This document shows, piece by piece, positions 1 through 64,000 of a stretch of DNA of 64,000 nt; position 1 is the stretch's first letter; the number at the start of each line of letters is the position of its first letter. The position numbers were made by a program, and so were the translations under genes. The notes below the pieces were generated by a model. That model was not told the origin of the DNA. It did no database searches and was given only the letters and a program-made list of their open reading frames with translations. This stretch comes from Salipiger bermudensis HTCC2601 (GTDB taxonomy: Bacteria; Pseudomonadota; Alphaproteobacteria; Rhodobacterales; Rhodobacteraceae), in assembly GCF_000153725.1 (NCBI RefSeq), contig NZ_DS022278.1:101798-165797 (forward strand), written 5' to 3'.

Positions 1-1
1 C

Positions 2-535
2 CTCGTGGCCGGCGCGATGTCCATGGCGGCAGGCGAGTACGTCTCAGTCAGTTCTCAGACTGACGCGGAAAACGCTGACCTTGCGCGCGAGACCCGCGAA
101 CTGGCGGAAACACCCGAGGCCGAACTCGAAGAACTTACCCAAATCTATGTCGAGCGAGGGCTGGACCGAGACCTTGCCGAAAAGGTGGCCGTGCAACTGA
201 CCGAACGTGACGCGCTCGGATCGCATGCCCGCGACGAGCTTGGCATCTCCGAGACCGTGACAGCCCGCCCGATCCAGGCCGCCTTGGTGTCGGCGCTGAC
301 CTTCGCCGTGGGTGCGGTGCTGCCCTTGATCGTCGCACTGGTCGTCCCGGATGCACGGATCGTTTTCTTGGTCGCCGTGTCGACGATCCTCGGCCTCGCG
401 GTTCTTGGTGGATTAGGCGCTTCTGCTGGCGGTGCTGGTGTTATTCGAGGTGCTGCAAGGGTCACGCTCTGGGGTGCACTCGCCATGGCGGCGACCGCTG
501 GAGTCGGTGCGCTGTTCGGGGTCGCCGTAGGCTAG
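2..535 (+). CDS. VIT/CCC1-family membrane transporter, C-terminal part (cut by window edge)
   Basis: The frame is open at the left edge, so the true start lies outside the window. The visible part begins with the VIT-family stretch GAMSMAAGEYVSVSSQ, followed by a charged, predicted helical cytoplasmic segment (about residues 25-80, many Glu/Arg). Then come hydrophobic segments at about 88-115, 118-140 and 150-175, ending in GALFGVAVG. This order is that of vacuolar-iron-transporter/CCC1-type Fe2+/Mn2+ exporters, whose charged helices form a metal-binding domain. Substrate is inferred from family only. The gene ends exactly where the remains of an H-NS-like gene begin on the other strand, suggesting a rearrangement junction at about 535. 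Confidence 0.85.
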   Translation, partial: LVAGAMSMAAGEYVSVSSQTDAENADLARETRELAETPEAELEELTQIYVERGLDRDLAEKVAVQLTERDALGSHARDELGISETVTARPIQAALVSALTFAVGAVLPLIVALVVPDARIVFLVAVSTILGLAVLGGLGASAGGAGVIRGAARVTLWGALAMAATAGVGALFGVAVG

Positions 536-682
536 GGAGTAGCCGAGTTCCCGGGCGAAAGCTTCCACCTTGGCGCGGGCTTCCACCTTGTGCCGATCCT
601 CGAATGTGGCAAGCGCTTTGGCGACGTCATTCTGCATTTTCTTCAGCTCGCTGAGCGACAGTACGTCGAGATCGAAAGCAGC
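530..682 (-). pseudogene. H-NS/HvrA-like DNA-binding protein, N-terminal fragment
   Basis: On the minus strand the frame reads FDLDVLSLSELKK, then MQNDVAKALATFEDR, then EAFARELGYSL. That matches the N-terminal coiled-coil oligomerisation region of alphaproteobacterial H-NS/HvrA-type proteins. The C-terminal DNA-binding motif is missing: after GYSL the frame enters the 3' end of the transporter gene and becomes meaningless. No convincing start codon precedes FDLD. I read this as a gene truncated at both ends by recombination, probably non-functional. Confidence 0.6.
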
Positions 683-888
683 CGTTGGTGCGGTCCGTGT
701 CCTGGATTTCCCGGTATCGATAACCCATCGCGGTAGGGCCCTGGATTTCTCGGCAGGCGCGGGCAGGGGTGAGAGCTGGTGATAGCCACTTAGGCCGCTA
801 GCGGTGTGCTGGGCTTTGGGTCAAACAGTCCCGATTGGCAAGGAGACATGGTCTGGCATGGGCTCCCCGTATCTCTCTGTCTTCTGGG

Positions 889-1081
889 CCGTCCCTTCGA
901 CTGACAATCCCCTAATCCCGTTCGGGCTCTCGCGCGCAACCCCGCGTCAGCCCGGGCCGAGTTGGCCGCCTATGGCGTCCTGCCCGCTCCACCCCGGTCC
1001 TCTGGGGGTTTCCGGCGTCCGTTCCGTCCACCGTGCACGCGTCACCCGACGGGCTTTTTCCGGGTCTTGTCGAAGGGACGG
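889..1081 (+). promoter_or_regulatory. Long-range inverted repeat in the ssb leader
   Basis: A perfect 13-bp inverted repeat, CCGTCCCTTCGAC at 889-901 and GTCGAAGGGACGG at 1069-1081, brackets about 170 bp of non-coding sequence just upstream of ssb (start 1112). In RNA the arms could close a long structured leader ending about 30 nt before the start codon. The match is seen directly; the regulatory role is inferred. The rest of 540-1111 shows no convincing gene. Confidence 0.4.
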
Positions 1082-1111
1082 TCCCGAAGACAGGACACAT
1101 AGGAGCTTACC

Positions 1112-1516
1112 ATGCAGAACATCGTCATCCTCGCCGGCAACATCGGTCAGAAACCCGAAACCCGCACCACCCAGGGCGGCACTAACATCACCAACTTCAG
1201 CCTCGCCACCTCGCGCCCCCGCCTCTCGGAAGGTCGCGTCCTGCGCGACGAGAACGGCTACCGGGTCATGGACACCGAATGGCACCGCATCACCTGCTTC
1301 AACGGTCTCGGCAAGACGGTCGCCGAGCACTGCGAAAAGGGCATGAAGGTCCTCGTTCACGGCCGCATCCACTACAGCAAGTGGATCGACAGCATGGGGA
1401 ACGACCGCTACGGCTGCGAGATCATCGCCGAGAAGGTCGACTTCCTGAGCCGCCCGAAGTCGGCCGAGAGTGAAAACCCCGAGCTGGTCGACCGCGACGA
1501 CGAGATCCCGTTCTGA
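1112..1516 (+). CDS. ssb: Single-stranded DNA-binding protein (SSB)
   Basis: The 134-residue product starts MQNIVILAGNIGQKPETR and ends in the acidic tip DDEIPF. The beginning is the first strand of an OB fold with the family G-x-G/P pattern. The DDEIPF tail is the classical C-terminal peptide that recruits partners such as primase and RecQ/RecG helicases. It is shorter than chromosomal SSB (about 160-180 residues) because the Gly/Pro linker is almost absent, which is common for plasmid SSBs. Its likely role is to coat plasmid single strands during conjugative entry and replication. AGGAG at about 1101 fits the ATG. It heads the backbone block and has a long, potentially structured leader. 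Confidence 0.93.
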   Translation: MQNIVILAGNIGQKPETRTTQGGTNITNFSLATSRPRLSEGRVLRDENGYRVMDTEWHRITCFNGLGKTVAEHCEKGMKVLVHGRIHYSKWIDSMGNDRYGCEIIAEKVDFLSRPKSAESENPELVDRDDEIPF

Positions 1517-1573
1517 AAGGAACGGGGTCTCCCCCTCGGGCCCGGCGGGGAAAGCCGCCGGGTCTGTTAAACT

Positions 1574-2170
1574 TCAGTCTTGCGTCTTCATCGCCGCCAG
1601 CTTCTTGTCGATCCTACCGATGTGGTGGTCCCAGTCATCTGCCCAGCCCTCGGCTTTCGCTTGCTCGCAGAGCGCCCTCGCCAAGGTCCAGTTGCCGCGC
1701 TTCTCTTCGATGATGCGAAGCTGCCGGTAGCCCGCGTGGGCAGGGATGAAGCCCCAGTTCTTGTCCTCGCGGAAGAACCGGGCGACATTAGCCCCGAGGC
1801 CGATCTGGCGCTCGAAACTCTTCACTGCTTCGTCCAAGGCGAATGGATCGTGATCGCGCCACCGGTAATAGAACCCACCCCTGACCGCAAAGTAGAAGTG
1901 CAGGTCAAGAACCGGGACGTTCTCGTTCACCAGCGTGTCCGCCCGATCTAGCAGCTTGTACCCCAGATGGCGCAGGTGCTCCTTCTTCAGGTATTCAGCC
2001 AGTGCGCCGAGGCTGTTCGGATTGGTCGACCGCGCAAGGCTTTCCGCCGTGCCTCCGCCGAGTGGCGCGAAGACCCCTTCTATGGTCGCGTGTTCCTCCG
2101 GCGTGAACGTGTCCGTCCACCAGTCACCGGTCGGTTGCGATTCGGCCTTTCGACGGAAAAATGGCAGCAT
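1574..2170 (-). CDS. Conserved hypothetical plasmid protein
   Basis: I do not recognise this family. From the ATG at 2170 the product is 198 residues, beginning MLPFFRRKAESQPTGDWW. An upstream in-frame extension to 2287 would overlap the divergent gene at 2210, so the shorter start is preferred. The protein is soluble, mixed alpha/beta by composition and rich in Trp/Tyr/His (FYYRWRDHDPFALDEAVKSF, then a helical C-terminus EEKRGNWTLARALCEQAKAEGW). The repeated Ala/Leu spacing in the last third looks like TPR-type helices, but no clear repeat can be stated. It is divergent from the HEPN-like gene with about 40 bp between starts, so a shared control region is possible. Confidence 0.6.
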   Translation of the reverse strand: MLPFFRRKAESQPTGDWWTDTFTPEEHATIEGVFAPLGGGTAESLARSTNPNSLGALAEYLKKEHLRHLGYKLLDRADTLVNENVPVLDLHFYFAVRGGFYYRWRDHDPFALDEAVKSFERQIGLGANVARFFREDKNWGFIPAHAGYRQLRIIEEKRGNWTLARALCEQAKAEGWADDWDHHIGRIDKKLAAMKTQD

Positions 2171-2209
2171 CCTGTATCCCTTTCCCGCCACCGTGGGTAG
2201 CATCGCACT

Positions 2210-3115
2210 ATGCAAATACCTGACGACATCACACCCATCCTGCGCGAGATCGACCAGTCGCTCAAGGAAAAGGCAATACCGCCGCACTCACGCCCCATAA
2301 TGGCGGTGCTCGAGTTCGGAAATAGGTTCCGCATCAGTCTTCCGATTGCGAAGCTCCCGCCCGGTGCACCGGCAGAACTGGTCGCGACCAGCGTATACAC
2401 CGACCGCATTCACCGCTGGTACGAAGAGGTCTATGGCGACCTGATCAAGACCGATTTCTCTGAGAAGGCCAAGGTCGCGGTCCTCGCGGATGGGGACATC
2501 TGGGAGATGCGGATTCCACTGATCTACGGGACAGTGGTCATCGAGGCCAAACGCGATCTGCCCAGCGACACATGGAACAGAGTCGGGACACAGGTTCTCA
2601 ACGTCAACGCATGCGTCTCGCTGACGGGCATCACCGAGGCCCGCCTGAAGCACTTTTCCGACGACGACCTGAACGAGGTCTACGGGCTGTTCGTGGTCGG
2701 GCTAGATGTTCGTGATGCTTTCAAGCGGTTCCGCAAGTCCGACCCGATGTTCGCCGCCGCCGAACAGGATTGGTTCGCAGCAGTCGCGCATATGACCAAC
2801 CAATCCCCGAACTGGGGGCAGGCCCGGTGGTCCTCGCTACAGATGACCGAGAAGTTCATGAAGGGCTTGATTGCCATCATCGGGGATTACGAGGTTCCAT
2901 GGGGGCACAAGCTGAAAGAGCCGCATGACGTCCTTGCCAAATCAATCCGAGGCCTCGACCTTCGCCACCTAATTGCAGACATCCAGTGTGACGCTTCGGT
3001 TCGGTACAACGACCCGAAGATGCCTTCCACACGCCAGCAGGCCTACGCTGCCCACAAGGCCAGCCTGCTCGTCGTGCGGGTCTTGGGCGACGTCCAGTAC
3101 AGCCAAAACCGATGA
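2210..3115 (+). CDS. Hypothetical protein with HEPN-like C-terminal region
   Basis: 301 residues. The N-terminal two thirds (DITPILREIDQSLKEKAIPP, then a beta-rich region with VVIEAKRDLPSDTWNRVG) is not recognised. Residues about 205-260 read ARWSSLQMTEKFMKGLIAI, GDYEVPWGHKLKEPHDVL. This resembles the helical pattern of HEPN domains, where a Lys-x-x-Lys-Gly-Leu helix is followed by a short Gly/Pro loop and a second helix starting with a conserved His. The strict RNase motif (R-x4-6-H) is not evident, so a binding or accessory role is as likely as a nuclease. It is divergent from the 1574-2170 gene. HEPN is an inference from pattern only. Confidence 0.55.
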   Translation: MQIPDDITPILREIDQSLKEKAIPPHSRPIMAVLEFGNRFRISLPIAKLPPGAPAELVATSVYTDRIHRWYEEVYGDLIKTDFSEKAKVAVLADGDIWEMRIPLIYGTVVIEAKRDLPSDTWNRVGTQVLNVNACVSLTGITEARLKHFSDDDLNEVYGLFVVGLDVRDAFKRFRKSDPMFAAAEQDWFAAVAHMTNQSPNWGQARWSSLQMTEKFMKGLIAIIGDYEVPWGHKLKEPHDVLAKSIRGLDLRHLIADIQCDASVRYNDPKMPSTRQQAYAAHKASLLVVRVLGDVQYSQNR

Positions 3116-3191
3116 CTACCCGCAAGCCTCGCACACTGCCGCTTTGCTCTAATTCGCCATTGTGAACCCAAGAGTGAGAGGAGTGCCGGTT

Positions 3192-3244
3192 TCCCGGTGA
3201 CGGGTTGAGGGTTGGGAGAGTGGCTCCCGGCGCCTGTCACGGGA
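3192..3244 (+). promoter_or_regulatory. Leader hairpin before the DUF932 gene
   Basis: TCCCGGTGAC (3192-3201) can pair with GTCACGGGA (3236-3244) with one bulged G, enclosing an inner hairpin GGGAG (3214-3218)/CTCCC (3224-3228). The right arm contains the GGGAG ribosome-binding site seven bases before the ATG at 3253, so folding could mask translation initiation. Similar GAGAG-type hairpins precede several neighbouring genes. Confidence 0.4.
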
Positions 3245-3252
3245 GATAGCCG

Positions 3253-4452
3253 ATGGGCGTTGTAGAAGTTCTGGATCCGGTACAGCCGACGCGGGCTGGT
3301 GGCTGGAAAGTGGATGTGAGCCGAGGTGAGCGGAACGGGCGGGTGTCGTCCGAATGGTTCAACCGGCCCGATGACGAGCGGTATCTGTCGCTCGATGATC
3401 TATGGGCCTCGGTGAAGGGTCGCTCCGAGCGCAGCCGCAGCCGCGTGGTGCAAACAGCGGATATCCGCGTCGAGGCCGCGCGCGACAACCCCGAGCGGTT
3501 GCACCTGATGCTGCCGAAAGCCGAGGCGCCTGTCGGGCCCACGCATTGGGCGTTCGGCCAGCTTGCCAGCATCGTCGGCGCCCCGGCCTCCTATCTGCGG
3601 CAATTGCCAGCGCCGCTGGCGGGGATCAATCTGCAATATGGTCTGACCAACCACCGTGCCGAGCAGTTGAAGACTTTCGAGACGGAAGACGGCCGCACGG
3701 AACTGCGCGCCGTGACCGGCCCCGACTATGGCCGTATCCACGATTTCGAGCTGGTTGAAGCGGTTCAGCGCATCGCGGGCAATGGCACCGGCGACACGCG
3801 CTGGAAGGTGCCGGGCGTGCTGGATTGGTCGACCGGGGTCTATAACCCCGATGTCGAGATCAGCCGCGACACGACCACGCTCTATGCCTCGGACCGCGAT
3901 GTCTTCCTGTTTCTTGTCGATGATCGCAACCCGATCGAGGCGGGCAAGCTTCCGGACGGCTCTCCCGACCTCTACTTCCGGGGCTTTTACTGCTGGAATT
4001 CGGAGGTGGGCGCCAAGACCCTCGGCATGGCGAGCTTCTATCTGCGGGCGGTGTGCCAGAACCGCAACCTCTGGGGCGTCGAGGATTTCCAGGAGATCAA
4101 GATCCGTCACTCGAAATACGCCGCCTCGCGCTTTGCACATGAGGCGGCGCCCGCGTTGACGCGCTTCGCCAATTCCTCGCCCCAGGGGTTCGTGAACGGC
4201 ATCAAAGCGGCGCGGCAGCAGATCGTGGCGCGCAGCGACGAAGATCGTGCGGATTTCCTGCGCAAGCGCGGTTTCTCGAAGGCCGAATCCGGCAAGATCA
4301 TCGAGAAGGTACTGATGGAAGAGGGCCGCCCGCCCGAGAGCATCTTCGATTTCGTACAGGGGATCACGCGGCTTGCGCGCGACAAGACCCAGCAGGATGC
4401 GCGCCTTGATATGGAGGGGCGCGCCAAGAAGCTTCTCGACCGCGTTGGTTGA
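3253..4452 (+). CDS. DUF932 domain-containing plasmid/phage-type protein
   Basis: 399 residues. The family is recognised from the run YLSLDDL, TADIRVEA, HWAFGQLASIVGAPASYLRQLP, LRAVTGPDYGRIHDFELVEAVQ, ASDRDVFLFLVDDRNPIE and the C-terminal Lys/Arg-rich helix. DUF932 proteins are widespread on large plasmids, phages and integrative elements. Their biochemical role is not established; a link to DNA metabolism or anti-restriction has been suggested only from context. Length is normal for the family. The start at 3253 has GGGAG at 3241-3245. It lies in the backbone block between ssb and the giant helicase, the usual neighbourhood of this family on alphaproteobacterial plasmids. Confidence 0.85.
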   Translation: MGVVEVLDPVQPTRAGGWKVDVSRGERNGRVSSEWFNRPDDERYLSLDDLWASVKGRSERSRSRVVQTADIRVEAARDNPERLHLMLPKAEAPVGPTHWAFGQLASIVGAPASYLRQLPAPLAGINLQYGLTNHRAEQLKTFETEDGRTELRAVTGPDYGRIHDFELVEAVQRIAGNGTGDTRWKVPGVLDWSTGVYNPDVEISRDTTTLYASDRDVFLFLVDDRNPIEAGKLPDGSPDLYFRGFYCWNSEVGAKTLGMASFYLRAVCQNRNLWGVEDFQEIKIRHSKYAASRFAHEAAPALTRFANSSPQGFVNGIKAARQQIVARSDEDRADFLRKRGFSKAESGKIIEKVLMEEGRPPESIFDFVQGITRLARDKTQQDARLDMEGRAKKLLDRVG

Positions 4453-4545
4453 GGTGGCGACCGGAGGCGATATCGCCTCCGGTCTCGTCCCTGTTTCATC
4501 GATCTGCTACCGTGCCCGACATGTTTAGGTATTGGAAGTACGCGC

Positions 4546-5046
4546 ATGGAAGAAATCGATTGGTCAGATCGTGCATTTTATGATGACGGCGAATGGGTTA
4601 CCTGGTCGGAAATCGACGAGCAGCTTCGCTACAAGGAGTGGGGCGCTAAATACCCGAACGCGATCCGGTCTATGATCCCATATTTTGAGGATCTCCTGTC
4701 CCTCGCGGAAAGCTATCACCTTGAGACCGGCCTCCACCTCTCTGTCTACGGCGATATCGGTGAGCTGTTTGGTGCTATCACGTACGGTATCAAGCTGAAC
4801 AAGACCTATGCCCAGGGTGCTGACGGAAGACTTGGCAATGATCATGTCGAGGTCAAAACCATTACGCCATTCAAGACAAAGGATGTGGTTGTGGTCGATA
4901 CCAATGGGCATTTCAACAAGCTCTTGGTTGTAAAGATCAACGAGGATTTTCAGGTCTCGGGTCGGATGATCGACCGAAAAGATCTTCCAAAGCGCGAAGG
5001 GCGCTACTTGCGGGTTCGATGGGGCGATTTACCAACGCCGAAATGA
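4546..5046 (+). CDS. Hypothetical protein with PD-(D/E)XK-like core
   Basis: 166 residues starting MEEIDWSDRAFYDD, with GGAAG about eight bases before the ATG. The middle reads GDIGELFGAITYGIKLNKTYAQ, then GADGRLGNDHVEVKTITPF. A conserved Glu in a Gly-Glu helix, then G-A-D with a short loop, then V-E-V-K-T is the order of the metal-binding residues (E...D...E-x-K) of PD-(D/E)XK endonuclease folds. The small size and lack of DNA-binding extensions leave open a nuclease, a nuclease-like regulator or an unrelated fold. Base composition is lower in GC than its neighbours, suggesting later acquisition. It stands alone with its own intergenic space. Confidence 0.55.
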   Translation: MEEIDWSDRAFYDDGEWVTWSEIDEQLRYKEWGAKYPNAIRSMIPYFEDLLSLAESYHLETGLHLSVYGDIGELFGAITYGIKLNKTYAQGADGRLGNDHVEVKTITPFKTKDVVVVDTNGHFNKLLVVKINEDFQVSGRMIDRKDLPKREGRYLRVRWGDLPTPK

Positions 5047-5103
5047 TCGGCCCGATCAGCGACAGAGAGTCCGAGGGGGCGGTTTGGTCTTTGACGGTTT
5101 GAA

Positions 5104-5124
5104 GCGGGGAGAGAGGCTCTCCGC
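5104..5124 (+). promoter_or_regulatory. Leader hairpin (GAGAG/CTCTC) before the 5143 gene
   Basis: GCGGGGAGAG (5104-5113) faces CTCTCCGC (5117-5124) across a 3-nt loop, with two unpaired G residues in the left arm. It sits 19 nt before the preferred start and belongs to the series of similar leader hairpins in the backbone block. Confidence 0.35.
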
Positions 5125-5142
5125 ACCGTCGGAGATATGCCC

Positions 5143-5661
5143 ATGTTCGACCTTCCTCTCCAAACTCAGCCGGAAACACAGAAGACAGGTTTGCCGCCGA
5201 GCTTCCTGACCGTTCTTGCAGATCAAGACTTGCCGTTTGCGCTCACGACGGCTTGCCACGCGTCGGCGGCTCTAATGTCCGGGCAGGCGCACCCCAAGGT
5301 ACTGGAGCGGTTTGCCACGCTGGCCGAAGCCATGCAGGGGGCAATCGTTCATGCCGAAAATGTCACCCCTGAAGACGCGCCGCGCATCCTGGCGATCCTC
5401 GATCGAGAGGGCCGCCTCGTTCTGGCCGGGGCTGTCCATGGTGGCGGGGTTGCATGGTGCCACCCGGTCTCGGATGCCGCCGAAGCCCGCGCCGTCGTGT
5501 CCGAGGCCAGCCAGGCCCGCGCGCAGGCCATGCGGGCGGCCGAGTGGCATGAACATGGCCTTGCGCGACGGCTGCGGCACCACGCCGACGTTCTCGATGC
5601 CCGTCTTGTCGATCCACTCTGGCGTGTCTTCGCGTCTCGCGCCCTGCAGATCGCGGCGTGA
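5143..5661 (+). CDS. Conserved hypothetical plasmid protein
   Basis: Start ATG 5143 is chosen because GGAG at 5131-5134 is eight bases upstream; the in-frame ATG at 5137 is too close to it. The 172-residue product (MFDLPLQTQPETQKTG...) is soluble, rich in Ala, His and Arg, and mainly helical after residue 40: ALTTACHASAALMSGQAHPKVLERFATLAEAMQGAI. It ends in a helical segment WHEHGLARRLRHHADVLDARL. Several His/Cys residues (ACHASAAL, GGGVAWCHPV) could bind metal, but no known motif is present. I do not recognise a function. It is followed by a run of small plasmid genes of unknown role that probably share transcription. Confidence 0.65.
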   Translation: MFDLPLQTQPETQKTGLPPSFLTVLADQDLPFALTTACHASAALMSGQAHPKVLERFATLAEAMQGAIVHAENVTPEDAPRILAILDREGRLVLAGAVHGGGVAWCHPVSDAAEARAVVSEASQARAQAMRAAEWHEHGLARRLRHHADVLDARLVDPLWRVFASRALQIAA

Positions 5662-5756
5662 CGCCCGAGAGCCAGAGAAGGGCAGGGGAGGATGTGAGCC
5701 TAGGAGGACGAGAGAGCCTCGGGGTTCAGATCCTTTCCCTCATTTCGGAGTTTCCA

Positions 5757-6248
5757 ATGTCCAAGATCGAACCCACCCTGGCCGCGCCGATGGCGCCGTC
5801 CAGGATTGATTTCGCCGCCGTGCTGGCTCGGCAGTCCGAGCGTGACGCGCGGATCGCAGCTTTGCGTCCGGCCAACAAGGAGCGCCTCTTCGATGGCCTG
5901 ACTGCCGCGGGCATCACCCATGTGACCGTGAGCTTTGACGGCTATGGCGATAGCGGCCAGGTTGAAAGCATCGAAGCCTACGCTGGCGACGCCGAAGTCA
6001 CTTTCCCCAAGACCCAGATCGCCTATGCCGCATTGACCTGGGACGACCCGGAGGTCGAGATGCGGGCGCTTTCGCTCGAAGATGTCGTGGAGCAACTGGC
6101 GTACGACTTGCTGTCTGACACCCACGGCGGTTGGGAAAACAACGACGGGGCCTACGGCGAATTCTGCTTCGACGCTAGCGCTCGCACCATCCACCTCGAG
6201 TTCAACGAGCGCTTCACCTCGTCCGAACTCTACACACACGATTTCTGA
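5757..6248 (+). CDS. DUF6878-like plasmid protein
   Basis: From the ATG at 5757 (after CGGAGTTTCC) the product is 163 residues, beginning MSKIEPTLAAPMAPSRIDFAA. An upstream in-frame extension covers a leader with possible hairpins and is rejected. The core VTVSFDGYGDSGQVESIEAY, then LAYDLLSDTHGGWENNDGAYGEFCFDASARTIHLEFNERF, matches what I remember as DUF6878, a plasmid family of unknown role with conserved SFDGxGDSGQ and GGWENNDGA motifs. The acidic, Gly-rich motifs suggest a compact alpha/beta fold. The next gene starts 10 bases after its stop, so co-translation is likely. Confidence 0.7.
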   Translation: MSKIEPTLAAPMAPSRIDFAAVLARQSERDARIAALRPANKERLFDGLTAAGITHVTVSFDGYGDSGQVESIEAYAGDAEVTFPKTQIAYAALTWDDPEVEMRALSLEDVVEQLAYDLLSDTHGGWENNDGAYGEFCFDASARTIHLEFNERFTSSELYTHDF

Positions 6249-6258
6249 GGGGGCGGCG

Positions 6259-6636
6259 ATGGCACATCCGTACCACCACGCCCTGTCCTCGGTGAAGAAA
6301 TGGGGCGGCACGGTCGACGACTACCTCGCCGTGCATTCCTGGTTCGACCAGAGCAAGGAGATCACAGCCGACTTTCGGCACCGGGCGTTGCGCCACCATG
6401 CCGAGGGCATCTTCATGGCCGAGACGATTTTCGGCCCGACCCTCACGCTCTCGACCGAGCGCGTCATCCCGACCCGCTGGGTCGGCGAGCAGCATGTGAA
6501 GGAGGACCTCGGCTTCATCCCGAGCTTCGCCGATTGGGTGAAGGCCATTCGGCCCGAGCCTTGGATGGGTCGGACCGAACGGATCGAGGCACAGGTCGAT
6601 CCGCATCTCGCTTCGCCCGTGGTCGAGGTCATGTGA
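6259..6636 (+). CDS. DUF6915-like plasmid protein
   Basis: 125 residues from ATG 6259 (GAGGGGGCGGCG upstream gives a G-rich ribosome-binding site). The sequence HPYHHALSSVKKWGGTVDDYLAVHSWFDQSK, DFRHRALRHHAEGIFMAETIFG and VGEQHVKEDLGFIPSFADWVKAIRPEPWM is very His-rich and, from memory, is typical of DUF6915. The spaced His pairs (HPYHHAL, FRHRALRHHAEG) could form a metal site, perhaps HD-like, but this is inference. It is tightly packed between the DUF6878-like gene and a 65-residue gene, consistent with a polycistronic block. Confidence 0.7.
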   Translation: MAHPYHHALSSVKKWGGTVDDYLAVHSWFDQSKEITADFRHRALRHHAEGIFMAETIFGPTLTLSTERVIPTRWVGEQHVKEDLGFIPSFADWVKAIRPEPWMGRTERIEAQVDPHLASPVVEVM

Positions 6637-6637
6637 C

Positions 6638-6835
6638 ATGACCGATCCCACTTATCTAAGTCTTGGCTTGCCGCCGACCGCTTCGCCACTGGCAGTGGTT
6701 CGCGCGGCGGTCCGGGCGCTGCACCCCGACACACGCGCTGTTTGCGGCCTCCGGACGGCGCGTAAGCGCTTCTACCGGCAAATGCTCTGCGCGCATGCCG
6801 CACGACAGGCGGCAGACGACACGTCGATCGGCTGA
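6638..6835 (+). CDS. Small hypothetical protein
   Basis: A 65-residue basic product starting one base after the previous stop codon. MTDPTYLSLGLPPTASPLAVVRAAVRALHPDTR loosely recalls the start of a J domain (Leu-Gly-Leu-Pro-Pro-Thr-Ala-Ser, then an Arg-rich helix and HPD), but it is far too short for a J domain with its following helices. Translation coupling to the gene upstream is likely given the spacing. Function unknown; acceptance rests on position, codon usage and tight packing. Confidence 0.55.
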   Translation: MTDPTYLSLGLPPTASPLAVVRAAVRALHPDTRAVCGLRTARKRFYRQMLCAHAARQAADDTSIG

Positions 6836-6869
6836 TCGCTCCCGGCCGACCCTTCATCCCGATTCAGTA

Positions 6870-6887
6870 CCCGGCCTCTTGGCCGGG
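6870..6887 (+). promoter_or_regulatory. Perfect hairpin in the leader of the 6911 gene
   Basis: CCCGGCC (6870-6876), loop TCTT, GGCCGGG (6881-6887), followed by TCTTCCCC. The run after the stem is not U-only, so it is a weak terminator or a leader hairpin. It ends 23 nt before the next start codon. Confidence 0.4.
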
Positions 6888-6910
6888 TCTTCCCCATTCA
6901 GGAGACTCCC

Positions 6911-7330
6911 ATGGCGGATTACTTCACCCATTTCTCATGCCTGCTCGACGTCGGCACTCCCGAAAAGGCGGCCCGAGCACTCGCGCTGTTTCACGATCTG
7001 CGCGCTGCGGATCACGACGCCGACGACCCAGATGTCGCTGGCTTCGATCTCGTGCACCAGGATGCCCCCGAGGGCAGCAGCCTCTGGATCCATGATGACG
7101 AACACGGCGATGTCGAGGCCGTCATCCGCTTCGTGCTGCGCCTCGCCGAAGTCCTCGACCTCACCGGCCTTTGGGGATTTCAGTATGCTCTGACCTGCTC
7201 CCGGCCGCGGCTCGACGCCTTTGGTGGCGGCGCGCATGCCCTCGATCTCGGCGGGCGCAAATCCATCGGCTGGTCCAGCAGCCAGGAATGGTTGGCCTCA
7301 GCACTGAATGGGGAGGACGTCGATGCCTGA
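6911..7330 (+). CDS. Conserved hypothetical plasmid protein
   Basis: 139 residues from ATG 6911, preceded by CAGGAGACTCCC (good ribosome-binding site). The product starts MADYFTHFSCLLDVGTPEKAARAL. It is acidic (many Asp: LRAADHDADDPDVAGFDLVHQ, then SSLWIHDDEHGDVEAVIRFVLRLAEVLDL) and ends GRKSIGWSSSQEWLASALNGEDVDA. It looks like a single alpha/beta domain with no transmembrane segment. No function recognised. Its last 8 bases overlap the start of the next gene, so the two are probably co-translated. Confidence 0.65.
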   Translation: MADYFTHFSCLLDVGTPEKAARALALFHDLRAADHDADDPDVAGFDLVHQDAPEGSSLWIHDDEHGDVEAVIRFVLRLAEVLDLTGLWGFQYALTCSRPRLDAFGGGAHALDLGGRKSIGWSSSQEWLASALNGEDVDA

Positions 7331-7967
7331 GCTCATCTGCACTACCGTCTACCTGTTCCCCGAACTCTCGGACGCCGCCAAGGAGAAAGCCCGCAACTGG
7401 TATCGCGACCTCGGACCCCACGACGACTGGTGGGACGCGGTCTATGAGGATTTCGAGCGGGTCTGTGAGATCCTCGGCATCCGCCTGAAAACCACCTCCG
7501 TCCGCCTGATGAGTGGCGGGACACGGGCCAAGCCCTGCATCTGGTTCTCCGGCTTCTGGAGCCAGGGTGATGGAGCTTCGTTCGAAGGCTACTGGTCCCA
7601 CGTCAAGGGCGCCGCCGCGCGCATTCGGGACTATGCCCCGACGGATGTGACGTTGCACGGCATCGCCGACCGGCTGCAGGCCATCCAGCGGCGGAACTTC
7701 TACCAGCTCGCCGCCGCGGCCAGCCACCGTGGCCGCTACTATCACGAATACTGCATGGCCGTGGACGTCACGCGCGACAGCCCGACCTGGCAGCCGCCGA
7801 CCGAGGACGCGGAAAAAGTCGTGACCGAGACGCTGCGTGATCTGGCCCGCTGGCTCTACCGTCAGCTTGAAGCCGAATACGACCACCTCGCCTCGGACCA
7901 GGCCATCGAGGAGGGAATCATCGTCAACGCGTATACGTTCACGGAAGGAGGGCGGCGGTTCGGGTAA
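7323..7967 (+). CDS. Conserved hypothetical plasmid protein (often labelled antitoxin-like)
   Basis: 214 residues from ATG 7323 (GGGGAGGACGTCG just upstream), overlapping the previous gene. It begins MPELICTTVYLFPELSDAAKEKARNWYRDLG, continues WWDAVYEDFERVCEILGIRLKTTSV, and has many aromatic residues (IWFSGFWSQGDGASFEGYWSH). Similar plasmid proteins have been labelled antitoxin of a stability system in databases, to my memory, but nothing in the sequence supports that and no toxin partner is adjacent in the same operon. The next operon (Xre-RES) has its own promoter. Treat as unknown. Confidence 0.65.
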   Translation: MPELICTTVYLFPELSDAAKEKARNWYRDLGPHDDWWDAVYEDFERVCEILGIRLKTTSVRLMSGGTRAKPCIWFSGFWSQGDGASFEGYWSHVKGAAARIRDYAPTDVTLHGIADRLQAIQRRNFYQLAAAASHRGRYYHEYCMAVDVTRDSPTWQPPTEDAEKVVTETLRDLARWLYRQLEAEYDHLASDQAIEEGIIVNAYTFTEGGRRFG

Positions 7968-7997
7968 CAGTGATCAAAGCGCAAGGTTCATTTGATC

Positions 7998-8025
7998 TTT
8001 ACAGTAAGTCCATATGGACTATATT
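7998..8025 (+). promoter_or_regulatory. Promoter with palindromic operator of the Xre-RES operon
   Basis: TTTACA (7998-8003), 16-bp spacer and TATATT (8020-8025) form a good sigma-70-type promoter. The 14-bp perfect palindrome AGTCCATATGGACT (8007-8020) fills the spacer and touches the -10 box, the expected place for an autorepressor. The antitoxin starts 20 bp downstream. Confidence 0.65.
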
Positions 8026-8044
8026 GAAGCCAATGGAGGACGCC

Positions 8045-8434
8045 ATGTACGTTGCAGAGAAAATCCGGGAACCCGCACAGATCAACGCCGTCGCGTTGAA
8101 AGCTTATGCACGCGTGGCCGATGCTTGGGGTCTCAGTCTCAAGGAAGCGGCTGGCCTTGCCGACATGTCAGAGAGCACGTGGAAGCGCGCCAAGAAGCCG
8201 GATTTCGCCGGAGAGCTCACCAAGGACCAACTGCTGCGGCTCAGCGCTGTAATTGGCATCTTCAAGTCGCTCGAACTCTACTTCTCGGAGCCTTTGGCAA
8301 GAAGCTGGTTCACCCGGCCGAACACCGGTCCGCTCTTTGGTGGCGGCCGACCAGTCGACACCGCCATCGACGGGGGCTTGCCGCAGATCCTCGCGGTTCG
8401 GACCTATCTTGATGCGTTGCGTGGTGGGGCATGA
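8045..8434 (+). CDS. Xre/MbcA/ParS-type antitoxin of the RES toxin
   Basis: 129 residues from ATG 8045, chosen because GGAGGA at 8035-8040 is correctly spaced; the in-frame ATG at 8033 is too near the -10 box. The helical N-terminal part (ALKAYARVADAWGLSLKEAAGLADMSESTWKRAK) is an Xre-type helix-turn-helix. The C-terminal part (QLLRLSAVIGIFKSLELYFSEPLARSWFTRPN, LFGGGRPVDTAIDGGLPQILAVRTYLDALRGG) is the toxin-binding domain with the family RPNxxPLFGG turn. It should neutralise the RES toxin and repress its own promoter through the palindrome at 8007-8020. It ends in an ATGA overlap with the toxin gene. Confidence 0.88.
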   Translation: MYVAEKIREPAQINAVALKAYARVADAWGLSLKEAAGLADMSESTWKRAKKPDFAGELTKDQLLRLSAVIGIFKSLELYFSEPLARSWFTRPNTGPLFGGGRPVDTAIDGGLPQILAVRTYLDALRGGA

Positions 8435-9132
8435 AGCAGACCGAGATTTCCGATCGCGGTCTCGTTCGTCTCCTGCCCGCCACCTACCACAAGCCACCAT
8501 CGCTGCGCGGTCTCGTCGATACCGATGACGAGATGGAGATCTTGGCAGAGATCGAGGGCCTGACCAGTGGACGTCTACAGGCCGAACGCGGGCGCAACCC
8601 GCATCTGGACCCGCGCGAACTCGCTTGGCAACGCCGCAGCCGCGATCTGCGCATCTATGGGGACAGTCACGTCAACGCAGCCTTCACTTACGCCCGCGCC
8701 GGCGGAAACCGCTTCAACGCCGAGGAGCGCGGCGCGTGGTACTGCGCATGGGATGTGATGGTTTCTGTCAGCGAAGTGGCTTGGCACCGCACACGCGAAC
8801 TCGGCTTTACCGGCAGCTTCCACGATAGCGCCCGCTATGTGGAATTGCTGGCCGACTTCATCGGCGTCTTCGACGACATGACCGATGAGGCAGGTCATCC
8901 GGCGCTGCATCCGGATCCGGCTGTCGGGTATCCCGAGGGCCAAAGCCTGGCACAGCATCTGCGTCGGGGCGGATCCAAGGGCCTGATTTACCCTTCGGTC
9001 CGGGCTCGTGCACCGGGCGGGAATTGCCTGGTCTGCTTTGAGCCCCACGCAATTCAGAACGTTCGTCCGGGCGCGTCTTGGGATCTTGTGTGGGATGGGA
9101 CACCGCACTACTCGATTGCGGCCGTCGGCTGA
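8431..9132 (+). CDS. RES-family toxin (NAD+ phosphorylase type)
   Basis: 233 residues, start overlapping the antitoxin stop (ATGA at 8431). RES domain residues are visible: Arg94 in AGGNRFNAEERGAWY, Glu115 in SVSEVAWHRTRELG and Ser189 in LIYPSVRA, followed by LVCFEP. Characterised RES toxins degrade NAD+ (phosphorolysis in MbcT, NAD+ depletion in others), so free toxin should arrest growth. The order of antitoxin then toxin in one operon is canonical for Xre-RES modules. It stabilises the plasmid by post-segregational killing or acts in defence; the window cannot tell which. Confidence 0.88.
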   Translation: MKQTEISDRGLVRLLPATYHKPPSLRGLVDTDDEMEILAEIEGLTSGRLQAERGRNPHLDPRELAWQRRSRDLRIYGDSHVNAAFTYARAGGNRFNAEERGAWYCAWDVMVSVSEVAWHRTRELGFTGSFHDSARYVELLADFIGVFDDMTDEAGHPALHPDPAVGYPEGQSLAQHLRRGGSKGLIYPSVRARAPGGNCLVCFEPHAIQNVRPGASWDLVWDGTPHYSIAAVG

Positions 9133-9168
9133 TCCGCAAAACCGTACTTGGCCAGGAGGCCTATAAAG

Positions 9169-9345
9169 ATGGCAACGCCTGATATCGAAAGCCCAGACCG
9201 CACCGATCTCAAGCAGATCGACCATGAGCGCTTCTTTGAAGCGATAGACTCGCCGCCTTTGCCGACCGAAGCCCTGCGCTCTGCCTTTCATCGGGCGAAA
9301 ACGCGGTCATTTCAGCGAAACGCAGGGCTTGGAAGCGCCGACTGA
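9169..9345 (+). CDS. Short hypothetical protein, possible DUF1778-type antitoxin remnant
   Basis: 58 residues from ATG 9169 (CAGGAGG nine bases upstream). The stretch DLKQIDHERFFEAIDSPPLPTEALRSAFHRAKTRS resembles the C-terminal toxin-wrapping tail of DUF1778/TacA-type antitoxins, in which a helix is followed by Asp-x-Pro-Pro and a second helix. The ribbon-helix-helix DNA-binding half that should precede it is absent and no acetyltransferase toxin follows. It may be a relic or a mini-antitoxin. Family call is tentative. Confidence 0.4.
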   Translation: MATPDIESPDRTDLKQIDHERFFEAIDSPPLPTEALRSAFHRAKTRSFQRNAGLGSAD

Positions 9346-9427
9346 GTTCACCCGTCTTCGGCGCCTTCCATCGACGCGATGAGGATGGCCAACGCAAAGC
9401 GCCCCTCGCGACGGTGCTGGGCGTGGC

Positions 9428-10345
9428 TCAGCCCAGGAGCTTCAACAAGGCGTCGCGATGCGTGGCATGTTTTTCGGGGTTGTCGCGCTTCAGTTTGTTC
9501 AGGTTGAGGACTTTCCACTTCACGGCCGGTAGCTCAGCGGCTTGCGAGCGGTTGATCGCCGCAAAGTCAGGCTCGCCGTCCTGAAGCGTCAGGAGGAACT
9601 GCCTCGCCTTGTCATCGAGCCTCGATTGCAGATCGGCGACCAACTTGAGGCGCGTCGCCAAAAGCGTAGCGAGCGGGACGGGTGTTCTGGTCATGCCTTC
9701 GAATTCCCGCGCGTAGGGTTGCTCGAGATCGATCAGGTTCGGATCGAGCAGCTCATGCGCCGGTCGCGGCGAACTGGCGACATAGATCAGGAAGGTGTGG
9801 AACAGGTCCTGCGTCAGGCTCTCGTTTTCGTAGAGGAGTGTGACGTCGTAGAGATCCCGGGGATGCTGCCTGTCCAGGGCGGCGTGCAGCTTTCCCGCGA
9901 ACAGGTCCTCGAACGAGACGATCTGCATTTCGGCATAGCCATAGGCATCCTCCACGGCGGCAGATACGGTCCGGACTTCCGGGTCGTGGACTACGCCCCG
10001 GGTCACGGGCGAGGTTTCGATCTTGATCTCGGCATTCCCGAGGCGCGCCAGGAGCCGGGTGGCTCCGCCGCCGCCCCCTTGGATGCGCTGCGATTTCGCG
10101 CCTCGGATTCCGGTCTCGATGGAAGCCGCGATGCGATCCATCGCGGCGTTGATCTCGTCCAGGCTCTCGGCGCGTTCCTTGATTGGCAGGTAGGTCAGGT
10201 CGATGTCGACCGACAGCCGAGGCAGGTCGCGGTGGAAGAGGTTGATGGCCGTCCCGCCCTTGAGCGCGAAGACGCTTTCGCCCGCGACATTGGGCAGGAC
10301 GCGCACCAGGAGCGCAACCTGGGCTTCATAGGTCTCACGCGCCAT
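9428..10345 (-). CDS. AbiEii-type nucleotidyltransferase toxin (copy 1)
   Basis: 305 residues beginning MARETYEAQVALLVRVLPNV. The nucleotidyltransferase signature is clear: GGT at residues 30-32 and DID at 47-49 in LKGGTAINLFHRDLPRLSVDIDLTYLP, a DNA-polymerase-beta-like active site. GKLHAALDRQHPRDLYDV is the downstream family motif. AbiEii toxins are GTP-using nucleotidyltransferases; some members modify tRNA 3' ends, causing stasis or phage abortion. The start overlaps the stop of the AbiEi antitoxin by 11 bases, as in copy 2 (41536-42453), to which it is clearly paralogous. The last 80 residues are variable and Lys-rich. Confidence 0.9.
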   Translation of the reverse strand: MARETYEAQVALLVRVLPNVAGESVFALKGGTAINLFHRDLPRLSVDIDLTYLPIKERAESLDEINAAMDRIAASIETGIRGAKSQRIQGGGGGATRLLARLGNAEIKIETSPVTRGVVHDPEVRTVSAAVEDAYGYAEMQIVSFEDLFAGKLHAALDRQHPRDLYDVTLLYENESLTQDLFHTFLIYVASSPRPAHELLDPNLIDLEQPYAREFEGMTRTPVPLATLLATRLKLVADLQSRLDDKARQFLLTLQDGEPDFAAINRSQAAELPAVKWKVLNLNKLKRDNPEKHATHRDALLKLLG

Positions 10346-11147
10346 TTTCGGCCTCCGGTTTCACGAATTCTTCTGGCACCATGATCCGATAGCGCGGGTG
10401 GATCTTGCCGCCCTGGATCAAGGCTCGGTCGCCGCTGCCGAGGTCGAATGCCTGCGGGTCGATCCGTTTGCGCCAGGAATGATCGTGGCGGTCCGCGAAG
10501 ACGAAGAACAGGCGCTTGACCTTGATTTTCTGGCACGCTTGCAGGAGGTCGGAAATCAGCCTTGGGCGCAGGGTTGTCAGGCTCTCGAAGACCATGTCGA
10601 GCGTGTGGAAACTCTCATGGTGGGGCAACTCGTCCATGGCTTCCAGGATTGCGCGCTCCGGCGTCGACATCGTCAGACCCCAGTCCCATGGCAGGCCAGA
10701 ATTCTTGCCCTCGATCACGCCCAGCTTCGGATCGGTGAACAAGGAACGGGGGCGGATACTGAAAGGGGCATCCGTCGGCAGTTTGATCAGCCAGTTCGGG
10801 ACCTTGTCCCCATAGACCCAGACTGGAGCGCTTTCCCCCAGGCGGAGGTAATGGGCATGTCCTTGTTCACCGAGTGCCGTTGTGCTCCCGACATGCAGAT
10901 CATGACCCATGATATGTTGCATCGAAAGGATGCAGGTCTTCCAGTCGATGCTGTTGGACGCCTGCATATTCGGGACTGGTCGGCGGAAGACACCGCGTGC
11001 GATGCGCTCCAGCCAGCCGCGTTTCACATAGTCACGGAAGCTCTCATAGGCGATGCCCTGCGAGACGAGCCATGCCGCGTCGACCAGATACCCGGCGGGT
11101 ACGGCATCGAGCACTTTCTTCAGATTCTGTGACCTTGCGGTGTCCAT
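10335..11147 (-). CDS. AbiEi-type antitoxin/transcriptional repressor (copy 1)
   Basis: 270 residues from ATG 11147: KKVLDAVPAGYLVDAAWLVSQGIAYESFRDYVKRGWLERIARGVFRRP is the winged helix that represses the operon. The C-terminal part (KRLFFVFADRHDHSWRKRID, DRALIQGGKIHPRYRIMVPEEF) is the AbiEi antitoxin domain. Type IV AbiE systems do not need protein-protein neutralisation; AbiEi counteracts the toxin's effect and binds inverted repeats upstream. Copy 2 shares long identical stretches (for example KIKVKRLFFVFADRHDH), so the two pairs are duplicates or independently acquired relatives. A weak inverted repeat TCAAAG (11169-11174)/CTTTGA (11191-11196) lies upstream. Confidence 0.9.
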   Translation of the reverse strand: MDTARSQNLKKVLDAVPAGYLVDAAWLVSQGIAYESFRDYVKRGWLERIARGVFRRPVPNMQASNSIDWKTCILSMQHIMGHDLHVGSTTALGEQGHAHYLRLGESAPVWVYGDKVPNWLIKLPTDAPFSIRPRSLFTDPKLGVIEGKNSGLPWDWGLTMSTPERAILEAMDELPHHESFHTLDMVFESLTTLRPRLISDLLQACQKIKVKRLFFVFADRHDHSWRKRIDPQAFDLGSGDRALIQGGKIHPRYRIMVPEEFVKPEAENGA

Positions 11148-11512
11148 GATACTTAAAGTGACAGATTTTCAAAGAGACATCTACAGGTTTCTTTGATGAG
11201 AATGCTTTTCCAGCGTTATGGACGCTCCTATCTCACCATTTCCAAAGAACTGAGGGACTAGCCCCAAGGGGAGGGAGATCTGAAGACGCTGGGTTGAGAG
11301 ACGGCTACGACTTGCGGTGGTTACCGAAGGTCGCAGCGGTGCACCTCCCGGCGTGCCGCCGGAACCAGACCTTGGTCCTTCGGACAGGAGCTTGACCGAG
11401 GCTGATGTCCCGAAGGTCCAGTCTGCCAACCTACAGCTTGGCAGCTGCGCTCGGTTTGCCAAACCGCGGTATGGCAGAATCTCCGGCAGGTCGGAGCCAG
11501 CCGGTGCCGTTC
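11148..11512. other. Intergenic stretch, no gene recognised
   Basis: Only short frames without family resemblance occur. The first 50 bp upstream of AbiEi probably hold its promoter, with the weak inverted repeat TCAAAG/CTTTGA at 11169-11196. The remainder is GC-rich and shows nothing I can name. Confidence 0.5.
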
Positions 11513-11809
11513 TCACCTGTTCCCGTCGATCCACTTCGACATGAGCCCCCTGTCGCGAAAACATTCGTCCGGAACGGCGCGTCGTTTAATCCGGGCGAGT
11601 TTCTCAGCGAAGGCCACCTGCCTGGAGGTGGGCAGCCCGTCCATGTCCGATACCGGCTTCAGCCGGGCCTGAGCCTCGATCCACGTGCTCAAAGATCGCC
11701 GGTCTTGCTGAACCTCCCAGGGCAGGAGCGTCCGGTTGCGCAGGGCGAGCGACCGCGCATAGGCAATCTGCTTGGGTGTTACGGGCAGGGCGCGGGTGGT
11801 GCTTTCCAT
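11513..11809 (-). CDS. Small protein with two tandem topoisomerase-tail-like repeats
   Basis: 98 residues built of two similar halves: TPKQIAYARSLALRNRTLLPW with a Trp-Ile-Glu-Ala end (about 11-50), then TSRQVAFAEKLARIKRRAVPD ending Lys-Trp-Ile-Asp (about 61-96). Each half has the pattern [ST]-x-[KR]-Q-[IV]-x-[YF]-A-x-x-[IL]-A, then Leu/Val-Pro, then Asp-Arg, then a final Trp-Ile. The same pattern occurs singly at the C-terminus of some plasmid-encoded type IA topoisomerases. Function of the small duplicated form is unknown; a DNA-binding or adaptor role is inferred. It is divergent from the large helicase gene. Confidence 0.6.
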   Translation of the reverse strand: MESTTRALPVTPKQIAYARSLALRNRTLLPWEVQQDRRSLSTWIEAQARLKPVSDMDGLPTSRQVAFAEKLARIKRRAVPDECFRDRGLMSKWIDGNR

Positions 11810-11918
11810 GGTGGAACCCCCTTTCTGGCTTGGCTCAGAATATAGAACATAACAAGAACAAAATCAAGCCGAGCTTCCGGGACGCGTCGGATTCGAGAGG
11901 GAGAGAGGGGCCGGGAAA

Positions 11919-11962
11919 GATCAGGTCCGAGGCTGCCCGAGAGAGGGTGTACGGGCCTGATC
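11919..11962 (+). promoter_or_regulatory. Leader hairpin of the giant helicase gene
   Basis: GATCAGGTCC (11919-11928) can pair with GGGCCTGATC (11953-11962) with one G-U pair, enclosing a GAGAG-containing loop. It ends 25 nt before the ATG at 11988, whose ribosome-binding site is CCGGAG. The layout repeats that of leaders before 5757, 5143 and 3253. Confidence 0.4.
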
Positions 11963-11987
11963 CTGTCCTTCATTCCGGAGTTTCCCG

Positions 11988-14264
11988 ATGACCCATCTTG
12001 CCCCTGTTGCGCAGGCGTCCTTGCCTGCGCCCATTGTCCCGTTGGCAGCAAATCCTGCCCCTGCGATCGTTGCTGTTGCCGAAGCGCTGCAGCCCGATCT
12101 GGCGCAAGGGCTTCAGATCGACGCGCTGCGCCTGCGCCGCGAGATGGAACATGCCTTTGGCGGTTCCGATGCGACCGGTGCTTGGGACTGGAAGCTCGCC
12201 TATGAGGCGGGCGAGGTGGCGCTGATCCTCTTTCTGCGAAAGTTCGGTCGGGCGCTGCTTGCGCGTGCCGGCTCGCCTGCGGCGCTCTTGCCGATCCTCG
12301 CCAAGGTGGCAGGCCTCTTGCCCACGCACACCCGGCGGTCGGAAGAGATGGAGCGCTTTCAGCAATTCTCGACGCCGCTGCCCATGGGGCTCGCGGCTGT
12401 GGCGGCAGCACAGATCACGCCCCGTGATCTTGTCCTAGAGCCGTCTGCCGGGACCGGGCTTCTGGCGATCCTCGCCGAGATCGCCGGCGGCACTCTGGCT
12501 CTGAACGAGTTGGCCGACACCCGCGCCGACCTTCTGCGCCTCCTCTTTCCGGGGCGCCCCGTTACCACCTTTGATGCCGCGCAGATCGACGATCATCTCG
12601 ATGTCTCCTCAAGTCCGAGCGTCATCATGATGAACCCGCCCTTCTCGGCCCAAGCCAATGTCGATGGTCGGTCGACCGAGGCGACGGCCCGGCATCTGCG
12701 CTCGGCCCTCGCGCGTCTGGCCCCCGGCGGACGGCTCGTCGCCATCACCGGAGCCGGTTTCGCGCCGGTTGCGCCTGCCTGGGCCGAGACCTTCGGCCGT
12801 CTGACCGAGACCGCCCATCTCGTCTTCACCGGAGCTGTGTCGGGGGCAGCCTTCGCAAAGCATGGCACCAGCTTCGAGACCCGGATCTCGGTCTTCGACA
12901 AGTGCCGTTGCGGCGAGCGGGGTGGCATTACCGCTGATCTGGCACGCTCCATCTCGCCGGATGTGGCGCAACTCCTCGCCCGGATCGTGGCCGAGGTCCC
13001 TCCGCGCCTCACGTTGGATGCGGGTGATGTCGCTCAATCGCAGCCAGCTTCCCCTTTCCGGGGACTTCCTCACCGTGCGTCCGGCCCTGCCGCTCGACCC
13101 TTGCGTTCGACGGCAGCGACCAAGATGGATGTGCATGTCACCACGCCGGATGCCGAAGACCTCGGCTACATCCCGCGCGAGACAGCGGACGGCCACGGCG
13201 CCGCGCGCCTTTCCGACGCGATCTACGAGACCTTCCGCCTGCAGGCGATCGACATCCCCGGCGCGGCCCCGCACCCAACCAAGCTCGTGCAGTCGGCCGC
13301 CATGGCCTCAGTCGCGCCCCCTAAACCCACGTACCGCCCCAAGCTGCCCCCGGCCGTCCTGCGCGACGGCCTGCTGTCCGACGCGCAGCTCGAGACCGTT
13401 ATCTACGCGGGGGAGGCGCATGGCGCGCGTCTCGCGGGGTCTTGGACCGTCGATGAGACCGGAGACGTGGTATCCGCAGCACCGGAGGACGCCGCTGACG
13501 CTATCGGCTTCCGCCGGGGTTTCTTCCTTGGCGATGGCACCGGAGCGGGCAAGGGCCGCCAGTCGGCCGGGATCCTGCTCGACAACTGGTGCCAAGGCCG
13601 CCGCAAGGCGCTCTGGATATCGAAAAGCGACAAGCTCCTCGAGGACGCACAGCGCGACTGGTCCGCGCTCGGGCAGGAGCGTCTGCTGGTGACGCCGCTC
13701 TCGCGTTTCGCACAAGGCCGCGACATCCCTCTGACCGAGGGCATCCTCTTCACCACCTATGCCACGCTGCGCTCTGAAGAGCGCGGGGCCAAGAAATCCC
13801 GCGTCGACCAGATCGTCGACTGGCTCGGGGCGGATTTCGACGGGGTGATCCTCTTCGATGAAAGCCATGCCATGGCGAATGCCGCCGGGTCCAAGGGCGA
13901 GCGGGGCGATACCATGGCCTCGCAGCAGGGCAGGGCGGGTCTGCGCCTGCAGCACAAGCTGCCGAATGCCCGCGTGGTCTATGTCTCGGCCACGGGCGCG
14001 ACGACGGTCCACAACCTCGCCTATGCACAGCGGCTAGGTTTGTGGGGCGGGGAGGATTTTCCCTTTCAGACCCGGTCAGAATTCGTGGAAGCCATCGAGG
14101 CCGGCGGTGTCGCGGCGATGGAGGTTCTGGCCCGCGACCTCCGGGCGCTCGGCCTCTACACGGCGCGGTCGCTGTCCTATGACGGTGTCGAATACGAGAT
14201 GCTGGAACACGCGCTTAGCCCCGAGCAGCGCGGTATCTACGATGCCTATGCCGGGGCCTTCCAG
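11988..14264 (+). pseudogene. Methylase-like/strawberry-notch helicase, 5' part (split by RIT element)
   Basis: The first 759 codons of a very large plasmid protein. A methyltransferase-like region carries LEPSAGTGLLAILAE (about 150, SAM-binding motif I) and MMNPPFSAQ (about 215, NPPF catalytic motif). A helicase ATP site GDGTGAGKGR (about 514) and the Walker B-like ILFDESHAM (about 623) follow, as in strawberry-notch-type ATPases of plasmids and phages. The frame runs on into transposon DNA after Gln759 and stops at 14423. The matching second half resumes in the correct frame at 18119; excision of 14265-18118 restores an uninterrupted 1464-codon reading frame. Intact homologues are backbone genes of large alphaproteobacterial plasmids; this copy should yield only a truncated protein lacking helicase domain 2. 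Confidence 0.9.
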
Positions 14265-14321
14265 ACATTATGCGCAGCTGCGCATAATGTCCGTAATCGC
14301 GAGGACGCGATAATGCGAAGG
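14264..14321. repeat. RIT left end: 28-bp palindrome plus 28-bp terminal inverted repeat
   Basis: 14264-14291 is a perfect palindrome whose half is GACATTATGCGCAG. Next comes the left terminal repeat 14294-14321, beginning TAATCGCGAGGACGCG and ending GCGAAGG; its exact reverse complement is at 18088-18115. Inside the terminal repeat, ATCGCG and CGCGAT flank 4 bp (AGGA), the layout expected for two recombinase-binding arms around a crossover site. Confidence 0.85.
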
Positions 14322-14433
14322 TGTCCAGGATTCATTTGTGTTTTCCTTGGCTTCTGGATATCGGCGCGGCCTTTGCTGCGCATTATTTTGATTGCAAACC
14401 TCGGCGGCTTTCCAACCGTCTGAGGAGACACTC

Positions 14434-15662
14434 ATGTTGAAGTTGCACGACGAGCTGATCGCCGAGCTCGCGAAATCGCTCACGGAGCAGAACTACAATC
14501 CGGTGGTCGTGACGAACCATCGGCTCTACGCCCGTCGGTTCCTGGACTACCTGGCCGAGCGCGACATGCCGGTGGCGATGGTGACGCCAGCGCAGGTCGA
14601 TCAGTATTTTCTCCACGCAGTCCATTGCTTTCATGATCGCTACGGTCGGCCGCCCAGCTCGCGCTGGCACAGGCTACCAAATACGGCGATCGGCAGGTTG
14701 CTCCGGCTGGCCCAAGGCACATGGCCGCCAGAGGCTGAAATCGAACCCGTTAAGATGCTCCGGCACGCCATTTGCCATGATTACGAAACTTGGATGCGCG
14801 ACGAGCGCGGGCTGGCAGATGAAACTATCGACGCGCGGCTCCGGGAGGCGCGGCGCTTTCTGGACTGGTATTTCGGCCGCAGTGGTGCCGACGGTCTCCG
14901 AAGCTTGGCCGTACGGGACATCGATCGCTACATGGACATGCGCGCGGTCGGACTGCGACGGATATCGCTCGCGGCATCTGCTGCGTGGCTTCGGTCCCTG
15001 CTGCGCTATCTCCACCTGTCGGGGCGGGTTCCGACCGATTTGAGCCCGCAGTCATCGGCCCGATGCTCTATGCCTATGAGGATGTTCCTTCGATCCTGGA
15101 CCGCAGCCAGATCGACATGGTTCTGAAGGCCACCGCCAGGGACAGATCGCCGAGGGGGCTGCGCGACCATGCTATTTTGCTGATGCTCGCCATCTACGGA
15201 CTGCGAGAAGGCGAGATCTGCAGTCTCCGGCTCGAAGACATCGACTGGCACGCGGACTCGCTGCGCATCCGTCACACCAAGACCAATGCCTGTTCCTACA
15301 TGCCGCTGCTGACGCCGGTCGGCGATGCGGTGCTCGACTATCTGCGCCTCGGGCGCCCGCAGGTCGAAAGCCGGGAGGTCTTCATCCGCTCCCTCGCACC
15401 CTATACCAGGATGAAGAACCTCTATGGCATGGTCGACGGGCGCCTGGCGGCCGCAGGCGTTGTGCCGGTGGGAAAGCGTGGCCCACATGTCTTCCGCCAC
15501 GCGCGTGCGGTTGAACTGCTGCGGGCGTCGGTTCCGCAAAAAATCATCGGCGACGTGCTGGGGCACCGATCAACCGAGTCCACCAACGCCTATCTCAAAC
15601 TTGCCACCGAAGATTTGCGGGCTGTAGCGCTCGACGTGCCCGGATCGGAGGTGCTGTCATGA
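14434..15662 (+). pseudogene. RIT tyrosine recombinase A, frameshifted
   Basis: Starts at ATG 14434 (TGAGGAGACACTC upstream). The first frame (to about 15045) gives an N-terminal core-binding domain: KLHDELIAELAKSLTEQN, RLYARRFLDYLAERD, TWMRDERGLADETIDARL. The catalytic domain continues in the -1-shifted frame: YGLREGEICSLRLEDI (first Arg), HVFRHARAVELL (His-x-x-Arg) and LGHRSTESTNAYLKL (His and nucleophile Tyr). The switch happens at GAGCCCGCAG near 15045, consistent with loss of one base. A real mutation, programmed -1 frameshifting or a sequencing error are all possible. If real, one member of the trio is dead and the element may be immobile. The stop overlaps the next gene (ATGA). Confidence 0.75.
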
Positions 15663-17014
15663 GCGCCTGGCACGATCCCGATTTGCTTGCCGTCGAGGAC
15701 TTTCTCCGCATCTCCCGGTTCGGACAGAGAAGCAGTTACACTTACCGGTGGATCCTTCGCAGCTTCGAGGATGTTGCGCGCCGGCACTCAGCAGTGGATC
15801 GCCAGATGCTCGAGGACTGGCTGGGGGACATGGCAACGCGGTGGAAATTGTCGACGCTGTTGAACCAGGTCTGCATCGTTGACCGCTTCCTCGACTATCT
15901 GGTCCAGAACGAGTTGATCCCCGGCAATCCCGTCGCCGAGCTTCGCAGGCAGCACAATATCAAGCAGAACAAGCCGATCTGGCGGGCTCTTGCCTCCCCC
16001 AATCCCGACGAGGCACTTGCCGCGTTGTGCCAGCCTGCGCCCTACGGCAGCGTTCTGGGCGACTTCATGCGTGACCATGTCGCGCTGATGCGAAACCGGG
16101 GATACCAGTATGAGACGCAGGCTCACTGGTTGCTGCGGTTTGACCGGTTCCTGCAGGCTCATCCGGAACTGGCGGACGAGCCGCTCGAGACGATGCTGTC
16201 CCATTGGGCAGCGGCCAAGTCCACCCGCAATCACGCGGCGGAATGCCAGAAGCTGGGGCGCATCCTGACCAAGGCGCGGCACCGGCTCGATCCGAACATT
16301 CCGCCGAAACGCTTCAACCCGCGACCGGAACGAGAGGTGGCTCGGGAGCACCGGCAACCGCATATCTTCAGCCCGGCTGACATCCGGCACATGCTCGAAG
16401 TTGCCCGTTCCTATCCGTCGCCGCATGCCCCGCTGCGGCCGTGGACCCTCTACACCATGATCCTGCTTGCCTATTGCGCCGGGCTTCGACGTAGTGAGAT
16501 TGCGCGGCTCGATCTGGGCGACGTCGACCTTCAATCCGGCACGATCACGGTCCGGGAAACGAAGTTCTACAAGACCAGGATCCTGCCTCAGTCGGACAGC
16601 GTCATGACCGAACTACGTGCCTATCTCGATGCGAGGCGGCGCGCAGGTGCTCCACAAGACAAGCAATCGGGGTTGTTTTGGCAGGGCCACTTCAAGGGCC
16701 ACCATACTCCGGAGACGGTCACCACGATGATCACCAACGTCATGCGCCGCGCCGGATTCAAGCCACCCTCCGGACGGACGGGGCCACGTGTGCATGACCT
16801 GCGGCATTCGATGGTCGTGAACCGGATCCTTCAATGGTACCGGATCGGCATCAACCCGCAGGACCGCCTGCACTTCCTCTCGACCTATCTGGGTCACCGG
16901 GACATCAACTCGACGCTGGTCTACATCACCGTCACGCAGGATCTTCTGCAGGAAGCCAGCGAGCGGTTCCGCGCCGTCGGCGCCCCCTGTCTCAACGGGG
17001 AGGCGCTGTCATGA
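15659..17014 (+). CDS. RIT tyrosine recombinase B
   Basis: 451 residues starting at the ATGA overlap with recombinase A. The N-terminal SAM-like core-binding domain includes FLRISRFGQRSSYTYRWILRSFE. The catalytic residues of the tyrosine recombinase family are visible: AGLRRSEIARLDLGDVD (Arg I), VHDLRHSMVVNRIL (His-x-x-Arg) and YLGHRDINSTLVYITVT (His and nucleophile Tyr). Longer than XerC/D (about 300), as usual for the middle RIT member. It should act with A and C in a complex at the element ends. Intact. Confidence 0.88.
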   Translation: MSAWHDPDLLAVEDFLRISRFGQRSSYTYRWILRSFEDVARRHSAVDRQMLEDWLGDMATRWKLSTLLNQVCIVDRFLDYLVQNELIPGNPVAELRRQHNIKQNKPIWRALASPNPDEALAALCQPAPYGSVLGDFMRDHVALMRNRGYQYETQAHWLLRFDRFLQAHPELADEPLETMLSHWAAAKSTRNHAAECQKLGRILTKARHRLDPNIPPKRFNPRPEREVAREHRQPHIFSPADIRHMLEVARSYPSPHAPLRPWTLYTMILLAYCAGLRRSEIARLDLGDVDLQSGTITVRETKFYKTRILPQSDSVMTELRAYLDARRRAGAPQDKQSGLFWQGHFKGHHTPETVTTMITNVMRRAGFKPPSGRTGPRVHDLRHSMVVNRILQWYRIGINPQDRLHFLSTYLGHRDINSTLVYITVTQDLLQEASERFRAVGAPCLNGEALS

Positions 17015-18015
17015 AAGCCACAAATCCCTTCCCCGAACTGTTGCGGGCCTTCTTCCAGGAATGGCTGGCGGAACAGCGTAGCGCCTCGATCCATACCATC
17101 AAGTCCTATCGGGACACCTGGCGGATGTTGCTCCGGTTCGTCGCGGAGCGAAACGGCGGCGGTGTCGCACGGATCACGCTGGCCGACGTCTCCGCCAGCG
17201 AGGTGCGCGCGTTCCTTACCCATGCCGAGCATGGTCGCAAGGGCACGATCGGCACGCGCAATTGTCGGCTTGCCGCGATCCGCAGCTTCTTCAGCTTCGT
17301 GGCGGACAAGGACCCTGAATATATCGCCCAATGCGCCGAGGTCCTCACGATCCCGCTCAAGCGAAAACCTACCGCCGCGCCCTGCTACCTTGAGCCAGGG
17401 GAGGTCGAGGCCATTCTCGCGCAGCCCGACCGGTCGACCATTGAAGGGATGCGAGACCATGTGCTGCTGTCGCTGCTCTATAATAGCGGTGCGCGCATCC
17501 AGGAGGCGCTCGATCTGTGTCCCGGCGCGATCCGTTTTGAAGCACCGTATTATGTGCGTCTTTACGGCAAGGGGCGAAAGGAACGCATCTGCCCGCTCTG
17601 GCCGGAAACCGTGGCTTTGATGAAGAAGCTGCTGGAGCGGCAGCCACGCGCGCCGGATGAGCGCATCTTCGTCAATCGCTACGGCGAGCCACTGGGAGCT
17701 TCGGGCGTGCGGTTCAAGCTGGCGGCCTACGTCGCGGCCGCGGCGAAAACGACGCCCTCGCTGCGTTTGAAACATGTGACGCCGCACAGCTTCCGGCACG
17801 CGACGGCCGTCCACCTCGTCGCGGCGGGCGTCGACATCACCGTCATCCGCAGCTGGCTGGGGCATGTCAGCCTCGACACGACCAACCACTACGCTCAGGC
17901 CAATCTCGAAACCAAGCGAAAGGCGCTCGAACAGGTCGGCGTTCCGGCAGAAGGAAATCGACCCGCGCGATGGAAACGTGACGCGGACCTGCTCGCCTGG
18001 CTCGATACCCTCTGA
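17011..18015 (+). CDS. RIT tyrosine recombinase C
   Basis: 334 residues from ATG 17011, again overlapping the previous stop by ATGA. Conserved features: EWLAEQRSASIHTIKSYRDTW (core-binding helix), NSGARIQEALDLCPGAI (Arg I), LKHVTPHSFRHATAVHLVAAG (His-x-x-Arg) and WLGHVSLDTTNHYAQANLETKRKALE (His and nucleophile Tyr). Length and motifs are XerD-like. The terminal repeat of the element begins 73 bp after its stop. Translational coupling across A-B-C suggests equimolar production. Confidence 0.9.
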   Translation: MKATNPFPELLRAFFQEWLAEQRSASIHTIKSYRDTWRMLLRFVAERNGGGVARITLADVSASEVRAFLTHAEHGRKGTIGTRNCRLAAIRSFFSFVADKDPEYIAQCAEVLTIPLKRKPTAAPCYLEPGEVEAILAQPDRSTIEGMRDHVLLSLLYNSGARIQEALDLCPGAIRFEAPYYVRLYGKGRKERICPLWPETVALMKKLLERQPRAPDERIFVNRYGEPLGASGVRFKLAAYVAAAAKTTPSLRLKHVTPHSFRHATAVHLVAAGVDITVIRSWLGHVSLDTTNHYAQANLETKRKALEQVGVPAEGNRPARWKRDADLLAWLDTL

Positions 18016-18087
18016 CCCCAACCGAAGGAGAAATAATGTGAAGGACGCAGCCCCGATATCCCCGAAAAATAGCGATGGTGCCGCGTT

Positions 18088-18115
18088 CCTTCGCATTATC
18101 GCGTCCTCGCGATTA
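18088..18115. repeat. RIT right terminal inverted repeat
   Basis: Exact reverse complement of 14294-14321 over 28 bases. Three bases later (18119) the interrupted helicase gene resumes in frame. Confidence 0.9.
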
Positions 18116-18118
18116 GCG

Positions 18119-20236
18119 ATCATCCACAACAACCTGACCGCGGCGCTGGAGGCGGCGAACATTTCCGGCGCGGCCGACGGGCCGAGCGGGTCGGGCACAC
18201 TGAACCGTCAGGCGAAATCCGCTGCGCGGTCAGCCTTCGAAAGCGCCAAACAGCGCTTCTTCGGCCATTTGCTCACCTCGATGAAGACCCCCACGCTGAT
18301 CGCATCCATCGATGCCGATCTGGCTGCGGGTCATGCGGCCGTCATCCAGATCGTCTCGACGGGTGAGGCACTGATGGAACGCCGCCTGTCGGAGATCCCG
18401 ACCGAGGAGTGGAACGATATCCGCTGTGATATCACGCCCAGGGAATACGTCCTCGATTACCTCGCCCATTCCTTCCCGGTGCAGCTCTACGAGCCTTTCA
18501 CCGACAGCGAGGGCAATCTTTCCTCCCGTCCCGTGGTGCGCGATGGCCAGCCGGTCGAATGCCGCGAGGCCGTCCGCCGTCGAGACGCGCTGATCGAAAA
18601 GCTGGCTTCGCTGCCGCCAGTGCCGGGTGCGCTCGACCAGATCGTCCAGCGCTTCGGCACCGATCTCGTGGCCGAGGTCACGGGGCGCTCGCGGCGCATC
18701 GTGCGCAAGGGCGAAGCGCATTCGGCACGGCTCGTGGTGGAGAACCGGGCTGGAGCCGCGAACCTCGCGGAAACCCAAGCCTTCATGGATGACGAAAAAC
18801 GTATCCTGATCTTCTCGGATGCCGGCGGCACCGGGCGCAGCTATCACGCCGATCTCGGGGCGAAGAACCAGCGCTTGCGGGTCCATTACCTCTTGGAGCC
18901 CGGCTGGAAGGCAGATGCGGCGATCCAGGGCCTCGGGCGCACCAACCGCACCAATCAGGCGCAACCGCCGCTCTTCCGACCGGTGGCCACCGATGTGAAG
19001 GCGGAGAAGCGGTTTCTGTCGACCATTGCGCGCCGCCTCGACACACTTGGCGCGATCACGCGCGGCCAGCGCCAGACCGGAGGCCAGGGGTTGTTCCGCC
19101 CCGAGGATAACCTCGAGTCGCCCTACGCCCGCGACGCCCTGCGCCAGCTTTACCGCCGCATCTATCGCGGCGATCTGGCCGGATGTTCGCTCGGGGCTTT
19201 CGAGGATGCGACCGGGCTCAGCCTGACCGATGACAACGGGCTGAAGGATGACCTGCCGCCGATCACGACCTTCCTCAATCGCCTGCTGGCGCTGACGATC
19301 GACATGCAGGCCGTGCTGTTCGCGGGTTTCGAGGAGCTGCTCGATCAGAGAATTGAGGGCGCCATCGCCGCTGGGGTCTATGATCTTGGGCTCGAGACCC
19401 TGCGTGCCGAGAGCTTCCGGGTGGCCGACGCACGCGTCATCTACACCCATCCTGGCTCCGGCGCCGAAACCCAGCTTCTCACCATCGCGGAAAAGCGCCG
19501 CAACACGCCGCTGTCGCTGGTTGATGCGCTCGACTGGCTGGATGATCCGAAGGCGCGTCTTCTCATTAACAGCCGCTCGGGCCGGGCTGCCGTGCAGGTT
19601 CCCGCCACCAGTCACATGCTGGACGATGGGACCATCGAGCCGCGCCTGCGCCTGATCCGCCCGCTTGATGCCAGCACGGTCCCGGCCAAGGTCATGGAGG
19701 ACACCCACTGGCTCGAGGCCGACCGCGCGGCCTTCACTGCGGCGTGGACTGCGGAACTGGCCGAGGTGCCGGAGTTTTCGGACTCCACGCTGCACATCGT
19801 GGCAGGTCTGCTGCTGCCGATCTGGAAGCAGCTTCCCCAGGATGAAACCCGCGTCTACCGCCTGCAGACCGATGACGGGCAGCGCATCATCGGCCGCCGC
19901 GTCTCGCCTGCCTGGGTCGCGACCACGCTGGCCGCCGATGCGCCCAAGCTCTCGGCCGCGCAGGTCCATGCCCTCGTTCTGGAGGGCAAGACCGTGGTGC
20001 GCCTGTCGGAAGGGATGGAATTGCACCGCTCGCGCGTCATGGGCGCGAACCGGATCGAACTGTCGGGCTTCTCGGAGGCAGCCAAGGATCGGCTCAAGGC
20101 CGATGGCTTCTTCTCGGAGATCATCAGTTGGAAGCTTCGGCTGTTCTGCCCGACCGACGCCGATGGCGTCGCGATACTGGATCGTCTGCTTGCACGTTGT
20201 CCTGTCGCAAGGCTACATGATCGCGGAGGTTGTTGA
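18119..20236 (+). pseudogene. Strawberry-notch helicase, 3' part
   Basis: 705 codons continuing the gene that starts at 11988. It opens IIHNNLTAALEAANISG and includes the helicase C-terminal domain: DEKRILIFSDAGGTGRSYHADL, then WKADAAIQGLGRTNRTNQAQ (motif VI with the QGxGRTxR pattern). A long C-terminal extension ends LRLFCPTDADGVAILDRLLARCPVARL. The extension beyond motif VI is typical of the plasmid strawberry-notch family. On its own it has no start or promoter other than what the RIT element could supply. The Toprim gene begins four bases after its stop, so the insertion may also have polar effects on downstream backbone genes. Confidence 0.9.
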
Positions 20237-20239
20237 CCC

Positions 20240-21271
20240 ATGTATTCCGAGACCGAAGACCTCGTGCGCGATCTGGCAGAAAATGCCGAAGGCGTCTGTC
20301 GTGCCTACCTTCCCGCCGGACGGCGGGAAGGATCCTACTGGATCGTCGGCGATCTGCAGAACAACCCCGGCCGGTCGCTCTTCGTGCGGTTGACGGGCCC
20401 TGCGTCGGGACCAGGGGCAGCGGGCAAGTTTACGGATGGGGCCACAGGCGAGCATGGCGATCTCCTGGACATCATCCGCGCCCGGACGGGGATCACGCGC
20501 TTCCCCGACCTTCTCGCCGAGGCCCGAGCGCATCTTGGCCGTCCGCAGCCGGTCGTCCCGGATAGGCAAGAGCCGAGGAAGGCCAAGGCGCCCGGTGGCA
20601 CTCCCGCGGCAGCGGCGCGCTTGTTTGCTGCCTCGAACCCGATCACAGGCACGCTTGCTGAGACCTACCTCCGTTCCCGAGGCATCACCCAATTCGGGGC
20701 GAACGGCGCCTTACGCTTCCACCCGAAGTGCTGGCATCGGGAAGAGGGGCAGACCCGGAGCATCCCCAGACCGGCGATGATCGCGGCGGTTACCGATGGG
20801 GCAGGGGCCGTGCAGGGCGTGCAGCGCACCTGGTTGGCAGCTGACGGGCAGGGGAAGGCGGCAGTGAATCCAGAGCGTCGGGCTATGGGTCACCTCCTCG
20901 GCAATGCTGTCAGGCTGACCCCGCAGGATGACATCCTCGTCATCGGCGAAGGCATCGAGACCATGCTGTCCCTGTCCGAGGCAATCCCAGGTCTGCCCGT
21001 CTGGGCGGCGCTCTCTTCGGGTCACCTCGGGGCGGTCCTGCTGCCAGATGGGCTGAAGCGCCTCTACATCGCGATCGATCGCGATCCGGCCGGGCAGCGC
21101 GCGGCAGAGAAGTTGAGCGCCAGAGCCTCCGAGGTCGGGATCGGTTGCCATGTGCTGGAACCGCGGCTCGGGGATTTCAACGATGATCTTCGGGCGAACG
21201 GCAAGGACGCACTGCGCCAGCATCTGGCAGGTCAGATCGGGCCAGAGGATCGGCATCGCCTATTGGGCTGA
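20240..21271 (+). CDS. Toprim-domain protein (plasmid primase-helicase type, DUF7146-like)
   Basis: 343 residues starting three bases after the helicase stop. The N-terminal part (SYWIVGDLQNNPGRSLFVRL, AGKFTDGATGEHGDLLDIIRA) resembles the zinc-less start of plasmid primase-like proteins. The Toprim motifs follow: ILVIGEGIETMLSLSEA (catalytic Glu at about 232) and RLYIAIDRDPAGQRAAEKL (Asp-x-Asp at about 276). Toprim enzymes make primers or transfer strands; this family accompanies the giant helicase on large plasmids and probably acts with it and SSB in plasmid DNA replication or processing after conjugation. The downstream gene is separated by a 366-bp structured region. Confidence 0.85.
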   Translation: MYSETEDLVRDLAENAEGVCRAYLPAGRREGSYWIVGDLQNNPGRSLFVRLTGPASGPGAAGKFTDGATGEHGDLLDIIRARTGITRFPDLLAEARAHLGRPQPVVPDRQEPRKAKAPGGTPAAAARLFAASNPITGTLAETYLRSRGITQFGANGALRFHPKCWHREEGQTRSIPRPAMIAAVTDGAGAVQGVQRTWLAADGQGKAAVNPERRAMGHLLGNAVRLTPQDDILVIGEGIETMLSLSEAIPGLPVWAALSSGHLGAVLLPDGLKRLYIAIDRDPAGQRAAEKLSARASEVGIGCHVLEPRLGDFNDDLRANGKDALRQHLAGQIGPEDRHRLLG

Positions 21272-21420
21272 GCTGAATCGCGCAGGGGGATGTCTGGGAG
21301 TGCGAGGCAGGGGGCAGCATCCCAGTCGTGGCTCTGGATCGTCGTCCTCACCCCATCCCGGGCCTTGCGCATCCACCCGTCAGCCCTGCGCGGCCTTCAA
21401 GAGATGGGCAGGCCGTCAAA

Positions 21421-21609
21421 GCGGTTGCCCCTGCAAGGTCGGCAGGGAACCTATTTCCGCCGGCGGCAGAGCCGCCTTTGCATCGCGAGACAAATAGCTT
21501 CCCTGCCGACCTCCTCCACGATGTTCCGGCCCCGGTGAAGCCGGGGTGAAGGGGCAACCGCCCCGACGGCTCGGGTCTGCCCATGAAGGCCGCGCGGGAT
21601 GACGCGCGG
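21421..21609 (+). ncRNA. Predicted structured RNA / leader upstream of the DUF2493 gene
   Basis: A 141-nt unit closed by a perfect 12-bp stem GCGGTTGCCCCT (21421-21432)/AGGGGCAACCGC (21550-21561). Inside, a long arm 21436-21456 starting AGGTCGGCAGGGAA pairs with 21492-21512 (19 of 21 positions). That arm is capped by GGCGGC-AGA-GCCGCC (21462-21476), and a second hairpin CCCCGG-TGAAG-CCGGGG lies at 21530-21546. Together they form a three-way junction. A further hairpin CCGCGCG-GGATGA-CGCGCGG (21590-21609) ends 28 nt before the ATG at 21638. It may be an independent small RNA or a cis-acting leader. Coding potential is poor. Confidence 0.6.
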
Positions 21610-21637
21610 ACTAAACAGGCCCGGAGGCAAGAAACCG

Positions 21638-22570
21638 ATGACGATCCACACCCACGACGACGCGTTTGAACCCGCCCATAGCGCATCCCAGACCGCCCAT
21701 GCGCTCGACGAGCTGCAGCTCTACGGCTATCGCCCCTTTGACGAGCCCGATCCGCGCCCGATGCCCGAAGGGCAGCGCCTCGCGGTCGCCGTCGCCGACA
21801 TCTTCGACGCCCTCGTCGCGACCCTGGAAGACACCCGCATGGAACCCGACCTCGAAGAAGTGCTCTGGGGCCAGGTCAACCTCTTCCACCGCGCCACCGC
21901 CCGGATCGAGCGGTCGCTCGATGAGAACGAACAGGCGCAGCGCCGCCTTCAACGCGAGCAGGACGGCTCCGAGGTGAAATCCGTCGAACTCGAGCGCCTG
22001 ACGGCCGAAGGCCTGACCCTCGTCGAACGGCGCAACTGCATGGACATGATGCGCGATCACGCCGCCACCGAGTTCGTCCATCACACGGGATCGACCTGGC
22101 GACCCCGCACCGGATCGATGGTGAACCGCCAGCACATGACCGCAGCGCTCATCGACAGCCGCGATTTCCTGGCCGCCAAGCGCCGCGCCGAGACCGAGGT
22201 AATGCTGCCCGCAGGCCCCAAGGTCGCCCTCACCGGCGGGACCGATTTCAACGATCACCGCCTGATCTGGGGCAAGCTCGACCAGGTCCGGACTAAGTAT
22301 CCCGACATGGTCCTCCTGCACGGTGGCAGCCCGAAGGGCGCAGAGCTCATCGCCGCCAAATGGGCCGAAGCCCGGGGCGTGACGCAGGTGGCCTTCAAGC
22401 CCGACTGGACCAAGCACGCCAAGGCCGCGCCCTTCAAGCGCAACGACGCGATGCTGGATGTGCTCCCGGTCGGGGTCCTTGTCTTCCCCGGAACCGGTAT
22501 CCAGGAAAACCTCGCCGACAAGGCCAAGAAGCTCGGCATCCCGGTCATGAAGTTCGAGAAGGGGGCGTGA
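21638..22570 (+). CDS. DUF2493 (SLOG-like) protein
   Basis: 310 residues from ATG 21638 (GGAGGCAAGAAACCG upstream). The first 190 residues are charged and helical (FDALVATLEDTRMEPDLEEVLWGQVNLFHRAT, QAQRRLQREQDGSEVKSVELERL). The C-terminal part is the DUF2493 domain: VALTGGTDFNDHRLIWGKLDQV, MVLLHGGSPKGAELIAAKWAEARG, KRNDAMLDVLPVGVLVFPGTG. It has a Rossmann-like fold related to SLOG nucleotide-binding domains, and the family is common on large plasmids and phages. Ligand unknown; a nucleotide or NAD-derived signal is an inference from the SLOG group. It has its own structured leader, unlike the tightly packed genes before it. Confidence 0.85.
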   Translation: MTIHTHDDAFEPAHSASQTAHALDELQLYGYRPFDEPDPRPMPEGQRLAVAVADIFDALVATLEDTRMEPDLEEVLWGQVNLFHRATARIERSLDENEQAQRRLQREQDGSEVKSVELERLTAEGLTLVERRNCMDMMRDHAATEFVHHTGSTWRPRTGSMVNRQHMTAALIDSRDFLAAKRRAETEVMLPAGPKVALTGGTDFNDHRLIWGKLDQVRTKYPDMVLLHGGSPKGAELIAAKWAEARGVTQVAFKPDWTKHAKAAPFKRNDAMLDVLPVGVLVFPGTGIQENLADKAKKLGIPVMKFEKGA

Positions 22571-22654
22571 GCCCCCTTTCCCTGTTCGGGAGAGAACATT
22601 GTGGAAACACGGACATACACTTGGTATCGTTGTCGCAGACGAGGTGACCGCAAA

Positions 22655-22927
22655 ATGTTCGATGAAGCGCAGCAAATGGAGGTGTTCCCGACGACAGTCG
22701 ATCTCAAGCGGATCGACCCGTCTCTCAACATGCGGCGTTTCTATCGAATGAGCGTTCAGCAAGACCTGTTTGGCGGCGTGAGCCTGGTGCGGGAATGGGG
22801 TCGGATCGGTTACCGTGGCCAGATGCTGATCGAGCAACACGATGACGAGGGCAGGGCGGTCAACGCCCTGATGAAGCTGTCGGCGACGAAGAAGCGGCGT
22901 GGGTACCAGTCGTCATCCAAGATGTGA
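22655..22927 (+). CDS. WGR-domain protein
   Basis: 90 residues from ATG 22655 (GAGGTGACCGC upstream; an internal ATG at 22676 is also possible). The domain covers almost the whole protein: FYRMSVQQDLFGGVSLVREWGRIGYRGQMLIEQ contains the name-giving Trp-Gly-Arg, followed by a helix GRAVNALMKLSATKKRRGY. WGR domains bind nucleic acid, best known from PARP1 and from bacterial MolR-like proteins. As a stand-alone module it is frequent on alphaproteobacterial plasmids; its role is unknown. GC content drops after this gene, marking the change to the defence-like island. Confidence 0.85.
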   Translation: MFDEAQQMEVFPTTVDLKRIDPSLNMRRFYRMSVQQDLFGGVSLVREWGRIGYRGQMLIEQHDDEGRAVNALMKLSATKKRRGYQSSSKM

Positions 22928-23114
22928 TCCGCGCACCAGAAGACCGCTTTCTGATTGCTCCAGCCCTTGCCGTTCGGTGTGCCTAGCTTCGGTTCTTGGA
23001 AAGTCTGATGAGCGCAAAGTCACTTTTTCTTGCCGGACTGACCGCAATCGATTCAAATGACAGATACAAGATATAGGTGGCCTCGCATTCAGCTATCACA
23101 CATTTGGAGGACAG

Positions 23115-24290
23115 ATGTCAGACGATTTCATTCCATTGTCAGTTCAGGATTTCTCAACGGATGCGCTTGCGACGGACCTTCGGCGGGACGCGGATTCCCT
23201 CAACTTCCCTTTGCTTGGCCTCTTTGGAGAGGTCGGGAGCCTTCTCTCTGAAGTGAAGAAGAAGCAGAGAGACCCGATCTCCTATCGCGCCTACGCGGCT
23301 GCGGTTACAGAGGAACTCGGCGACGTACTTTGGTACTTCAACCTAGTTGCTGCTAGGGCAGAAATCTCGTTCGCCGATATTGTCACCAACCTTGCCAGCG
23401 ATAGCGAGAACTGGCTATCCGCAACGGGTGTGCCGCTCACCTTTGAGGCTTTGCAGCCGTCTGTACTGACCGCTGGACAGTCACCGTCACCGGCTTTCGA
23501 AGCAACCCTCATCGAGTTGGCGGCTGCAACCGGGCTTCTTATGGCCGATCAATCGAACAACGAGCTCCAAAGGGATCGCCGACGTCTCGGACCCCGACTT
23601 GTCGCGATTCTCGAGATACTCATTCGCGCGGCCAATGAAGCGGGCGTCACGCTGGAAGCTGCGGCCATCAAGAATCGAGCAAAGACGACAGACCGATGGC
23701 CCATCCAGAAGGCATACCCGCCCTTCTTCGATGCGGACTTGCCCCCGGAAGAACAGCTGCCCAGAAACCTCAAGATCAACATCTTTGAACGGGAGGTTGG
23801 TGGCAAACGCTACGTCTTCCAGACCTGCAACGGCCTCAACATCGGGGATCGACTGACGGACAACGCTATGACACCGGATGACTACAGGTTCCATGATGTC
23901 TTCCACTATGCCTACGTCGCTATCCTTGGCTGGTCGCCGGTCACTCGTTCCCTTTTTCGGTTGAAACGTAAGAGTCGGCCAAAGATCGACGAGGCCCAAG
24001 ACGGAGCCCGCGCCGCATTGATCGAGGAGGGGATCGCGACTTGGATTTTCGGACAGGCCATGGAGATGGATTTCTTTCAAGACCTGAAGGCCGGGGAGTT
24101 GCCGTTCGACCTATTGAAGCAGGTCAGACAGTTCGTTCGCGGCTACGAAGCCGAGAACTGTCCGACCTGGCTGTGGGAAGAGGCCATCCTGCAAGGATAC
24201 GCAGCATTTCGCTATCTGCGTGAACATCGCCGTGGAACTGTTATCCTAGATGCCGTAGAGCGGCGGCTAAACATCGAGCCGTTGACATGA
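23115..24290 (+). CDS. MazG-like nucleotide pyrophosphohydrolase fused to an unknown domain
   Basis: 391 residues with a strong ribosome-binding site (GGAGGA, eight bases before the ATG). The N-terminal region is MazG-like: FPLLGLFGEVGSLLSEVKKK (30-49) and VTEELGDVLWYFNLVAAR (64-81), giving the Glu39 and Glu67-x-x-Asp70 metal ligands. The second canonical glutamate of the first helix is replaced by Ser42. MazG enzymes convert (d)NTPs to NMPs. Residues 200-391 (NGLNIGDRLTDN, DDYRFHDVFHYAYVAILGWSPVTRS, EEGIATWIFGQAMEMDF) are unknown. The gene ends in an ATGA overlap with the UDG-like gene, so the two work together. GC is lower than in the backbone, suggesting acquisition. Confidence 0.7.
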   Translation: MSDDFIPLSVQDFSTDALATDLRRDADSLNFPLLGLFGEVGSLLSEVKKKQRDPISYRAYAAAVTEELGDVLWYFNLVAARAEISFADIVTNLASDSENWLSATGVPLTFEALQPSVLTAGQSPSPAFEATLIELAAATGLLMADQSNNELQRDRRRLGPRLVAILEILIRAANEAGVTLEAAAIKNRAKTTDRWPIQKAYPPFFDADLPPEEQLPRNLKINIFEREVGGKRYVFQTCNGLNIGDRLTDNAMTPDDYRFHDVFHYAYVAILGWSPVTRSLFRLKRKSRPKIDEAQDGARAALIEEGIATWIFGQAMEMDFFQDLKAGELPFDLLKQVRQFVRGYEAENCPTWLWEEAILQGYAAFRYLREHRRGTVILDAVERRLNIEPLT

Positions 24291-24973
24291 ACACTCCAGA
24301 ATCCTTTGTCGAAGAACTTGCCGCTGTCGATTTGGTGAACACCTTTAATCCGTACAGCGACATCTGCCCCATTCACGATACCGTCGATGCTGCGCGCGCT
24401 CGACGCGAGAACCTGAAGCGGTGTCTTGAGGCCGCGATGAATGCCCGTGCTGATACTATCTGGATAGCAAGGGACCTCGGGTACCGGGGGGGACGGCGTA
24501 CCGGAGTACCCTTGACCGACGAAGCACATCTCACGGAAGCTGAACATCTGTTTGGCGGAATAACCCTTGCTCGGGCCACGACAGGACCGGCACTTGCCGA
24601 ACGTACGGCGACAGTCACTTGGCAGCTTCTTTCGTCAATTGGCAGGCCAGTAATGCTGTGGAATGTGTTTCCGCTTCACCCGCACGCGCCAGATGATCCC
24701 ATGACCAACCGCTCACATCGCAAAACGGAGCGTTCGGCAACCTGGCCATTTCTGTTGGCACTCCTGGAGATGCTTCAACCTAAACGCTTGGTGGCAATTG
24801 GGCGTGATGCGGGAGAAGCTCTAGCAGATTTGGACCTTCCTGTATCTCAGGTCCGCCATCCGAGCTATGGTGGGCAAAGTGAGTTCATTGCGGGCATCGA
24901 GGCAATATACAATCTCTCAAGTTCGGCCCGGCGACCGGAAACGGCAACTCTGCCTTTCGCTGAGTTTGCCTAG
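24287..24973 (+). CDS. Uracil-DNA-glycosylase-superfamily protein
   Basis: 228 residues, start overlapping the MazG-like stop. Superfamily features: DTIWIARDLGYRGGRRTGVP (base-binding motif region around 58-78), PVMLWNVFPLHPHAPDD (central motif), and LVAIGRDAGEALADLDLPVSQVRHPSYGG (170-198), where the His-Pro-Ser of the DNA-intercalating loop is clear. No Fe-S cysteine cluster is seen, so it is not a family 4/5 enzyme. It could remove uracil or a modified base, or act as a base sensor. Its stop codon overlaps, on the opposite strand, that of the thymidylate-synthase-like gene. Together with MazG-like and ThyA-like neighbours, dU-related chemistry is a natural inference. Confidence 0.75.
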   Translation: MNTPESFVEELAAVDLVNTFNPYSDICPIHDTVDAARARRENLKRCLEAAMNARADTIWIARDLGYRGGRRTGVPLTDEAHLTEAEHLFGGITLARATTGPALAERTATVTWQLLSSIGRPVMLWNVFPLHPHAPDDPMTNRSHRKTERSATWPFLLALLEMLQPKRLVAIGRDAGEALADLDLPVSQVRHPSYGGQSEFIAGIEAIYNLSSSARRPETATLPFAEFA

Positions 24974-25746
24974 GTATTGGCTGCAGACAGACCATCAATC
25001 TCGTCAAGGAGTGCTCGAAGCTCGCCGCGTGTTGTAGTCCCCCCGCAGGTTGATCGTGGCAGGTCGATTGTCGCATGTGACGACAGCACGGTCAGGGATC
25101 CAATATTGAGTCCAGCTTCAGTGGCCACAAACGACATCAACTGGCCGAGACCAACCAAGTTTCCGAGTAGCTTTTCGACATAGTAGTGGTTCCGGTAGAT
25201 CGCTGTGAGTGTGAGCGTCTCCGGATTCCCTGCCAACAGTTTGAAGCTGAGAAAACTGAGGCACTGTCCGCCGTAAGGGGAACGATCAACGTCGCGAGCA
25301 GGATCGAAAAGAGCAAGCTCAAATTTGTTCCTTGCCCTGACCGTCGGGTCCCTCATACGCGTGACGATGTCCCAAAGCGGATTGCCGGCCGGGGCGCCGG
25401 GCCAATCGACCATCCGCTCGAAATAATATCCTGACCATCTTTCGTTGCGTCGTACCGTGGGCAGAACTCGGTCGCGAAACCGGTCGAAGAATTCCGGGGC
25501 ACCATATCTGTGATAGAGCGCCTCCGGAAAGATCGTGTTGGCGATGGTTCGGACGGATTTGTCGTGCCGTAGCAAGAATTCATTGACGGCATTGACGCTC
25601 GCGTCGCTCAACTTTGCCCCGGCGGTCGGGTCATCAACAGACATCAGGACGTTGTGCGCCTCATGTCCGGGTTCGCTATCAACGCAACGAACCGCTTCGC
25701 GCCAAGTTCTTACACAATCAGGCTGTGGCGGAATGGCCAGATACAT
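24970..25746 (-). CDS. Thymidylate-synthase-like protein
   Basis: 258 residues, last gene of the minus-strand operon. The core RSPYGGQCLSFLSFKLLAG, LTLTAIYRNHYYVEKLLGNLVGLGQLMSFVATEAGLNIGSL, LSSHATIDL follows the thymidylate synthase plan: candidate catalytic Cys162, then Tyr-Arg185-Asn, Gly-Asn196, and a final Ser-Ser-His224. In ThyA these positions bind dUMP and the folate. The PCH motif is changed to GQC and the C-terminus is short, so substrate or reaction may differ (such homologues also make hydroxymethyl pyrimidines in phages). The start lies 29 bases inside the protease gene, suggesting translational coupling. Family call is by pattern only. Confidence 0.65.
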   Translation of the reverse strand: MYLAIPPQPDCVRTWREAVRCVDSEPGHEAHNVLMSVDDPTAGAKLSDASVNAVNEFLLRHDKSVRTIANTIFPEALYHRYGAPEFFDRFRDRVLPTVRRNERWSGYYFERMVDWPGAPAGNPLWDIVTRMRDPTVRARNKFELALFDPARDVDRSPYGGQCLSFLSFKLLAGNPETLTLTAIYRNHYYVEKLLGNLVGLGQLMSFVATEAGLNIGSLTVLSSHATIDLPRSTCGGTTTRGELRALLDEIDGLSAANT

Positions 25747-26401
25747 CGCATTCGTCCGTCAATATTGCCAAGGCATACATGTGCTTAGCCAGAAAATCCT
25801 CAGTTAGCCAAGCATACCCGCTCAAACCCCAGGTTGGTCCCCAGCTATTTCGCACCAGAATGACACGTTTCGTCGCCGCTTCCCCATAGCCGACCGCGAT
25901 AACGGCATGTCGCGGCGCCGGAAAAACTTCGTCACCGGTGATTTGGTCGATGACTCCATCCGATGGCGGATTAAAGAAACTTCTCGTCAGGACTGAAAGA
26001 ACAATAGCAGGGACGTTGGAATCCAACGCATCGCAAACTCGATCGACTTCGTGACTGGTCTTCTGACCTTCGCGCCCAAATAAATTTCCGACGGATGATG
26101 GGGGGCGATAGTGCCTCAGGTCCGTGGGCAAACGCGGAATGTACGGCCATCCACTTTCCGATGGCTGGCCGGTATCGCGAAGCGTGGCCAACATGTCGTC
26201 GAGAAATGCTCCCTTATTTGGAGAGCGCCCGGTACGTTTTTGTGCATGGTAGAAGGCGAACTCACATGACAGAGGATCCCAGCCGCTGCGCAATGCAGCA
26301 TGGGCGTCGCTGGCGGCAAACGCCAAGCAAGTTGGTCGCGCACCTTGATCCCTGACGGGCCCAAATTTCGCCCGTAAATCTACGTTTATCGTCACTGTCA
26401 C
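25718..26401 (-). CDS. Papain-like (C1 family) cysteine protease, cytoplasmic
   Basis: 227 residues. The GTG start at 26401 directly follows the TGA of the upstream gene (TGAGTG, no spacing). All C1 protease landmarks are present: Gln19 (oxyanion hole) and Cys25 in VRDQGARPTCLAFAASDAHAA, His165 in APRHAVIAVGYGE, and Asn185 in LVRNSWGPTWGLSGYAWLTE. There is no signal peptide and no inhibitory pro-region before the Gln, so the enzyme would be made active inside the cell. That requires control; the upstream partner carries an inhibitor-like domain. Likely a toxic or defensive protease, or a processing enzyme; the target is unknown. Bacterial C1 enzymes of this compact type are uncommon. Confidence 0.85.
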   Translation of the reverse strand: MTVTINVDLRAKFGPVRDQGARPTCLAFAASDAHAALRSGWDPLSCEFAFYHAQKRTGRSPNKGAFLDDMLATLRDTGQPSESGWPYIPRLPTDLRHYRPPSSVGNLFGREGQKTSHEVDRVCDALDSNVPAIVLSVLTRSFFNPPSDGVIDQITGDEVFPAPRHAVIAVGYGEAATKRVILVRNSWGPTWGLSGYAWLTEDFLAKHMYALAILTDECDVSGHSATA

Positions 26402-27415
26402 TCAAGCGGCCTCCAGGAGTCTTCGCCGCTCAGCACGTGAAAGGCCTTCACCTTCGGGGCCTGTCAGGTCGAGGTCCAACTCGAGCCTGGAGAAGCTCTG
26501 ATTGTGATCCCAGGGTCGTGTTTCATCCAACACAAGGCGACCTCGGTACTCTTCCGGAGGCATTGCCGTGACGCGTCGTATTCCAGGATCACCGACGCTG
26601 TCTGTTTCGATCGCTTCGATTTCATTACTGACGATGGCGAATCCGCTCTCCTGCAATTGATGGATGTTCCAGAGGTATCCTCCATTGCTGTGCTCGGTGA
26701 GCTTGAGGACGAATAGATCGTTACGACTGCCATCAATCAGCGCTCCAGCGTCGCGTTCGGTAAGTAGCCATACATCGCCCCGGTAGTTTGTCGGTCGATG
26801 ATCAGCGAGAAGAGCTTCTTTCAACGCCTTTGGCTTTGTCTGCAAAAGCTCGCGGGCCTGCTTCGCAGCAATCATCCTGTACCGAACCAGGGTCCAGCAC
26901 AACGCCTCGTAGCTCACCCCAAGTCGCAGACTGAACTGGTAAATCACGTTTGCGCGTCGAAAGTCTGGCACAGTCCAATTCTGCCGCCTCATATGTAGGG
27001 CGAGCAGCCATTTGGGCATGAGAAACGCGACTGCGAAAGCGTCGGCTTCGACTTCTTGATAGTCGTGGCCCGGATCGAAATTGGCTGGCATTCGACGGAG
27101 GATACTTGCTTCATCGTCGAGGCTGGGTTGATGGTTCAGAAGACAATGGCCGAGCTCATGTGCGGCCGTAAATCGCTGGATACTCATGGGGCGCTGAGTG
27201 GTGACGAGAATCCCTTGCGATGGGGCATTAAGATATGCTCCGAGCAAGCCGTCGAGCGGCCGTAGAAGCAAAGGCACGTCAAGTTCATTGATGAGAGCAA
27301 AAACGTTGACTGAACCGCCTGACGTTTCGAGCCGCTCTCGCACGCCTAGTTGCCGGTGTGCTCGAGCCGCCGCAGCTGCTCCGCCGCGAACTGCCTGCGA
27401 ATAATTGGAAACCAC
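26402..27415 (-). CDS. ImmA/IrrE metallo-endopeptidase fused to a chagasin-like (I42) inhibitor domain
   Basis: 337 residues from a GTG start at 27415 (AGGAG six bases upstream). Residues 78-135 are an ImmA/IrrE zinc protease: HELGH at 86-90 in RFTAAHELGHCLLNH and the third-ligand helix EVEADAFAVAFLMP. Residues 136-200 are its helical continuation. Residues 212-318 resemble chagasin inhibitors of papain-like proteases, with three loops in order: SNGGYLWN (243-250, cf. NPTTGYxW), GDPGIRR (275-281, cf. GxGG) and LDETRPWD (296-303, cf. RPW). ImmA-type proteases normally cleave an Xre repressor, which is encoded just upstream; the inhibitor domain fits the C1 protease encoded just downstream. The inhibitor assignment is an inference from motif order. 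Confidence 0.78.
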   Translation of the reverse strand: MVSNYSQAVRGGAAAAARAHRQLGVRERLETSGGSVNVFALINELDVPLLLRPLDGLLGAYLNAPSQGILVTTQRPMSIQRFTAAHELGHCLLNHQPSLDDEASILRRMPANFDPGHDYQEVEADAFAVAFLMPKWLLALHMRRQNWTVPDFRRANVIYQFSLRLGVSYEALCWTLVRYRMIAAKQARELLQTKPKALKEALLADHRPTNYRGDVWLLTERDAGALIDGSRNDLFVLKLTEHSNGGYLWNIHQLQESGFAIVSNEIEAIETDSVGDPGIRRVTAMPPEEYRGRLVLDETRPWDHNQSFSRLELDLDLTGPEGEGLSRAERRRLLEAA

Positions 27416-27418
27416 TGG

Positions 27419-27793
27419 TTACTCCTGGGTTGCGGCCGAGCGGGCGCGCAAGTACTCGGCAAAACGCCCCAGTTCATCCCGGTCTTGCCGAGACAAGTCT
27501 GCGGCTTGTCGTGCAAGGTGCGCTACATCTACCGGCAAACTCCCAGCTGCATCGTCTTCTCCGATGAAATACGCGACCGGTTGTCGATACAGCTTCGCGA
27601 GCCGGTTCAACTCCAGAGCCTCGACACGGCGGTTTCCGGCCTCGATCTCAGACAACGCGGTTCTCTGGATCTTGAGGTACTGGGCCACCTCGTCTTGCTT
27701 TAGACCCAAATACCGACGTGCTTCCCGCAGCCGCTCCCCCATCTCCTGCCGAGCTTCTTGGTCATCGTCGTTGGTCCGCTTGGCGACGCTCAT
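27419..27793 (-). CDS. Xre-family transcriptional regulator (ImmA partner)
   Basis: 124 residues from ATG 27793, which overlaps the previous stop (ATGA). A standard HTH_3 domain covers about 18-75: GERLREARRYLGLKQDEVAQYLKIQRTALSEIEAGNRRV, followed by LNRLAKLYRQPVAYFIGE. The C-terminal tail (LARQAADLSRQDRDELGRFAEYLRARSAATQE) is helical and could be the dimerisation or ImmA-recognition part. Xre-ImmA pairs form switches in which the metalloprotease inactivates the repressor upon a signal. It probably represses the operon promoter at 28147-28175. The longer upstream reading frame is rejected because it runs through the preceding gene. Confidence 0.85.
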   Translation of the reverse strand: MSVAKRTNDDDQEARQEMGERLREARRYLGLKQDEVAQYLKIQRTALSEIEAGNRRVEALELNRLAKLYRQPVAYFIGEDDAAGSLPVDVAHLARQAADLSRQDRDELGRFAEYLRARSAATQE

Positions 27794-28116
27794 GCTGACA
27801 CTCCATTCTTCTTCTTCCACTGCTGTTCCAGCCGCGGGATTAAGTGATCCAATGCGTCTTGCACCGAGTTGTATCCGCCAGTGCGTACCGTCGCATCCGC
27901 CGGCGTAAAGCCAAGCACTGGTTCGACCGCGCACAAGAGCTCCACAACTACAAGAGAGTCCATCGGTACAGGTGCGACTGCCGCCACCCCAGATGATGCG
28001 GGCAGTACAATTCCGTGCATGCTGGCTTCAGCCTCCGCCGCGAGCATGAGCTCGTCACGAAGCACAAGTTCCAGATCCTGCTTCGGAAACAGTTTCGTCT
28101 TGGTGGTCGTTTGCAT
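27790..28116 (-). CDS. Acyl-carrier-protein-like small protein
   Basis: 108 residues from ATG 28116, first gene of the operon. After a variable N-terminus (MQTTTKTKLFPKQDLELVLRDELMLAAEAE) comes PVPMDSLVVVELLCAVEPVLGF, then ATVRTGGYNSVQDALDHLIPRLE. This follows the acyl carrier protein plan: an Asp-Ser-Leu motif with Ser54 as the potential phosphopantetheine site at the start of a helix VELxxxxE, a loop with a Phe/Asp, then Thr-Val/Ser-Val-x-Asp and a final helix. No biosynthetic enzymes are nearby, so it would be a signalling or adaptor ACP. The family call needs a profile search; the DSL motif and helix spacing are what I can see. Confidence 0.6.
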   Translation of the reverse strand: MQTTTKTKLFPKQDLELVLRDELMLAAEAEASMHGIVLPASSGVAAVAPVPMDSLVVVELLCAVEPVLGFTPADATVRTGGYNSVQDALDHLIPRLEQQWKKKNGVSA

Positions 28117-28146
28117 CGTCCATGTCCGAATAGCTGTCTTGCTCTC

Positions 28147-28175
28147 AATATAATGTCGGAAAATCCAACACGCAA
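28147..28175 (-). promoter_or_regulatory. Promoter of the ACP-Xre-ImmA-protease-ThyA-like operon
   Basis: On the minus strand, TTGCGT (28175-28170), a 17-bp spacer and TATATT (28152-28147), 31 bp before the first start codon. It is a plausible housekeeping promoter. No strong palindrome is seen in it. Confidence 0.5.
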
Positions 28176-28403
28176 GACCGTTCACCATTCGCTTTCGGGC
28201 AGGCTTGAGTCATCCCGAGCTTTTCCGGGATGCGACCAAAGGGGTATCTGTGCTGCGGAAACAAAGATTTGCCGGACAAGCACCGGTTGTGACGAAGTGT
28301 GTCGGGCGCGTTCCCAAGCCCACCAACGTGAGCTCAAGTCTCGGATCATGTTACATAAAACGAATTATCGGATTTTTTATAAATTGTTGTTTTCATGCAA
28401 TTT

Positions 28404-29516
28404 TTATTCACTCCAGTCGAGTTTCAACCAGTATCGCGTGTGCCTCCGCTCGCCGGTTCGAGCGAGCACGCCCTTCTCGACCAGATCCTGCAGATCGCGG
28501 GTCGCGGTCGCGCGTGAGGTTCCGGTGATCTTGAGGTAGTTGTCGGCGCTGAGGCCGCCTTTGAAACCGCCAGGGCCTTCCCGCAACATTCGAGCGATGG
28601 CCTTGGCCTGGCGTTCGTTCAAGTGGTCTCTGTGACGATCGTAGAAGTGTGCCTTGCTGATGAAGAAGCCGACGCGGTCGAGTGTTGCCTGTTGGGCTTT
28701 CAAGACAACTTCCGCGAACCAGACGAGCCAATCGGTCACATCGAGCGTTTTTTGATGCTGCTCGAGCTGGTCGTAGTATGCCTTGCGCTGCTTCTCGATG
28801 GTGAAGGCGAGCGAGATGAGGGTCGGCTGGCCAATATTCTGCGCCAGCGACTTTTCAGCGAGGGCGCGACCCAAGCGTCCGTTGCCGTCTTCGAATGGGT
28901 GGATGCTCTCGAAATAGAGGTGGCTTAGCCCTGCGCGCGTCAGCGCTGGAAGCGGCTCTGCTCCCCCCGGCCCGGTCTTGTTGTACCAATCCGCGTATCG
29001 CTCCATCTCAGGCATGACCCGCTCCGAGGGCGGCGCTTCGAAATGGATCGTGGGCCGGTCAAGGCGGCCGGAAACGATTTGCATCGCCTCGGCGTGTTGT
29101 CGGTAGGCCCCGATGGTTTCCAACCGACTGTCATGGGACAGGAGCATTCGATGCCAGCGGTACAGCGTCTCATGGGTCAGCGGCTCTGCAAAACTGGAAT
29201 AGACGTCGACCATCATTTCCGCGACGCCCTGTTCGCGCGGTTTGGCAGGGTAGCTGTCCGGATCGAGGCCCAGATGGCGGCGCAACGAAGACTGGACACT
29301 GAGCCGGTCGAGGATTTCACCCTCGATGGCGCTCGTCTGCATTGCTTCCTCGCTGAGCAGTTCGATGCGGAGTTGCTCGCGCTCCGGCTGGCTGACATGA
29401 TGGACCGCGCCGAGGATTTCTCCGGACGACAGCAGGAACGTCTGCTCAAACGGCTCCAGCGCGGAGGCGTCATACCGGAAATCCGGCCAATCAGGCAGCG
29501 TCCAGTTCCAAGCCAT
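28404..29516 (-). CDS. Fic-family AMPylase-type protein with N-terminal autoinhibition
   Basis: 370 residues. The Fic core motif is intact: HPFEDGNGRLGR at 206-217 (catalytic His206, phosphate-binding Gly-Asn-Gly-Arg). The inhibitory helix lies upstream in the chain: TSAIEGEIL at 61-69 has the (S/T)xxxE(G/N) motif, so this is an N-terminally inhibited (class II) Fic. The C-terminal 80 residues (NERQAKAIARMLREG, SADNYLKITGTSRATATRDLQDLVEKGVL) form a winged helix, giving DNA binding and likely autoregulation through the inverted repeat over its start region. Such proteins attach AMP to hydroxyl residues of target proteins. It is transcribed in the same direction as the protease operon, upstream of it, but has its own control region. 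Confidence 0.9.
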   Translation of the reverse strand: MAWNWTLPDWPDFRYDASALEPFEQTFLLSSGEILGAVHHVSQPEREQLRIELLSEEAMQTSAIEGEILDRLSVQSSLRRHLGLDPDSYPAKPREQGVAEMMVDVYSSFAEPLTHETLYRWHRMLLSHDSRLETIGAYRQHAEAMQIVSGRLDRPTIHFEAPPSERVMPEMERYADWYNKTGPGGAEPLPALTRAGLSHLYFESIHPFEDGNGRLGRALAEKSLAQNIGQPTLISLAFTIEKQRKAYYDQLEQHQKTLDVTDWLVWFAEVVLKAQQATLDRVGFFISKAHFYDRHRDHLNERQAKAIARMLREGPGGFKGGLSADNYLKITGTSRATATRDLQDLVEKGVLARTGERRHTRYWLKLDWSE

Positions 29517-29543
29517 GAGTTATAGATATCCTTTCTATAACTC
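29517..29543. promoter_or_regulatory. Operator-like inverted repeat of the Fic gene
   Basis: GAGTTATAG (29517-29525), nine-base spacer, CTATAACTC (29535-29543). It directly abuts the start codon of the Fic gene, where binding of its winged helix could block initiation. Confidence 0.55.
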
Positions 29544-29984
29544 ACAGATAGATCACTTTTGAGGCATAGAAGTCAACTCTATCGCTCAAAGGACCTGCGG
29601 GATGGGATGACCCACAAACCGACGCGAGGCCTTGAGCTAGGCCTTTTCAAGGTGCGTCAGATCTTGCTGACGCGGTCTGGGGGTCTTCGGATCGACTGGG
29701 TTCTGTTCCGTCGCTTGAATGAATGGTTCATAGCGAACGTCCTGTGTGGATGGCCCCCGCATAGCAAGGCTTAAATGAGATTGCGTGTACCTTTTCAGAA
29801 GCGGTCTTGTGTCCGGCCTGTTGATGCGGTCATCGCCGCTGGCCCTGATGGGATCCGCAGATCAGGTTCCTATCTGCTTTGCGGGCAATGGCGCCCGGGA
29901 CATTCGTCGGAGCGTCCTGATCGTTGCGGCTGAACGGTACACCATCACATCGTTGGTCTTGCTATCTCGTTGGCGCGCGCCGTC
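29544..29984. other. Non-coding stretch between the Fic gene and IS110
   Basis: Holds short frames without recognisable products. The right part must include the 3' non-coding end of the IS110 element, whose exact boundary I could not define. No terminator with a clear U-run is seen. Confidence 0.4.
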
Positions 29985-31004
29985 TCATACGGCGTGCGGC
30001 TTGTAGGGCTCGTCTCTGGTCAATACAGCCCACATGATCCGGGCCGTCTTGTTCGCCATGGCGACAGTCGCAAGCCGCGCTGGCTTTCTCTGCAGCAGCT
30101 TCGTCAGCCAGGGGTCGGCGCGCTCGGGGCGGGTCGCAACTTGCCGGATGCGCGATGTCATACCGACAACGATAAGCTGGCGTAGGTATCGGTCACCCAT
30201 CTTGGTGATCTTTCCCAACCGCTCTTTACCACCGCTGGAATGATTGCGTGGTGTCAGGCCAAGCCACGCCGCAAACTCTCGACCGCTCCGGAATTGGCGG
30301 CCCGACCCAATCGTAGCGGCCACGGCCGAGGCAGTGACGGGCCCGACGCCGGGAATGGTCTGCAGGAGTTGAGCTTGGCGGCTGAGACGGGCCTGAATAC
30401 GCATCGTGATCTCGTACCAGCCGAGGCGATTGTGCAGATCGACCAACTGTCGGCTGAGGACGCGCAGAACGTCCTGGGCCAGATCGGGCAGTTCCGGCTG
30501 CTTGCCGTCGATGATGGACCTGGCGAACTCGATGGCGCGCGCGACGCCCCGAGCGATGGTGATCCCGAACTCCGCTGCAAGGCTCCGGACCATGTTGATC
30601 AGCTGCGTCCTCTGGCGCACGATGAAGTCACGCGCGCGGTGCAAGGACAAGAGTGCCTGCTGCTCCTCGGACTTGATCTCGACGAAGCGCATCGTGGGCC
30701 TTGTCACGGCTTCGCAGATCGCTTCGGCGTCGACCGCATCGGACTTGCCACGCTTCACGTAGGGTTTGACGTACATTGGCGGCATCAGTCGGACGGTATG
30801 GCCGAGTTGCGAAAGCTCCCGCGCCCAATGGTGGCTCGATGCGCAGGCTTCGATGCCGATGAGGCAGGGCGACAGTCGCTCGAAGAACGCCAGCACCTGC
30901 GCCCGTCTCAACGGTCGGTTGAAGGCAACCTCTCCGGTCCCGGTCACTCCGTGGACTTGAAAGATGTTCTTGGCCAGGTCGAGGCCGACGGTGGTAACTT
31001 GCAT
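29985..31004 (-). CDS. IS110-family transposase
   Basis: 339 residues from ATG 31004 (AAAGGAGCCACCCC upstream). The N-terminal RuvC-like DEDD domain shows GLDLAKNIFQVHGV (first Asp), LIGIEACASSHHW (Glu) and RGKSDAVDAEAICEAV (Asp pair). The C-terminal Transposase_20 domain shows LLQTIPGVGPVTASAVAATIG (helix-hairpin-helix) and AWLGLTPRNHSSGGKERLGKITKMGD with the conserved Ser region. IS110 enzymes are guided by a bridge RNA made from a non-coding end of the element. The flanks (about 29850-29984 and 31005-31090) are where such an RNA would be, but I cannot delimit it. Full-length and apparently intact. Confidence 0.92.
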   Translation of the reverse strand: MQVTTVGLDLAKNIFQVHGVTGTGEVAFNRPLRRAQVLAFFERLSPCLIGIEACASSHHWARELSQLGHTVRLMPPMYVKPYVKRGKSDAVDAEAICEAVTRPTMRFVEIKSEEQQALLSLHRARDFIVRQRTQLINMVRSLAAEFGITIARGVARAIEFARSIIDGKQPELPDLAQDVLRVLSRQLVDLHNRLGWYEITMRIQARLSRQAQLLQTIPGVGPVTASAVAATIGSGRQFRSGREFAAWLGLTPRNHSSGGKERLGKITKMGDRYLRQLIVVGMTSRIRQVATRPERADPWLTKLLQRKPARLATVAMANKTARIMWAVLTRDEPYKPHAV

Positions 31005-31090
31005 GGGGTGGCTCCTTTCGATCGCAGATTCTGACACCTGCAGTATGGCGTGTTGCGACGCCGGGAGCGGGAGCCATCCACCCCATCTGC

Positions 31091-31222
31091 CATGGCGCCG
31101 TCGAACCAGGCAGGCTGCACGTCGCCATTGTTCCATTGGTACAGGTAGCCAACCAGATTTTCAGATGTCTTGCAGAGGATGCGCATGATCGGTTCGCCAG
31201 TCAGGCGGGGCTTCGTGTTCAT
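31091..31222 (-). pseudogene. Small hypothetical gene truncated by IS110
   Basis: From ATG 31222 (AGGAGGAACGC upstream gives an excellent ribosome-binding site) the product begins MNTKPRLTGEPIMRILCKTS, then VGYLYQWNNGDVQPAWFDG. The frame then runs into sequence directly preceding the IS110 transposase and loses sense (GSRSRRRNTPYC). The strong start signal and ordered beginning argue for a real gene whose 3' part was displaced or lost. Function unknown. Confidence 0.5.
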
Positions 31223-31383
31223 AATGCGTTCCTCCTAAATGGACCTCGTAACTCGTCACCACTGAGGTCTGAAAATCTATATGACGCTCAATAGCGCCAC
31301 GTTTTCCGCAACTGCAAGGCGAGCTTCTGCCGTTGGGCGAAAATCCACCGGCGAAATGCAAGTTATCTTTTCAGATAGATCTC

Positions 31384-32025
31384 TTACGGTGTGTGCTGCT
31401 CATGCGGCGATGCAGCGCGAACGGCAATTTCTTCCAAGATTTTGTCGATCTCGCCCCATATGCGTGGTTCCACTTGGCCGCGGATCAGAGCCCATTTACT
31501 CAAGACGTCGAGGGGGTCGTGGTCCCGAAGGAGCATACCCAGGCTGGCCGCATCGACTGCCAGTGATGTCCGGGCCTGCCACTGCGTGTTTCGAGTGCGC
31601 CGCTCCTCAGCAATTGGCGCGAAGACCGGCGACAGTTGCCAGCCTTTGACTGCACGGCGCAGGGCGGCACGCACCACATGTGCCGGCTCAACACCACAAG
31701 TTTCCAGCGCTGCTTCCTGTCGTTCGAGTGCGTTGACCCTGATGTCGATCTTCCGGGTCGGGCTCAAAGCTCGTGCCGAAACGGGAGCTCTCAGGCTGGT
31801 ATGCGGGTCAGAGCTTTCCGCGGTGACTTGGTGCGGCGCCACGGCACTTTTCGGCGCACGCTCTGACTCGTGCCGATCAGCGCCAACGTCAGCGACTGGG
31901 GTGCCTGTCTTTGTTGCTGTGACCTGTACCTCTTCCTCCTTCTCGGGAACCTCGCGGTCACCCTGTTGCAGGGTGGCGGCGTAGGCTGGGTCGGGCCTAG
32001 TGATGGTCGGGATCTTCTTGCGCAA
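31384..32025 (-). CDS. VirC2-like ribbon-helix-helix protein
   Basis: 213 residues from the TTG at 32025 (GTGAGGACAG upstream), 10 bases after the stop of the VirC1-like gene. The first 100 residues are low-complexity and charged (EVPEKEEEVQVTATK). The middle TRKIDIRVNALERQEAALETCGVEPAHVVRAALRRAVKGWQL is a ribbon-helix-helix pattern. In Ti plasmids VirC2 has the same layout (disordered N-terminus, RHH C-terminus) and follows VirC1, both stimulating processing at the border/overdrive. Here the pair lies next to mobC and a VirD2-like relaxase, supporting an auxiliary oriT-binding role. Sequence similarity to VirC2 itself is not asserted. Confidence 0.55.
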   Translation of the reverse strand: MRKKIPTITRPDPAYAATLQQGDREVPEKEEEVQVTATKTGTPVADVGADRHESERAPKSAVAPHQVTAESSDPHTSLRAPVSARALSPTRKIDIRVNALERQEAALETCGVEPAHVVRAALRRAVKGWQLSPVFAPIAEERRTRNTQWQARTSLAVDAASLGMLLRDHDPLDVLSKWALIRGQVEPRIWGEIDKILEEIAVRAASPHEQHTP

Positions 32026-32035
32026 TCGACTGTCC

Positions 32036-32755
32036 TCACGCAGCAAGAATGTTGTTGAGAATGTCCGTCGCCTCCTCAAGCGCCTCGACGACATGACGTA
32101 CATGTGGACGCATAAGGGGGTTCGGATCGGATTGCTTTTCCAGCGCCAAGGCGTGGAGAAGCCCCTTCTGATCCATCTCCTTGTAAGTGTTTCGTCGCAT
32201 CATGACGGTCTCAATCACCGGAAAACGGGTGAGCGCTTCTTCAATCAGGGCGGCGTCAGCACGGGTCGTTTTCGGGTCGACCATGTTGAGGACGACGTGG
32301 TGGCGCGGAAGGCTGGAGGGGTCGTCAACACGGGATTTCAGTTTCTCAAACCAATCAGAAGTCTGCGCTCCGACATCGAAATCAGACGTCGACAGCATGA
32401 CGGGCGTCACGATGTGGTCCGCAAGCACCGCAATGCCGTCTGACCATTCGGCACCGACCCCTGCGGTATCGATGAAGATGAAGTCTGCCGTGCCTGCCAT
32501 GTAGACCTGATTGATCTGATCCTCGACACCCGCCACGCTTTCGACGGTGACCGAGCAGAGAAGCGGCGAACTCAGCCCACCGGTTTCCGCCCGAGCATGC
32601 CAGGCACCGAGTACTCTCGTGCTGTCCGTGTCGATCAACATCACTCTGCGTCCGGCGGCGATCGCGGCGCTGATCAAGGCGCGCGAAAGCGTCGTTTTTC
32701 CACTGCCCCCTTTCCGGGCCATCGCTGCGATCACCACAAGATTTTCGTTCGGCAT
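32036..32755 (-). CDS. ParA-family ATPase, VirC1-like
   Basis: 239 residues from ATG 32755 (GAGGATCAGA upstream; the longer frame start at 32815 lacks a site). The deviant Walker A motif is MARKGGSGKTTLSRALISAA (12-31), with LIDTDSTRVLGAWHARAE as the switch region and TADFIFIDTAGVGAEWSDG as Walker B. It lacks the N-terminal HTH of RepA-type ParA. Position beside a putative oriT and divergent from mobC suggests the conjugative VirC1-like role (assembling the relaxosome at the cell pole) rather than partition, which is covered by repAB. This is inference from context. Confidence 0.75.
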   Translation of the reverse strand: MPNENLVVIAAMARKGGSGKTTLSRALISAAIAAGRRVMLIDTDSTRVLGAWHARAETGGLSSPLLCSVTVESVAGVEDQINQVYMAGTADFIFIDTAGVGAEWSDGIAVLADHIVTPVMLSTSDFDVGAQTSDWFEKLKSRVDDPSSLPRHHVVLNMVDPKTTRADAALIEEALTRFPVIETVMMRRNTYKEMDQKGLLHALALEKQSDPNPLMRPHVRHVVEALEEATDILNNILAA

Positions 32756-33120
32756 TCTGATCCTCCGCAAAAATAGTGAATCGCAACGATAATACCCAAA
32801 TGTCGCTAAACGCATGAGGCGGAGGGGTCAAGCAGAAGTCGGGATGCGACCCGCGTTTGGCATGCAGCGGGCGGCGTTGTGCGATGACCGTGCGACGTCT
32901 GCCGTGGCGCCATCAGCATTCGCCGCGGGGCATCACACACCCTCCAAGTGTCGGGATACGCTTGGCGATGCGCTTCGGACAGAATGCAGGTGACGGTTAG
33001 CGCGCTCCAGACGACGGGAGGCAGTCTCGCGTATGTCGTTCTGCGGGTGACGCGAGCCGGTTAGCACGCAGCAAAACCCGTCTTGCGGGGTGCAAGAGAC
33101 GGGGCGCGAAAGACGCGATG

Positions 33121-33143
33121 CGCGATGCGGAGACCGCATCGCG
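33121..33143. other. Candidate oriT hairpin
   Basis: CGCGATGCGG (33121-33130), three-base loop AGA, CCGCATCGCG (33134-33143): a perfect 10-bp inverted repeat, preceded by a direct repeat of GCGATG. It lies in the 550-bp non-coding region between the divergent VirC1-like and MobC genes, the usual place of oriT. No consensus nic sequence was identified, so the nick position is unknown. Confidence 0.4.
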
Positions 33144-33185
33144 TGGTGCAATGAGCGCGACGCGCGATCCATTTGACAAAGGACG

Positions 33186-33273
33186 GAAAATCGCCCCTGC
33201 AGGGCGATTTTCTACATTGAGTACAAGCCCTTATGGTCGACTCCACTTGCGTTGGGAGTCGGCGGGCTTGTAC
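33186..33273 (+). promoter_or_regulatory. Two strong hairpins in the mobC leader
   Basis: GAAAATCGCCC (33186-33196)/GGGCGATTTTC (33202-33212) around a 5-nt loop. A nested stem follows: GTACAAGCCC (33221-33230)/GGGCTTGTAC (33264-33273) enclosing CGACTCC (33238-33244)/GGAGTCG (33255-33261). They could be relaxosome-protein sites, a leader RNA or part of oriT. MobC starts 35 nt downstream. Confidence 0.5.
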
Positions 33274-33307
33274 GAAGTTGGCAAGAAATAGGAACGTTAA
33301 CTTCAAA

Positions 33308-33895
33308 ATGCCCCGCCGCCGCAGACTGTCAGTGATCGAACGATCGACCATCTCCCAAGAGCGCCGGAACGGCGTCTCCGCGGTGTCGTTGGCAGCCCGC
33401 TACGATGTCAGCCTGAAGACGATCTACAACGTGGTGAACCACTGGGATGAGCGTCAGACAGCGAACGGCAGCCGATCGCGGGTTGTGGGGATCCGGGTCT
33501 CGGACGACGACCTGCGCCGGTTCGACGCGGCGCTGTCGCGGCGCGGGATTGCGCACCGCTCGGATGCCATGCGCCGCCTGATGCTGGCGGCCGAAGGTGT
33601 TTTCCTGCCCGACGACGAGATGTGTGACGAGTTGCGCAACCTCGGCGCCGCGCTCAACCGGGTCGGCAACAACGTGAACCAGATCGCGCGACGTCTGAAC
33701 GAGGCCAAGGTGCGGGGCGAGAGACTGTCCTACCCGGCCTCAAGTCACCGTGACGTCCGCGCCCTTGCGGGTCTGGTCTTCGATCTGGCCGACCAGGTCC
33801 AGGAGATGTCGCGTGCGCGGCGCAGCGTGCTGGACCTTGAGATCAGCTCTGCCCTGGCGGGCCTCGCCGAGAGGAATGAGAATGGCGCGGAGTGA
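33308..33895 (+). CDS. mobC: MobC-like relaxosome accessory protein
   Basis: 195 residues from ATG 33308. The N-terminus (VIERSTISQERRNGVSAVSLAARYDVSLKTIYNVV) is a helix-turn-helix resembling transposase-type HTH. The middle (VVGIRVSDDDLRRFDAALSRRGIAHRSDAMRRLML) is a ribbon-helix-helix. The C-terminus carries the MobC signature ELRNLGAALNRVGNNVNQIARRLNEAK. MobC proteins bind oriT and open the DNA for the relaxase. The extra HTH makes this longer than classical MobC (about 110-130). The gene overlaps the relaxase start, so the two are co-translated. Confidence 0.85.
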   Translation: MPRRRRLSVIERSTISQERRNGVSAVSLAARYDVSLKTIYNVVNHWDERQTANGSRSRVVGIRVSDDDLRRFDAALSRRGIAHRSDAMRRLMLAAEGVFLPDDEMCDELRNLGAALNRVGNNVNQIARRLNEAKVRGERLSYPASSHRDVRALAGLVFDLADQVQEMSRARRSVLDLEISSALAGLAERNENGAE

Positions 33896-36230
33896 CCGGG
33901 TCCGTGGCATCGACCCGGCGCTATTTGACCGCGGCTGGAGCCGAGTTTCGGGATCCTGGCAGGGGCTTTCCAGGGGCGCGCAGATGGTTCGGGCCGCGCG
34001 CGGCTATTCGCCAGCGATCTTCAAGGCTATCTCGAAAGGGGGCTGTCACACCGGGGCGCAGCTACGGGCTCAGCTCACATATCTCACAACAAAGTCGACC
34101 CATATCCTCGACAGTCGCGGCACCCATGACGGGAAGAAGCAGCTCTCGGAAGCCGAGATCAACCGAGTGGCGCGGCGGTTCGAGAACCAGTGGAACGAGC
34201 GCTACAGCCCCAAGCTTGGCCATACGTCGCATCTGCTGATGGCATTCCCGGTTGGGACCAGGGGTGAAGAGGTGCGCGATATCACCCAGGCGGTCTGCGA
34301 GAAGTTCTTTCAAGGTGAGGGGTCGCAATTCGACTATATTGCTGCAATACACCAAGATCGCGCGCATCCACATGCGCATATTGTTCTGAACCGCCGCAGC
34401 AAGGATGGCGAAATGTTCTTTCTCGGGAAGGATCATCACTTCAACTACGACGCCTTTCGCGAGGCGATGGTCGAGGCGGCCCGGGTTCATGGGATCCGCC
34501 TTGAGGCGACGCGTCGTCTGGATCGCGGCGTCACGACCTACCGCGCCGAGATCGATGAAATCTACAAGGCTCGCGACGAAGGTCGTCCCCCAGTTGAGCG
34601 CCAGAGAACCGGCGCGGACCTGGGGGCCGCTCTGGAAACCGTCAGGCACAAGGCGTTGATCTACCGTGGGCTCGCGGCGGAGGCGTCACGTTCGAATTTC
34701 GACGACGTGGCCGAAGCGCTCGAGCGGGCCAGCACCATCCTTGCCAGTGGCGGTCAGATGCAAGCTGACGGAGCCATCTACATGTCCCAAGACGAAGCAG
34801 CGTTCGACACGCTGATCACCGAGTTTTCTCAGAACATTCGCCAGATCGAGGCGGCGATCGACAGGGCGCCGGCGGCCGAGAGGCCGGTGATCGAGCGCAA
34901 GCTGACCGACGTTCTGGCCTCGGTCGCGCATTTGAACCCGCTCGGGGATCGCTCCGCCGCCCTGGTCGATGCTCCGTCCCGGGACGGCATCTATGCAAGG
35001 CCAAACGCCAGTGAAGATCACCTCGCGCGTCTTGACGATGGAGAGGTGGCACCAAAGCTGGCCGAAGCGTTGCAAGGCACGGGCATCGATGCCGAGGCTG
35101 TGGCCGCGCGCCTGCGGGAGGGGGCAGGCAATGCCGCATTGGAGCGCCAGTGGCTGGCACAGGATCTGCAGGGGATTGCCAAAGCAAGCGACCTCGATCT
35201 GGAGAAATCTGCGGACCGGGAAGACGCGCTCGACCGGCTGGAAGCCGTGCATGTTCGGCTGGGCGATGTTTTGACCGATGTACGCGTCCTGCGCGCGCCA
35301 ACCGAGGTCGACGAGGTGGATGACGCTGAGGCAGCGCTTGGTGAACGGTTGACGACACCTGGGAGTGATCTCGCGCAAGATGGGTCCGACATCTTTGCCC
35401 CATCGGAGCGGCAGGCGTTCAGAGCGCTGGTGGCGCAGTTCCGCCGGACGGATTTCGATCATCCGTTCTTCGACGACCCGTCCGTCCGGCGGGCAGGTGC
35501 CGTGGAGGTTGAAGAGGCCCGCGCCGCGTTCGACGTCTACGCGCAGAAATCGCCGCAACATGCCGAACTGGCCTCAATGGCCTGGGAACAGATCACCGAC
35601 AGTCGAATGCCGCCGCAATATGCGGTATCCGAGCAGGACCGCACGCTTCATGCTGGCGACATGGACCTCGCCTTGCGGGATCCTTCGGATCATCTCGGTC
35701 CGATTGCCGAAGAGCTCCGCACCCTCGCCCGCTATCGCACGGAGATGCCGGATGATGAATTCGGGAAGGCCGTCCAGGACGAAATCAATCACCTTCGTTC
35801 GCTAGGCGCGTCGCGTGCCTATATCAGCGAGCGCAGTTTCGAGATCGAGGACCAGGCGCGACAAGACTACGCCGAGCGCCGGTATCTGGAAGAGACAGCG
35901 CCAACCGTCATGGCCTTTGTGCGAAACGCCGACGTCGAGGGCCCGCTCTCCGAGTCAGAGCAGCAGGACATCGTCCGGCAGATAAACGAGCGACTAAGCC
36001 ACGACGCAATCGACGCGCTGCGGGCCGGTAACGCGGACGTCCTGGACACATTCACCGAGGATCCGCTGCGCCAGCTGGAACTCGCCAAGACCTATCTCCA
36101 GAGCAGCGAGGTCACTGCGCACGGCCCGGCGATGGAGCGCGTTCTCGATGCATTGGCGGAAGAACAGATAGAGGCGCAGCGCGCACGCCACGCTGCGGCA
36201 GATGGCGAGAAGGGGATCACCCATGGATAA
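33876..36230 (+). CDS. VirD2/MobP-type relaxase
   Basis: About 784 residues; two in-frame starts (33876, 33882) both lie inside the end of mobC. Counting from 33882, the relaxase domain spans about 50-240. Candidate nucleophile Tyr67 is in QLRAQLTYLTTKSTHIL, and the three-His metal motif is AAIHQDRAHPHAHIVLNRR (His157, 162, 164, 166), as in MOBP/VirD2-like enzymes. It nicks oriT and pilots the strand into the recipient. The C-terminal 500 residues are acidic, helical and repetitive in composition and serve as an unknown extension. The stop overlaps the coupling-protein start (ATGGATAA). Confidence 0.88.
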   Translation: MRMARSDRVRGIDPALFDRGWSRVSGSWQGLSRGAQMVRAARGYSPAIFKAISKGGCHTGAQLRAQLTYLTTKSTHILDSRGTHDGKKQLSEAEINRVARRFENQWNERYSPKLGHTSHLLMAFPVGTRGEEVRDITQAVCEKFFQGEGSQFDYIAAIHQDRAHPHAHIVLNRRSKDGEMFFLGKDHHFNYDAFREAMVEAARVHGIRLEATRRLDRGVTTYRAEIDEIYKARDEGRPPVERQRTGADLGAALETVRHKALIYRGLAAEASRSNFDDVAEALERASTILASGGQMQADGAIYMSQDEAAFDTLITEFSQNIRQIEAAIDRAPAAERPVIERKLTDVLASVAHLNPLGDRSAALVDAPSRDGIYARPNASEDHLARLDDGEVAPKLAEALQGTGIDAEAVAARLREGAGNAALERQWLAQDLQGIAKASDLDLEKSADREDALDRLEAVHVRLGDVLTDVRVLRAPTEVDEVDDAEAALGERLTTPGSDLAQDGSDIFAPSERQAFRALVAQFRRTDFDHPFFDDPSVRRAGAVEVEEARAAFDVYAQKSPQHAELASMAWEQITDSRMPPQYAVSEQDRTLHAGDMDLALRDPSDHLGPIAEELRTLARYRTEMPDDEFGKAVQDEINHLRSLGASRAYISERSFEIEDQARQDYAERRYLEETAPTVMAFVRNADVEGPLSESEQQDIVRQINERLSHDAIDALRAGNADVLDTFTEDPLRQLELAKTYLQSSEVTAHGPAMERVLDALAEEQIEAQRARHAAADGEKGITHG

Positions 36231-38178
36231 AGGCAAGATTGCCTTAGGAGTGTTGAGCCTCGTGCTGGTCGGTCTCGCCATGGGCTATGTCGTGGCGACC
36301 GGCTTTGTCATGTTCCGCTATGGGCTTTCTCCCACCCGTTTCGACGTCACCCTGCTTGCCCGCGAATATCGGGGTCTGTCTCAGTCTGCACCGAAAGACT
36401 TCCTCTGGGTGAACCTCATCCTTGGCAGCTTCGGCCTGGCATCGCTGATGCTGAGCGTCACGCTTCTGGGGGATGCATTGACCCGCTTCGGGACGACGCA
36501 TTGGCAGACCCGCAGCGAGATGAACAGGAACGGTTTCTTTGCCAAGCCCGACGGTGGCTTCCTTCTGGGCAAGCTCGGCTCCCCGAAATCCAAGCGCCCG
36601 TTCCTAGTCTCAAAAACCTTCCCCCACGCGCTGATCGTGGCGCCTACAGGCCGGGGCAAGGGCGTGGGGTTCGTGATCCCGAACCTGCTGACCTACAAGG
36701 GCTCCGCCGTGGTGCTCGACGTGAAAGGCGAGAACTTCCGCGAGACCTCGCGCTTCCGCGCCAGCATGGGGGACAAGGTTTTCCGCTTCGCGCCGACCGA
36801 CTGGGACCGACCAACACATCGCTATAATCCGCTGGCGCGCATTGCTGCCATGACCAACCCCGACCGGCAGCAGATGGAGCTTAAACTCACCGCGAAGCTC
36901 TTCCTGCAGACCGACAACGAAAAGCTGAGCGGCCTTCTCGCAGGCGGTATCGACTTGTTCGTGGCGGCCGGTCTTCTGGCCTTCGAGCGCGGCGTGCCGA
37001 CCATCGGCGAGATCTACCGCATCACCGCCTCGGGGGGCGACAAGCAGAAGGAATATCTGAAGCGTTCGCAGGAGGTGAAGAACACCTCGGCCAAACTGAT
37101 CTTCGAGCGTATGGCCTCGACCAACAACGACACCCTCACCTCCTACCTCTCGCTTCTCATGACATCGGGTCTCGACACCTGGGACAACCGCGCGATCGAC
37201 GCGGCCACCGCGACCTCTGACTTTTCCTTCCGGGATATCCGCCGTCGCCCACATGCGATCTATCTTGCGGTCGAATCCGAGATGATCCGCCCGCTTGCCC
37301 CGCTGATCCGCCTCTTCTTCTCGGACCTGATCGCCTCGCTGCAAGCACAGGAACCCGGCGATGACGAGCCCTGGCCGGTGATGATCATGCTCGACGAGTT
37401 TGACCGGCTCGGGAAAATGCCAATCGTCGCCGAAAGCATAAAGACGCTGCGCTCCTTCGGCGGCAACCTCGCCATCGTGACCCAGACGATCCCGGCGCTG
37501 GACGAGATCTATGGTGAAAACACCCGCAGGTCGCTGCAGGGCGGCGCCGGGGTAAAGCTCTACCTCACCCCGTCCGAGCAGAAGACCATCGAGGAATTGA
37601 GCCAGGCTGTCGGCAAGACCACCAAGCGTGTGGTGACCCGCTCCCGTGCTGTTGGACGCAATCCATTCGAAGGGCGCAGCGTCTCGGAGAGGACAGAAGA
37701 TACCCCGCTCCTGACCGAGGATGAGGCCCGACGCATGGACCTCGACGAGGTCATCCTCGTGATCGACGCGCAGATGCCGATCCGGGCAAGAAGGGTGAAG
37801 TATTTCGAGGACCCGGCGTTGAAGGTTCTGCACGCCTGTCAATCGGGAAGCTTCCCATATCCGGACGAGGACGGCCTGCGGCGGGATCGGCAGATGTCTG
37901 AGACCCGGGAAACGGTGGAGAGGTTGAAGCAAGAACTGCAGGAAGTGCGGGCGGCTGCGGGACCGCGGGAAGTCGGCCACAATGTGCCTAACGCATCGAA
38001 AACTGACCCTGTCAGCGCAGCGAAGGCCCGCGGCCGCGCGGCTCGTGCTGCTGCAAGCGGAGGTGGCCAAGGTCAACTGTCGCTTGATGTTGAGGGCCTA
38101 GGTATCACGAACACAGACCGGACAACGCTTGCTTCGGCAGTTCAGACAACGAGAGCTATCATCGCGGAGCACGGATGA
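36223..38178 (+). CDS. Type IV coupling protein (VirD4/TraG family)
   Basis: 651 residues from ATG 36223. Two N-terminal membrane segments (about 8-34 and 62-86) anchor the protein. The ATPase has Walker A VAPTGRGKGVGFVIPNLLTY (about 139-158) and Walker B VMIMLDEFDRLGKMP. The motif IVTQTIPALDEIYGENTRRSLQGGAGVKLYLTPSEQ is typical of TraG/VirD4. It brings the relaxase-DNA complex to the type IV secretion channel. No virB genes are in the window, so they must lie elsewhere or the plasmid is mobilised by others. The C-terminal 100 residues are charged and probably disordered. Confidence 0.92.
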   Translation: MDKGKIALGVLSLVLVGLAMGYVVATGFVMFRYGLSPTRFDVTLLAREYRGLSQSAPKDFLWVNLILGSFGLASLMLSVTLLGDALTRFGTTHWQTRSEMNRNGFFAKPDGGFLLGKLGSPKSKRPFLVSKTFPHALIVAPTGRGKGVGFVIPNLLTYKGSAVVLDVKGENFRETSRFRASMGDKVFRFAPTDWDRPTHRYNPLARIAAMTNPDRQQMELKLTAKLFLQTDNEKLSGLLAGGIDLFVAAGLLAFERGVPTIGEIYRITASGGDKQKEYLKRSQEVKNTSAKLIFERMASTNNDTLTSYLSLLMTSGLDTWDNRAIDAATATSDFSFRDIRRRPHAIYLAVESEMIRPLAPLIRLFFSDLIASLQAQEPGDDEPWPVMIMLDEFDRLGKMPIVAESIKTLRSFGGNLAIVTQTIPALDEIYGENTRRSLQGGAGVKLYLTPSEQKTIEELSQAVGKTTKRVVTRSRAVGRNPFEGRSVSERTEDTPLLTEDEARRMDLDEVILVIDAQMPIRARRVKYFEDPALKVLHACQSGSFPYPDEDGLRRDRQMSETRETVERLKQELQEVRAAAGPREVGHNVPNASKTDPVSAAKARGRAARAAASGGGQGQLSLDVEGLGITNTDRTTLASAVQTTRAIIAEHG

Positions 38179-38298
38179 GTTTCGCAGGAGTTGACGTTCA
38201 TTCTCCTCGCGGCGAATGTAACTGAAGAGCCCAGACTCACCGATGCTGCGGGGCGCGCGAATGTCGGCTTTCGTCCGGCGCGTCGCACCATGATGGAG

Positions 38299-39150
38299 TT
38301 AGTCAGCTTCCACCAAGTCACTCCGGGCATCGCGGATGATCATCCACGACGAATGCAGGAAAAGCCCCGCGATCGCGAACGCGACGATCAGGTCGGGCCA
38401 TGCACTGCCAAGCCACGCGACCAGCCCGGCGGCGATGACCACGGCGAGGTTGCCGATGGCGTCGTTGCGAGAGAACAGCCAGACGGCTCGCATATTGGCA
38501 TCACCCTTGCGGTGCTTTAGCAGCGGCAGCACCGCGAGGATGTTTACGATCAGCGCACCTACCGCGAAGGCTCCCATCAACCCGGCTTCTGGCGTGGTCT
38601 GGTTGAGGACACGCCAGAGCGTGCTGCCGACAACGCCAAGGCCCAGAAGGCCCAGAAACACGCCTTGGATCATCGCCGACCGCGCCCGCCATGTCAGGCT
38701 CCAGCCGATGGCGAGCAGGCCCAGAAACGTGATCGCACCATCGCCCAGAAAATCGAGCGCGTCTGCCTTCAGCGCCTGCGAACCGGACAAGAACCCGCCG
38801 AACATTTCGACCACGCCGTATCCGAGATTGAGCGCGACCACGATCCAGAGCGCGCGGCGATAGCTCGGGTCCTTGTAGGCCGGATCGGACGATGTATCGC
38901 CGTCCTCGATCTTCTCGAAACCGTAGCCGGTCGCGTCGAGCGCGGGCCGCACTTTCGGCAGATCGCCGTCCGCGATCCGCAATGTCATGATGTGGGTGGC
39001 GGCGGACACTTTCACGTCGCCTTCGGCCACGCCCGCAGACCGGGCCGCGCGCTCGATCTCGGCGGCATCTTTCGCGCAGTCCATGCCTTGCACCCGCATT
39101 CGGATCGGGGAGGAGGCTGTCGCCAACTTGCTGTTATCGGGCTGGCTCAT
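38299..39150 (-). CDS. Cation diffusion facilitator with N-terminal HMA-like domain
   Basis: 283 residues. An HMA-like domain (MRVQGMDCAKDAAEIERAARSAGVAEGDV) is at about 18-80; only one Cys of the usual GMxCxxC is present. Membrane segments follow at about 100-120 (ALWIVVALNLGYGVVEMFGGFLSG), 130-150, 160-180, 190-210, 225-245 and 250-270. The CDF metal site residues appear in ALKADALDFLGDGAIT and FSRNDAIGNLAVV (Asp-x3-Asp patterns). It should export Zn2+, Cd2+ or Co2+ by proton exchange. The divergent ArsR gene 63 bp away is its likely regulator. Confidence 0.88.
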   Translation of the reverse strand: MSQPDNSKLATASSPIRMRVQGMDCAKDAAEIERAARSAGVAEGDVKVSAATHIMTLRIADGDLPKVRPALDATGYGFEKIEDGDTSSDPAYKDPSYRRALWIVVALNLGYGVVEMFGGFLSGSQALKADALDFLGDGAITFLGLLAIGWSLTWRARSAMIQGVFLGLLGLGVVGSTLWRVLNQTTPEAGLMGAFAVGALIVNILAVLPLLKHRKGDANMRAVWLFSRNDAIGNLAVVIAAGLVAWLGSAWPDLIVAFAIAGLFLHSSWMIIRDARSDLVEAD

Positions 39151-39196
39151 GTGCGATCCTTTTTGTGGTGGCGGGCGAAAAGGTACGCTGCTAACG

Positions 39197-39214
39197 TATC
39201 AGTGGATAATGATA
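39197..39214. promoter_or_regulatory. Operator-like repeat between the CDF and ArsR genes
   Basis: TATCA (39197-39201), eight-base spacer, TGATA (39210-39214), within the 63-bp divergent intergenic region and touching the ArsR start codon. AT-rich imperfect repeats of this kind bind SmtB/CadC/CmtR-type repressors. Confidence 0.4.
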
Positions 39215-39564
39215 TGACAGCGCAAAACATTCAAGACGATCTTTCGGCACCCGATACACTGGAACTGCGGGCAAAGCTCTTCCGGGGCCTAAGCGATCCC
39301 AGCCGTCTGACGATCCTCGATGCGCTGGTGTCGGACGAACGCAACGTGCAGGAAATCGTCGGGCATACGGGTTTGGGTCAGCCCAACGTCTCGAACCATC
39401 TGCGCTGTCTGCTGGAATGCGGGCTGGTCAGTCGCCGCAGCAAAGGCCGCTTCGTTCGGTATCGTCTGGCGGACAGGCGGGTCGCCGATCTCATCCGTGA
39501 TGCAGATCAGCTACTTGCCTCGACAGCCAACGGAGTTGATGCCTGCCAAAGCTATACGGACTAA
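39214..39564 (+). CDS. ArsR/SmtB-family metal-sensing repressor
   Basis: 116 residues from ATG 39214. A single winged helix: LRAKLFRGLSDPSRLTILDALV, NVQEIVGHTGLGQPNVSNHLRCLLECGLVSRRSKGRFVRYRLADRRVADLIRDAD. The recognition helix is QPNVSNHL. A Cys in the recognition-helix segment (HLRCLLECGLV) and Cys near the C-terminus (GVDACQSYTD) are the CmtR-like arrangement for Cd/Pb sensing. It probably represses the divergent cation transporter and itself. Confidence 0.88.
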   Translation: MTAQNIQDDLSAPDTLELRAKLFRGLSDPSRLTILDALVSDERNVQEIVGHTGLGQPNVSNHLRCLLECGLVSRRSKGRFVRYRLADRRVADLIRDADQLLASTANGVDACQSYTD

Positions 39565-39855
39565 CCGGCGCGACCTGCTGCAATGTCCTATCGGTGCGCC
39601 AAACCTGAAGCAGCCATCTGCGCATCCGCAGCGAATGCACCCTTTGTCCGCATTGCCAACCTTTTTCCTCTGAAAATGCTGCGCGATGGACAAATGGCCG
39701 GTCTAATAAAGCTGCACCGCGGCGATCGGCAAGCGATTGAACTGCAGGTCTGGGCCGGCTTAGCGTCTTTGCCCCTTGAGCGAGTTTTCATCAGGTATTC
39801 ACACCATTACTGTCAGTATCATGATGCTCAACCTTGAAGGGTGCCGATTTTGGAC

Positions 39856-40194
39856 ATGAACCACGAACTTACCAAGCGGCACGTCGACGCCCTGCGAAAG
39901 CTACGCGAGGAATGCGACTATGAGGATTCTAGATGTGGCGGCGAGCTAGTATTTGTACTTCGCAACAAGCTGTCGCCCGGGATCGGTGACAAAACGCTTT
40001 CGGATCTTGAGGGTTGGAGGTTGATTGAGGCTGGCACCAACAAGTGGTTCGGGACCCTTGGATATCGCATCACGGAGCTCGGCCGACACGAGCTCGCAGG
40101 CTTTCAGCAGAAGCGGCCGAAACCAAAAACCATGGACAAGCTGCGGCCCCTGCCGTCTCGTCTAGGTAAATCAAAGGGGCGGTTTGAGAGATAG
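39856..40194 (+). CDS. Small hypothetical protein, winged-helix-like
   Basis: 112 residues from ATG 39856; a GTG at 39841 could add five. MNHELTKRHVDALRKLREECDYEDSRCGGELVFVLRNKL, then KTLSDLEGWRLIEAGTNKWFGTLGYRITELGRHELAGF, has the helix-wing pattern of small wHTH proteins (Leu-x-Glu-x-Gly-Leu-Ile, then Tyr-Arg-Ile-Thr-Glu-x-Gly-Arg). The basic tail is disordered. No partner gene is obvious. The 276 bp before it (39565-39840) shows no convincing gene. Confidence 0.5.
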   Translation: MNHELTKRHVDALRKLREECDYEDSRCGGELVFVLRNKLSPGIGDKTLSDLEGWRLIEAGTNKWFGTLGYRITELGRHELAGFQQKRPKPKTMDKLRPLPSRLGKSKGRFER

Positions 40195-40635
40195 CGATCT
40201 GACGCATATTGGCTTTCAATCCGATAGCCAGTGATTGGCTGGCTTTGGGGAGTTGCACTGCAGCGACTGACCAAGCGACGTAAGTCCGCAATGGGGCCGA
40301 AATGGATCTGAGTCTGGATGAAGGACCTCGTCTTGGGGTGATGCCGCCGTCATTGCGGCCTCGGCCCTGACCTGTTGCTTCGTGCCACGTGCACCGGATG
40401 ACCATTTCCGTCCCGACGCCGCTGCTCGGCATCGAGCTGCTCGGAGAGGCCGCACTCCCGGAACCCGCCGTTCGACTGCCGGCGCAGCAAGGCTTCGGCG
40501 GCAATGGTAGCTACACTTCAGACGAAGCGTTTGGACAAAAGGAAGTGTCGGTAGTCGCTGCGGTCCGACGGCGCGTCGTGCCGAACTAGAGCGGGTCCCC
40601 GCGCCACCCCCAAGCCCCTTGAGAGATTCATTTTT
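40195..40635. other. Non-coding stretch, nothing recognised
   Basis: Open frames occur on both strands but all have poor composition and no family likeness. The right end leads into the control region of the second AbiE pair. Confidence 0.45.
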
Positions 40636-40652
40636 GTCCATCCTTGATGGAC
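40636..40652. promoter_or_regulatory. Operator-like palindrome of AbiE copy 2
   Basis: GTCCATC (40636-40642), CTT, GATGGAC (40646-40652), a perfect inverted repeat 55 bp before the AbiEi start, flanked by a further GAGAT/ATCTC pair. AbiEi antitoxins repress by binding inverted repeats in this position. Confidence 0.55.
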
Positions 40653-40706
40653 CATCTCACAAATTCCTAAAGAAGCGAGTGGTGATCTCTTTAAAAATGC
40701 ATAATT

Positions 40707-41546
40707 ATGTCGCGCATGAGTGGACAAGAGCACGAAAAGCTAAAGAACCTTCTTGAGGCTGTCCCCGCAGGGTTCCTCGTAGACTCCCCCTGGCTTGAAC
40801 ACCATGGGGTAGGCCGGCGCTCATCCTACGCCTATGTCCAACGCGGTTGGCTGGAACGCCTTGACCGCGGCGTCTTCCGGCGCCCCGCACCAGGCAGAGC
40901 CACCACGAACACACTCGACTGGAAGACCTGCCTGCTCTCGCTCCAGCACATCATGCACTACCCTGTCCATATCGGCGGGGCGACGGCATTGGGCCTGCAA
41001 GGCTATGCGCACTATCTCTCACTCGGCGACAAGAGCACGGTCTGGCTCTACGGCGCGAAGATCCCCAACTGGCTCGAGAAACTGCCGCTCAACGCCGACC
41101 TGCGCACCCGCAACGTATCGCTGTTCTCCGATCCCGAGCTGGGTGTCGATGACGCACGACGTAATCCCGACGAGACGGCATCAACCCTGCCATGGGACTG
41201 GAAGCTGGTCATGTCCTCGCCGGAACGCGCGGTCTTCGAGGCGCTGGACGAGTTGCCGGATCAGGAGAGCTTTCACACCCTCGACATGACGTTTGAAAGC
41301 CTGACGACGTTGCGCCCGAGAACCCTCTCGGCACTGCTCAGCAGTTGCAAGAAGATCAAGGTCAAGCGCCTGTTCTTCGTCTTCGCCGACCGCCACGATC
41401 ATGCCTGGCGCAAGCGTCTCGATCCAAAAGACTTCGACCTCGGCAGCGGGGATCGCGCCTTGGTCAAAGGCGGCAAGATACACCCGCGCTACAGGATCAT
41501 GGTGCCCGACGAGTTTGCAAGAAAGGAACGTGGTCATGGCGCGTGA
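40707..41546 (+). CDS. AbiEi-type antitoxin/repressor (copy 2)
   Basis: 279 residues. The N-terminal winged helix (LKNLLEAVPAGFLVDSPWLEHHGVGRRSSYAYVQRGWLERLDRGVFRRP) and the C-terminal antitoxin domain (VKRLFFVFADRHDHAWRKRLDPKDFDLGSGDRAL, GGKIHPRYRIMVPDEF) match copy 1 closely. The main difference is an insertion around 150-165 (DDARRNPDETAST). It overlaps the toxin gene by 11 bases, as in copy 1. The upstream palindrome at 40636-40652 differs from the control region of copy 1, so the two may be regulated separately despite similar proteins. Confidence 0.9.
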   Translation: MSRMSGQEHEKLKNLLEAVPAGFLVDSPWLEHHGVGRRSSYAYVQRGWLERLDRGVFRRPAPGRATTNTLDWKTCLLSLQHIMHYPVHIGGATALGLQGYAHYLSLGDKSTVWLYGAKIPNWLEKLPLNADLRTRNVSLFSDPELGVDDARRNPDETASTLPWDWKLVMSSPERAVFEALDELPDQESFHTLDMTFESLTTLRPRTLSALLSSCKKIKVKRLFFVFADRHDHAWRKRLDPKDFDLGSGDRALVKGGKIHPRYRIMVPDEFARKERGHGA

Positions 41547-42453
41547 AGACTATGCCGCCCAGGTGGCGCTACTCGTCCGGATACTCCCGCATGTCGCTAG
41601 GGAAGAGGTATTTGCACTCAAGGGGGGCACGGCCATCAACCTCTTCTATCGCGACCTTCCGCGCCTCTCGGTCGATATCGATCTGACCTATCTGCCTGTC
41701 AAAGACCGCGCCGAAAGCCTCGCCGAGATCAACGACGCGATGGACCGGATTGCCGCCGCCATCGAAGGCGGCATCGCCGGCGCCAAAGCACAGCGCATTG
41801 CCGGCGGTGGCGGTGGCGCTACACGCGTACTCGCCCGCCTCGGCCGGGCCGAAATCAAGATCGAAACCTCCCCCGTCACCCGCGGCGTCGTGCATGATCC
41901 GGAACACCGCGACGTCTCCGAAGCCGTCGAGGATGCGTTCGGATATGCGGAGATGAACATCGTCTCCTTCGAGGATTTGTTCGGCGGCAAGCTACATGCG
42001 GCCCTTGATCGCCAGCACCCTCGAGACCTCTACGACGTCAATCTGCTCTACGAGAACGAAGGCTTTACCGACGCGTTGTTCCGCACCTTTCTGGTCTACG
42101 TCGCGAGTTCACCACGCCCGCCGCACGAACTGTTGAACCCGAACCTGATCGATCTGGACCAGCCCTACGCGCGGGAATTCGAGGGCATGACGAAGGAAGC
42201 CGTCGACCTGGGGGAATTGATCGCAACGCGCGACCGCCTGATCGGGGACATCCAATCTCGGATGAATGAGGGCGCGAAGAGGTTCCTGAGAACCCTGCAT
42301 GACGGCGCCCCCGACTTCGACGCGATCGATCGCCCTCAAGCGGCCGAGCTTCCAGCCGTCAGATGGAAGCTCATCAACGTGCACAAGTTGAAAGCAAACG
42401 ATCCCAAGAAGCATGCCACCCAAGGGGAGGAGCTGGAGAAGCTCCTCGGCTGA
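41536..42453 (+). CDS. AbiEii-type nucleotidyltransferase toxin (copy 2)
   Basis: 305 residues from ATG 41536 (AAAGGAACGTGGTC upstream). Active-site motif LKGGTAINLFYRDLPRLSVDIDLTYLPVKDRAE gives GGT at 30-32 and DID at 47-49, identical in spacing to copy 1. GKLHAALDRQHPRDLYDVNLLYENE follows. It should use GTP or another NTP to modify a cellular target. The close relation to copy 1 raises the question of antitoxin cross-talk; see the findings. Confidence 0.9.
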   Translation: MAREDYAAQVALLVRILPHVAREEVFALKGGTAINLFYRDLPRLSVDIDLTYLPVKDRAESLAEINDAMDRIAAAIEGGIAGAKAQRIAGGGGGATRVLARLGRAEIKIETSPVTRGVVHDPEHRDVSEAVEDAFGYAEMNIVSFEDLFGGKLHAALDRQHPRDLYDVNLLYENEGFTDALFRTFLVYVASSPRPPHELLNPNLIDLDQPYAREFEGMTKEAVDLGELIATRDRLIGDIQSRMNEGAKRFLRTLHDGAPDFDAIDRPQAAELPAVRWKLINVHKLKANDPKKHATQGEELEKLLG

Positions 42454-42532
42454 ACAAGGGGCTTGGGGAACAAACTGCTCGAAGAGCTCAGGCCTTAAGC
42501 CCAAGGTCCCTCGATGCGCGCGCCGCCAGTTC

Positions 42533-43129
42533 CTACGAACCGCCTTCAAGCCCCGCATCTACCAACTGCTCCTGCTCCGGCAGGTCCGCGAGCGTCTCCA
42601 GCCCAAACGCGACCAGGAACTGCGTGGTGGTGACGAAGGTATAGGGCGCGCCACGCTGAGGCGCCCTTGGCCCGGTCCCGATCAGCTCTCGTGCATGCAG
42701 CCGCCCGATCAGGTCGCGGCTGATCTCCTTGCCGAAGATGTCCTTCAGCCCGTCGCGCGTGATCGGCTGGTGGTAAGCGATGGCAGCCAGCACCGCGACG
42801 TCAAAGGCGCTCAGGTCCTGCAGCTGGTCGCCGACATCCGCCGCTGCACGGATCGCGGGCGCATAGGCCGCGCGCGTGCGGAAGATCCAGCCGCCGGCCA
42901 CCCGGGCGAGTTCGAAAGCCCGGCCCTCGAGATCGGCGGCGAGGTCCCCGACCAGCAGGTCGACCGAGGCCCCCTGCCCCACGACCCGCGCCAGATCCTC
43001 GCGCGGAACCGGCGAGGCAGAGGCAAAGAGCACCGCCTCGATCCGGCGCATCCATTCGCGCCAGCGCAACTCCGGCGGCAGGTCCGCCAGCTCGCGATCG
43101 ATGTCTGCGTCGCGTCGATCCCTGGGCAT
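42533..43129 (-). CDS. scpB: ScpB-like segregation/condensation protein
   Basis: 198 residues, starting three bases after the DUF1403 stop. Two winged helices typical of ScpB: WMRRIEAVLFASASPVPREDLARVVGQG (about 26-55) and LSAFDVAVLAAIAYHQPITRDGLKDIFGKEISRDLIGRLHARELIGTG (about 105-155), followed by APYTFVTTTQFLVAFGLETLADLP. In chromosomes ScpB joins ScpA and SMC. On plasmids this shorter homologue without scpA accompanies DUF1403 and an integrase, so it more likely serves plasmid maintenance or recombination. Role inferred from recurrence of the cluster. Confidence 0.85.
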   Translation of the reverse strand: MPRDRRDADIDRELADLPPELRWREWMRRIEAVLFASASPVPREDLARVVGQGASVDLLVGDLAADLEGRAFELARVAGGWIFRTRAAYAPAIRAAADVGDQLQDLSAFDVAVLAAIAYHQPITRDGLKDIFGKEISRDLIGRLHARELIGTGPRAPQRGAPYTFVTTTQFLVAFGLETLADLPEQEQLVDAGLEGGS

Positions 43130-43132
43130 CGT

Positions 43133-44017
43133 TCAGACCCCGTAGAGCCGGAAGGTGTCGCGGCCCGTCAACTCGCGCACCGCCCCGAGATCGACCAGAC
43201 GGTCGCAGAGCCGCCGCGCGGCGCGATCGGGCAACGGCAGGGCCGAGGGCGCCACGGCATCGCGGGTCAGGAAGATCTCGACGGCGGCGCCCGCGCCCTT
43301 GGCTCGCAGCTTCGGCGTGACCGCCGTCAGATGCGCCGCCCGGCGGGTGAGGTCGGCAGAGAGGCGCAGCGCCTCGACCGCCGATGCGAGAAGGGCGCGA
43401 TGACCGGCTAGTCGAAGATCATCGCCCTGCTTGCGCAAGTCGGCACGCGTCACGCCCGCGGCCAGCAGCGGGACCAGATGAGGCCAGCCAAGCGCCTGCG
43501 CGAGGGCGGCATCGGCCAGCACCAGCGCCGGTGTCGTCGCGCGCGGGGCCTCGGACAGCACCGCCTCCAGCACCATCGCCGCGCGGGTCACCGGCGGTCC
43601 GCGTCCAGCGTCGAGCCATGTGGCGATCTGGCCCGGCGCGGCGCCCGGCAGCGTGCGGGCCAGCGCCTTGACCGAGAGGGGCCGCTCCGCAGCCCGGCGC
43701 CATTCAAGGCAGGTTTCCCCGGCCGGTCCGGGCAGGTCGCCGGGGCGCAGAAGGTGGATCGCGTCGCGTAGCTCCGCCGCCCGCTCCGGACGCCCGGAAA
43801 ACGCGACACAGGCCTCGGCCGCGCGCAACGCCAGCCTGTCTCGCAGCAGGGCGTGCGGCGCCTCTTCGCATGCCAATACAAGATGGAGATGACTTAGCGC
43901 CGCGCCCGAAAAGAACGTAGCATCTTCAAGGGTTTCCGCGCGCGCGGAAGAAATCCAGGAGGGTGTCCCGGACGGGGTGCCAAGGGCGCTGAGGGGATCC
44001 GGGCGGGCAAATGTCAT
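43133..44017 (-). CDS. DUF1403 protein
   Basis: 294 residues, Ala/Leu/Arg-rich and almost entirely helical. Family features: TLEDATFFSGAALSHLHLVLACEEAPHALLRDRLALRAAEACVAFSGRPERAAELRDA, HLLRPGDLPGPAGETCLEWRRAAERPL and the C-terminal wing IFLTRDAVAPSALPLPDRAARRLCDRLVDLGAVRELTGRDTFRLYGV. DUF1403 occurs almost only on alphaproteobacterial plasmids, next to ScpB and a tyrosine recombinase, exactly as here. Biochemical role unknown. Divergent from the integrase with a palindrome between them. Confidence 0.85.
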   Translation of the reverse strand: MTFARPDPLSALGTPSGTPSWISSARAETLEDATFFSGAALSHLHLVLACEEAPHALLRDRLALRAAEACVAFSGRPERAAELRDAIHLLRPGDLPGPAGETCLEWRRAAERPLSVKALARTLPGAAPGQIATWLDAGRGPPVTRAAMVLEAVLSEAPRATTPALVLADAALAQALGWPHLVPLLAAGVTRADLRKQGDDLRLAGHRALLASAVEALRLSADLTRRAAHLTAVTPKLRAKGAGAAVEIFLTRDAVAPSALPLPDRAARRLCDRLVDLGAVRELTGRDTFRLYGV

Positions 44018-44094
44018 GGCCGAAGCCTACAGATGCGCGGCGCTTTTTACCAGAGAATAGCGCGCTAAACGCCCCGGCTTGCCGGACGCTATCA

Positions 44095-44121
44095 TGTCCA
44101 ATAAGTTTATATTATCGGACA
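44095..44121. promoter_or_regulatory. AT-rich inverted repeat between DUF1403 and integrase genes
   Basis: TGTCCAATAA (44095-44104), seven-base spacer GTTTATA, TTATCGGACA (44112-44121), with one mismatch between arms. The layout (about 10-bp arms around 6-8 bp) suits either an operator for the divergent genes or a tyrosine recombinase core site for the neighbouring integrase. It does not match dif closely. Confidence 0.45.
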
Positions 44122-44173
44122 CACAGAGATATGCTCGGAAGCAGTTCAATTTCATTGCCGGATTCAGTCAAAG

Positions 44174-45289
44174 TTGCCCCCAGAGACCGATAAACCGACG
44201 TCGATGCTCTCCGGTGAGCATGAGGCTGCGCGGGCTGACGACAGAGATCAGGGGGAAAACGCTGGCATCGCCTTGCCCTCTTACGTCGCGGGCTCCGGCA
44301 CGTTGGACCGATTGGTGGACACCGCCCGCGAGTATGCCCGTGCCGCAGCCTCGGACAACACGCTGAAGGCCTATGCGAAGGATTGGGCGCACTTCACACG
44401 CTGGTGCCGGATGAAGGGCACGGAACCGCTACCGCCGTCACCGGCGATGATCGGACTCTACCTCGCGGATCTGGCATCCGGGTCGGGCCCCTCCCCTTCG
44501 CAGTCGGCGTTCCGGCCCCTATCCGTCGGCACCATCGAACGCCGCCTGTCGGGTCTCGCGTGGAATTACGCGCAGCGCGGCTTCCCCCTCGATCGAAAGA
44601 ACCGGCACATCGCCACGGTTCTGGCCGGGATCAGGCGCAAGCACGCGCGCCCACCAGTGCAGAAGGCCGCTATCCTGGCCGATGACATCCTCGCGATGGT
44701 CGCCACCCTGCCCTATGATCTGCGCGGGCTTAGGGATCGGGCCGTCCTGCTGCTCGGATATGCCGGCGGTCTGCGCCGTTCGGAGATCGTCAGCTTGGAC
44801 GTACACAAGGACGACACGCCGGATTCCGGCGGCTGGATCGACATCCTCGACAAAGGCGCCCTTTTGACGCTCAATGCAAAGACCGGCTGGCGGGAGGTGG
44901 AGATCGGCCGCGGTTCGAAGGATCAGACCTGCCCAGTCCACGCGCTCGAACAATGGCTGCACTTCGCAAAGATCGACTTCGGGCCCGTCTTCGTCGGCAC
45001 GTCAAGGGATGGCAAGCGCATTTCGGGCACTCGCCTCAACGACAAGCATGTGGCGCGGCTGATCAAGCGCACGGTGCTGGACGCCGGCATCCGAGCCGAG
45101 CTGCCGGAACAGGAGCGCCTGGCGCTGTTCTCTGGTCACAGCTTGCGCGCCGGGCTCGCCAGTTCAGCGGAAGTCGACGAGCGCTACGTCCAGAAACAAC
45201 TGGGGCACGCCTCGGCTGAAATGACCCGCCGCTATCAGCGCAGACGCGACAGGTTCCGGGTGAACCTGACCAAGGCCGCCGGTCTCTGA
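44174..45289 (+). CDS. Tyrosine recombinase/integrase (DUF1403-ScpB cluster)
   Basis: 371 residues from the TTG at 44174; the ATG at 44204 (MLSGEHEAARADD) is an alternative. The core-binding domain includes YARAAASDNTLKAYAKDWAHFTRWCRMKG. Catalytic landmarks: GGLRRSEIVSLDV (Arg I), HSLRAGLASSAEVDERYV (His-x-x-Arg) and LGHASAEMTRRYQRRRDRF (His and nucleophile Tyr). It is not adjacent to a tRNA or to element ends, so a resolution or plasmid-maintenance role with ScpB and DUF1403 is more likely than phage-type integration. Confidence 0.88.
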   Translation: MPPETDKPTSMLSGEHEAARADDRDQGENAGIALPSYVAGSGTLDRLVDTAREYARAAASDNTLKAYAKDWAHFTRWCRMKGTEPLPPSPAMIGLYLADLASGSGPSPSQSAFRPLSVGTIERRLSGLAWNYAQRGFPLDRKNRHIATVLAGIRRKHARPPVQKAAILADDILAMVATLPYDLRGLRDRAVLLLGYAGGLRRSEIVSLDVHKDDTPDSGGWIDILDKGALLTLNAKTGWREVEIGRGSKDQTCPVHALEQWLHFAKIDFGPVFVGTSRDGKRISGTRLNDKHVARLIKRTVLDAGIRAELPEQERLALFSGHSLRAGLASSAEVDERYVQKQLGHASAEMTRRYQRRRDRFRVNLTKAAGL

Positions 45290-45402
45290 CCACCTTACCC
45301 CATCACGCCGCCTGACCGCTTAGTCTGCGATAGAACCTGCGCTCAAGATCTCACTCCCCTGCCCCGGCTTTTTCGTAAGCGCTGTCTGCGCCTCACTCGT
45401 GT

Positions 45403-46953
45403 TCAGCTTGACGGGTTGAAGTTCCAGGGCAGGAGCTCGTCGGTCCTGCTGGCCGGGTGACCGGCGGCGATGGCCTCGAGGGTCGCCTTCAGGTAGGCGA
45501 AAGGCTCGACGCCGTTGATCTTCGCGGTGGCGATCAGGGAGGCGATGCGAGCCCATGTGCGGCCGCCCTCGTCGTGGCCGGCGAAGAGTGCGTTCTTCCG
45601 TGTCAGGGCGATCGGGCGGATCAGGTTCTCGATGGAATTGGAGTCCATCTCGACGCGGCCGTCGCGAAGGAAGGTCTGCAGGCCGCCCCACTGTCGGTGG
45701 ATGTAGGTCAGCTTCTCGCCCAGGCGCGACTTGGCTGAGACACGCAGGCGCTGTGCGTGCAGCCAATCACCGAACTCGACCACGAGGGGTGCGCTGCGGG
45801 CCTGACGGGCCGACAGGCGTTGGCCCGGGCCCATGCCACGGATCTCGGCCTCGATGCGGTAGAGCTCGGCAATCTGGCGCAGACCCTCGGCGGCGATTTC
45901 CGAGCCGTCGCGGTCAAAGACCTCCTTCAGCTTGCGACGCGCATGGGCCCAACAACGGGCAACCGTGATCGGCGCGCCGCCCTTGCGGGAGGGGCGCGTC
46001 AGTCGATCGTAACCGGTATAGCCATCCAGTTGCAGGATACCGTCGAAGCCCTGCAGGATCTGCTCGGCATGGGCGCCAGCACGGCTTGGGCGATAGGTGA
46101 AGACCACGCCGGGCGGGTCATCGCCGCCCCATCCACGATCATCCCGGGCAAGCGCCCAGAGGTAGCCGGTCTTGGTTCGGCCACGGCCCGGATCCAACGC
46201 CGGGGCGGTCGTCTCGTCCATGAAGAGCTTGGTCGATCCCTTCAGATGCTCGGTCAGCCGATCGACCACGGGGCCGAGGTGGAAGGCCGCCGTGCCAGCC
46301 CAGTCCGCCAAGGTGCTGCGGTCGAGCTGGATGCCGGAGCGCGCCAGGATCTGGCTTTGGCGGTAGAACGGCAGGTGGTCCGCGAACTTGGACACCAGCG
46401 CGTGTGCGATGGCTCCCTCGGTCGGCATCCCGCCTTCGATCAGCCAAGGTGCGGCGGGCGCTTGGGTGACCCCATCCGAGCAGATGCGGCAGGCATACTT
46501 CGGCCGGATGTCGACCAGCACACGAAGCTGTGCCGGGATGATGTCGAGGCGCTCGGTGCGGTCCTCGCCGATCCGGTGCATCTGGCCGCAGCCACATGGG
46601 CAATCGAGACTGGTGGGTTCGATGACACGCTCGATGCGCGGCAGGTCCGCAGGTAGATGGCCGAGGTTGCGCTGCCGTGCCCGGCGCGGCGTCGTGGTGG
46701 ATGGCGCAGCCTGTTCCTTGCGGGTCTCGACCTCGGCGACGGCGGTTTCCAGGTCTTCGAAGGCCAGCTGCCGATCATCATCGCTCAGCTTCTCGGACCG
46801 CTTGCCATGCACGACATGGTTCAACTCGGCCACGAGATGCTCGAGGCGCCGGTTTGCGTCCTTCAACGCACCATTCTCCTGCAGCAGCGCCAGAACGGCG
46901 GCGCGCTGGCTCTCGGGGATCGCGGACAGGTCGATGGGCGGAGCGTTGGACAT
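45403..46953 (-). CDS. tnpC: IS66 transposase TnpC (copy 1)
   Basis: 516 residues from ATG 46953 (MSNAPPIDLSAIPESQRAA). Leucine-zipper-like N-terminus (LVAELNHVVHGKRSEKLSDD), zinc-finger segment with Cys pairs (SLDCPCGCGQMHRIG and KYACRICSDGVTQAP), then the DDE domain: LFMDETTAPALDPG (first Asp), LQLDGYTGYDRL (second Asp) and RVEMDSNSIENLIRPIALTRKNALFAGHDEGGRTWA (Glu), ending with the Mu-like C-terminal tail HPASRTDELLPWNF. Catalyses transposition. Intact. Confidence 0.95.
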   Translation of the reverse strand: MSNAPPIDLSAIPESQRAAVLALLQENGALKDANRRLEHLVAELNHVVHGKRSEKLSDDDRQLAFEDLETAVAEVETRKEQAAPSTTTPRRARQRNLGHLPADLPRIERVIEPTSLDCPCGCGQMHRIGEDRTERLDIIPAQLRVLVDIRPKYACRICSDGVTQAPAAPWLIEGGMPTEGAIAHALVSKFADHLPFYRQSQILARSGIQLDRSTLADWAGTAAFHLGPVVDRLTEHLKGSTKLFMDETTAPALDPGRGRTKTGYLWALARDDRGWGGDDPPGVVFTYRPSRAGAHAEQILQGFDGILQLDGYTGYDRLTRPSRKGGAPITVARCWAHARRKLKEVFDRDGSEIAAEGLRQIAELYRIEAEIRGMGPGQRLSARQARSAPLVVEFGDWLHAQRLRVSAKSRLGEKLTYIHRQWGGLQTFLRDGRVEMDSNSIENLIRPIALTRKNALFAGHDEGGRTWARIASLIATAKINGVEPFAYLKATLEAIAAGHPASRTDELLPWNFNPSS

Positions 46954-47007
46954 GCGCAGATTATACCGCGCCAAATGCGTCGATGCCCGGGCATTCCCGG
47001 GGGCGAG

Positions 47008-47361
47008 TCACTCTGCCACAGCCGGTCGGCGGACCTCCAGTGACCGCACCCGGCGCCAGTCCAGCCCGGCGAACAGGGCCTCGAACTGTGCCCTGTTCAA
47101 CGTCATCGCCCCGTCGCGGACCGCGGGCCAGGTGAAGCTGCTTTCCTCCAACCGCTTGTAAGCCATGACCAAACCGCTGCCGTCCCAGAACAGGATCTTC
47201 AACCGGTCGGCCCGCTTCGAGCGGAAGACAAAGACGGTGCCGGTAAATGGGTCCTCAGCCAGCGTCGACTGGACCAGCGCTGCGAGACCGTCATGGCCTT
47301 TCCGGAAGTCCACCGGCTGTGTCGCCACCAGGATCCGCACGCCCTGCGAGGGCATCAGCAT
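47008..47361 (-). CDS. tnpB: IS66 accessory protein TnpB (copy 1)
   Basis: 117 residues. The IS66 Orf2 signature is clear: GVRILVATQPVDFRKGHDGLAALVQSTLAEDPFTGTVFVFRSKRADRLKILFWDGSGLVMAYKRLEESSFTWP. Required for transposition in characterised IS66 elements, with an uncertain molecular role. Start ATG 47361 overlaps the tnpA stop by seven bases. Confidence 0.95.
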   Translation of the reverse strand: MLMPSQGVRILVATQPVDFRKGHDGLAALVQSTLAEDPFTGTVFVFRSKRADRLKILFWDGSGLVMAYKRLEESSFTWPAVRDGAMTLNRAQFEALFAGLDWRRVRSLEVRRPAVAE

Positions 47362-47765
47362 GGATGCGCCTCCAGCGCGTGGACTATCTCGGCAATCCGG
47401 GCCGCGGGCGCATCCTGTGCGAGCTCGATGATGACCGAACCCCGGACAACCCTAACTGGCGCCTCGGCGCGGGGCCGCTCGGGCTCGGGGGCCGTCGTGG
47501 TCTCATCCCGGACGATCAGAGGTGCGAAAACCGGCTCATCGGTCTCGACCGCAGGCAGCACGAGCTTGCCATCCTTGGCCAGCCGCCGCCACGCCGTCAG
47601 CTGGCTCGGCATGATCTCGTAGCGCGCGGCGACACCTGACACCGTCACCCCAAGCTCCAGGGTCTCGGCCACCGCCTGCGCCTTCACATGATCCGGCCAA
47701 CGCCTCTGCCCCGAGGCGAAGACTTCAACACCAAGCGCCGTGAGGAACGAACTCTTTGCGAACAT
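47355..47765 (-). CDS. tnpA: IS66 accessory protein TnpA (copy 1)
   Basis: 136 residues from ATG 47765 (MFAKSSFLTALGVEV). Helix-turn-helix WPDHVKAQAVAETLELGVTVSGVAARYEIMPSQLTAWRRLAKDG, as in transposase_8-type DNA-binding subunits, with a variable acidic middle and a final GSVIIELAQDAPAARIAEIVHALE. Upstream ATGs fall outside a good initiation context. Intact. Confidence 0.92.
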   Translation of the reverse strand: MFAKSSFLTALGVEVFASGQRRWPDHVKAQAVAETLELGVTVSGVAARYEIMPSQLTAWRRLAKDGKLVLPAVETDEPVFAPLIVRDETTTAPEPERPRAEAPVRVVRGSVIIELAQDAPAARIAEIVHALEAHPC

Positions 47766-47850
47766 TGCGAAACGCACTCCTTCTCTTCGGATGCGTATCA
47801 ACTCGCAATGGCTGATCCCGTCGGCAATGTGGGGCGGCGACACCGCTTAC

Positions 47851-48020
47851 GCTTTTTCGACCATGGTGCGGAGATAGCCGCCCAGCAAGGCGACCTCACC
47901 CGCGCAATGTTCCTCGAAGACAATGGCCAGTGCTGCTGTCGCCACCTGCTTGCCCGGAGGGCCCTGCGCTGTGTTCTGGCCATGCTCTGAGACTGCGATC
48001 ATCAGCGCCAAAAGACACGC
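47851..48020 (-). pseudogene. Relic of a second repC-type gene, 3' end, split by IS66
   Basis: On the minus strand the frame reads ALMIAVSEHGQNTAQGPPG, VATAALAIVFEEHCAGEVAL and GGYLRTMVEKA up to the IS66 target site at 47851-47858. It continues across the element as GAGE and a stop codon at 45351-45353. This mirrors the end of the functional RepC here (QAAVVIAAMLERLSEIRSPG, AYLRDLGKRAAAG). It is only the last fifth of a RepC-like protein, so a leftover from an earlier replicon or a fusion. Identification is by motif order, not by search. Confidence 0.5.
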
Positions 48021-48092
48021 GACCCAATGCAGGTCGTTCCAATTTGAAGTGGTCCCACAACACCAGACAGCCTGAGAAGCTTGCCGCTTCCG

Positions 48093-48655
48093 ATGACGAG
48101 GAAGAACAGCGCGTCTGGCAAACGAAAGATTTACGGCAACGAGGTCAGGGAGAAGGTGGCGCTTGAGGCCATTGGTGGCGGGCTGACAGTCTCGATCTGG
48201 TGGTCAAGCACGGCGTGCGGCAGTCCCTAGTTAACATCTGGAAGCGGAAAGCCCTCGAGAGTATGTCCGAAATCTTCTCCGGCAAGGCGGAGGCGAAGGC
48301 CAGCGAGACCGAGAAGTTGCACGCCAAGATCGGCAGCTCATGGAGGGATGGTTTTTTACCGAAAGTCTCCAGACCGTGAGCGTGGCTCGGAGGCGAGAAA
48401 TGATCGATCCAGAACATTCTTTGCTGCCGTTCCTCCAGCGATGCCCACTGACCTAAGTTAGCCGATCGGATTGCTATGGCCCGGGCAAGACCGAGACATT
48501 ACTAAACCTGGCGTTGAAGACGTTGGTCAGTCGGCGGTTCATGGAAATCCAGTTCTACGGCGGCCGTCAGATGGCAAGCGCGTGCCCAACCAAGGCTACT
48601 GCGTCGGGCGTAAACGCTGCCGGCGACTGATGGGCGATGGGCCTACGCGCTGACG
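48093..48655 (+). pseudogene. Decayed IS3-family transposase (orfA and orfB pieces)
   Basis: Several frames contribute: NEVREKVALEAIGGGLTV (helix 1), a broken middle, KALESMSEIFSGKAEAKASE and EKLHAKIGS, the typical OrfA ending with Glu-Lys-Leu-His-Ala-Lys-Ile-Gly. From about 48505, RRFMEIQFYGGRQMA and GYCVGRKRCRRLMG correspond to the OrfB motif with Tyr-Gly-x-Arg and Gly-Arg-Lys-Arg-x-Arg-Arg-Leu-Met. Frameshifts and deletions make it inactive, and no terminal repeats are seen. Confidence 0.65.
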
Positions 48656-48840
48656 ACCAGAGCGTAGGGCTGACGGTCTGGAACCCGCTCGCCGCCGAGC
48701 TCTTGTCGGGGGCACTCCCGCGAATGCCGGTCGCCCCGGACAGTTGGGAGGCGCGTGGCTGCACCGTTTCGCCGATCTACAAGTATGAGCGGCTTTGGAA
48801 TATCGTCGATGTTTTAGCGACATTGCCTCCGTGTACGTAG
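48652..48840 (+). pseudogene. Aldo/keto reductase fragment
   Basis: The frame reads QSVGLTVWNPLAAELLSGAL and later YKYERLWNIVDVL. Aldo/keto reductases of the YajO/Tas type have VGLTVWSPLAGGLLSGKY and later (Y/D)-x-x-R-L-(W/Y)-x-I-V-D-V-L at the same spacing. Both ends are missing, so this is a relic carried between IS remnants. The remaining sequence to 49122 has no recognisable gene. Confidence 0.5.
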
Positions 48841-49122
48841 ATCGAAGCGGTTCGGATCACTCTCGTATGGCTAATGAGCTGTCGGTAGGAGCTCGTATTC
48901 CACCTCGCGAGCTGCGAGCGTGGTGTGTTTCTGCTGCGTCTCAAAACCTGCCAGTCTCTGCTTTTCCGAGGCGATCAGTGGCTTCATCAGCTTCCCAAGC
49001 GGTGGAGTTCGAGTAGGCCAAGTCGTAGACTTTCCCCTGCTTGACCGTGTGTTGTCACTCACGGGTTTCCTTGCTTTGGGTCTGACTGTCTCGTTCGAGG
49101 TTTACTGCGGACTCAGACACTG

Positions 49123-49138
49123 GTTCACAGCTGTGAAC
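49123..49138. other. parS partition site 1
   Basis: GTTCACAGCTGTGAAC is a perfect 16-bp palindrome fitting the repABC parS consensus GTTNNNNGCNNNNAAC. It lies just beyond the repC stop codon. Confidence 0.85.
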
Positions 49139-49147
49139 GTTGCCGGA

Positions 49148-49163
49148 ATTCACAGCTGTGAAC
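49148..49163. other. parS partition site 2
   Basis: ATTCACAGCTGTGAAC, a copy of parS site 1 with one end base changed, its centre 25 bp from that of site 1. A pair of such sites would nucleate RepB loading. Confidence 0.8.
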
Positions 49164-49164
49164 C

Positions 49165-50379
49165 CTATGCAGCCGAGCGCCGCGAAAGTGCCACTACCAT
49201 TGGCGCGCAGCTGAAAGTTCCGGCGGCGGCACGCTTTCCGAGATCACGCAGGTAGGCGCCCGGAGACCGGATCTCTGAAAGACGTTCAAGCATCGCCGCG
49301 ATCACCACGGCAGCCTGATCTCGGCCCATATCCCGTTTCACATCCTGCCATGTCGTTGACTGTATTCCCAGCATCGGAGCGATCCTATCAGCGGCGTCGA
49401 AGAATTGCGACCAGTTTCGGATTGGATCGGGTTGGAAGCTGCAGAACTCGGGACAGCTTGCCAGAACAAAGGCTAATGGAAGGTTAGACGGTCGCGCGGT
49501 GCTGATTGCGTGTTCGGAAGCTCTCGGCGAACGCACAAGTTGCGGACGGGGAAATGCCGTATCGAGTACGCTTTCTGTCCTGCCCTGTTCAGATTCAATA
49601 GAGTCTTTCTTTGAACTCTGATGGTGCTGCTCATTTCTGACGTCAGAGGTGCTCAGTTCGACCGTTTCGGCAGGAATAACCATGGCCTTGGCAGCCTCGA
49701 CGGCAGACGCGAGAGTGTCGCGGAGCTCGCTGAGCTGGTGCTCGGTAAGCTTCCTGCGCAGGGTCCGTGCCGAGAGCCGGGCGAGGTCTTCGTAGGCATC
49801 CCAGGAGGGGTCGGAGGGGGCCTCGGTGCGGCCAATCTCGGTGAGGGCCTCGAGGTCGCGGCGCATGAGGCTCACGACATCGCGGAGATGACGGATGCGC
49901 AGATCCCGGTCACGCTGCGCCTGTGCGGCGTCCTCGAACTCGGCGAACCGGCGCGCGAGCGGGGCGAGGTCAAAGCCGTAGGCAACCTTGGTTCCGCCGA
50001 AGCGTCGAGCATAGCGCTTGCCGTTGGGACTGTCACGGCGGGTGATGATGCCGGCGTCGACCAGCCGACCGAGATGGCGCCGCATGGTCGAGGAAGGCAT
50101 GCCGTTCAGCCGCTCGCAGATCGAGGCGTTCGACGGATGCACCACAAGTGGGCCGTCGTCGAGCGCCAAGTCGGTCCGCGGGTGAAAGCTGATGAGCGCC
50201 TGGAGCACCGCGAGATCGCGGTCGGACAGCGCGTAGTCGCCCCGACAGGTTGAAAGCGCACGAAGCGCTTGCCACTTGTCGACGGTGGGGCAGGGCGCTT
50301 GCGTCGCCTGCGGCGTGGCCGCGAGCGACCGGGCATCACGAAGCGATCGCCCGAAAGGCGTGATGGGATCGTAGTCCAT
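49165..50379 (-). CDS. repC: RepC replication initiator (repABC)
   Basis: 404 residues. The N-terminal winged-helix initiator domain includes VDKWQALRALSTCRGDYALSDRDLAVLQALISFHPRTDL, NASICERLNGMPSSTMRRHLGRLVDAGIITRRDSPNGKRYARR and AYGFDLAPLARRF. The C-terminal domain has SFQPDPIRNWSQFFDAADRIAPMLGI, WQDVKRDMGRDQAAVVIAAMLERLSEIRSPGAYLRDLGKRAA. RepC binds and opens the origin, which in repABC plasmids lies inside the repC coding region itself. Its expression is limited by the antisense RNA upstream and by RepA/RepB. Confidence 0.95.
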   Translation of the reverse strand: MDYDPITPFGRSLRDARSLAATPQATQAPCPTVDKWQALRALSTCRGDYALSDRDLAVLQALISFHPRTDLALDDGPLVVHPSNASICERLNGMPSSTMRRHLGRLVDAGIITRRDSPNGKRYARRFGGTKVAYGFDLAPLARRFAEFEDAAQAQRDRDLRIRHLRDVVSLMRRDLEALTEIGRTEAPSDPSWDAYEDLARLSARTLRRKLTEHQLSELRDTLASAVEAAKAMVIPAETVELSTSDVRNEQHHQSSKKDSIESEQGRTESVLDTAFPRPQLVRSPRASEHAISTARPSNLPLAFVLASCPEFCSFQPDPIRNWSQFFDAADRIAPMLGIQSTTWQDVKRDMGRDQAAVVIAAMLERLSEIRSPGAYLRDLGKRAAAGTFSCAPMVVALSRRSAA

Positions 50380-50427
50380 GTTTTTTCACGAAGACAAAGA
50401 AAAACCGTTCCGCGAATCGATTTCGAC

Positions 50428-50516
50428 TTGCGGTGAGCGTCGGGGACCACTAGCTTGAGAGTGCGAAAAACAAGTCTGGGTCTCGTGAAGCGCCGTCTTT
50501 GCGGGACCTTTTCTTT
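50428..50516 (+). ncRNA. Antisense ctRNA between repB and repC (promoter, short RNA, terminator)
   Basis: On the plus strand, opposite to repABC: TTGCGG (50428-50433), 17-bp spacer and TAGCTT (50451-50456) as a promoter. About 25 nt further comes the hairpin GGTCTCGT (50479-50486)/GCGGGACC (50501-50508) followed by TTTTCTTT as an intrinsic terminator. The predicted RNA is about 50 nt. All repABC plasmids studied encode such a counter-transcript that represses repC and sets incompatibility. Confidence 0.75.
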
Positions 50517-50561
50517 CGCCTGACCGTGCCTCCTTGTTCCGGTTTCTGCTCTTCCTCAGTC

Positions 50562-51548
50562 TTACACGCGCTCTTTCCAGCGCGCGTGAAGCTCTGCGAT
50601 CACATCTTCGGCCCGGGCGTCCAGCCAGTCGGCGAAGCCGGGCTCTTCGAGGTCCAGCGCCACGCCACGGGCCGTCCGACGGATCGCGCCGGCGCGCACG
50701 CCATCGATCTTGAGCGACCGCTTGGCGCCGCCACCGGTTTCGGCCTTGCGCGGGGCAGGGGGGCGACCAATCGCCTGCATCACCGCCTCGAAAGCGGCGA
50801 CCGAGGCATCATCCGGGACCTGCTCGTCGCGCACCACCGCAACGGCGGCCTTGGCATGGGTCTGCTCGGCGATCTCGATCAGCCGTTGTCGGTCGGCGCC
50901 GGTTTCCTCCATGGCGCGAGACAGCGCTTCCCACCGGGGTCGGCCGATGCCATGGGCGGCCCCGATCGCCTCGATCAGGTCACGCCCGATGCTTCCGGCG
51001 ACGCCGATGGCCATGGAAATCGATGACTTAGTCACCGTTAACACTTCGGCAACGCGGGCCTGTGTTCCGAAGCCTGTTTCCACAAGCTCCTGAGCAAAAA
51101 GGGCTTTCTCGATATACGAGAGGTCACGCCGCGCCATGTTCTCGGAAATCTGCGCCTGCACCGCGTCGGCGTCGTTCAGGGTGGCGACCAGCGCGCGTAC
51201 TTTGTCAACGCTGTCTGACTGGCGGATCGCCTCGAGCCGGCGACGGCCGTAAACCAGCAGGTAGCGGTCTTCCTCGGTCGGATGGCGGCGCACCAGGATC
51301 GGCACAGTCTGGCCGTTCTGCTCGATGGCGTGCTGCAGGTCGACCACATCCGCCGGATCGAGCCGATCCCGCATCCGGTCGTCCTCGATACTGTCGGGGT
51401 CGAGCTCCCATATGTGGTGCCCGTCGACCGCGTTGCGGGCCGAGCGCAGCGCCCGGTTCGAGGACATCATCGACGGCGCCGCACCGCCGCTGCCGGCGGC
51501 CGCGAGGCTGTCGAGCATGGAGAGGCGTTTTTTGCGTGTATCGGTCAT
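50562..51548 (-). CDS. repB: RepB partition protein (ParB family)
   Basis: 328 residues; the start overlaps the repA stop (ATGA). The ParB N-terminal domain includes VDLQHAIEQNGQTVPILVRRHPTEEDRYLLVYGRRRLEAIRQS (CTPase-type motifs), and the HTH region ENMARRDLSYIEKALFAQELVETGFGTQARVAEVLTVTKSSISMAIGVAGSI. It binds the parS palindromes at 49123-49163 and forms the partition complex with RepA. The C-terminal region serves dimerisation. Intact. Confidence 0.95.
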   Translation of the reverse strand: MTDTRKKRLSMLDSLAAAGSGGAAPSMMSSNRALRSARNAVDGHHIWELDPDSIEDDRMRDRLDPADVVDLQHAIEQNGQTVPILVRRHPTEEDRYLLVYGRRRLEAIRQSDSVDKVRALVATLNDADAVQAQISENMARRDLSYIEKALFAQELVETGFGTQARVAEVLTVTKSSISMAIGVAGSIGRDLIEAIGAAHGIGRPRWEALSRAMEETGADRQRLIEIAEQTHAKAAVAVVRDEQVPDDASVAAFEAVMQAIGRPPAPRKAETGGGAKRSLKIDGVRAGAIRRTARGVALDLEEPGFADWLDARAEDVIAELHARWKERV

Positions 51549-52753
51549 GTGCGTCCCCAGGTCTTCTGGATCAGTTCCGCGATCTCGTCGTTCACCGCGT
51601 TGAGGCTCTCGACTGCGCGGTCGTAGGTGGCGCGGGTGAAGGCCGAGCGTTCGACCTCATAGAGGGTCTGCTTGGTGAGCCCTGCGTCGGAGATGGCCGT
51701 CGATTTGAGCATCGGCGCGTTGAGCACCTTTTCGCCATACATCGTGCGCAGAAATGCTACGATCCGGTTCTGCGGGGCGTCGGTGGGTTCATACCTTGTT
51801 AGCAGGTATCGCATCCAGTCGTGCTTCATGTCGGCGCCCGATTCTGCGATGACGTCCATCAGGTCCGCGGTCATGCGCAGGAATTGCGACATCGACATCA
51901 CGTCGAGCATCTCGGGGTGGATGGTCACCAGCACCCCGGTCGCGGCGGACAGCGCCGACATGGTCAGGAAGCCAAGCTGCGGCGGGCAGTCGATCACGAC
52001 CACATCGTAATCCGCGTCGACCTGGGCCAGCGCCTCTTTCACCCGAAAGAAGAACAGCCCGGCGTTTCCCTGCGCCAGCGCGCGCGGGGTCTCGTGTTCG
52101 AACTCCATCAGCTCGAGGTTGCCGGGCACGAGATCGAGGCCGGGAATGTAGGTTTTGCGAATGACCTTGGAGATTGGCTCGGGATCGTCGTAGCGGATCG
52201 CGTCGTAGAGCGTGCCGCCGTCGTTGAGGTCGTATTCCGGCTGCACTCCGTGCAGCGCGGTGAGCGAGGCCTGCGGATCGAGATCGATGGCCAGCACCCG
52301 GTAGCCGAGCAGTGCCAGCCTCTGCGCGAGATGCGCCGAAGTGGTGGTCTTGCCGGAGCCGCCCTTGAAGTTCATCACGCCTATAACCTGCATCCGGTCG
52401 GGCGAGGCGCCGGCATCCGGGGCAGGGCGTCGGCCCGGCAGGTAGTCGCCGGGCTTGCGGGCGGTCTTCTCCAGCATCACCCGAAGCGCGTTCAAGTCGT
52501 GCACGGAATAATGCCGGCGATTGCCCGGTGTCAGCTGGGGAGAGGGGCCACGTCCCTCGAGGTGAAGTTTGCGCAGGTAGCTGTCGTTGACGCCGAGCAG
52601 AGCCGCGGCCTCGCCCGAGGTGAATGTCCGCATGGTCTTGGCGGCATCCGGGGGGAACAGGCTCTCGCCCTGCGCATGCAGTTGGTTGGCGAGCAATTCC
52701 GAGTGCTCGCGGATGACCGCATTCAGGTCGTCCTGTTCAAAGCTCTGATCCAT
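51545..52753 (-). CDS. repA: RepA partition ATPase (ParA family)
   Basis: About 402 residues from ATG 52753 (MDQSFEQDDLNAVIREHSELL); in-frame starts at 52792 and GTG 52810 are possible. The N-terminal MerR-like HTH (TFTSGEAAALLGVNDSYLRKLHLEGRGPSPQ) gives operator binding. The ATPase has the deviant Walker A GVMNFKGGSGKTTTSAHLAQRL and AIDLDPQASLTALHGVQPE, with VVVIDCPPQLGFLTMSALSAA as the switch region. It autoregulates the operon and drives segregation with RepB. Intact. Confidence 0.95.
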   Translation of the reverse strand: MDQSFEQDDLNAVIREHSELLANQLHAQGESLFPPDAAKTMRTFTSGEAAALLGVNDSYLRKLHLEGRGPSPQLTPGNRRHYSVHDLNALRVMLEKTARKPGDYLPGRRPAPDAGASPDRMQVIGVMNFKGGSGKTTTSAHLAQRLALLGYRVLAIDLDPQASLTALHGVQPEYDLNDGGTLYDAIRYDDPEPISKVIRKTYIPGLDLVPGNLELMEFEHETPRALAQGNAGLFFFRVKEALAQVDADYDVVVIDCPPQLGFLTMSALSAATGVLVTIHPEMLDVMSMSQFLRMTADLMDVIAESGADMKHDWMRYLLTRYEPTDAPQNRIVAFLRTMYGEKVLNAPMLKSTAISDAGLTKQTLYEVERSAFTRATYDRAVESLNAVNDEIAELIQKTWGRT

Positions 52754-52843
52754 CTGTCCGCTCTGTCCCGCGTCTTGTACGCGTTGCCTCATTGTTGTTC
52801 TGTGTCCCACGGGCGCATTTGCGGTCCGGCCCTCAGATCGTGT

Positions 52844-52879
52844 TCACGGAAAAGGGCGTGGGTGTGCTCTTTTCCGTGA
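52844..52879. promoter_or_regulatory. Operator-like inverted repeat upstream of repA
   Basis: TCACGGAAAAG (52844-52854) and CTTTTCCGTGA (52869-52879), a perfect 11-bp repeat with a 14-bp spacer, about 90 bp before the repA start. The position fits RepA autorepression. It does not fit the parS consensus. Confidence 0.65.
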
Positions 52880-53117
52880 CTATTGTCTAACTTGGGGGAG
52901 TCGCGCAAGGGTTTTCCCTAAAGGGATGTAAAGATGAGAGAGACATGCTTTCCGTGCTGACCAGATCGACATGCCGCCGATCAAGGTGGTGTCCCAAGCT
53001 TGGTGGAAAGGGGCTGAGCGCGGAGCCCCGGCGCAGTGCGTGGCCGGGTGTAACGCTGCCGGCCACCGCCGGTCTTCGCGAAGATTCGGGCTGGGAGACC
53101 TTGAACCGAGAACGGAG

Positions 53118-53300
53118 ATGCCGGTGGTCGACGACAGAATCGCGCTGATTGAGCCGGTTGAGAAGCAGGCCGATGGTGATCTATTGCGCAAGGTTCTCGG
53201 CGTCAGCACCGGTCCATCCGAAGCAGAAACGTTCTGGGCCGATTTGCTGCACTCCCTAGCCGGACCGTGGACCAGCAGCGATCATTTTGCCCCTCCCTGA
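53118..53300 (+). pseudogene. IS256-family transposase remnant
   Basis: The frame DDRIALIEPVEKQADGDLLRKVLG followed directly by VSTGPSEAETFWADLLHSLA joins an N-terminal IS256-type start with a segment normally in the middle of the protein (Gly-x-Ser-Glu-Ala-Glu-x-Phe-Trp-x-x-x-Leu). An internal deletion is therefore likely, and the rest is missing. Inactive. Confidence 0.55.
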
Positions 53301-53432
53301 GGTCCGGCTCTGGAAGCCGGACATCGCAGGAGGCCGCACACGTAACGAGCTCGTGGAAGCATCGAAGTAGTGGGGCAGGGCGCTCTGTTGAAAGGGGTGG
53401 GAACAGGCGTGCAATCTTGGCTCTGACTCAGA

Positions 53433-53625
53433 GTTGAACCTCGTCCGGTAGCGCACGTGCAGTGTCACCGCCGTGGCCACCATTGCGATCACGGGCAACG
53501 ACCTCGATCCCGAGTCGCGCACGGAGCCACGCTTCCACAGTGTCGCGCTCCCGGTCGGGCAGCAGATCGATGACTTCGTGACCGCAGATCACCGTGCCGT
53601 AGCTCAGTGCCTTCCGTCATGCCCA
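53433..53625 (-). pseudogene. ISL3-family transposase remnant
   Basis: Minus-strand frame: YGTVICGHEVIDLLPDRERDTVEAWL, then RLGIEVVARDRNGGHGGDTARALPDEVQ. ISL3 transposases read (V/I)-DLLPDRE-x-x-x-x-x-x-WL, then (V/I)-E-V-(V/I)-x-RDR-x-G, then an Ala-rich segment, at these distances, covering the first catalytic Asp. Stops and missing ends show decay. The following 53626-54051 holds no recognisable gene. Confidence 0.55.
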
Positions 53626-54051
53626 TATGTTGACGCCGGGGGCGATCTCCCCGCAGATGTCGTACAAATGGCGTCGGCCTCCGGCTGCGAGGTCGCGGCG
53701 CTTTAGGCTCGGGACGTATTGGTTTTCTGCCGCCCTCGGCACAGCCGAGACCGTCCGCTTGGTCTGACGTCAGAGGTATTAAAAGCAGTCAGGCCTCAGG
53801 CCGGAACAATGCAAGACCGTCATCGCGATGGCAACACCAGCCCGATAGCGTGAAAGCTGCTGCGAAATTGCATTGTCCGGCTGTCTCACTTTGGTGGAGC
53901 AGAAGCGTCATAGCAGACAATGAGGCTATACGACGCTTTTGGGGCCGAAACTTGGCTGTGTTACTCTGGAGCGTGATTGAGTGCCTCAACCAAGCAAAGC
54001 AACGCCATTGATTGACCGTAGCCTGTCGGCTGGATCGGGATATCCCGGTAG

Positions 54052-54867
54052 GGTGTTGTCACGTTAACGGGCCTGAGGTTGCCGGTTCATTGATCTGGTC
54101 TTAGGCGGTTTCGATGCAGTCACAGAAGATCAGCTACAAACGCCACCGGTTTCCGCCCCAGATCATTGCTCATGTTGTCTGGCTCTACGCCCGGTTCAAC
54201 TTGAGCCTGCGCGAGGTCGAGGAGATGATGATGGAACGTGGCGTGGAAGTTTCGTACGAGACGATCCGGCGCTGGACCGTCAAGTTCGGTCCCTTGATCG
54301 CTCACGTTCTACGGCGACGGCAGCCTTGTCCTGGCGATGTCTGGCATCTGGACGAAGTCGTTGTGAAGATCGCGGGCCGGTCATACTGGCTCTGGCGCGC
54401 TGTCGACCAACACGGCGTTGTTCTTGAGGAAATCCTTCAATTGAGACGAGACAAGCGCGCCGCGAAGCGGCTTTTGGTCAAGCTGATGAAGCGCTGGGGC
54501 TTCGTGCCCAAGCGGATCATTACGGACAAACTGCGCTCCTACGCAGCCGCCAAGCGCGAGGTCGCGCCTAGCCTTGATCATTGGTCACACAAGGGACACA
54601 ATAACCGCGCCGAAAACAGCCACCTACCCTTGCGAAAACGAGAGCGGGTAATGCAAGGTTTCCGATCGCCGGGTGGGTTGCAGCGTTTTGTATCTATGCA
54701 ATCGGCAACCCGCAATCGTTTCTCAGTCCCAGCCCGGCGTCGTTCCGCTCTCACCGTCCGCTACCATCGCCTCGAAGCTTTCGAGGCGTGGAAATCCGCG
54801 GCAAACGTCGCTTGATGTACCATCGGTACCCAATCTCGCAGACTGGGCGAGTTAATGTGACAAGCCC
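54052..54867. mobile_element. IS6-family insertion sequence
   Basis: 816 bp with imperfect terminal repeats: left GGTGTTGTCACGTTAAC from 54052; right end, read on the minus strand from 54867, GGGCTTGTCACATTAAC. One transposase gene. The 8-bp flanks do not match, so a target duplication is absent and the element may have arrived by cointegrate recombination or lost a neighbour. It truncates an Atu4866-like gene on its right. Confidence 0.85.
54114..54815 (+). CDS. IS6-family transposase
   Basis: 233 residues. Characteristic features: SYKRHRFPPQIIAHVVWLYARFNLSLREVEEMMMERGVEVSYETIRRW (HTH), DVWHLDEVVVKIAGRSYWLWRAVDQHG (first Asp), PKRIITDKLRSYAAAKREV (second Asp) and NNRAENSHLPLRKRERVMQGFRSPG (Glu). 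Full length for IS26-like enzymes, which move by cointegrate formation. Apparently active. Confidence 0.95.
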   Translation: MQSQKISYKRHRFPPQIIAHVVWLYARFNLSLREVEEMMMERGVEVSYETIRRWTVKFGPLIAHVLRRRQPCPGDVWHLDEVVVKIAGRSYWLWRAVDQHGVVLEEILQLRRDKRAAKRLLVKLMKRWGFVPKRIITDKLRSYAAAKREVAPSLDHWSHKGHNNRAENSHLPLRKRERVMQGFRSPGGLQRFVSMQSATRNRFSVPARRRSALTVRYHRLEAFEAWKSAANVA

Positions 54868-54931
54868 CGTGGCGGACATGGCCGTCATCGGTGATCCAGA
54901 GTCCGGTAAATTGGGTTGGCGTGTCGCTCAT
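54868..54931 (-). pseudogene. Atu4866-type domain gene, 5' fragment cut by IS6
   Basis: From ATG 54931 the frame reads MSDTPTQFTGLWITDDGHVRHG and then enters the IS6 terminus. GLWITDDGHVRH is the opening motif of the small Atu4866-domain proteins (cupin-associated, function unknown). The remaining about 80 residues were lost or moved by the IS6 event. Confidence 0.5.
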
Positions 54932-55042
54932 TGCCGGTTCCCGCGCTGGCCGAGCGTGTCGGCGATCTCCTGCGGCTCGACAATCCAGGCGTAGTTCAGC
55001 TCGTGCCGGATCTTCCAGCCTTCCCCGGTGCAGGCCCATCCA
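54928..55042 (-). pseudogene. 3' fragment of an unknown gene cut by IS21
   Basis: The frame ending at 54928 reads CTGEGWKIRHELNYAWIVEPQEIADTLGQRGNRQ before its stop, overlapping the Atu4866-like start by four bases (ATGA), a sign of a former operon. Its upstream part is replaced by the IS21 end at 55043. Family not recognised. Confidence 0.45.
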
Positions 55043-55154
55043 TGTGAACAGGCATGCAATTTTGACCCCGTAGCGGGGTGATCGGCGTCCAAAAATGACC
55101 CCCTTACACTGATGTGGATGATGCCCCCGAGGTCAACGGGGAGCACAGTGTGGG

Positions 55155-56723
55155 ATGTTGGTTGTGGAGACGATAGCGAAGATCCGACGGGCGTATTTTC
55201 AGGATAAGAAGTCGATCAAGCAGATCTGCCGCGAACTACGGGTTTCGCGGAACACGGTGCGCAAGGTAATCCGGTCCGGGGCGACCGAACTGACCTACGA
55301 GCGCACGATCCAGCCGCTGCCGAAGATCGGCCCTTGGACGGGTGAGCTCAATGACATTCTGGCGGCAAATGCTCGGAAGGCGAAGCGTGAGAGGCTGACC
55401 CTTATCCGGATCTTCGAGGAGCTGCGGGCCCGCGGATACGACGGCGGTTATGATGCGGTTCGACGATATGCAGCGACGTGGAACAGAGAGGAACGGGAGG
55501 CGTCTGCGGCCGCCTATGTCCCACTAACCTTCGATCCAGGCGAGGCCTATCAGTTCGACTGGAGCCACGAGATCGTGGTTATCGACGGCGCGACGACCAC
55601 GGTGAAGGTGGCACATGTCCGCCTGTGTCACAGCCGTATGCTCTTCGTGCGTGCCTATCCCCGCGAGACGCAGGAGATGGTCTTTGACGCCCATGACAAG
55701 GCCTTCGCCTTCTTCAGGGGCACCTGCACGCGGGGCATCTACGACAACATGAAGACCGCGGTCGACACGATCTTCGTCGGCCGCGACCGTGCCTACAACC
55801 GGCGCTTCCAGCAAATGTGCGGGCACTATCTGGTCGATCCCGTCGCTTGCACCCCGGCATCCGGCTGGGAGAAGGGACAGGTCGAGAACCAGGTCGGCGT
55901 TGTCCGACGGCGGTTCTTCGTGCCGCGACCGAAGTTCAAGAGCTATGCCGAACTCAACGCTTGGCTTGAAGACCAGTGCGTTGCCTGGGCCAAATCCAAC
56001 CCGCACCCCGAGCTCAGGGATCGGACAACTTGGGAGGTGTTCGAGCAAGAACGCGCCAGCATGGTGCCGTATGTCGGCCCCTTCAATGGCTTCCACGCGC
56101 TGCCTGCCTCGGTCTCGAAGACCTGCCTCGTCCGGTTCGACAAGAACCGCTACTCCGTGGATGGCCGGGCCGTCGGCCGCCCGGTCGAGATCCGTGCCTA
56201 TGCCGAACGGGTCGAGTTCTGGCAGGACGGCAAGATCATGGGGCAGCACGCCCGAGCCTTCGGCCGTGACAAGGCCATCTACGACCCGTTGCACTACATT
56301 CCAGTTCTGGCTCGCAAGCCCGGTGCTCTCCGGAATGGCGCCCCCTTCAAGGACTGGGACCTGCCGCCGGCGATCAGGCGCGTGCAGCGCAAGCTTGGCA
56401 AGGTGCCGAACGGCGACCGGCAGATGGTCCAGATCCTCAGCATGATCCCGATCGATGGGCTGGATGCGGTGGATGCTGCCTGTGCCGAGGCCCTGAGCGA
56501 GGGGGTCCCCGCGGCCTCGGTCGTCATCAATATCCTTGCCCGGCATCGGGAGCCGCCACCGCCGCTGACCATCGATACGCCGGCCGCGTTGCGACTGACC
56601 TGCGAACCCGTGGCCGACTGCAAACGCTACGACAGCCTCAGGAGACCCAACCATGGAAAGATCACAGGTGCTGGACGCGATGAGCCAGCTGAAGCTTTAC
56701 GGCATGAAGGCCGCCTACGATGA
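55155..56723 (+). CDS. istA: IS21 transposase IstA
   Basis: 522 residues. N-terminal HTH ([29 protein letters not shown]). DDE catalytic core: [17 protein letters not shown] (first Asp), [16 protein letters not shown] (second Asp) and [24 protein letters not shown] (Glu). Followed by the beta-barrel-like region [35 protein letters not shown]. Forms the transposase with IstB. The last codons overlap the istB start, as often in IS21. Intact. Confidence 0.95.
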
Positions 56724-57381
56724 GATCATCACCACGGCGGTGAAGCGCCAACACGAGCCGCAACAGATCGTCGGCGACCTGCTGAATGCCGAGATCAGCG
56801 AGAAGCAGGCGCGCTCGATCAAATACCAGATGACGATCGCCAAGCTGCCGCTGGCGAAAGAGGTCGACGAGTTCAGCTTTGAAGAAACGCCGGTCAACGA
56901 GACGCTGGTGCGCGATCTGGCCGCCGGGGAGTTCCTTGAACATCAGCGCAATGTCGTGCTCATCGGTGGCACCGGGACCGGTAAATCCCACCTTGCCGTG
57001 AGCATTGCCCGGGCCTGCATCCGGCGCGGCAAACGGGGGCGCTTCTTCAATGTCGTGGACTTGGTGAACAAGCTCGATGCCGAAGCCCGTGCCGACCGAC
57101 AGGGGCGCACTGCGGATCTTTTGTGTCGCCTCGACTTCCTGATCCTCGATGAGCTCGGCTATCTCCCCTTCGCGCAGACCGGCGGCCAGCTGCTGTTCCA
57201 TCTCATCAGCCGCCTCTACGAGCGCACCTCGATCATCGTGACGACCAATCTCGACTTCGGGGAATGGCCTTCGGTCTTCGGCGACGCGAAGATGACCACT
57301 GCGCTGATCGACCGCCTGACCCACCATTGCGACATCGTCGAGACCGGCAACGAGAGCTGGCGCTTCAAGACCCGTGAATGA
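56653..57381 (+). CDS. istB: IS21 helper ATPase IstB
   Basis: 242 residues with a DnaC-like AAA+ fold: Walker [22 protein letters not shown], Walker [19 protein letters not shown], and sensor region [21 protein letters not shown]. The N-terminal helical domain ([29 protein letters not shown]) contacts IstA or DNA. IstB selects and bends the target DNA. Intact. Confidence 0.95.
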
Positions 57382-57516
57382 CCAAGACCCCGCTGGCCCG
57401 ATACGGCTGCGCTGTGTGAGTGCTACACCGCATCGGGCCAGCTACCGGAGCTCTCCAAAGGGGGTCATTTTTGGATGCCGATAGGGGGTCAAGATTGCTT
57501 GCCGATTGACACCATA

Positions 57517-58179
57517 TCAGCTCTCCTCCCGTTGTGTACCGGTCTTTCGCGTCGCGGCGAAGAGAACCGACAGGCCGGTAAAGCCACCGAGCGCAAGCGC
57601 GGTCCATGTGGCAGTGCGGGCATCTCCGTTCATCGCCTGGCTGCCCATGTGAGCGAGCAAAAAACTCGCTGGAATAATCCCGGCCATCGTGGCCAGCGCG
57701 AACCTCCAAAGATGCAGCTTGCTCAGACCTGCGGCGTAACTGATCATATCGAAGGACAGAAACGGCAGCAGGCGACTGCCGAAGACCAAGAAGGTCAGAG
57801 TGTTCTGCGATCCGAACAGGCCTGTGTTAATCTTCTGACCGAGATGACGCTCAACGAAGGGACGACCGAGACCGCGGGCCAGACCAAAAGCGGCAAGCGC
57901 ACCGAGTTCCGCGCCAAGAACGACAAAGAGTGTCCCGAACGTGTGCCCATAAGCCGCTCCGGCGGCGAGTGCGATCGGCGCCGAGGGCAGGGGGCTTGCG
58001 ACGATAGCGATTGTCATAAGCGCCACGATAACAATTGGTCCGGCAAGACCTGCCGCCTCGATCCAGCGGTCAATTTCCGCGCGATCAGGCAGGCGAATGT
58101 CAACGCCAAGGACGTCCGGGAAGGCCAATGCGACGACTCCCATCAGGAACACCGCAATAAGAAGGATGCGCATCATCAT
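57517..58179 (-). CDS. TVP38/TMEM64 (DedA-like, VTT-domain) membrane protein
   Basis: 220 residues. Membrane segments at about 4-24, 46-70, 75-105, 150-170 and 190-210. The VTT signature is visible: ASPLPSAPIALAAGAAYGHTFGTLFVVLGAELGALAAFGLARGLGRPFVERHL, then FLVFGSRLLPFLSFDMISYAAGLSKLHLWRFALATMAGIIPASFLLAHMG. DedA/TVP38 proteins act in lipid flipping or proton-coupled homeostasis. IS21 inserted five bases beyond its stop codon, leaving the gene intact. It follows the 58183 gene by three bases, so they form an operon. Confidence 0.9.
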   Translation of the reverse strand: MMMRILLIAVFLMGVVALAFPDVLGVDIRLPDRAEIDRWIEAAGLAGPIVIVALMTIAIVASPLPSAPIALAAGAAYGHTFGTLFVVLGAELGALAAFGLARGLGRPFVERHLGQKINTGLFGSQNTLTFLVFGSRLLPFLSFDMISYAAGLSKLHLWRFALATMAGIIPASFLLAHMGSQAMNGDARTATWTALALGGFTGLSVLFAATRKTGTQREES

Positions 58180-58182
58180 GGA

Positions 58183-58632
58183 TCAAAACACGGCATAGAG
58201 CAGAACGAAGAACGTCGCTGCCAAAAGGTCAAAGGCCACGCAGAATGGAATATACCAGTTCGGAATCCGGGCGAGACGATAAGAATTGTGGTGTGACATG
58301 TCCCAAAGGGCGTGCAGGGCCAAGCCCAAGGGAAGGAAAGCCCAATGCCATATCAGCCCCAAAAAGGCTGCCGAGCCGAACAAAAGGGCGACGGCGAGCT
58401 CTGCCCAGAACACGCGCGCTCTGCCGTCCGCGGCGCCAAAGCCGATATAGGCACCGCCAATCAAAGCAAGCGTGATCGAAGCAAGAGCTATCGAGCTCTT
58501 TTCATCCAAAAACAGGTGAGCCGGCATTGTGAGCAAGACAAACAACACACCAACCCATACGGGAGATCTCAAGATATCCCCGTGTCGATGGTGCGATACG
58601 TGATCGCCTGTCTTTTCGAAAATCTGTGCCAT
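58183..58632 (-). CDS. Small His-rich membrane protein (DUF6010-like)
   Basis: 149 residues with four hydrophobic segments (about 26-46, 50-70, 76-98, 120-147). Two His clusters, VSHHRHGD near the N-terminus and LHALWDMSHHNSYRL at about 105-120, could bind metal. The motif HALWDMSHH resembles, from memory, DUF6010. No enzymatic motif. Co-transcribed with the TVP38 gene. Confidence 0.65.
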   Translation of the reverse strand: MAQIFEKTGDHVSHHRHGDILRSPVWVGVLFVLLTMPAHLFLDEKSSIALASITLALIGGAYIGFGAADGRARVFWAELAVALLFGSAAFLGLIWHWAFLPLGLALHALWDMSHHNSYRLARIPNWYIPFCVAFDLLAATFFVLLYAVF

Positions 58633-58793
58633 GGCTTTGTACCTAGGGATTCCAGCAACTGGAAGGTCAAGGGCTATTCATCCACGCGCGCAACGCAGCG
58701 CTCACTCAACCGTTCCACGGTGAGGTCAAAGGACCGATATCAGGACGTATTTGACGCTGACGCCAAGCTCATGTCCGACGCGCGTGGCGATTT

Positions 58794-59231
58794 TCAGTCA
58801 TCTTTCGCCTTCTGCCAGACTTGCTGGCAGGCTGAGTAAAGAAACGTCGCTGACCAGGTCAGCAACATGAAGCCCAAAAGCGATTGCAGCATCAGCAACA
58901 GTCGAAAGGGCCCGACCACCTCTATGGACGAATAGCCAAGGGTCGAGAACGAGATGCCCGTAACATAGAGAACATCCTGAAACATCGGCGGGCTGTTGCT
59001 GAACGATTGCGGCAGAACGCTTGCCACCACCATCGTGTTGAACACGGCGAGCGTCACAAGTTCCAATACGTGCAGCAACAGCAACGCGGAAAACGTCAGG
59101 ATGATCCGAAAGCCGGAGCCATCCGACCGCTGCGGGGAAAACTTCAGAATGCCCGACAACGCATAATGATGGACAATTCCCATCACGATCGCCGCGCATA
59201 TTCCGACAAACATAGCCATCAACTCGGTCAT
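58794..59231 (-). CDS. Two-TM ion-channel-like protein with unusual filter
   Basis: 145 residues from ATG 59231 (MTELMAMFVGICAAIVMG). Segments at about 5-25, 40-65 and 120-140, with a pore loop before the last: FQDVLYVTGISFSTLGYSSIEVVGPFRLLLMLQSLLGFML. The fold matches the 2-TM potassium channel family, but the filter reads STLGYS instead of TVGYG, so selectivity is uncertain. No cytoplasmic regulatory domain. The long upstream extension to 59279 is less likely. Confidence 0.7.
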   Translation of the reverse strand: MTELMAMFVGICAAIVMGIVHHYALSGILKFSPQRSDGSGFRIILTFSALLLLHVLELVTLAVFNTMVVASVLPQSFSNSPPMFQDVLYVTGISFSTLGYSSIEVVGPFRLLLMLQSLLGFMLLTWSATFLYSACQQVWQKAKDD

Positions 59232-59319
59232 ACACCCAAACCCGTCTTCCTGTTCAAACAGGTCAATTTGACCATACATCAGGCTTTTAGCACAACGGGA
59301 CCAATTGATTCTTCACTGG

Positions 59320-59761
59320 TCAGGCCAACGCGGGGGGCAACCCGTTCAGGGCGACATCCACCGGAACGGTCGGCAAGTTCGATGCGATCCAGCCAGGCCC
59401 TTCGCCTGATCCCAACATCCCTTCCGAGATATCGGCGTAGCCCGAATAACCAGCTTGTCTCAACGCTCGAAGCAGCGATGCGGAGCGTCCGCCAGTGGCG
59501 CAGATCAGTCCAACAGTGCGATCACCGCTCAGTTCCTTGGCCCTGAACAATCGGTCCGGAAAACCGGACGCGTGCATGCTTATCGGCCATACACCAGCAC
59601 CTACGCCGGTTTCTTGCCACTCTTTGTGCGTTCTGACATCGATGATCCGCGCCGTATCCGATAGAAGCGCGTCAAAGGCATTCTCTGCCGACCAGACAGA
59701 TCGGCTCTGCGCCAACAGCGGTGACGCCGCGACGGTCAGCACCGTCATATGAGCACCCAGA
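59320..59761 (-). pseudogene. Tat-exported rhodanese, 3' part (split by IS66)
   Basis: Codes for AHMTVLTVAASPLLAQSRSVW and the rhodanese domain RIIDVRTHKEWQETGVGAGVWPIS, VGLICATGGRSASLLRALRQAGY, YADISEGMLGSGEGPGW. The active-site loop CATGGRS has the catalytic Cys. The 5' part with the twin-arginine signal lies at 63833-63864, beyond the IS66 copy 2. Joining at the duplicated CACCCAGA (plus strand) restores the frame NRRRFVLGAHMTVLTVAA, a complete Tat signal followed by the domain (about 155 residues). The product would act in the periplasm in sulfur transfer. Now inactive. Confidence 0.88.
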
Positions 59762-59778
59762 GTAACCGGCCGGTAAGG

Positions 59779-61309
59779 CTTGCAATTACCCACAACTGTC
59801 CGGCGGCGGTGTGGCGAGACGGGCGCCTTCAACTAGGTCGGCGAGACGGGAGAAGCCACGCCAGATTACCGTCGTCCCCGGTGGTGCGTCGGAAGCGCGG
59901 TCGAGGTAGCCTCCGAGACGCGCGACGGCCCTGACATAGAATTGGAGGTCGCGCGGCACCTGGCGCTTTCTGTCAGGCGTCGCCTGGTCGAGCAGGTGGC
60001 GCTCGTCCTCCGTGAAAACGGCGGCAGGGTCCGCCGCCGGTGCATCTCGGCTGAGCATTGCCAGCCATGACACGCGCCAGGCCACGACGCAGCACAACGC
60101 GATGCAGTTGGCCAGGCGCTCGGCAGTCGCGAGACGCAGTTCCTCGATCCGGCAGCCGGTCTTCAGAGTCCGGAAGAAGGTCTCGATCTTCCAGCGCAGT
60201 GCGTACCATTCGAGCTTGTGTACAGCGTCTGCGTGGCTCGCCACTGGCAGGTTCGTGATCAGCTTCCAGATGACGGGCGTCCGGCCCTCCGGCGGGTCGA
60301 GTTCCTCGGCATGGATGATCTGGAGCTCCTGATGCCGGTATTTTCGCTGCTTTCCGATAGGCGGCCGGACGATCATGGTGGCATGCCGGACCGACAGCAC
60401 CGCGCAATGGTCATTGCCTTGCGAGTCCCGGAACCGCACCTCATGGGTGCCGCTGGACTGCACCTGCGCCATAACTTTGGCGATGGTCGTGCCGCCATCC
60501 TCCGCCAGGCGGTCGACGCAGCTCCGAACGAGGAAGTTGGTCCCGAGTTCCTCGGCAGGCAGTAGAGTTCGTAGATGTCGCTCTCGCGGTCGCCGACATG
60601 CACGCAGCGCTCCGGCGCGCCTGCCAGTTCGGTGGACAGGCGCAGGTATCGAGCCAGCGCATGCTCTCCTTCTGCTCGATGGGCACGCGGGTCGGATTGA
60701 TCTTGCGCTTGAGCGCCGCGGCCCCCTTGAACTTGGAGCGCGACCAAAACTTGGCGGCTGTCATTCCGAGGGGCAAACCGTCCGGCGTGATCGCCAGGCT
60801 GGCGTGCATCAGGAGCCCGCAGATCGCATGCTTCTGGTAGCGGCCTTCCTTCAGCTTGCGCCCGGTCGACACCTTGGTGAACCCGATCTTTTCCGGCGTG
60901 GCGCGTTTGAAGTTGAATTCCGTAGTGTCCTGCAGGATCAGCACGGGACCATCGGTGGCCCGGATGCGCAGGGCGGAGGCAGCGAAATGCCCCTCGAGAA
61001 TTTTGTCTTCGCTGATACTCCCGTTGGAGAAGAACCGGTAAGCCGCCTTGGTGTTCGACCAGTCCTGGAACGCCGTGGGCAGCGATTTCCCTGGCCGCTC
61101 CCCGAGAGCTTCGAGCAATGCCCCAAGCCGCCGGTTCAGCCGGACGTCCCCCAGATCGCAACCGGCGGTTTCCGTTTCCACCCAATTCTGCCCCATGCCC
61201 GCACCTCAATCATTCGGTGCTACATGACGAATCATGATGAGGTCGCTGCGAGCAAGACCAAGTGTCGTGGGTGAATCAATTCGCCGCACGACTTGTGGGT
61301 AACTTCAAG
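59779..61309. mobile_element. IS4-family insertion sequence nested in the end of IS66 copy 2
   Basis: 1531 bp with ends CTTGCAATTACCCACAA (left) and CTTGAAGTTACCCACAA (right, minus strand). A perfect 9-bp target duplication CCGGTAAGG is at 59770-59778 and 61310-61318, the length expected for the IS50-like branch of IS4. It inserted 17 bp inside the IS66 terminus, probably disabling that end. Confidence 0.93.
59786..61196 (-). pseudogene. IS4-family transposase with two frameshifts
   Basis: From ATG 61196: MGQNWVETETAGCDLGDVRL, KSLPTAFQDWSNTKAAYRFFSN (the Tn5-like N-terminus), VLILQDTTEFNFKR (first Asp) and HASLAITPDGLPLGM. Near 60660 the frame shifts to LRLSTELAGAPERCVHVGDRESDIYEL (second Asp), and near 60560 back to the frame AKVMAQVQSSG, ending with ALRWKIETFFRTLKTGCRIEELRL (Glu of the YREK region). 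Domain order is complete, so two indels inactivated a recent element (or are sequencing errors). Confidence 0.85.
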
Positions 61310-61326
61310 CCGGTAAGGACCACAGC

Positions 61327-62953
61327 TCAAGCGACGGCCTTCGCCTCTTTGGATTGCGGCACCCAGTTCCACGGCAGCAGCTCGTCGAGGCGGTTGATCT
61401 TGTGGTCGCCGATGCGGGCCAGGATGTCTGCCATATAGGCTTCGGGGTCGTGGCCGCTGAGCTTCGCGCTTTCGATGATCGTCATGGCTTCCGCGAGAGT
61501 TTCACCCCCGGCATCGGCCCCGGCGAAGAGCCAATTCTTCCGACCAATCACCACGGGCTTGATCGCACGCTCGGCCGGGTTGTTGTCGATGGCCACGCGG
61601 CCGTTCTCCAGGAAGAGCGTGAAGGAGGGCCAGCGGTGGAGCGCGTAGCGGAAGGCTTTGGCCAGTGCGCTCTTGCCGGAGACCCGGCCGAGCTGGGCCT
61701 CCGACCACGCCTTGAAGTCCTCCGCCAGAGGGCGCGTGCGGGTCTGCCTAACGCGCCGCCGCTCTTCGGCGGAGCAGCCGGTGATCTCGCGTTCAATGTC
61801 GTAGAGCGCGCCGATACGGTCCAGCGCCTCCCGGGCGATCTCCGACTTGGTGCCGATCCAGACATCGTGGAAGTCCCGGCGCAGGTGTGCCCAGCAGGCG
61901 GCCTCCCGGATGCGCACCACGCCGGTGGCATCGGGCTCATAGAGCGCCTTGAAGCCGGTATAGGCGTCCGCCTGGAGGATGCCGCTGAACTCGGCCAAAT
62001 GGCGGTGCGGATGCGCACTCTTCCGATCCGGTGAGAAGAAGTAGGCGACACCGGGCGGCGCTGTCCCGCCCCATGGCCGGTCATCCCGGAGGTAGGTCCA
62101 GATCCGGCCCTCCTTCACGCCCTTTCCCAGTCCCTCGAGCCGCTTGGAGCGGTCGAGCACTCGCACCGGGGTGTCATCGGCATGGGAGGCGATCGGCGGT
62201 CATCACGTCAGCCCTGATCCGCGCCACGAGCGGAGAGAGCACCCGCACACCCTGGCCGCACCAGTCGACGAGCGTCGAGGCCGGGATATCCGCGCCCATG
62301 CGGGCGAAGATCTCGTTCTGTCTATACAAGGGAAGATGATCGTCGAACTTGGAGACGAGGATGTGCGCCAGAAGGCCCGGTCCCGCCATGCTGCGCGGGA
62401 TCGGGCGGGCAGGCGCCGGGGTCTGGGTGATCTTCTCGCATCTCCGGCAGGACTTCTTCGGGCGCGCCGTCTCGATCACCTTCAGCCGTGCGCTGATCAG
62501 TTCGAGGATCTCGCTCATGTCTTCACCGACGAGCCGCAGCTCGCCCCCGCAAGCGGGACAGGCATCGCCGGGATCGAGCACAATGCGCTCGCGGGGCGTT
62601 GCCTCCGAGACCTTCGGCTTGCGCCGCATGGGAGCAGGTTCCGCGACAGCGGGCTCTGCTTCCGGCTCCTCCTCGGGCTCCCGGGCGGCGGAAGCCGCGA
62701 CCTCCAGCGCCTCGAGGGCCAGTTCCAGTTGTTCGATCTCGCGCTCGATTTTCTCCGAGCTCGCGCCGAACTTCTGACGCTGGAGCTTGGCGATCCGGAT
62801 CTGGAGCGCCTGAACGAGGGCTTCGTGTGCCTTCAAGACGGCCGTGAGCCTTGTTGTCTCGGCCCGCATGGCCGCGTTCTCGGCCTCGAGTGCGGCGATC
62901 ATCGCGCGCAACTTGGCAGGATCGTCAGGCGGAAGGGAGGAGGCTTCGGACAT
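61327..62953 (-). pseudogene. tnpC: IS66 transposase TnpC (copy 2), one-base frameshift
   Basis: From ATG 62953: coiled-coil LRAMIAALEAENAAMRAETT, LQRQKFGASSEKIEREIEQLELALE, zinc segment GDACPACGGELRLVG and KKSCRRCEKITQTPAPA. Near 62188 a run CTCCCATGCC appears to hold one extra C; the frame continues as HADDTPVRVLDRSKRLEG with the DDE residues (LQADAYTGFKALYE, RVAIDNNPAERAIKPVVIGRKNWLFAGADAGG) to DELLPWNW. A single insertion therefore splits the gene. Other parts look intact. Confidence 0.88.
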
Positions 62954-63013
62954 GCGGAACCTTACCATCCCGTGCGGTCCATAACCAGTAAAACAAGGGG
63001 TTTGAGAGAAGTA

Positions 63014-63361
63014 TCAGCTCACCCGAGCGGGAGGCGCACCCCAGTCCGGGCGGCGCCAGTCGATGCCTTCCCAGAGCATCGCCAGCTGCGCCGAGGTCAG
63101 CCTTGCGGCGCCGTCGCCGGCGACGGGCCACGGGAAGCGCCCCCGTTCCAGGACCTTGTAGTAGAGGCAGAAGCCCTGGCCGTCCCAGTAGAGAAGCTTC
63201 AGCCGATCTCCCCGGCGTCCACGGAACGCGAAGACCGCGCCGCTCGCTGGGTTTTGGCGCAGGACGTCCTGGGCAAGCGCGGCCAAACCGGCGATCCCCT
63301 TGCGCATGTCGGTGGTTCCGCAGGCCAAGTAGACCCGAACACCCGTTCCCGGTCCGATCAT
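63014..63361 (-). CDS. tnpB: IS66 accessory protein TnpB (copy 2)
   Basis: 115 residues from ATG 63361, overlapping the tnpA stop by ATGA. Signature GVRVYLACGTTDMRKGIAGLAALAQDVLRQNPASGAVFAFRGRRGDRLKLLYWDGQGFCLYYKVLERGRFPWP. The long upstream extension in the same frame is an artefact of the overlapping tnpA. Intact. Confidence 0.95.
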   Translation of the reverse strand: MIGPGTGVRVYLACGTTDMRKGIAGLAALAQDVLRQNPASGAVFAFRGRRGDRLKLLYWDGQGFCLYYKVLERGRFPWPVAGDGAARLTSAQLAMLWEGIDWRRPDWGAPPARVS

Positions 63362-63726
63362 GCCGCCTCCACAGCCCGGATCAATCGGGTCAGCGTCTCT
63401 CCATCCATGCCGCTGTCGAACCTCAGGCAGCGCCCGTTGCTCAGCCGCAGCTCGACCATGACGGATCGCGCTGGCGCGGGGACGCTCGCTGCCGTCGGCG
63501 CCGCGCTGAAATCCACCGGCAGGAAAACAGCCCCGCGATCCGGCGACCACAGGCCCTTCTTCTTCAGATCACGCCGCCAGCCGTAGATCTGGGAGCGCGT
63601 GATCTCGTGCCGCTGCGCCACCTGCGTCACCGACGCACCGCCGACATCGACCTCCGACAGGATCTCGAGCTTCTCGTCTTCGCTCCACCGCCGGCGCCGC
63701 TCAACGCCCAGAACCTCGCCCAGCAT
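63358..63726 (-). CDS. tnpA: IS66 accessory protein TnpA (copy 2)
   Basis: 122 residues. HTH region RRRWSEDEKLEILSEVDVGGASVTQVAQRHEITRSQIYGWRRDLKKKG, then variable linker and RSVMVELRLSNGRCLRFDSGMDGETLTRLIRAVEAA. Start ATG 63726; 98 bp to the element end. Intact. Confidence 0.93.
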   Translation of the reverse strand: MLGEVLGVERRRRWSEDEKLEILSEVDVGGASVTQVAQRHEITRSQIYGWRRDLKKKGLWSPDRGAVFLPVDFSAAPTAASVPAPARSVMVELRLSNGRCLRFDSGMDGETLTRLIRAVEAA

Positions 63727-63832
63727 GGCCCCTCCAAATAAGACACGTCGTTAAGGACGTCGTTATGCACGTGTCTTAGCTCGGAACCCCGCTGTCAGGC
63801 AGGCGGCCTCAATCGGGCGGTTACCACCCAGA

Positions 63833-63864
63833 ACGAAACGGCGCCGGTTCAAATCAAGAGCCAT
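63833..63864 (-). pseudogene. Tat-exported rhodanese, 5' part
   Basis: ATG 63864 starts MALDLNRRRFVLG, a twin-arginine signal core (N-R-R-R-F), interrupted by the target duplication of IS66 copy 2. It continues at 59753 downwards (see the 3' part). Confidence 0.85.
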
Positions 63865-63959
63865 ATTCGAAAACCTCATCCTTTGATCGGTTGCGATCCC
63901 AAAGGTCACATAACATACGCGCGACGCTACCCGGGAGCACGACACGGTGCAGGCACAGA

Positions 63960-63998
63960 TTTGTATCCATCTGTAGCAAGGGACTGACCTGATACAAA
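63960..63998. repeat. Inverted repeat upstream of the rhodanese gene
   Basis: TTTGTATC (63960-63967) and GATACAAA (63991-63998), 23 bp apart, about 100 bp before the former rhodanese start; possibly an operator or a weak stem. 63865-63959 shows no gene. Confidence 0.3.
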
Positions 63999-64000
63999 CG

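Follow-up and report, generated by a model that had tools for sequence, protein, structure and literature searches.

A mobile five-gene operon joining a chagasin-type domain on an ImmA peptidase to a neighbouring papain-like protease: a possible locked switch for nucleotide modification

The closest described regulators are CapH/CapP of CBASS and other immune operons and PprI/DdrO of Deinococcus, which place an HTH repressor and an ImmA/IrrE peptidase near the operon head. CapH/CapP and PprI are reported to cut their repressors on ssDNA (PMC13373217, PMC10904395), and PprI, onto which CapP aligns, senses ssDNA through a C-terminal GAF-like domain (PMC10904395). Chagasin/ICP (I42), the amoebiasins and Pseudomonas ICP belong by profile to the family of the I42 domain described below, with loops 2, 4 and 6 aligned to it, and those retrieved from the PDB are short free-standing chains of 105-132 residues. 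Proteases of family C1 usually carry an N-terminal signal and a pro-peptide, although these are not strictly defining. In the staphopain/staphostatin pairs the genes of cysteine protease and inhibitor are adjacent; the proteases are secreted, the inhibitors are free and cytosolic, and no repressor or metallopeptidase is known to belong to them.

The operon studied here shares the HTH repressor and ImmA/IrrE peptidase with CapH/CapP and PprI, but it has an I42 inhibitor domain in place of the GAF-like sensor of ssDNA, continues with a C1 protease, begins with an ACP-like gene and has no CBASS gene among its members. As in the staphopain pairs, protease and inhibitor are encoded side by side, here together with a repressor and a metallopeptidase. 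Unlike the short I42 inhibitors of the PDB, this domain forms part of a metallopeptidase, opposite a protease without pro-peptide that is encoded next door. Searches of open-licence papers returned no description of this operon.

The window, that is, the whole analysed stretch of 64,000 nucleotides from Salipiger bermudensis HTCC2601, contains at 24970-28116 on the minus strand a five-gene unit (ACP, Xre, ImmA-I42, C1, TS-like), which represents a mobile bacterial gene cluster found on plasmids. Its features and their surroundings are the following:

28154..28170, minus strand: candidate Xre operator, palindrome TGTTGGATTTTCCGACA, within the promoter spacer and before ACP
28147..28175, minus strand: candidate promoter, -35 TTGCGT (28170-28175), 17-bp spacer, -10 TATATT (28147-28152), judged by the sigma-70 consensus
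27790..28116, minus strand: acyl-carrier-like (ACP-like) protein, 108 aa, Ser54 of an invariant Asp-Ser, without Pfam match
27419..27793, minus strand: Xre/HTH repressor, CapH-like, 124 aa (HTH_31 4e-9; PADLOC RmrA 7e-14, capH 6e-12; scans with an upstream start)
26402..27415, minus strand: ImmA/IrrE (M78) zinc peptidase with C-terminal I42, 337 aa (Pfam, PADLOC capP, profile A6)
26441..26782, minus strand: I42 (chagasin-family) domain, residues 212-325 (Pfam and profile A10)
25718..26401, minus strand: C1 papain-like cysteine protease, 227 aa, without signal or pro-peptide (Pfam, profile A2)
24970..25746, minus strand: thymidylate-synthase-like (TS-like) enzyme, 258 aa (TIGR03283 below cut-off; Cys/Asn; fold matches)
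24287..24973, plus strand: UDG-superfamily gene, convergent (Pfam UDG 25.0 bits, cut-off 24.3)
23115..24290, plus strand: MazG/MazG_C nucleotide pyrophosphohydrolase-like gene, convergent (Pfam MazG_C 2.7e-82)

The first-pass annotation had described the four genes from ACP to C1, and these lie where it placed them: C1 begins straight after the ImmA stop codon (26402-26404) with zero spacing, and ACP and Xre overlap in an ATGA (27790-27793), and 3 bp separate Xre from ImmA. Its account of the contents was incomplete, given that the TS-like gene, which shares 29 bp with C1 and is part of the same unit, is a fifth member. An operon of four genes is ruled out because the TS-like gene lies 3' of C1 in 14/14 loci first compared (the window and L015-L027, the gene being split in L015 and L018); this holds for 18 of the 19 loci with C1. 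In the remaining one, L050, the TS-like gene is only a C-terminal fragment, located upstream, and ACP was not detected. The last 4 bp of the UDG-like gene lie within the TS-like gene.

The C-terminal part of the ImmA product, earlier proposed to be chagasin-like, is a real I42 domain by sequence. Pfam places Inhibitor_I42 at residues 231-307 (9e-7, 29.5 bits versus a cut-off of 27.2), L045, L046, L049 and L050 also exceed the family cut-off, and the A10 profile retrieves amoebiasin-2 (2.1e-13) and chagasin (7e-6), its PDB matches being I42 inhibitors; a failure to match chagasin was looked for, and by sequence a match was found. The three loops that had been pointed out (GYxW, G-rich and RPW) are all present in the window and correspond to loops 2, 4 and 6, which the A10 profile aligns with those of amoebiasin and chagasin. 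Loop 2 reads G[YF]xW in 19/19 loci and loop 6 reads RPW in 14, with QPW, RLW and RAW in three more, so that its Trp is kept in 17/19; L018 and L050 have lost loop 6 and keep C1. AlphaFold gave the fusion a pLDDT below 50 for nearly all of residues 205-337, where the aligned rows are near-identical or without I42. In the ImmA proteins of loci without C1, the C-terminus of the Streptomyces/viral type shows weak similarity to I42 positions 1-31 (hhalign P 7e-4, probability 26%), which may hint at homology, and for the cyanobacterial type no homology with I42 was found.

The neighbouring protease matches Peptidase_C1 above the Pfam cut-off (1.7e-12) along residues 7-201, corresponding to profile positions 5-204, which leaves no room for a signal or pro-peptide before the mature domain; in this it departs from what is usual for the family and agrees with the first-pass annotation. 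The A2 profile matches papain-family chains (cathepsin H 5e-19), and the active site that had been read as Gln19, Cys25, His165 and Asn185 is identical in 19/19 distinct loci. C1 is, by sequence, a catalytically complete papain-like protease in which all active-site residues are present.

The ImmA product matches Peptidase_M78 (5.5e-11) and PADLOC capP (4e-16), and its HExGH motif is kept in 30/30 loci. Profile A6 matches PprI (8slm) and CapP (7t5t), and a fold search with the N-terminal part retrieves PprI (3dti, 8e-5) and CapP (3e-3). By sequence, Xre and this ImmA/CapP-like zinc peptidase form a regulatory pair: as in CapH/CapP, an HTH repressor and an HExxH ImmA peptidase are found in one operon, and the position of the C-terminal GAF-like ssDNA-sensing domain is taken by I42.

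The candidate operator has a single zero-mismatch match in the whole window, and no second strong site lies before MazG/UDG there, so that an operator shared with those genes was rejected. A matrix trained on four Rhodobacterales loci puts its top site of the whole locus 100-700 bp before Xre in 11/15 other loci with C1 and in 4/11 without C1; the palindrome was not top-ranked in the other 7 of these 11, and it was not found upstream of L021, L022 and L050. The palindrome is of repressor type and lies within the candidate promoter, and the operon is likely autorepressed by Xre.

I42 and C1 occur both in 19, neither in 11 and one alone in none of 30 distinct loci; a locus with a single partner, which would have unlinked protease and fusion, was searched for and not found among these 30. 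Left out of the counts were L051/L038 (TS-like C-terminal fragment only), L037/L228 (at the place of L050), L054 (on the contig of L030), the near-identical copies L002-L007 and L009, with L004 also excluded from the tree, and shorter cuts of counted loci (L001, L008, L010-L014, L028, L029, L032-L036, L039, L220-L222, L224, L225). For L015 and L018, in which the TS-like gene is split, this gene was excluded from A5 and A3 and entered the tree by its best single open frame. The inhibitor gene precedes C1 with a gap of -4 to +10 bp in 18/19 loci (L046 with a longer start). The gene order, which the first-pass annotation had expected to be conserved, was found again in Alphaproteobacteria, Betaproteobacteria and a plasmid of a haloarchaeon, and its persistence in distant genomes excludes chance. 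In relatives from cyanobacteria, Streptomyces and other groups, Xre-ImmA-TS-like is kept and both I42 and C1 are missing. The Pfam I42 match is found in 14/16 rows of A1, and the two rows without it are those without C1.

I42 was found in 15/289 alphaproteobacterial genomes (that of the window among them), in six fused to M78, and all six fusions lie beside C1; the other nine have no M78 or C1 relative within flanks of about 1.5 kb (two are below the family cut-off). Of 21 matching plasmid records, 14 were typed as conjugative and 16 carry the fusion, C1 adjoining it by coordinates in 16/16; eight of these (H2, H4-H8, H10, H11) were counted solely here. Copies also occur on large contigs (L025, 771 kb; L046, 3.4 Mb). 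Among the best 80 viral M78 loci and the best 80 viral C1 loci of larger sets, the I42 profile found no match (0/80 each). A phage origin was rejected, since no match to the fusion came from 50,697 phage records (E 1e-5) or from a single-protein search of viral contigs; relatives without I42 and C1 are present in three viral contigs.

On the unrooted tree, a single change (support 74/25, recovered in 76% of bootstrap trees) accounts for the shared occurrence of I42 and C1, which does not therefore stand for many independent events, and either gain or loss of the pair fits. The mirror-distance partial r is 0.06 for I42-C1, 0.54 for M78-I42 and 0.45 for C1-TS-like; the absence of an I42-C1 excess over the rest of the operon speaks against tight co-evolution. 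Linked genes are inherited together, which counts against the weight of the I42/C1 co-occurrence. In 21 dN/dS comparisons, dN was 0.09-0.38, and given that dS was not finite in 19 and above 2 in two, they indicate only general purifying selection.

The TS-like protein matches NCBIfam TIGR03283 at 3.8e-7, with 29.8 bits against an equivalog cut-off of 174.55. Its C162 and N196 are invariant in 20/20 rows and align with the Cys and Asn of TS chains, and in fold it resembles AfhB, MilA and TS (E 4.6e-8 to 1.1e-7). The fold, catalytic Cys and substrate Asn of the TS superfamily are thus all found, with TM-scores of only about 0.4-0.6 and a profile E of 0.0016 at best. The ACP-like protein of the window has no Pfam match and scores below the curated carrier cut-off, as do those of L042 (TIGR00517 1.8e-7, 30.9 bits versus 70.45) and L040 (PP-binding 15.2 versus 20.8). 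The Asp-Ser phosphopantetheine site is present in 14/14 rows of A4 and in 14/14 of A7, which are overlapping sets, and the A7 profile retrieves mostly carrier proteins from the PDB (best 3.2e-5).

Around the operon, MazG_C is found in 26/30 loci, UDG in 15 and 5-hmdU kinase in 14, never both and neither in one locus; UDG accompanies 15/19 loci with C1. Some loci are flanked by dCTP deaminase, dTMP kinase or phosphopantetheinyl transferase. The composition of the cluster points towards modification of uracil-type nucleotides or DNA. It shares the TS-like, HMUDK or UDG, and MazG_C domains with the nucleotide-modification clusters of DefensePredictor; in that paper TS and 5-hmdU kinase domains are validated and MazG-C is predicted in defence, and UDG appears in a figure legend (PMC13092281). 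Its main text does not contain the words ImmA, acyl carrier, metalloprotease or zinc peptidase (PMC13092281). The module is plausibly anti-phage. Six of ten neighbour genes, hand-picked without a control set, gave PADLOC matches (SduA, DUF499, AbiEii, PD-T4-6, a weak caspase and Fic) and four gave none.

The reading that we prefer, to which we give about an even chance, is a mobile self-repressed operon run by a two-protease latch, with a CapH/CapP-like switch, an I42 domain restraining C1 and a nucleotide-modifying, plausibly anti-phage output. We infer docking, inhibition of C1, cleavage of Xre, toxicity and defence as follows. In the resting cell Xre would keep the operon repressed. The fusion would meanwhile insert its I42 loops into the active-site cleft of the C1 encoded by the adjacent gene, holding both peptidases in one inactive complex. 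A signal linked to infection or to nucleotides would open the complex, upon which ImmA would cleave Xre and induce the operon, and the freed C1 would act as effector or keep the switch on. The carrier protein and TS-like enzyme so produced would act with UDG (or 5-hmdU DNA kinase) and MazG_C on deoxyuridine-type nucleotides or DNA bases, plasmid-borne phage defence being the most plausible purpose. A bolder version is less likely: I42 would have become the sensor of ImmA, the state of C1 in the cleft deciding whether Xre is cut and interlocking two unrelated proteases, with an ACP-dependent TS-like modification of uracil-type nucleotides or DNA bases against phage as output, common to proteobacterial and haloarchaeal plasmids.

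The first-pass annotation had proposed a switch in which the fusion restrains C1, as a protease-based toxin-antitoxin or anti-phage system. The switch remains plausible, in line with the real I42 domain, its tie to C1 (19/11/0), the conserved order and the promoter palindrome. A simple protease toxin-antitoxin as the purpose of the whole operon is rejected, given that Xre, ImmA and the TS-like gene exist without C1 and I42 in 11/30 loci.

It is rather doubtful that C1 is simply the ligand controlling ImmA and I42 the ImmA sensor, so that C1 consumed, inhibited or drawn away (e.g., by a phage protein or its own substrate) would activate ImmA and Xre would be cut, C1 never needing to harm the cell. 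I42 is indeed the C-terminal domain of ImmA here, and the operon's existence elsewhere without C1 and I42 makes the pair look like an exchangeable regulator; the four catalytic residues kept in 19/19 loci would be needless for a mere ligand unless cleavage is part of the signal. We find it improbable that C1 is a stable toxin and ImmA-I42 a labile autoregulating antitoxin keeping the plasmid in its host. The inhibitor gene comes first with tight spacing in a likely autorepressed operon often carried by conjugative plasmids (14/21 matching records), but some copies lie on large contigs and addiction by C1 cannot explain an operon that lacks it in 11/30 loci. Little credence is given to hypermodification of the plasmid's own DNA or nucleotides for self-protection, with C1 only maturing or recycling the carrier protein or enzymes: the TS-like gene, MazG_C, UDG or 5-hmdU kinase, and the dCTP deaminase, dTMP kinase or phosphopantetheinyl transferase near some loci agree with it, but it leaves the fusion of a C1 inhibitor to a derepressor peptidase unexplained, and tight autorepression fits an inducible system better than constitutive protection. 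That I42 is a chagasin-like beta-sandwich sensor without C1 inhibition, its co-occurrence with C1 being an accident of a single insertion or loss, since frozen, agrees with the single change on the tree, the lack of residual distance correlation and the weak similarity (hhalign probability 26%) of the Streptomyces/viral C-terminus to I42, and is improbable in view of loop 2 in 19/19 and the loop-6 Trp in 17/19 loci, PDB matches that are I42 inhibitors and the 0/30 loci with a single partner.

In the loci compared, I42 and C1 were either both present or both missing, which suggests that they lock the switch of a little-known system that modifies nucleotides and possibly fights viruses. If the two-protease latch is true, a prokaryotic protease would be restrained by an inhibitor built into a transcriptional derepressor, and one physical lock would couple proteolysis with gene induction. 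The latch would also provide a concrete target for an intracellular bacterial I42 domain and a way into the question of which signals other than ssDNA are sensed by ImmA peptidases, and it would tie a carrier protein and a TS-like enzyme to genes of nucleotide modification whose part in defence has been predicted or validated by others. The versions without C1 represent a natural control, through which the role of the C1/I42 pair can be tested directly.

The operon occupies positions 24970-28116 of the window on the minus strand. The first-pass annotation had described four genes (an ACP-like gene, an Xre gene, an ImmA gene with a chagasin-like C-terminus and a C1 protease gene), all of which are present at the positions that it assigned, and had overlooked a fifth. 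The ATGA overlap that it reported is present at the ACP/Xre junction, and Xre and ImmA are separated by 3 bp; the GTG start of the C1 gene follows the ImmA stop immediately, with the zero spacing it had described. The Pfam match of C1 begins at residue 7, where the mature papain domain starts, and therefore neither a signal nor a pro-peptide is encoded, as had been claimed. The fifth gene and the two genes that converge on it are as follows:

24970-25746, minus strand: fifth gene, thymidylate synthase (TS)-like, overlapping the C1 gene by 29 bp
24287-24973, strand opposite to the operon: UDG-like gene (uracil-DNA-glycosylase superfamily), convergent on the fifth gene with a 4-bp tail overlap
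23115-24290, strand opposite to the operon: MazG_C gene, converging with the UDG-like gene on the fifth gene

The domain at the C-terminus of ImmA is, almost without doubt, a true member of the chagasin (I42) family. Pfam assigns M78 (5.5e-11) and I42 (9e-7; 29.5 bits versus a cut-off of 27.2) to the fusion and C1 (1.7e-12) to the protease. A profile of 13 I42 domains, each from a different locus, retrieved amoebiasin-2 (2.1e-13), amoebiasin-1, Pseudomonas ICP and chagasin (7e-6) from the PDB, and the 11 matches listed at E <=1 comprise nine I42 inhibitors, one design based on amoebiasin-1 and one unrelated protein (E 0.61). In these alignments to I42 inhibitors the GYxW, G and RPW loops proposed at first reading fall in register. 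Loop 2 (G[YF]xW) is found in 19 of 19 distinct loci, and loop 6 reads RPW in 14, QPW, RLW or RAW in three, and is missing in two (L018 and L050; L-numbers denote compared loci in other records). The active-site residues proposed for C1 (Q19, C25, H165, N185) are likewise invariant in all 19, and the HExGH motif of ImmA in 30 of 30 loci. The N-terminal part of ImmA matches PprI and CapP by profile search and also by fold. The AlphaFold model suggested in the first-pass annotation was poor in the I42 part, where the input rows were near-identical copies or lacked I42. The ImmA C-termini of C1-less Streptomyces and viral loci (L030, L042-L044) show a weak likeness to the first 31 I42 positions (hhalign P 7e-4, probability 26%); the inhibitor loops may have arisen within a beta-sandwich sensor domain, or have been lost from one.

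In the loci compared, the ImmA-fused I42 domain and the protease were present together or not at all. Unlinked homologues had been named as an observation that would speak against the proposed pairing, and among distinct loci both are present in 19, neither in 11 and one alone in none. By coordinates, C1 is adjacent in 16 of 16 plasmid records that carry the fusion. In 289 alphaproteobacterial genomes I42 was detected in 15 (13 above the cut-off); six of these domains are fused to M78, all beside C1, and the flanks of the other nine (about 1.5 kb) contain no M78 or C1 relative. As controls, the I42 profile found no match in the best 80 viral M78 loci or the best 80 viral C1 loci. In locus L050, where I42 and C1 both exceed their Pfam cut-offs, ImmA-I42 adjoins C1, MazG and the kinase are the next genes, and just a TS-like fragment lies upstream. 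Relatives reached through the TS-like or ImmA gene (cyanobacterial and Streptomyces plasmids, other proteobacteria, viral contigs) carry Xre, ImmA and TS-like genes in the order of the window, with C1 absent and ImmA devoid of I42; the ACP-like gene was seen in all five C1-less plasmid cases examined for it, and Xre was not found in L052, whose ImmA gene is near the contig end. Both kinds of operon coexist in a single genome (G922, loci L047 and L048).

On an unrooted tree of Xre, M78, TS-like and MazG sequences, in which L021, L022, L050 and L055 form long branches, one change accounts for the I42/C1 pair, with support of 74/25 and in 76% of bootstrap trees; 0 of 500 shuffles gave so low a number. 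The association is therefore a single joint gain or loss, its direction not given by the tree, followed by strict joint retention, and does not represent many events. Pairwise distances of I42 and C1 are hardly correlated once the rest of the operon is taken into account (partial r 0.06).

The survey of gene order proposed earlier bore out its conservation: the five-gene order appears in all eight annotated plasmid regions, from Rhizobium, Sphingobium, Bradyrhizobium, Sulfitobacter, Acuticoccus, Burkholderia and the archaeon Haloarcula, and in five further genomes of the window's order. The operon is found in 7 of 390 genomes of that order and, at E <=1e-10, in 4 of 398 of the phylum, two of those without I42. 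Copies with 94-98% DNA identity across the operon are present in six other records (Maritimibacter, Ruegeria, Nioella, Mameliella, Donghicola), which points to recent spread. The Haloarcula copy (L021), which has genes for 5-hmdU kinase, dTMP kinase and phosphopantetheinyl transferase as neighbours, suggests that the unit from ACP to TS-like has been transferred between domains of life. In two Rhizobium plasmids the TS-like gene is broken into two open frames (L015:7669-8428, L018:7607-8441), while C1 and ImmA-I42 stay open. In L004 (10443-12764) the UDG gene is broken into two pieces separated by about 1.4 kb; 13 bp of window sequence (24706-24718) are shared by their alignments, a pattern as after insertion with target duplication. 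The window carries an IS110-family element (29743-31088) that three near-identical islands lack (L002, L003, L006), their alignments passing from window position 29742 to 31089-31092.

Upstream of the ACP-like gene, TTGCGT and TATATT are separated by a 17-bp spacer, inside which sits the palindrome TGTTGGA-TTT-TCCGACA (28154-28170). Its pattern has no other zero-mismatch match in the window; when up to two mismatches are allowed, four matches are counted over both strands versus 0.97 expected, and 4 of 100 shuffles gave as many. A site matrix built from four Rhodobacterales loci and no others was used to seek the best site 100-700 bp before Xre; the site so identified outscored all others of its locus in 11 of 15 further C1-containing loci and in 4 of 11 C1-less loci. 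L021, L022 and L050 have no such site before Xre, and none of comparable strength lies before MazG in the window. It is very likely that Xre acts at this palindrome. Given that HTH repressors are described as cleaved by a partner ImmA/IrrE peptidase in reports on CapH/CapP and PprI/DdrO (PMC13373217, PMC10904395), Xre would repress the operon and ImmA would, by analogy, probably cleave Xre.

Binding of I42 to C1 is likely, and on the favoured reading, a two-protease latch, the I42 of the fusion would then restrain C1, in a complex that would couple proteolysis to derepression. What C1 does in such a complex can be read in two ways, each favoured by some features. C1 may be the effector, which agrees with the lack of a pro-peptide and with the inhibitor gene preceding that of the protease. 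It may instead serve as ligand, its occupancy being the signal read by ImmA, in line with I42 taking the place of the PprI sensor domain.

The 258-aa product of the fifth gene has no Pfam match, and 4 of 14 relatives match Thymidylat_synt weakly (best 0.0023); in NCBIfam it matches a methanogen thymidylate synthase at 3.8e-7, far below the cut-off. Its model (pLDDT 75, pTM 0.80) resembles phage dCMP hydroxylase AfhB, CMP hydroxymethylase MilA and thymidylate synthases (E 4.6e-8 to 1.1e-7), and the fold search gave 386 matches at E <=0.001, with TM-scores of only about 0.4-0.6. C162 and N196 are conserved without exception in 20 of 20 rows, and their counterparts in aligned TS chains are a Cys and an Asn that we take to be the catalytic and the base-binding residue, respectively. 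The ACP-like protein of the window reached no curated cut-off; most of the PDB entries that its profile retrieved are carrier proteins (best 3.2e-5), and an Asp-Ser pair is invariant in 14 of 14 rows in each of two overlapping alignments. A phosphopantetheinyl transferase gene adjoins the operon in L017, L018 and L021 (Pfam-confirmed for L017 and L021).

Among the 19 C1-containing loci, 15 have UDG and the other four a 5-hmdU DNA kinase (PF18723), which is present in 10 of the 11 C1-less loci, L055 having neither; the assignment was confirmed by Pfam for three kinases. The two never share a locus stretch, and since they substitute for each other, the cluster appears to concern uracil-type bases. 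MazG_C accompanies 26 of 30 loci. In the DefensePredictor study, the newly validated defence systems include domains of thymidylate synthase and 5-hmdU kinase, MazG-C is among the predicted ones, and UDG is named in the legend of the predicted systems (PMC13092281). PADLOC matches were obtained for six of ten hand-picked neighbours and none for four, with no control for plasmids in general: SduA and DUF499 in L017, AbiEii in L016, PD-T4-6 in L022, a weak caspase in L018 and Fic in the window. This last (DUF4172-Fic, 28404-29516; SoFic, 1.7e-42) lies upstream of the operon on the same strand. A role of the operon in phage defence is, on balance, slightly favoured.

The window also contains two AbiEi/AbiEii type IV toxin-antitoxin pairs (9428-11147, by Pfam; 40707-42453, only by translation likeness to the first) and a split strawberry-notch-type helicase gene (AAA_34 part 11988-14423, Helicase_C_4 part 17864-20236). 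Between the helicase parts lie three consecutive tyrosine recombinase genes, with Pfam integrase matches in three of four frames scanned, resembling a recombinase-in-trio element.

The regulatory pair of Xre and ImmA would work like that of CapH/CapP, but the fusion lacks the sensor domain that marks that switch. The names "protease inhibitor I42 family protein" and "C1 family peptidase" are already attached to some copies by automatic annotation. Among the matches listed from open-licence full-text literature, no title or abstract treats the combination. Each part of the operon belongs to a known family; in the boldest case, their combination could be a new kind of switch.
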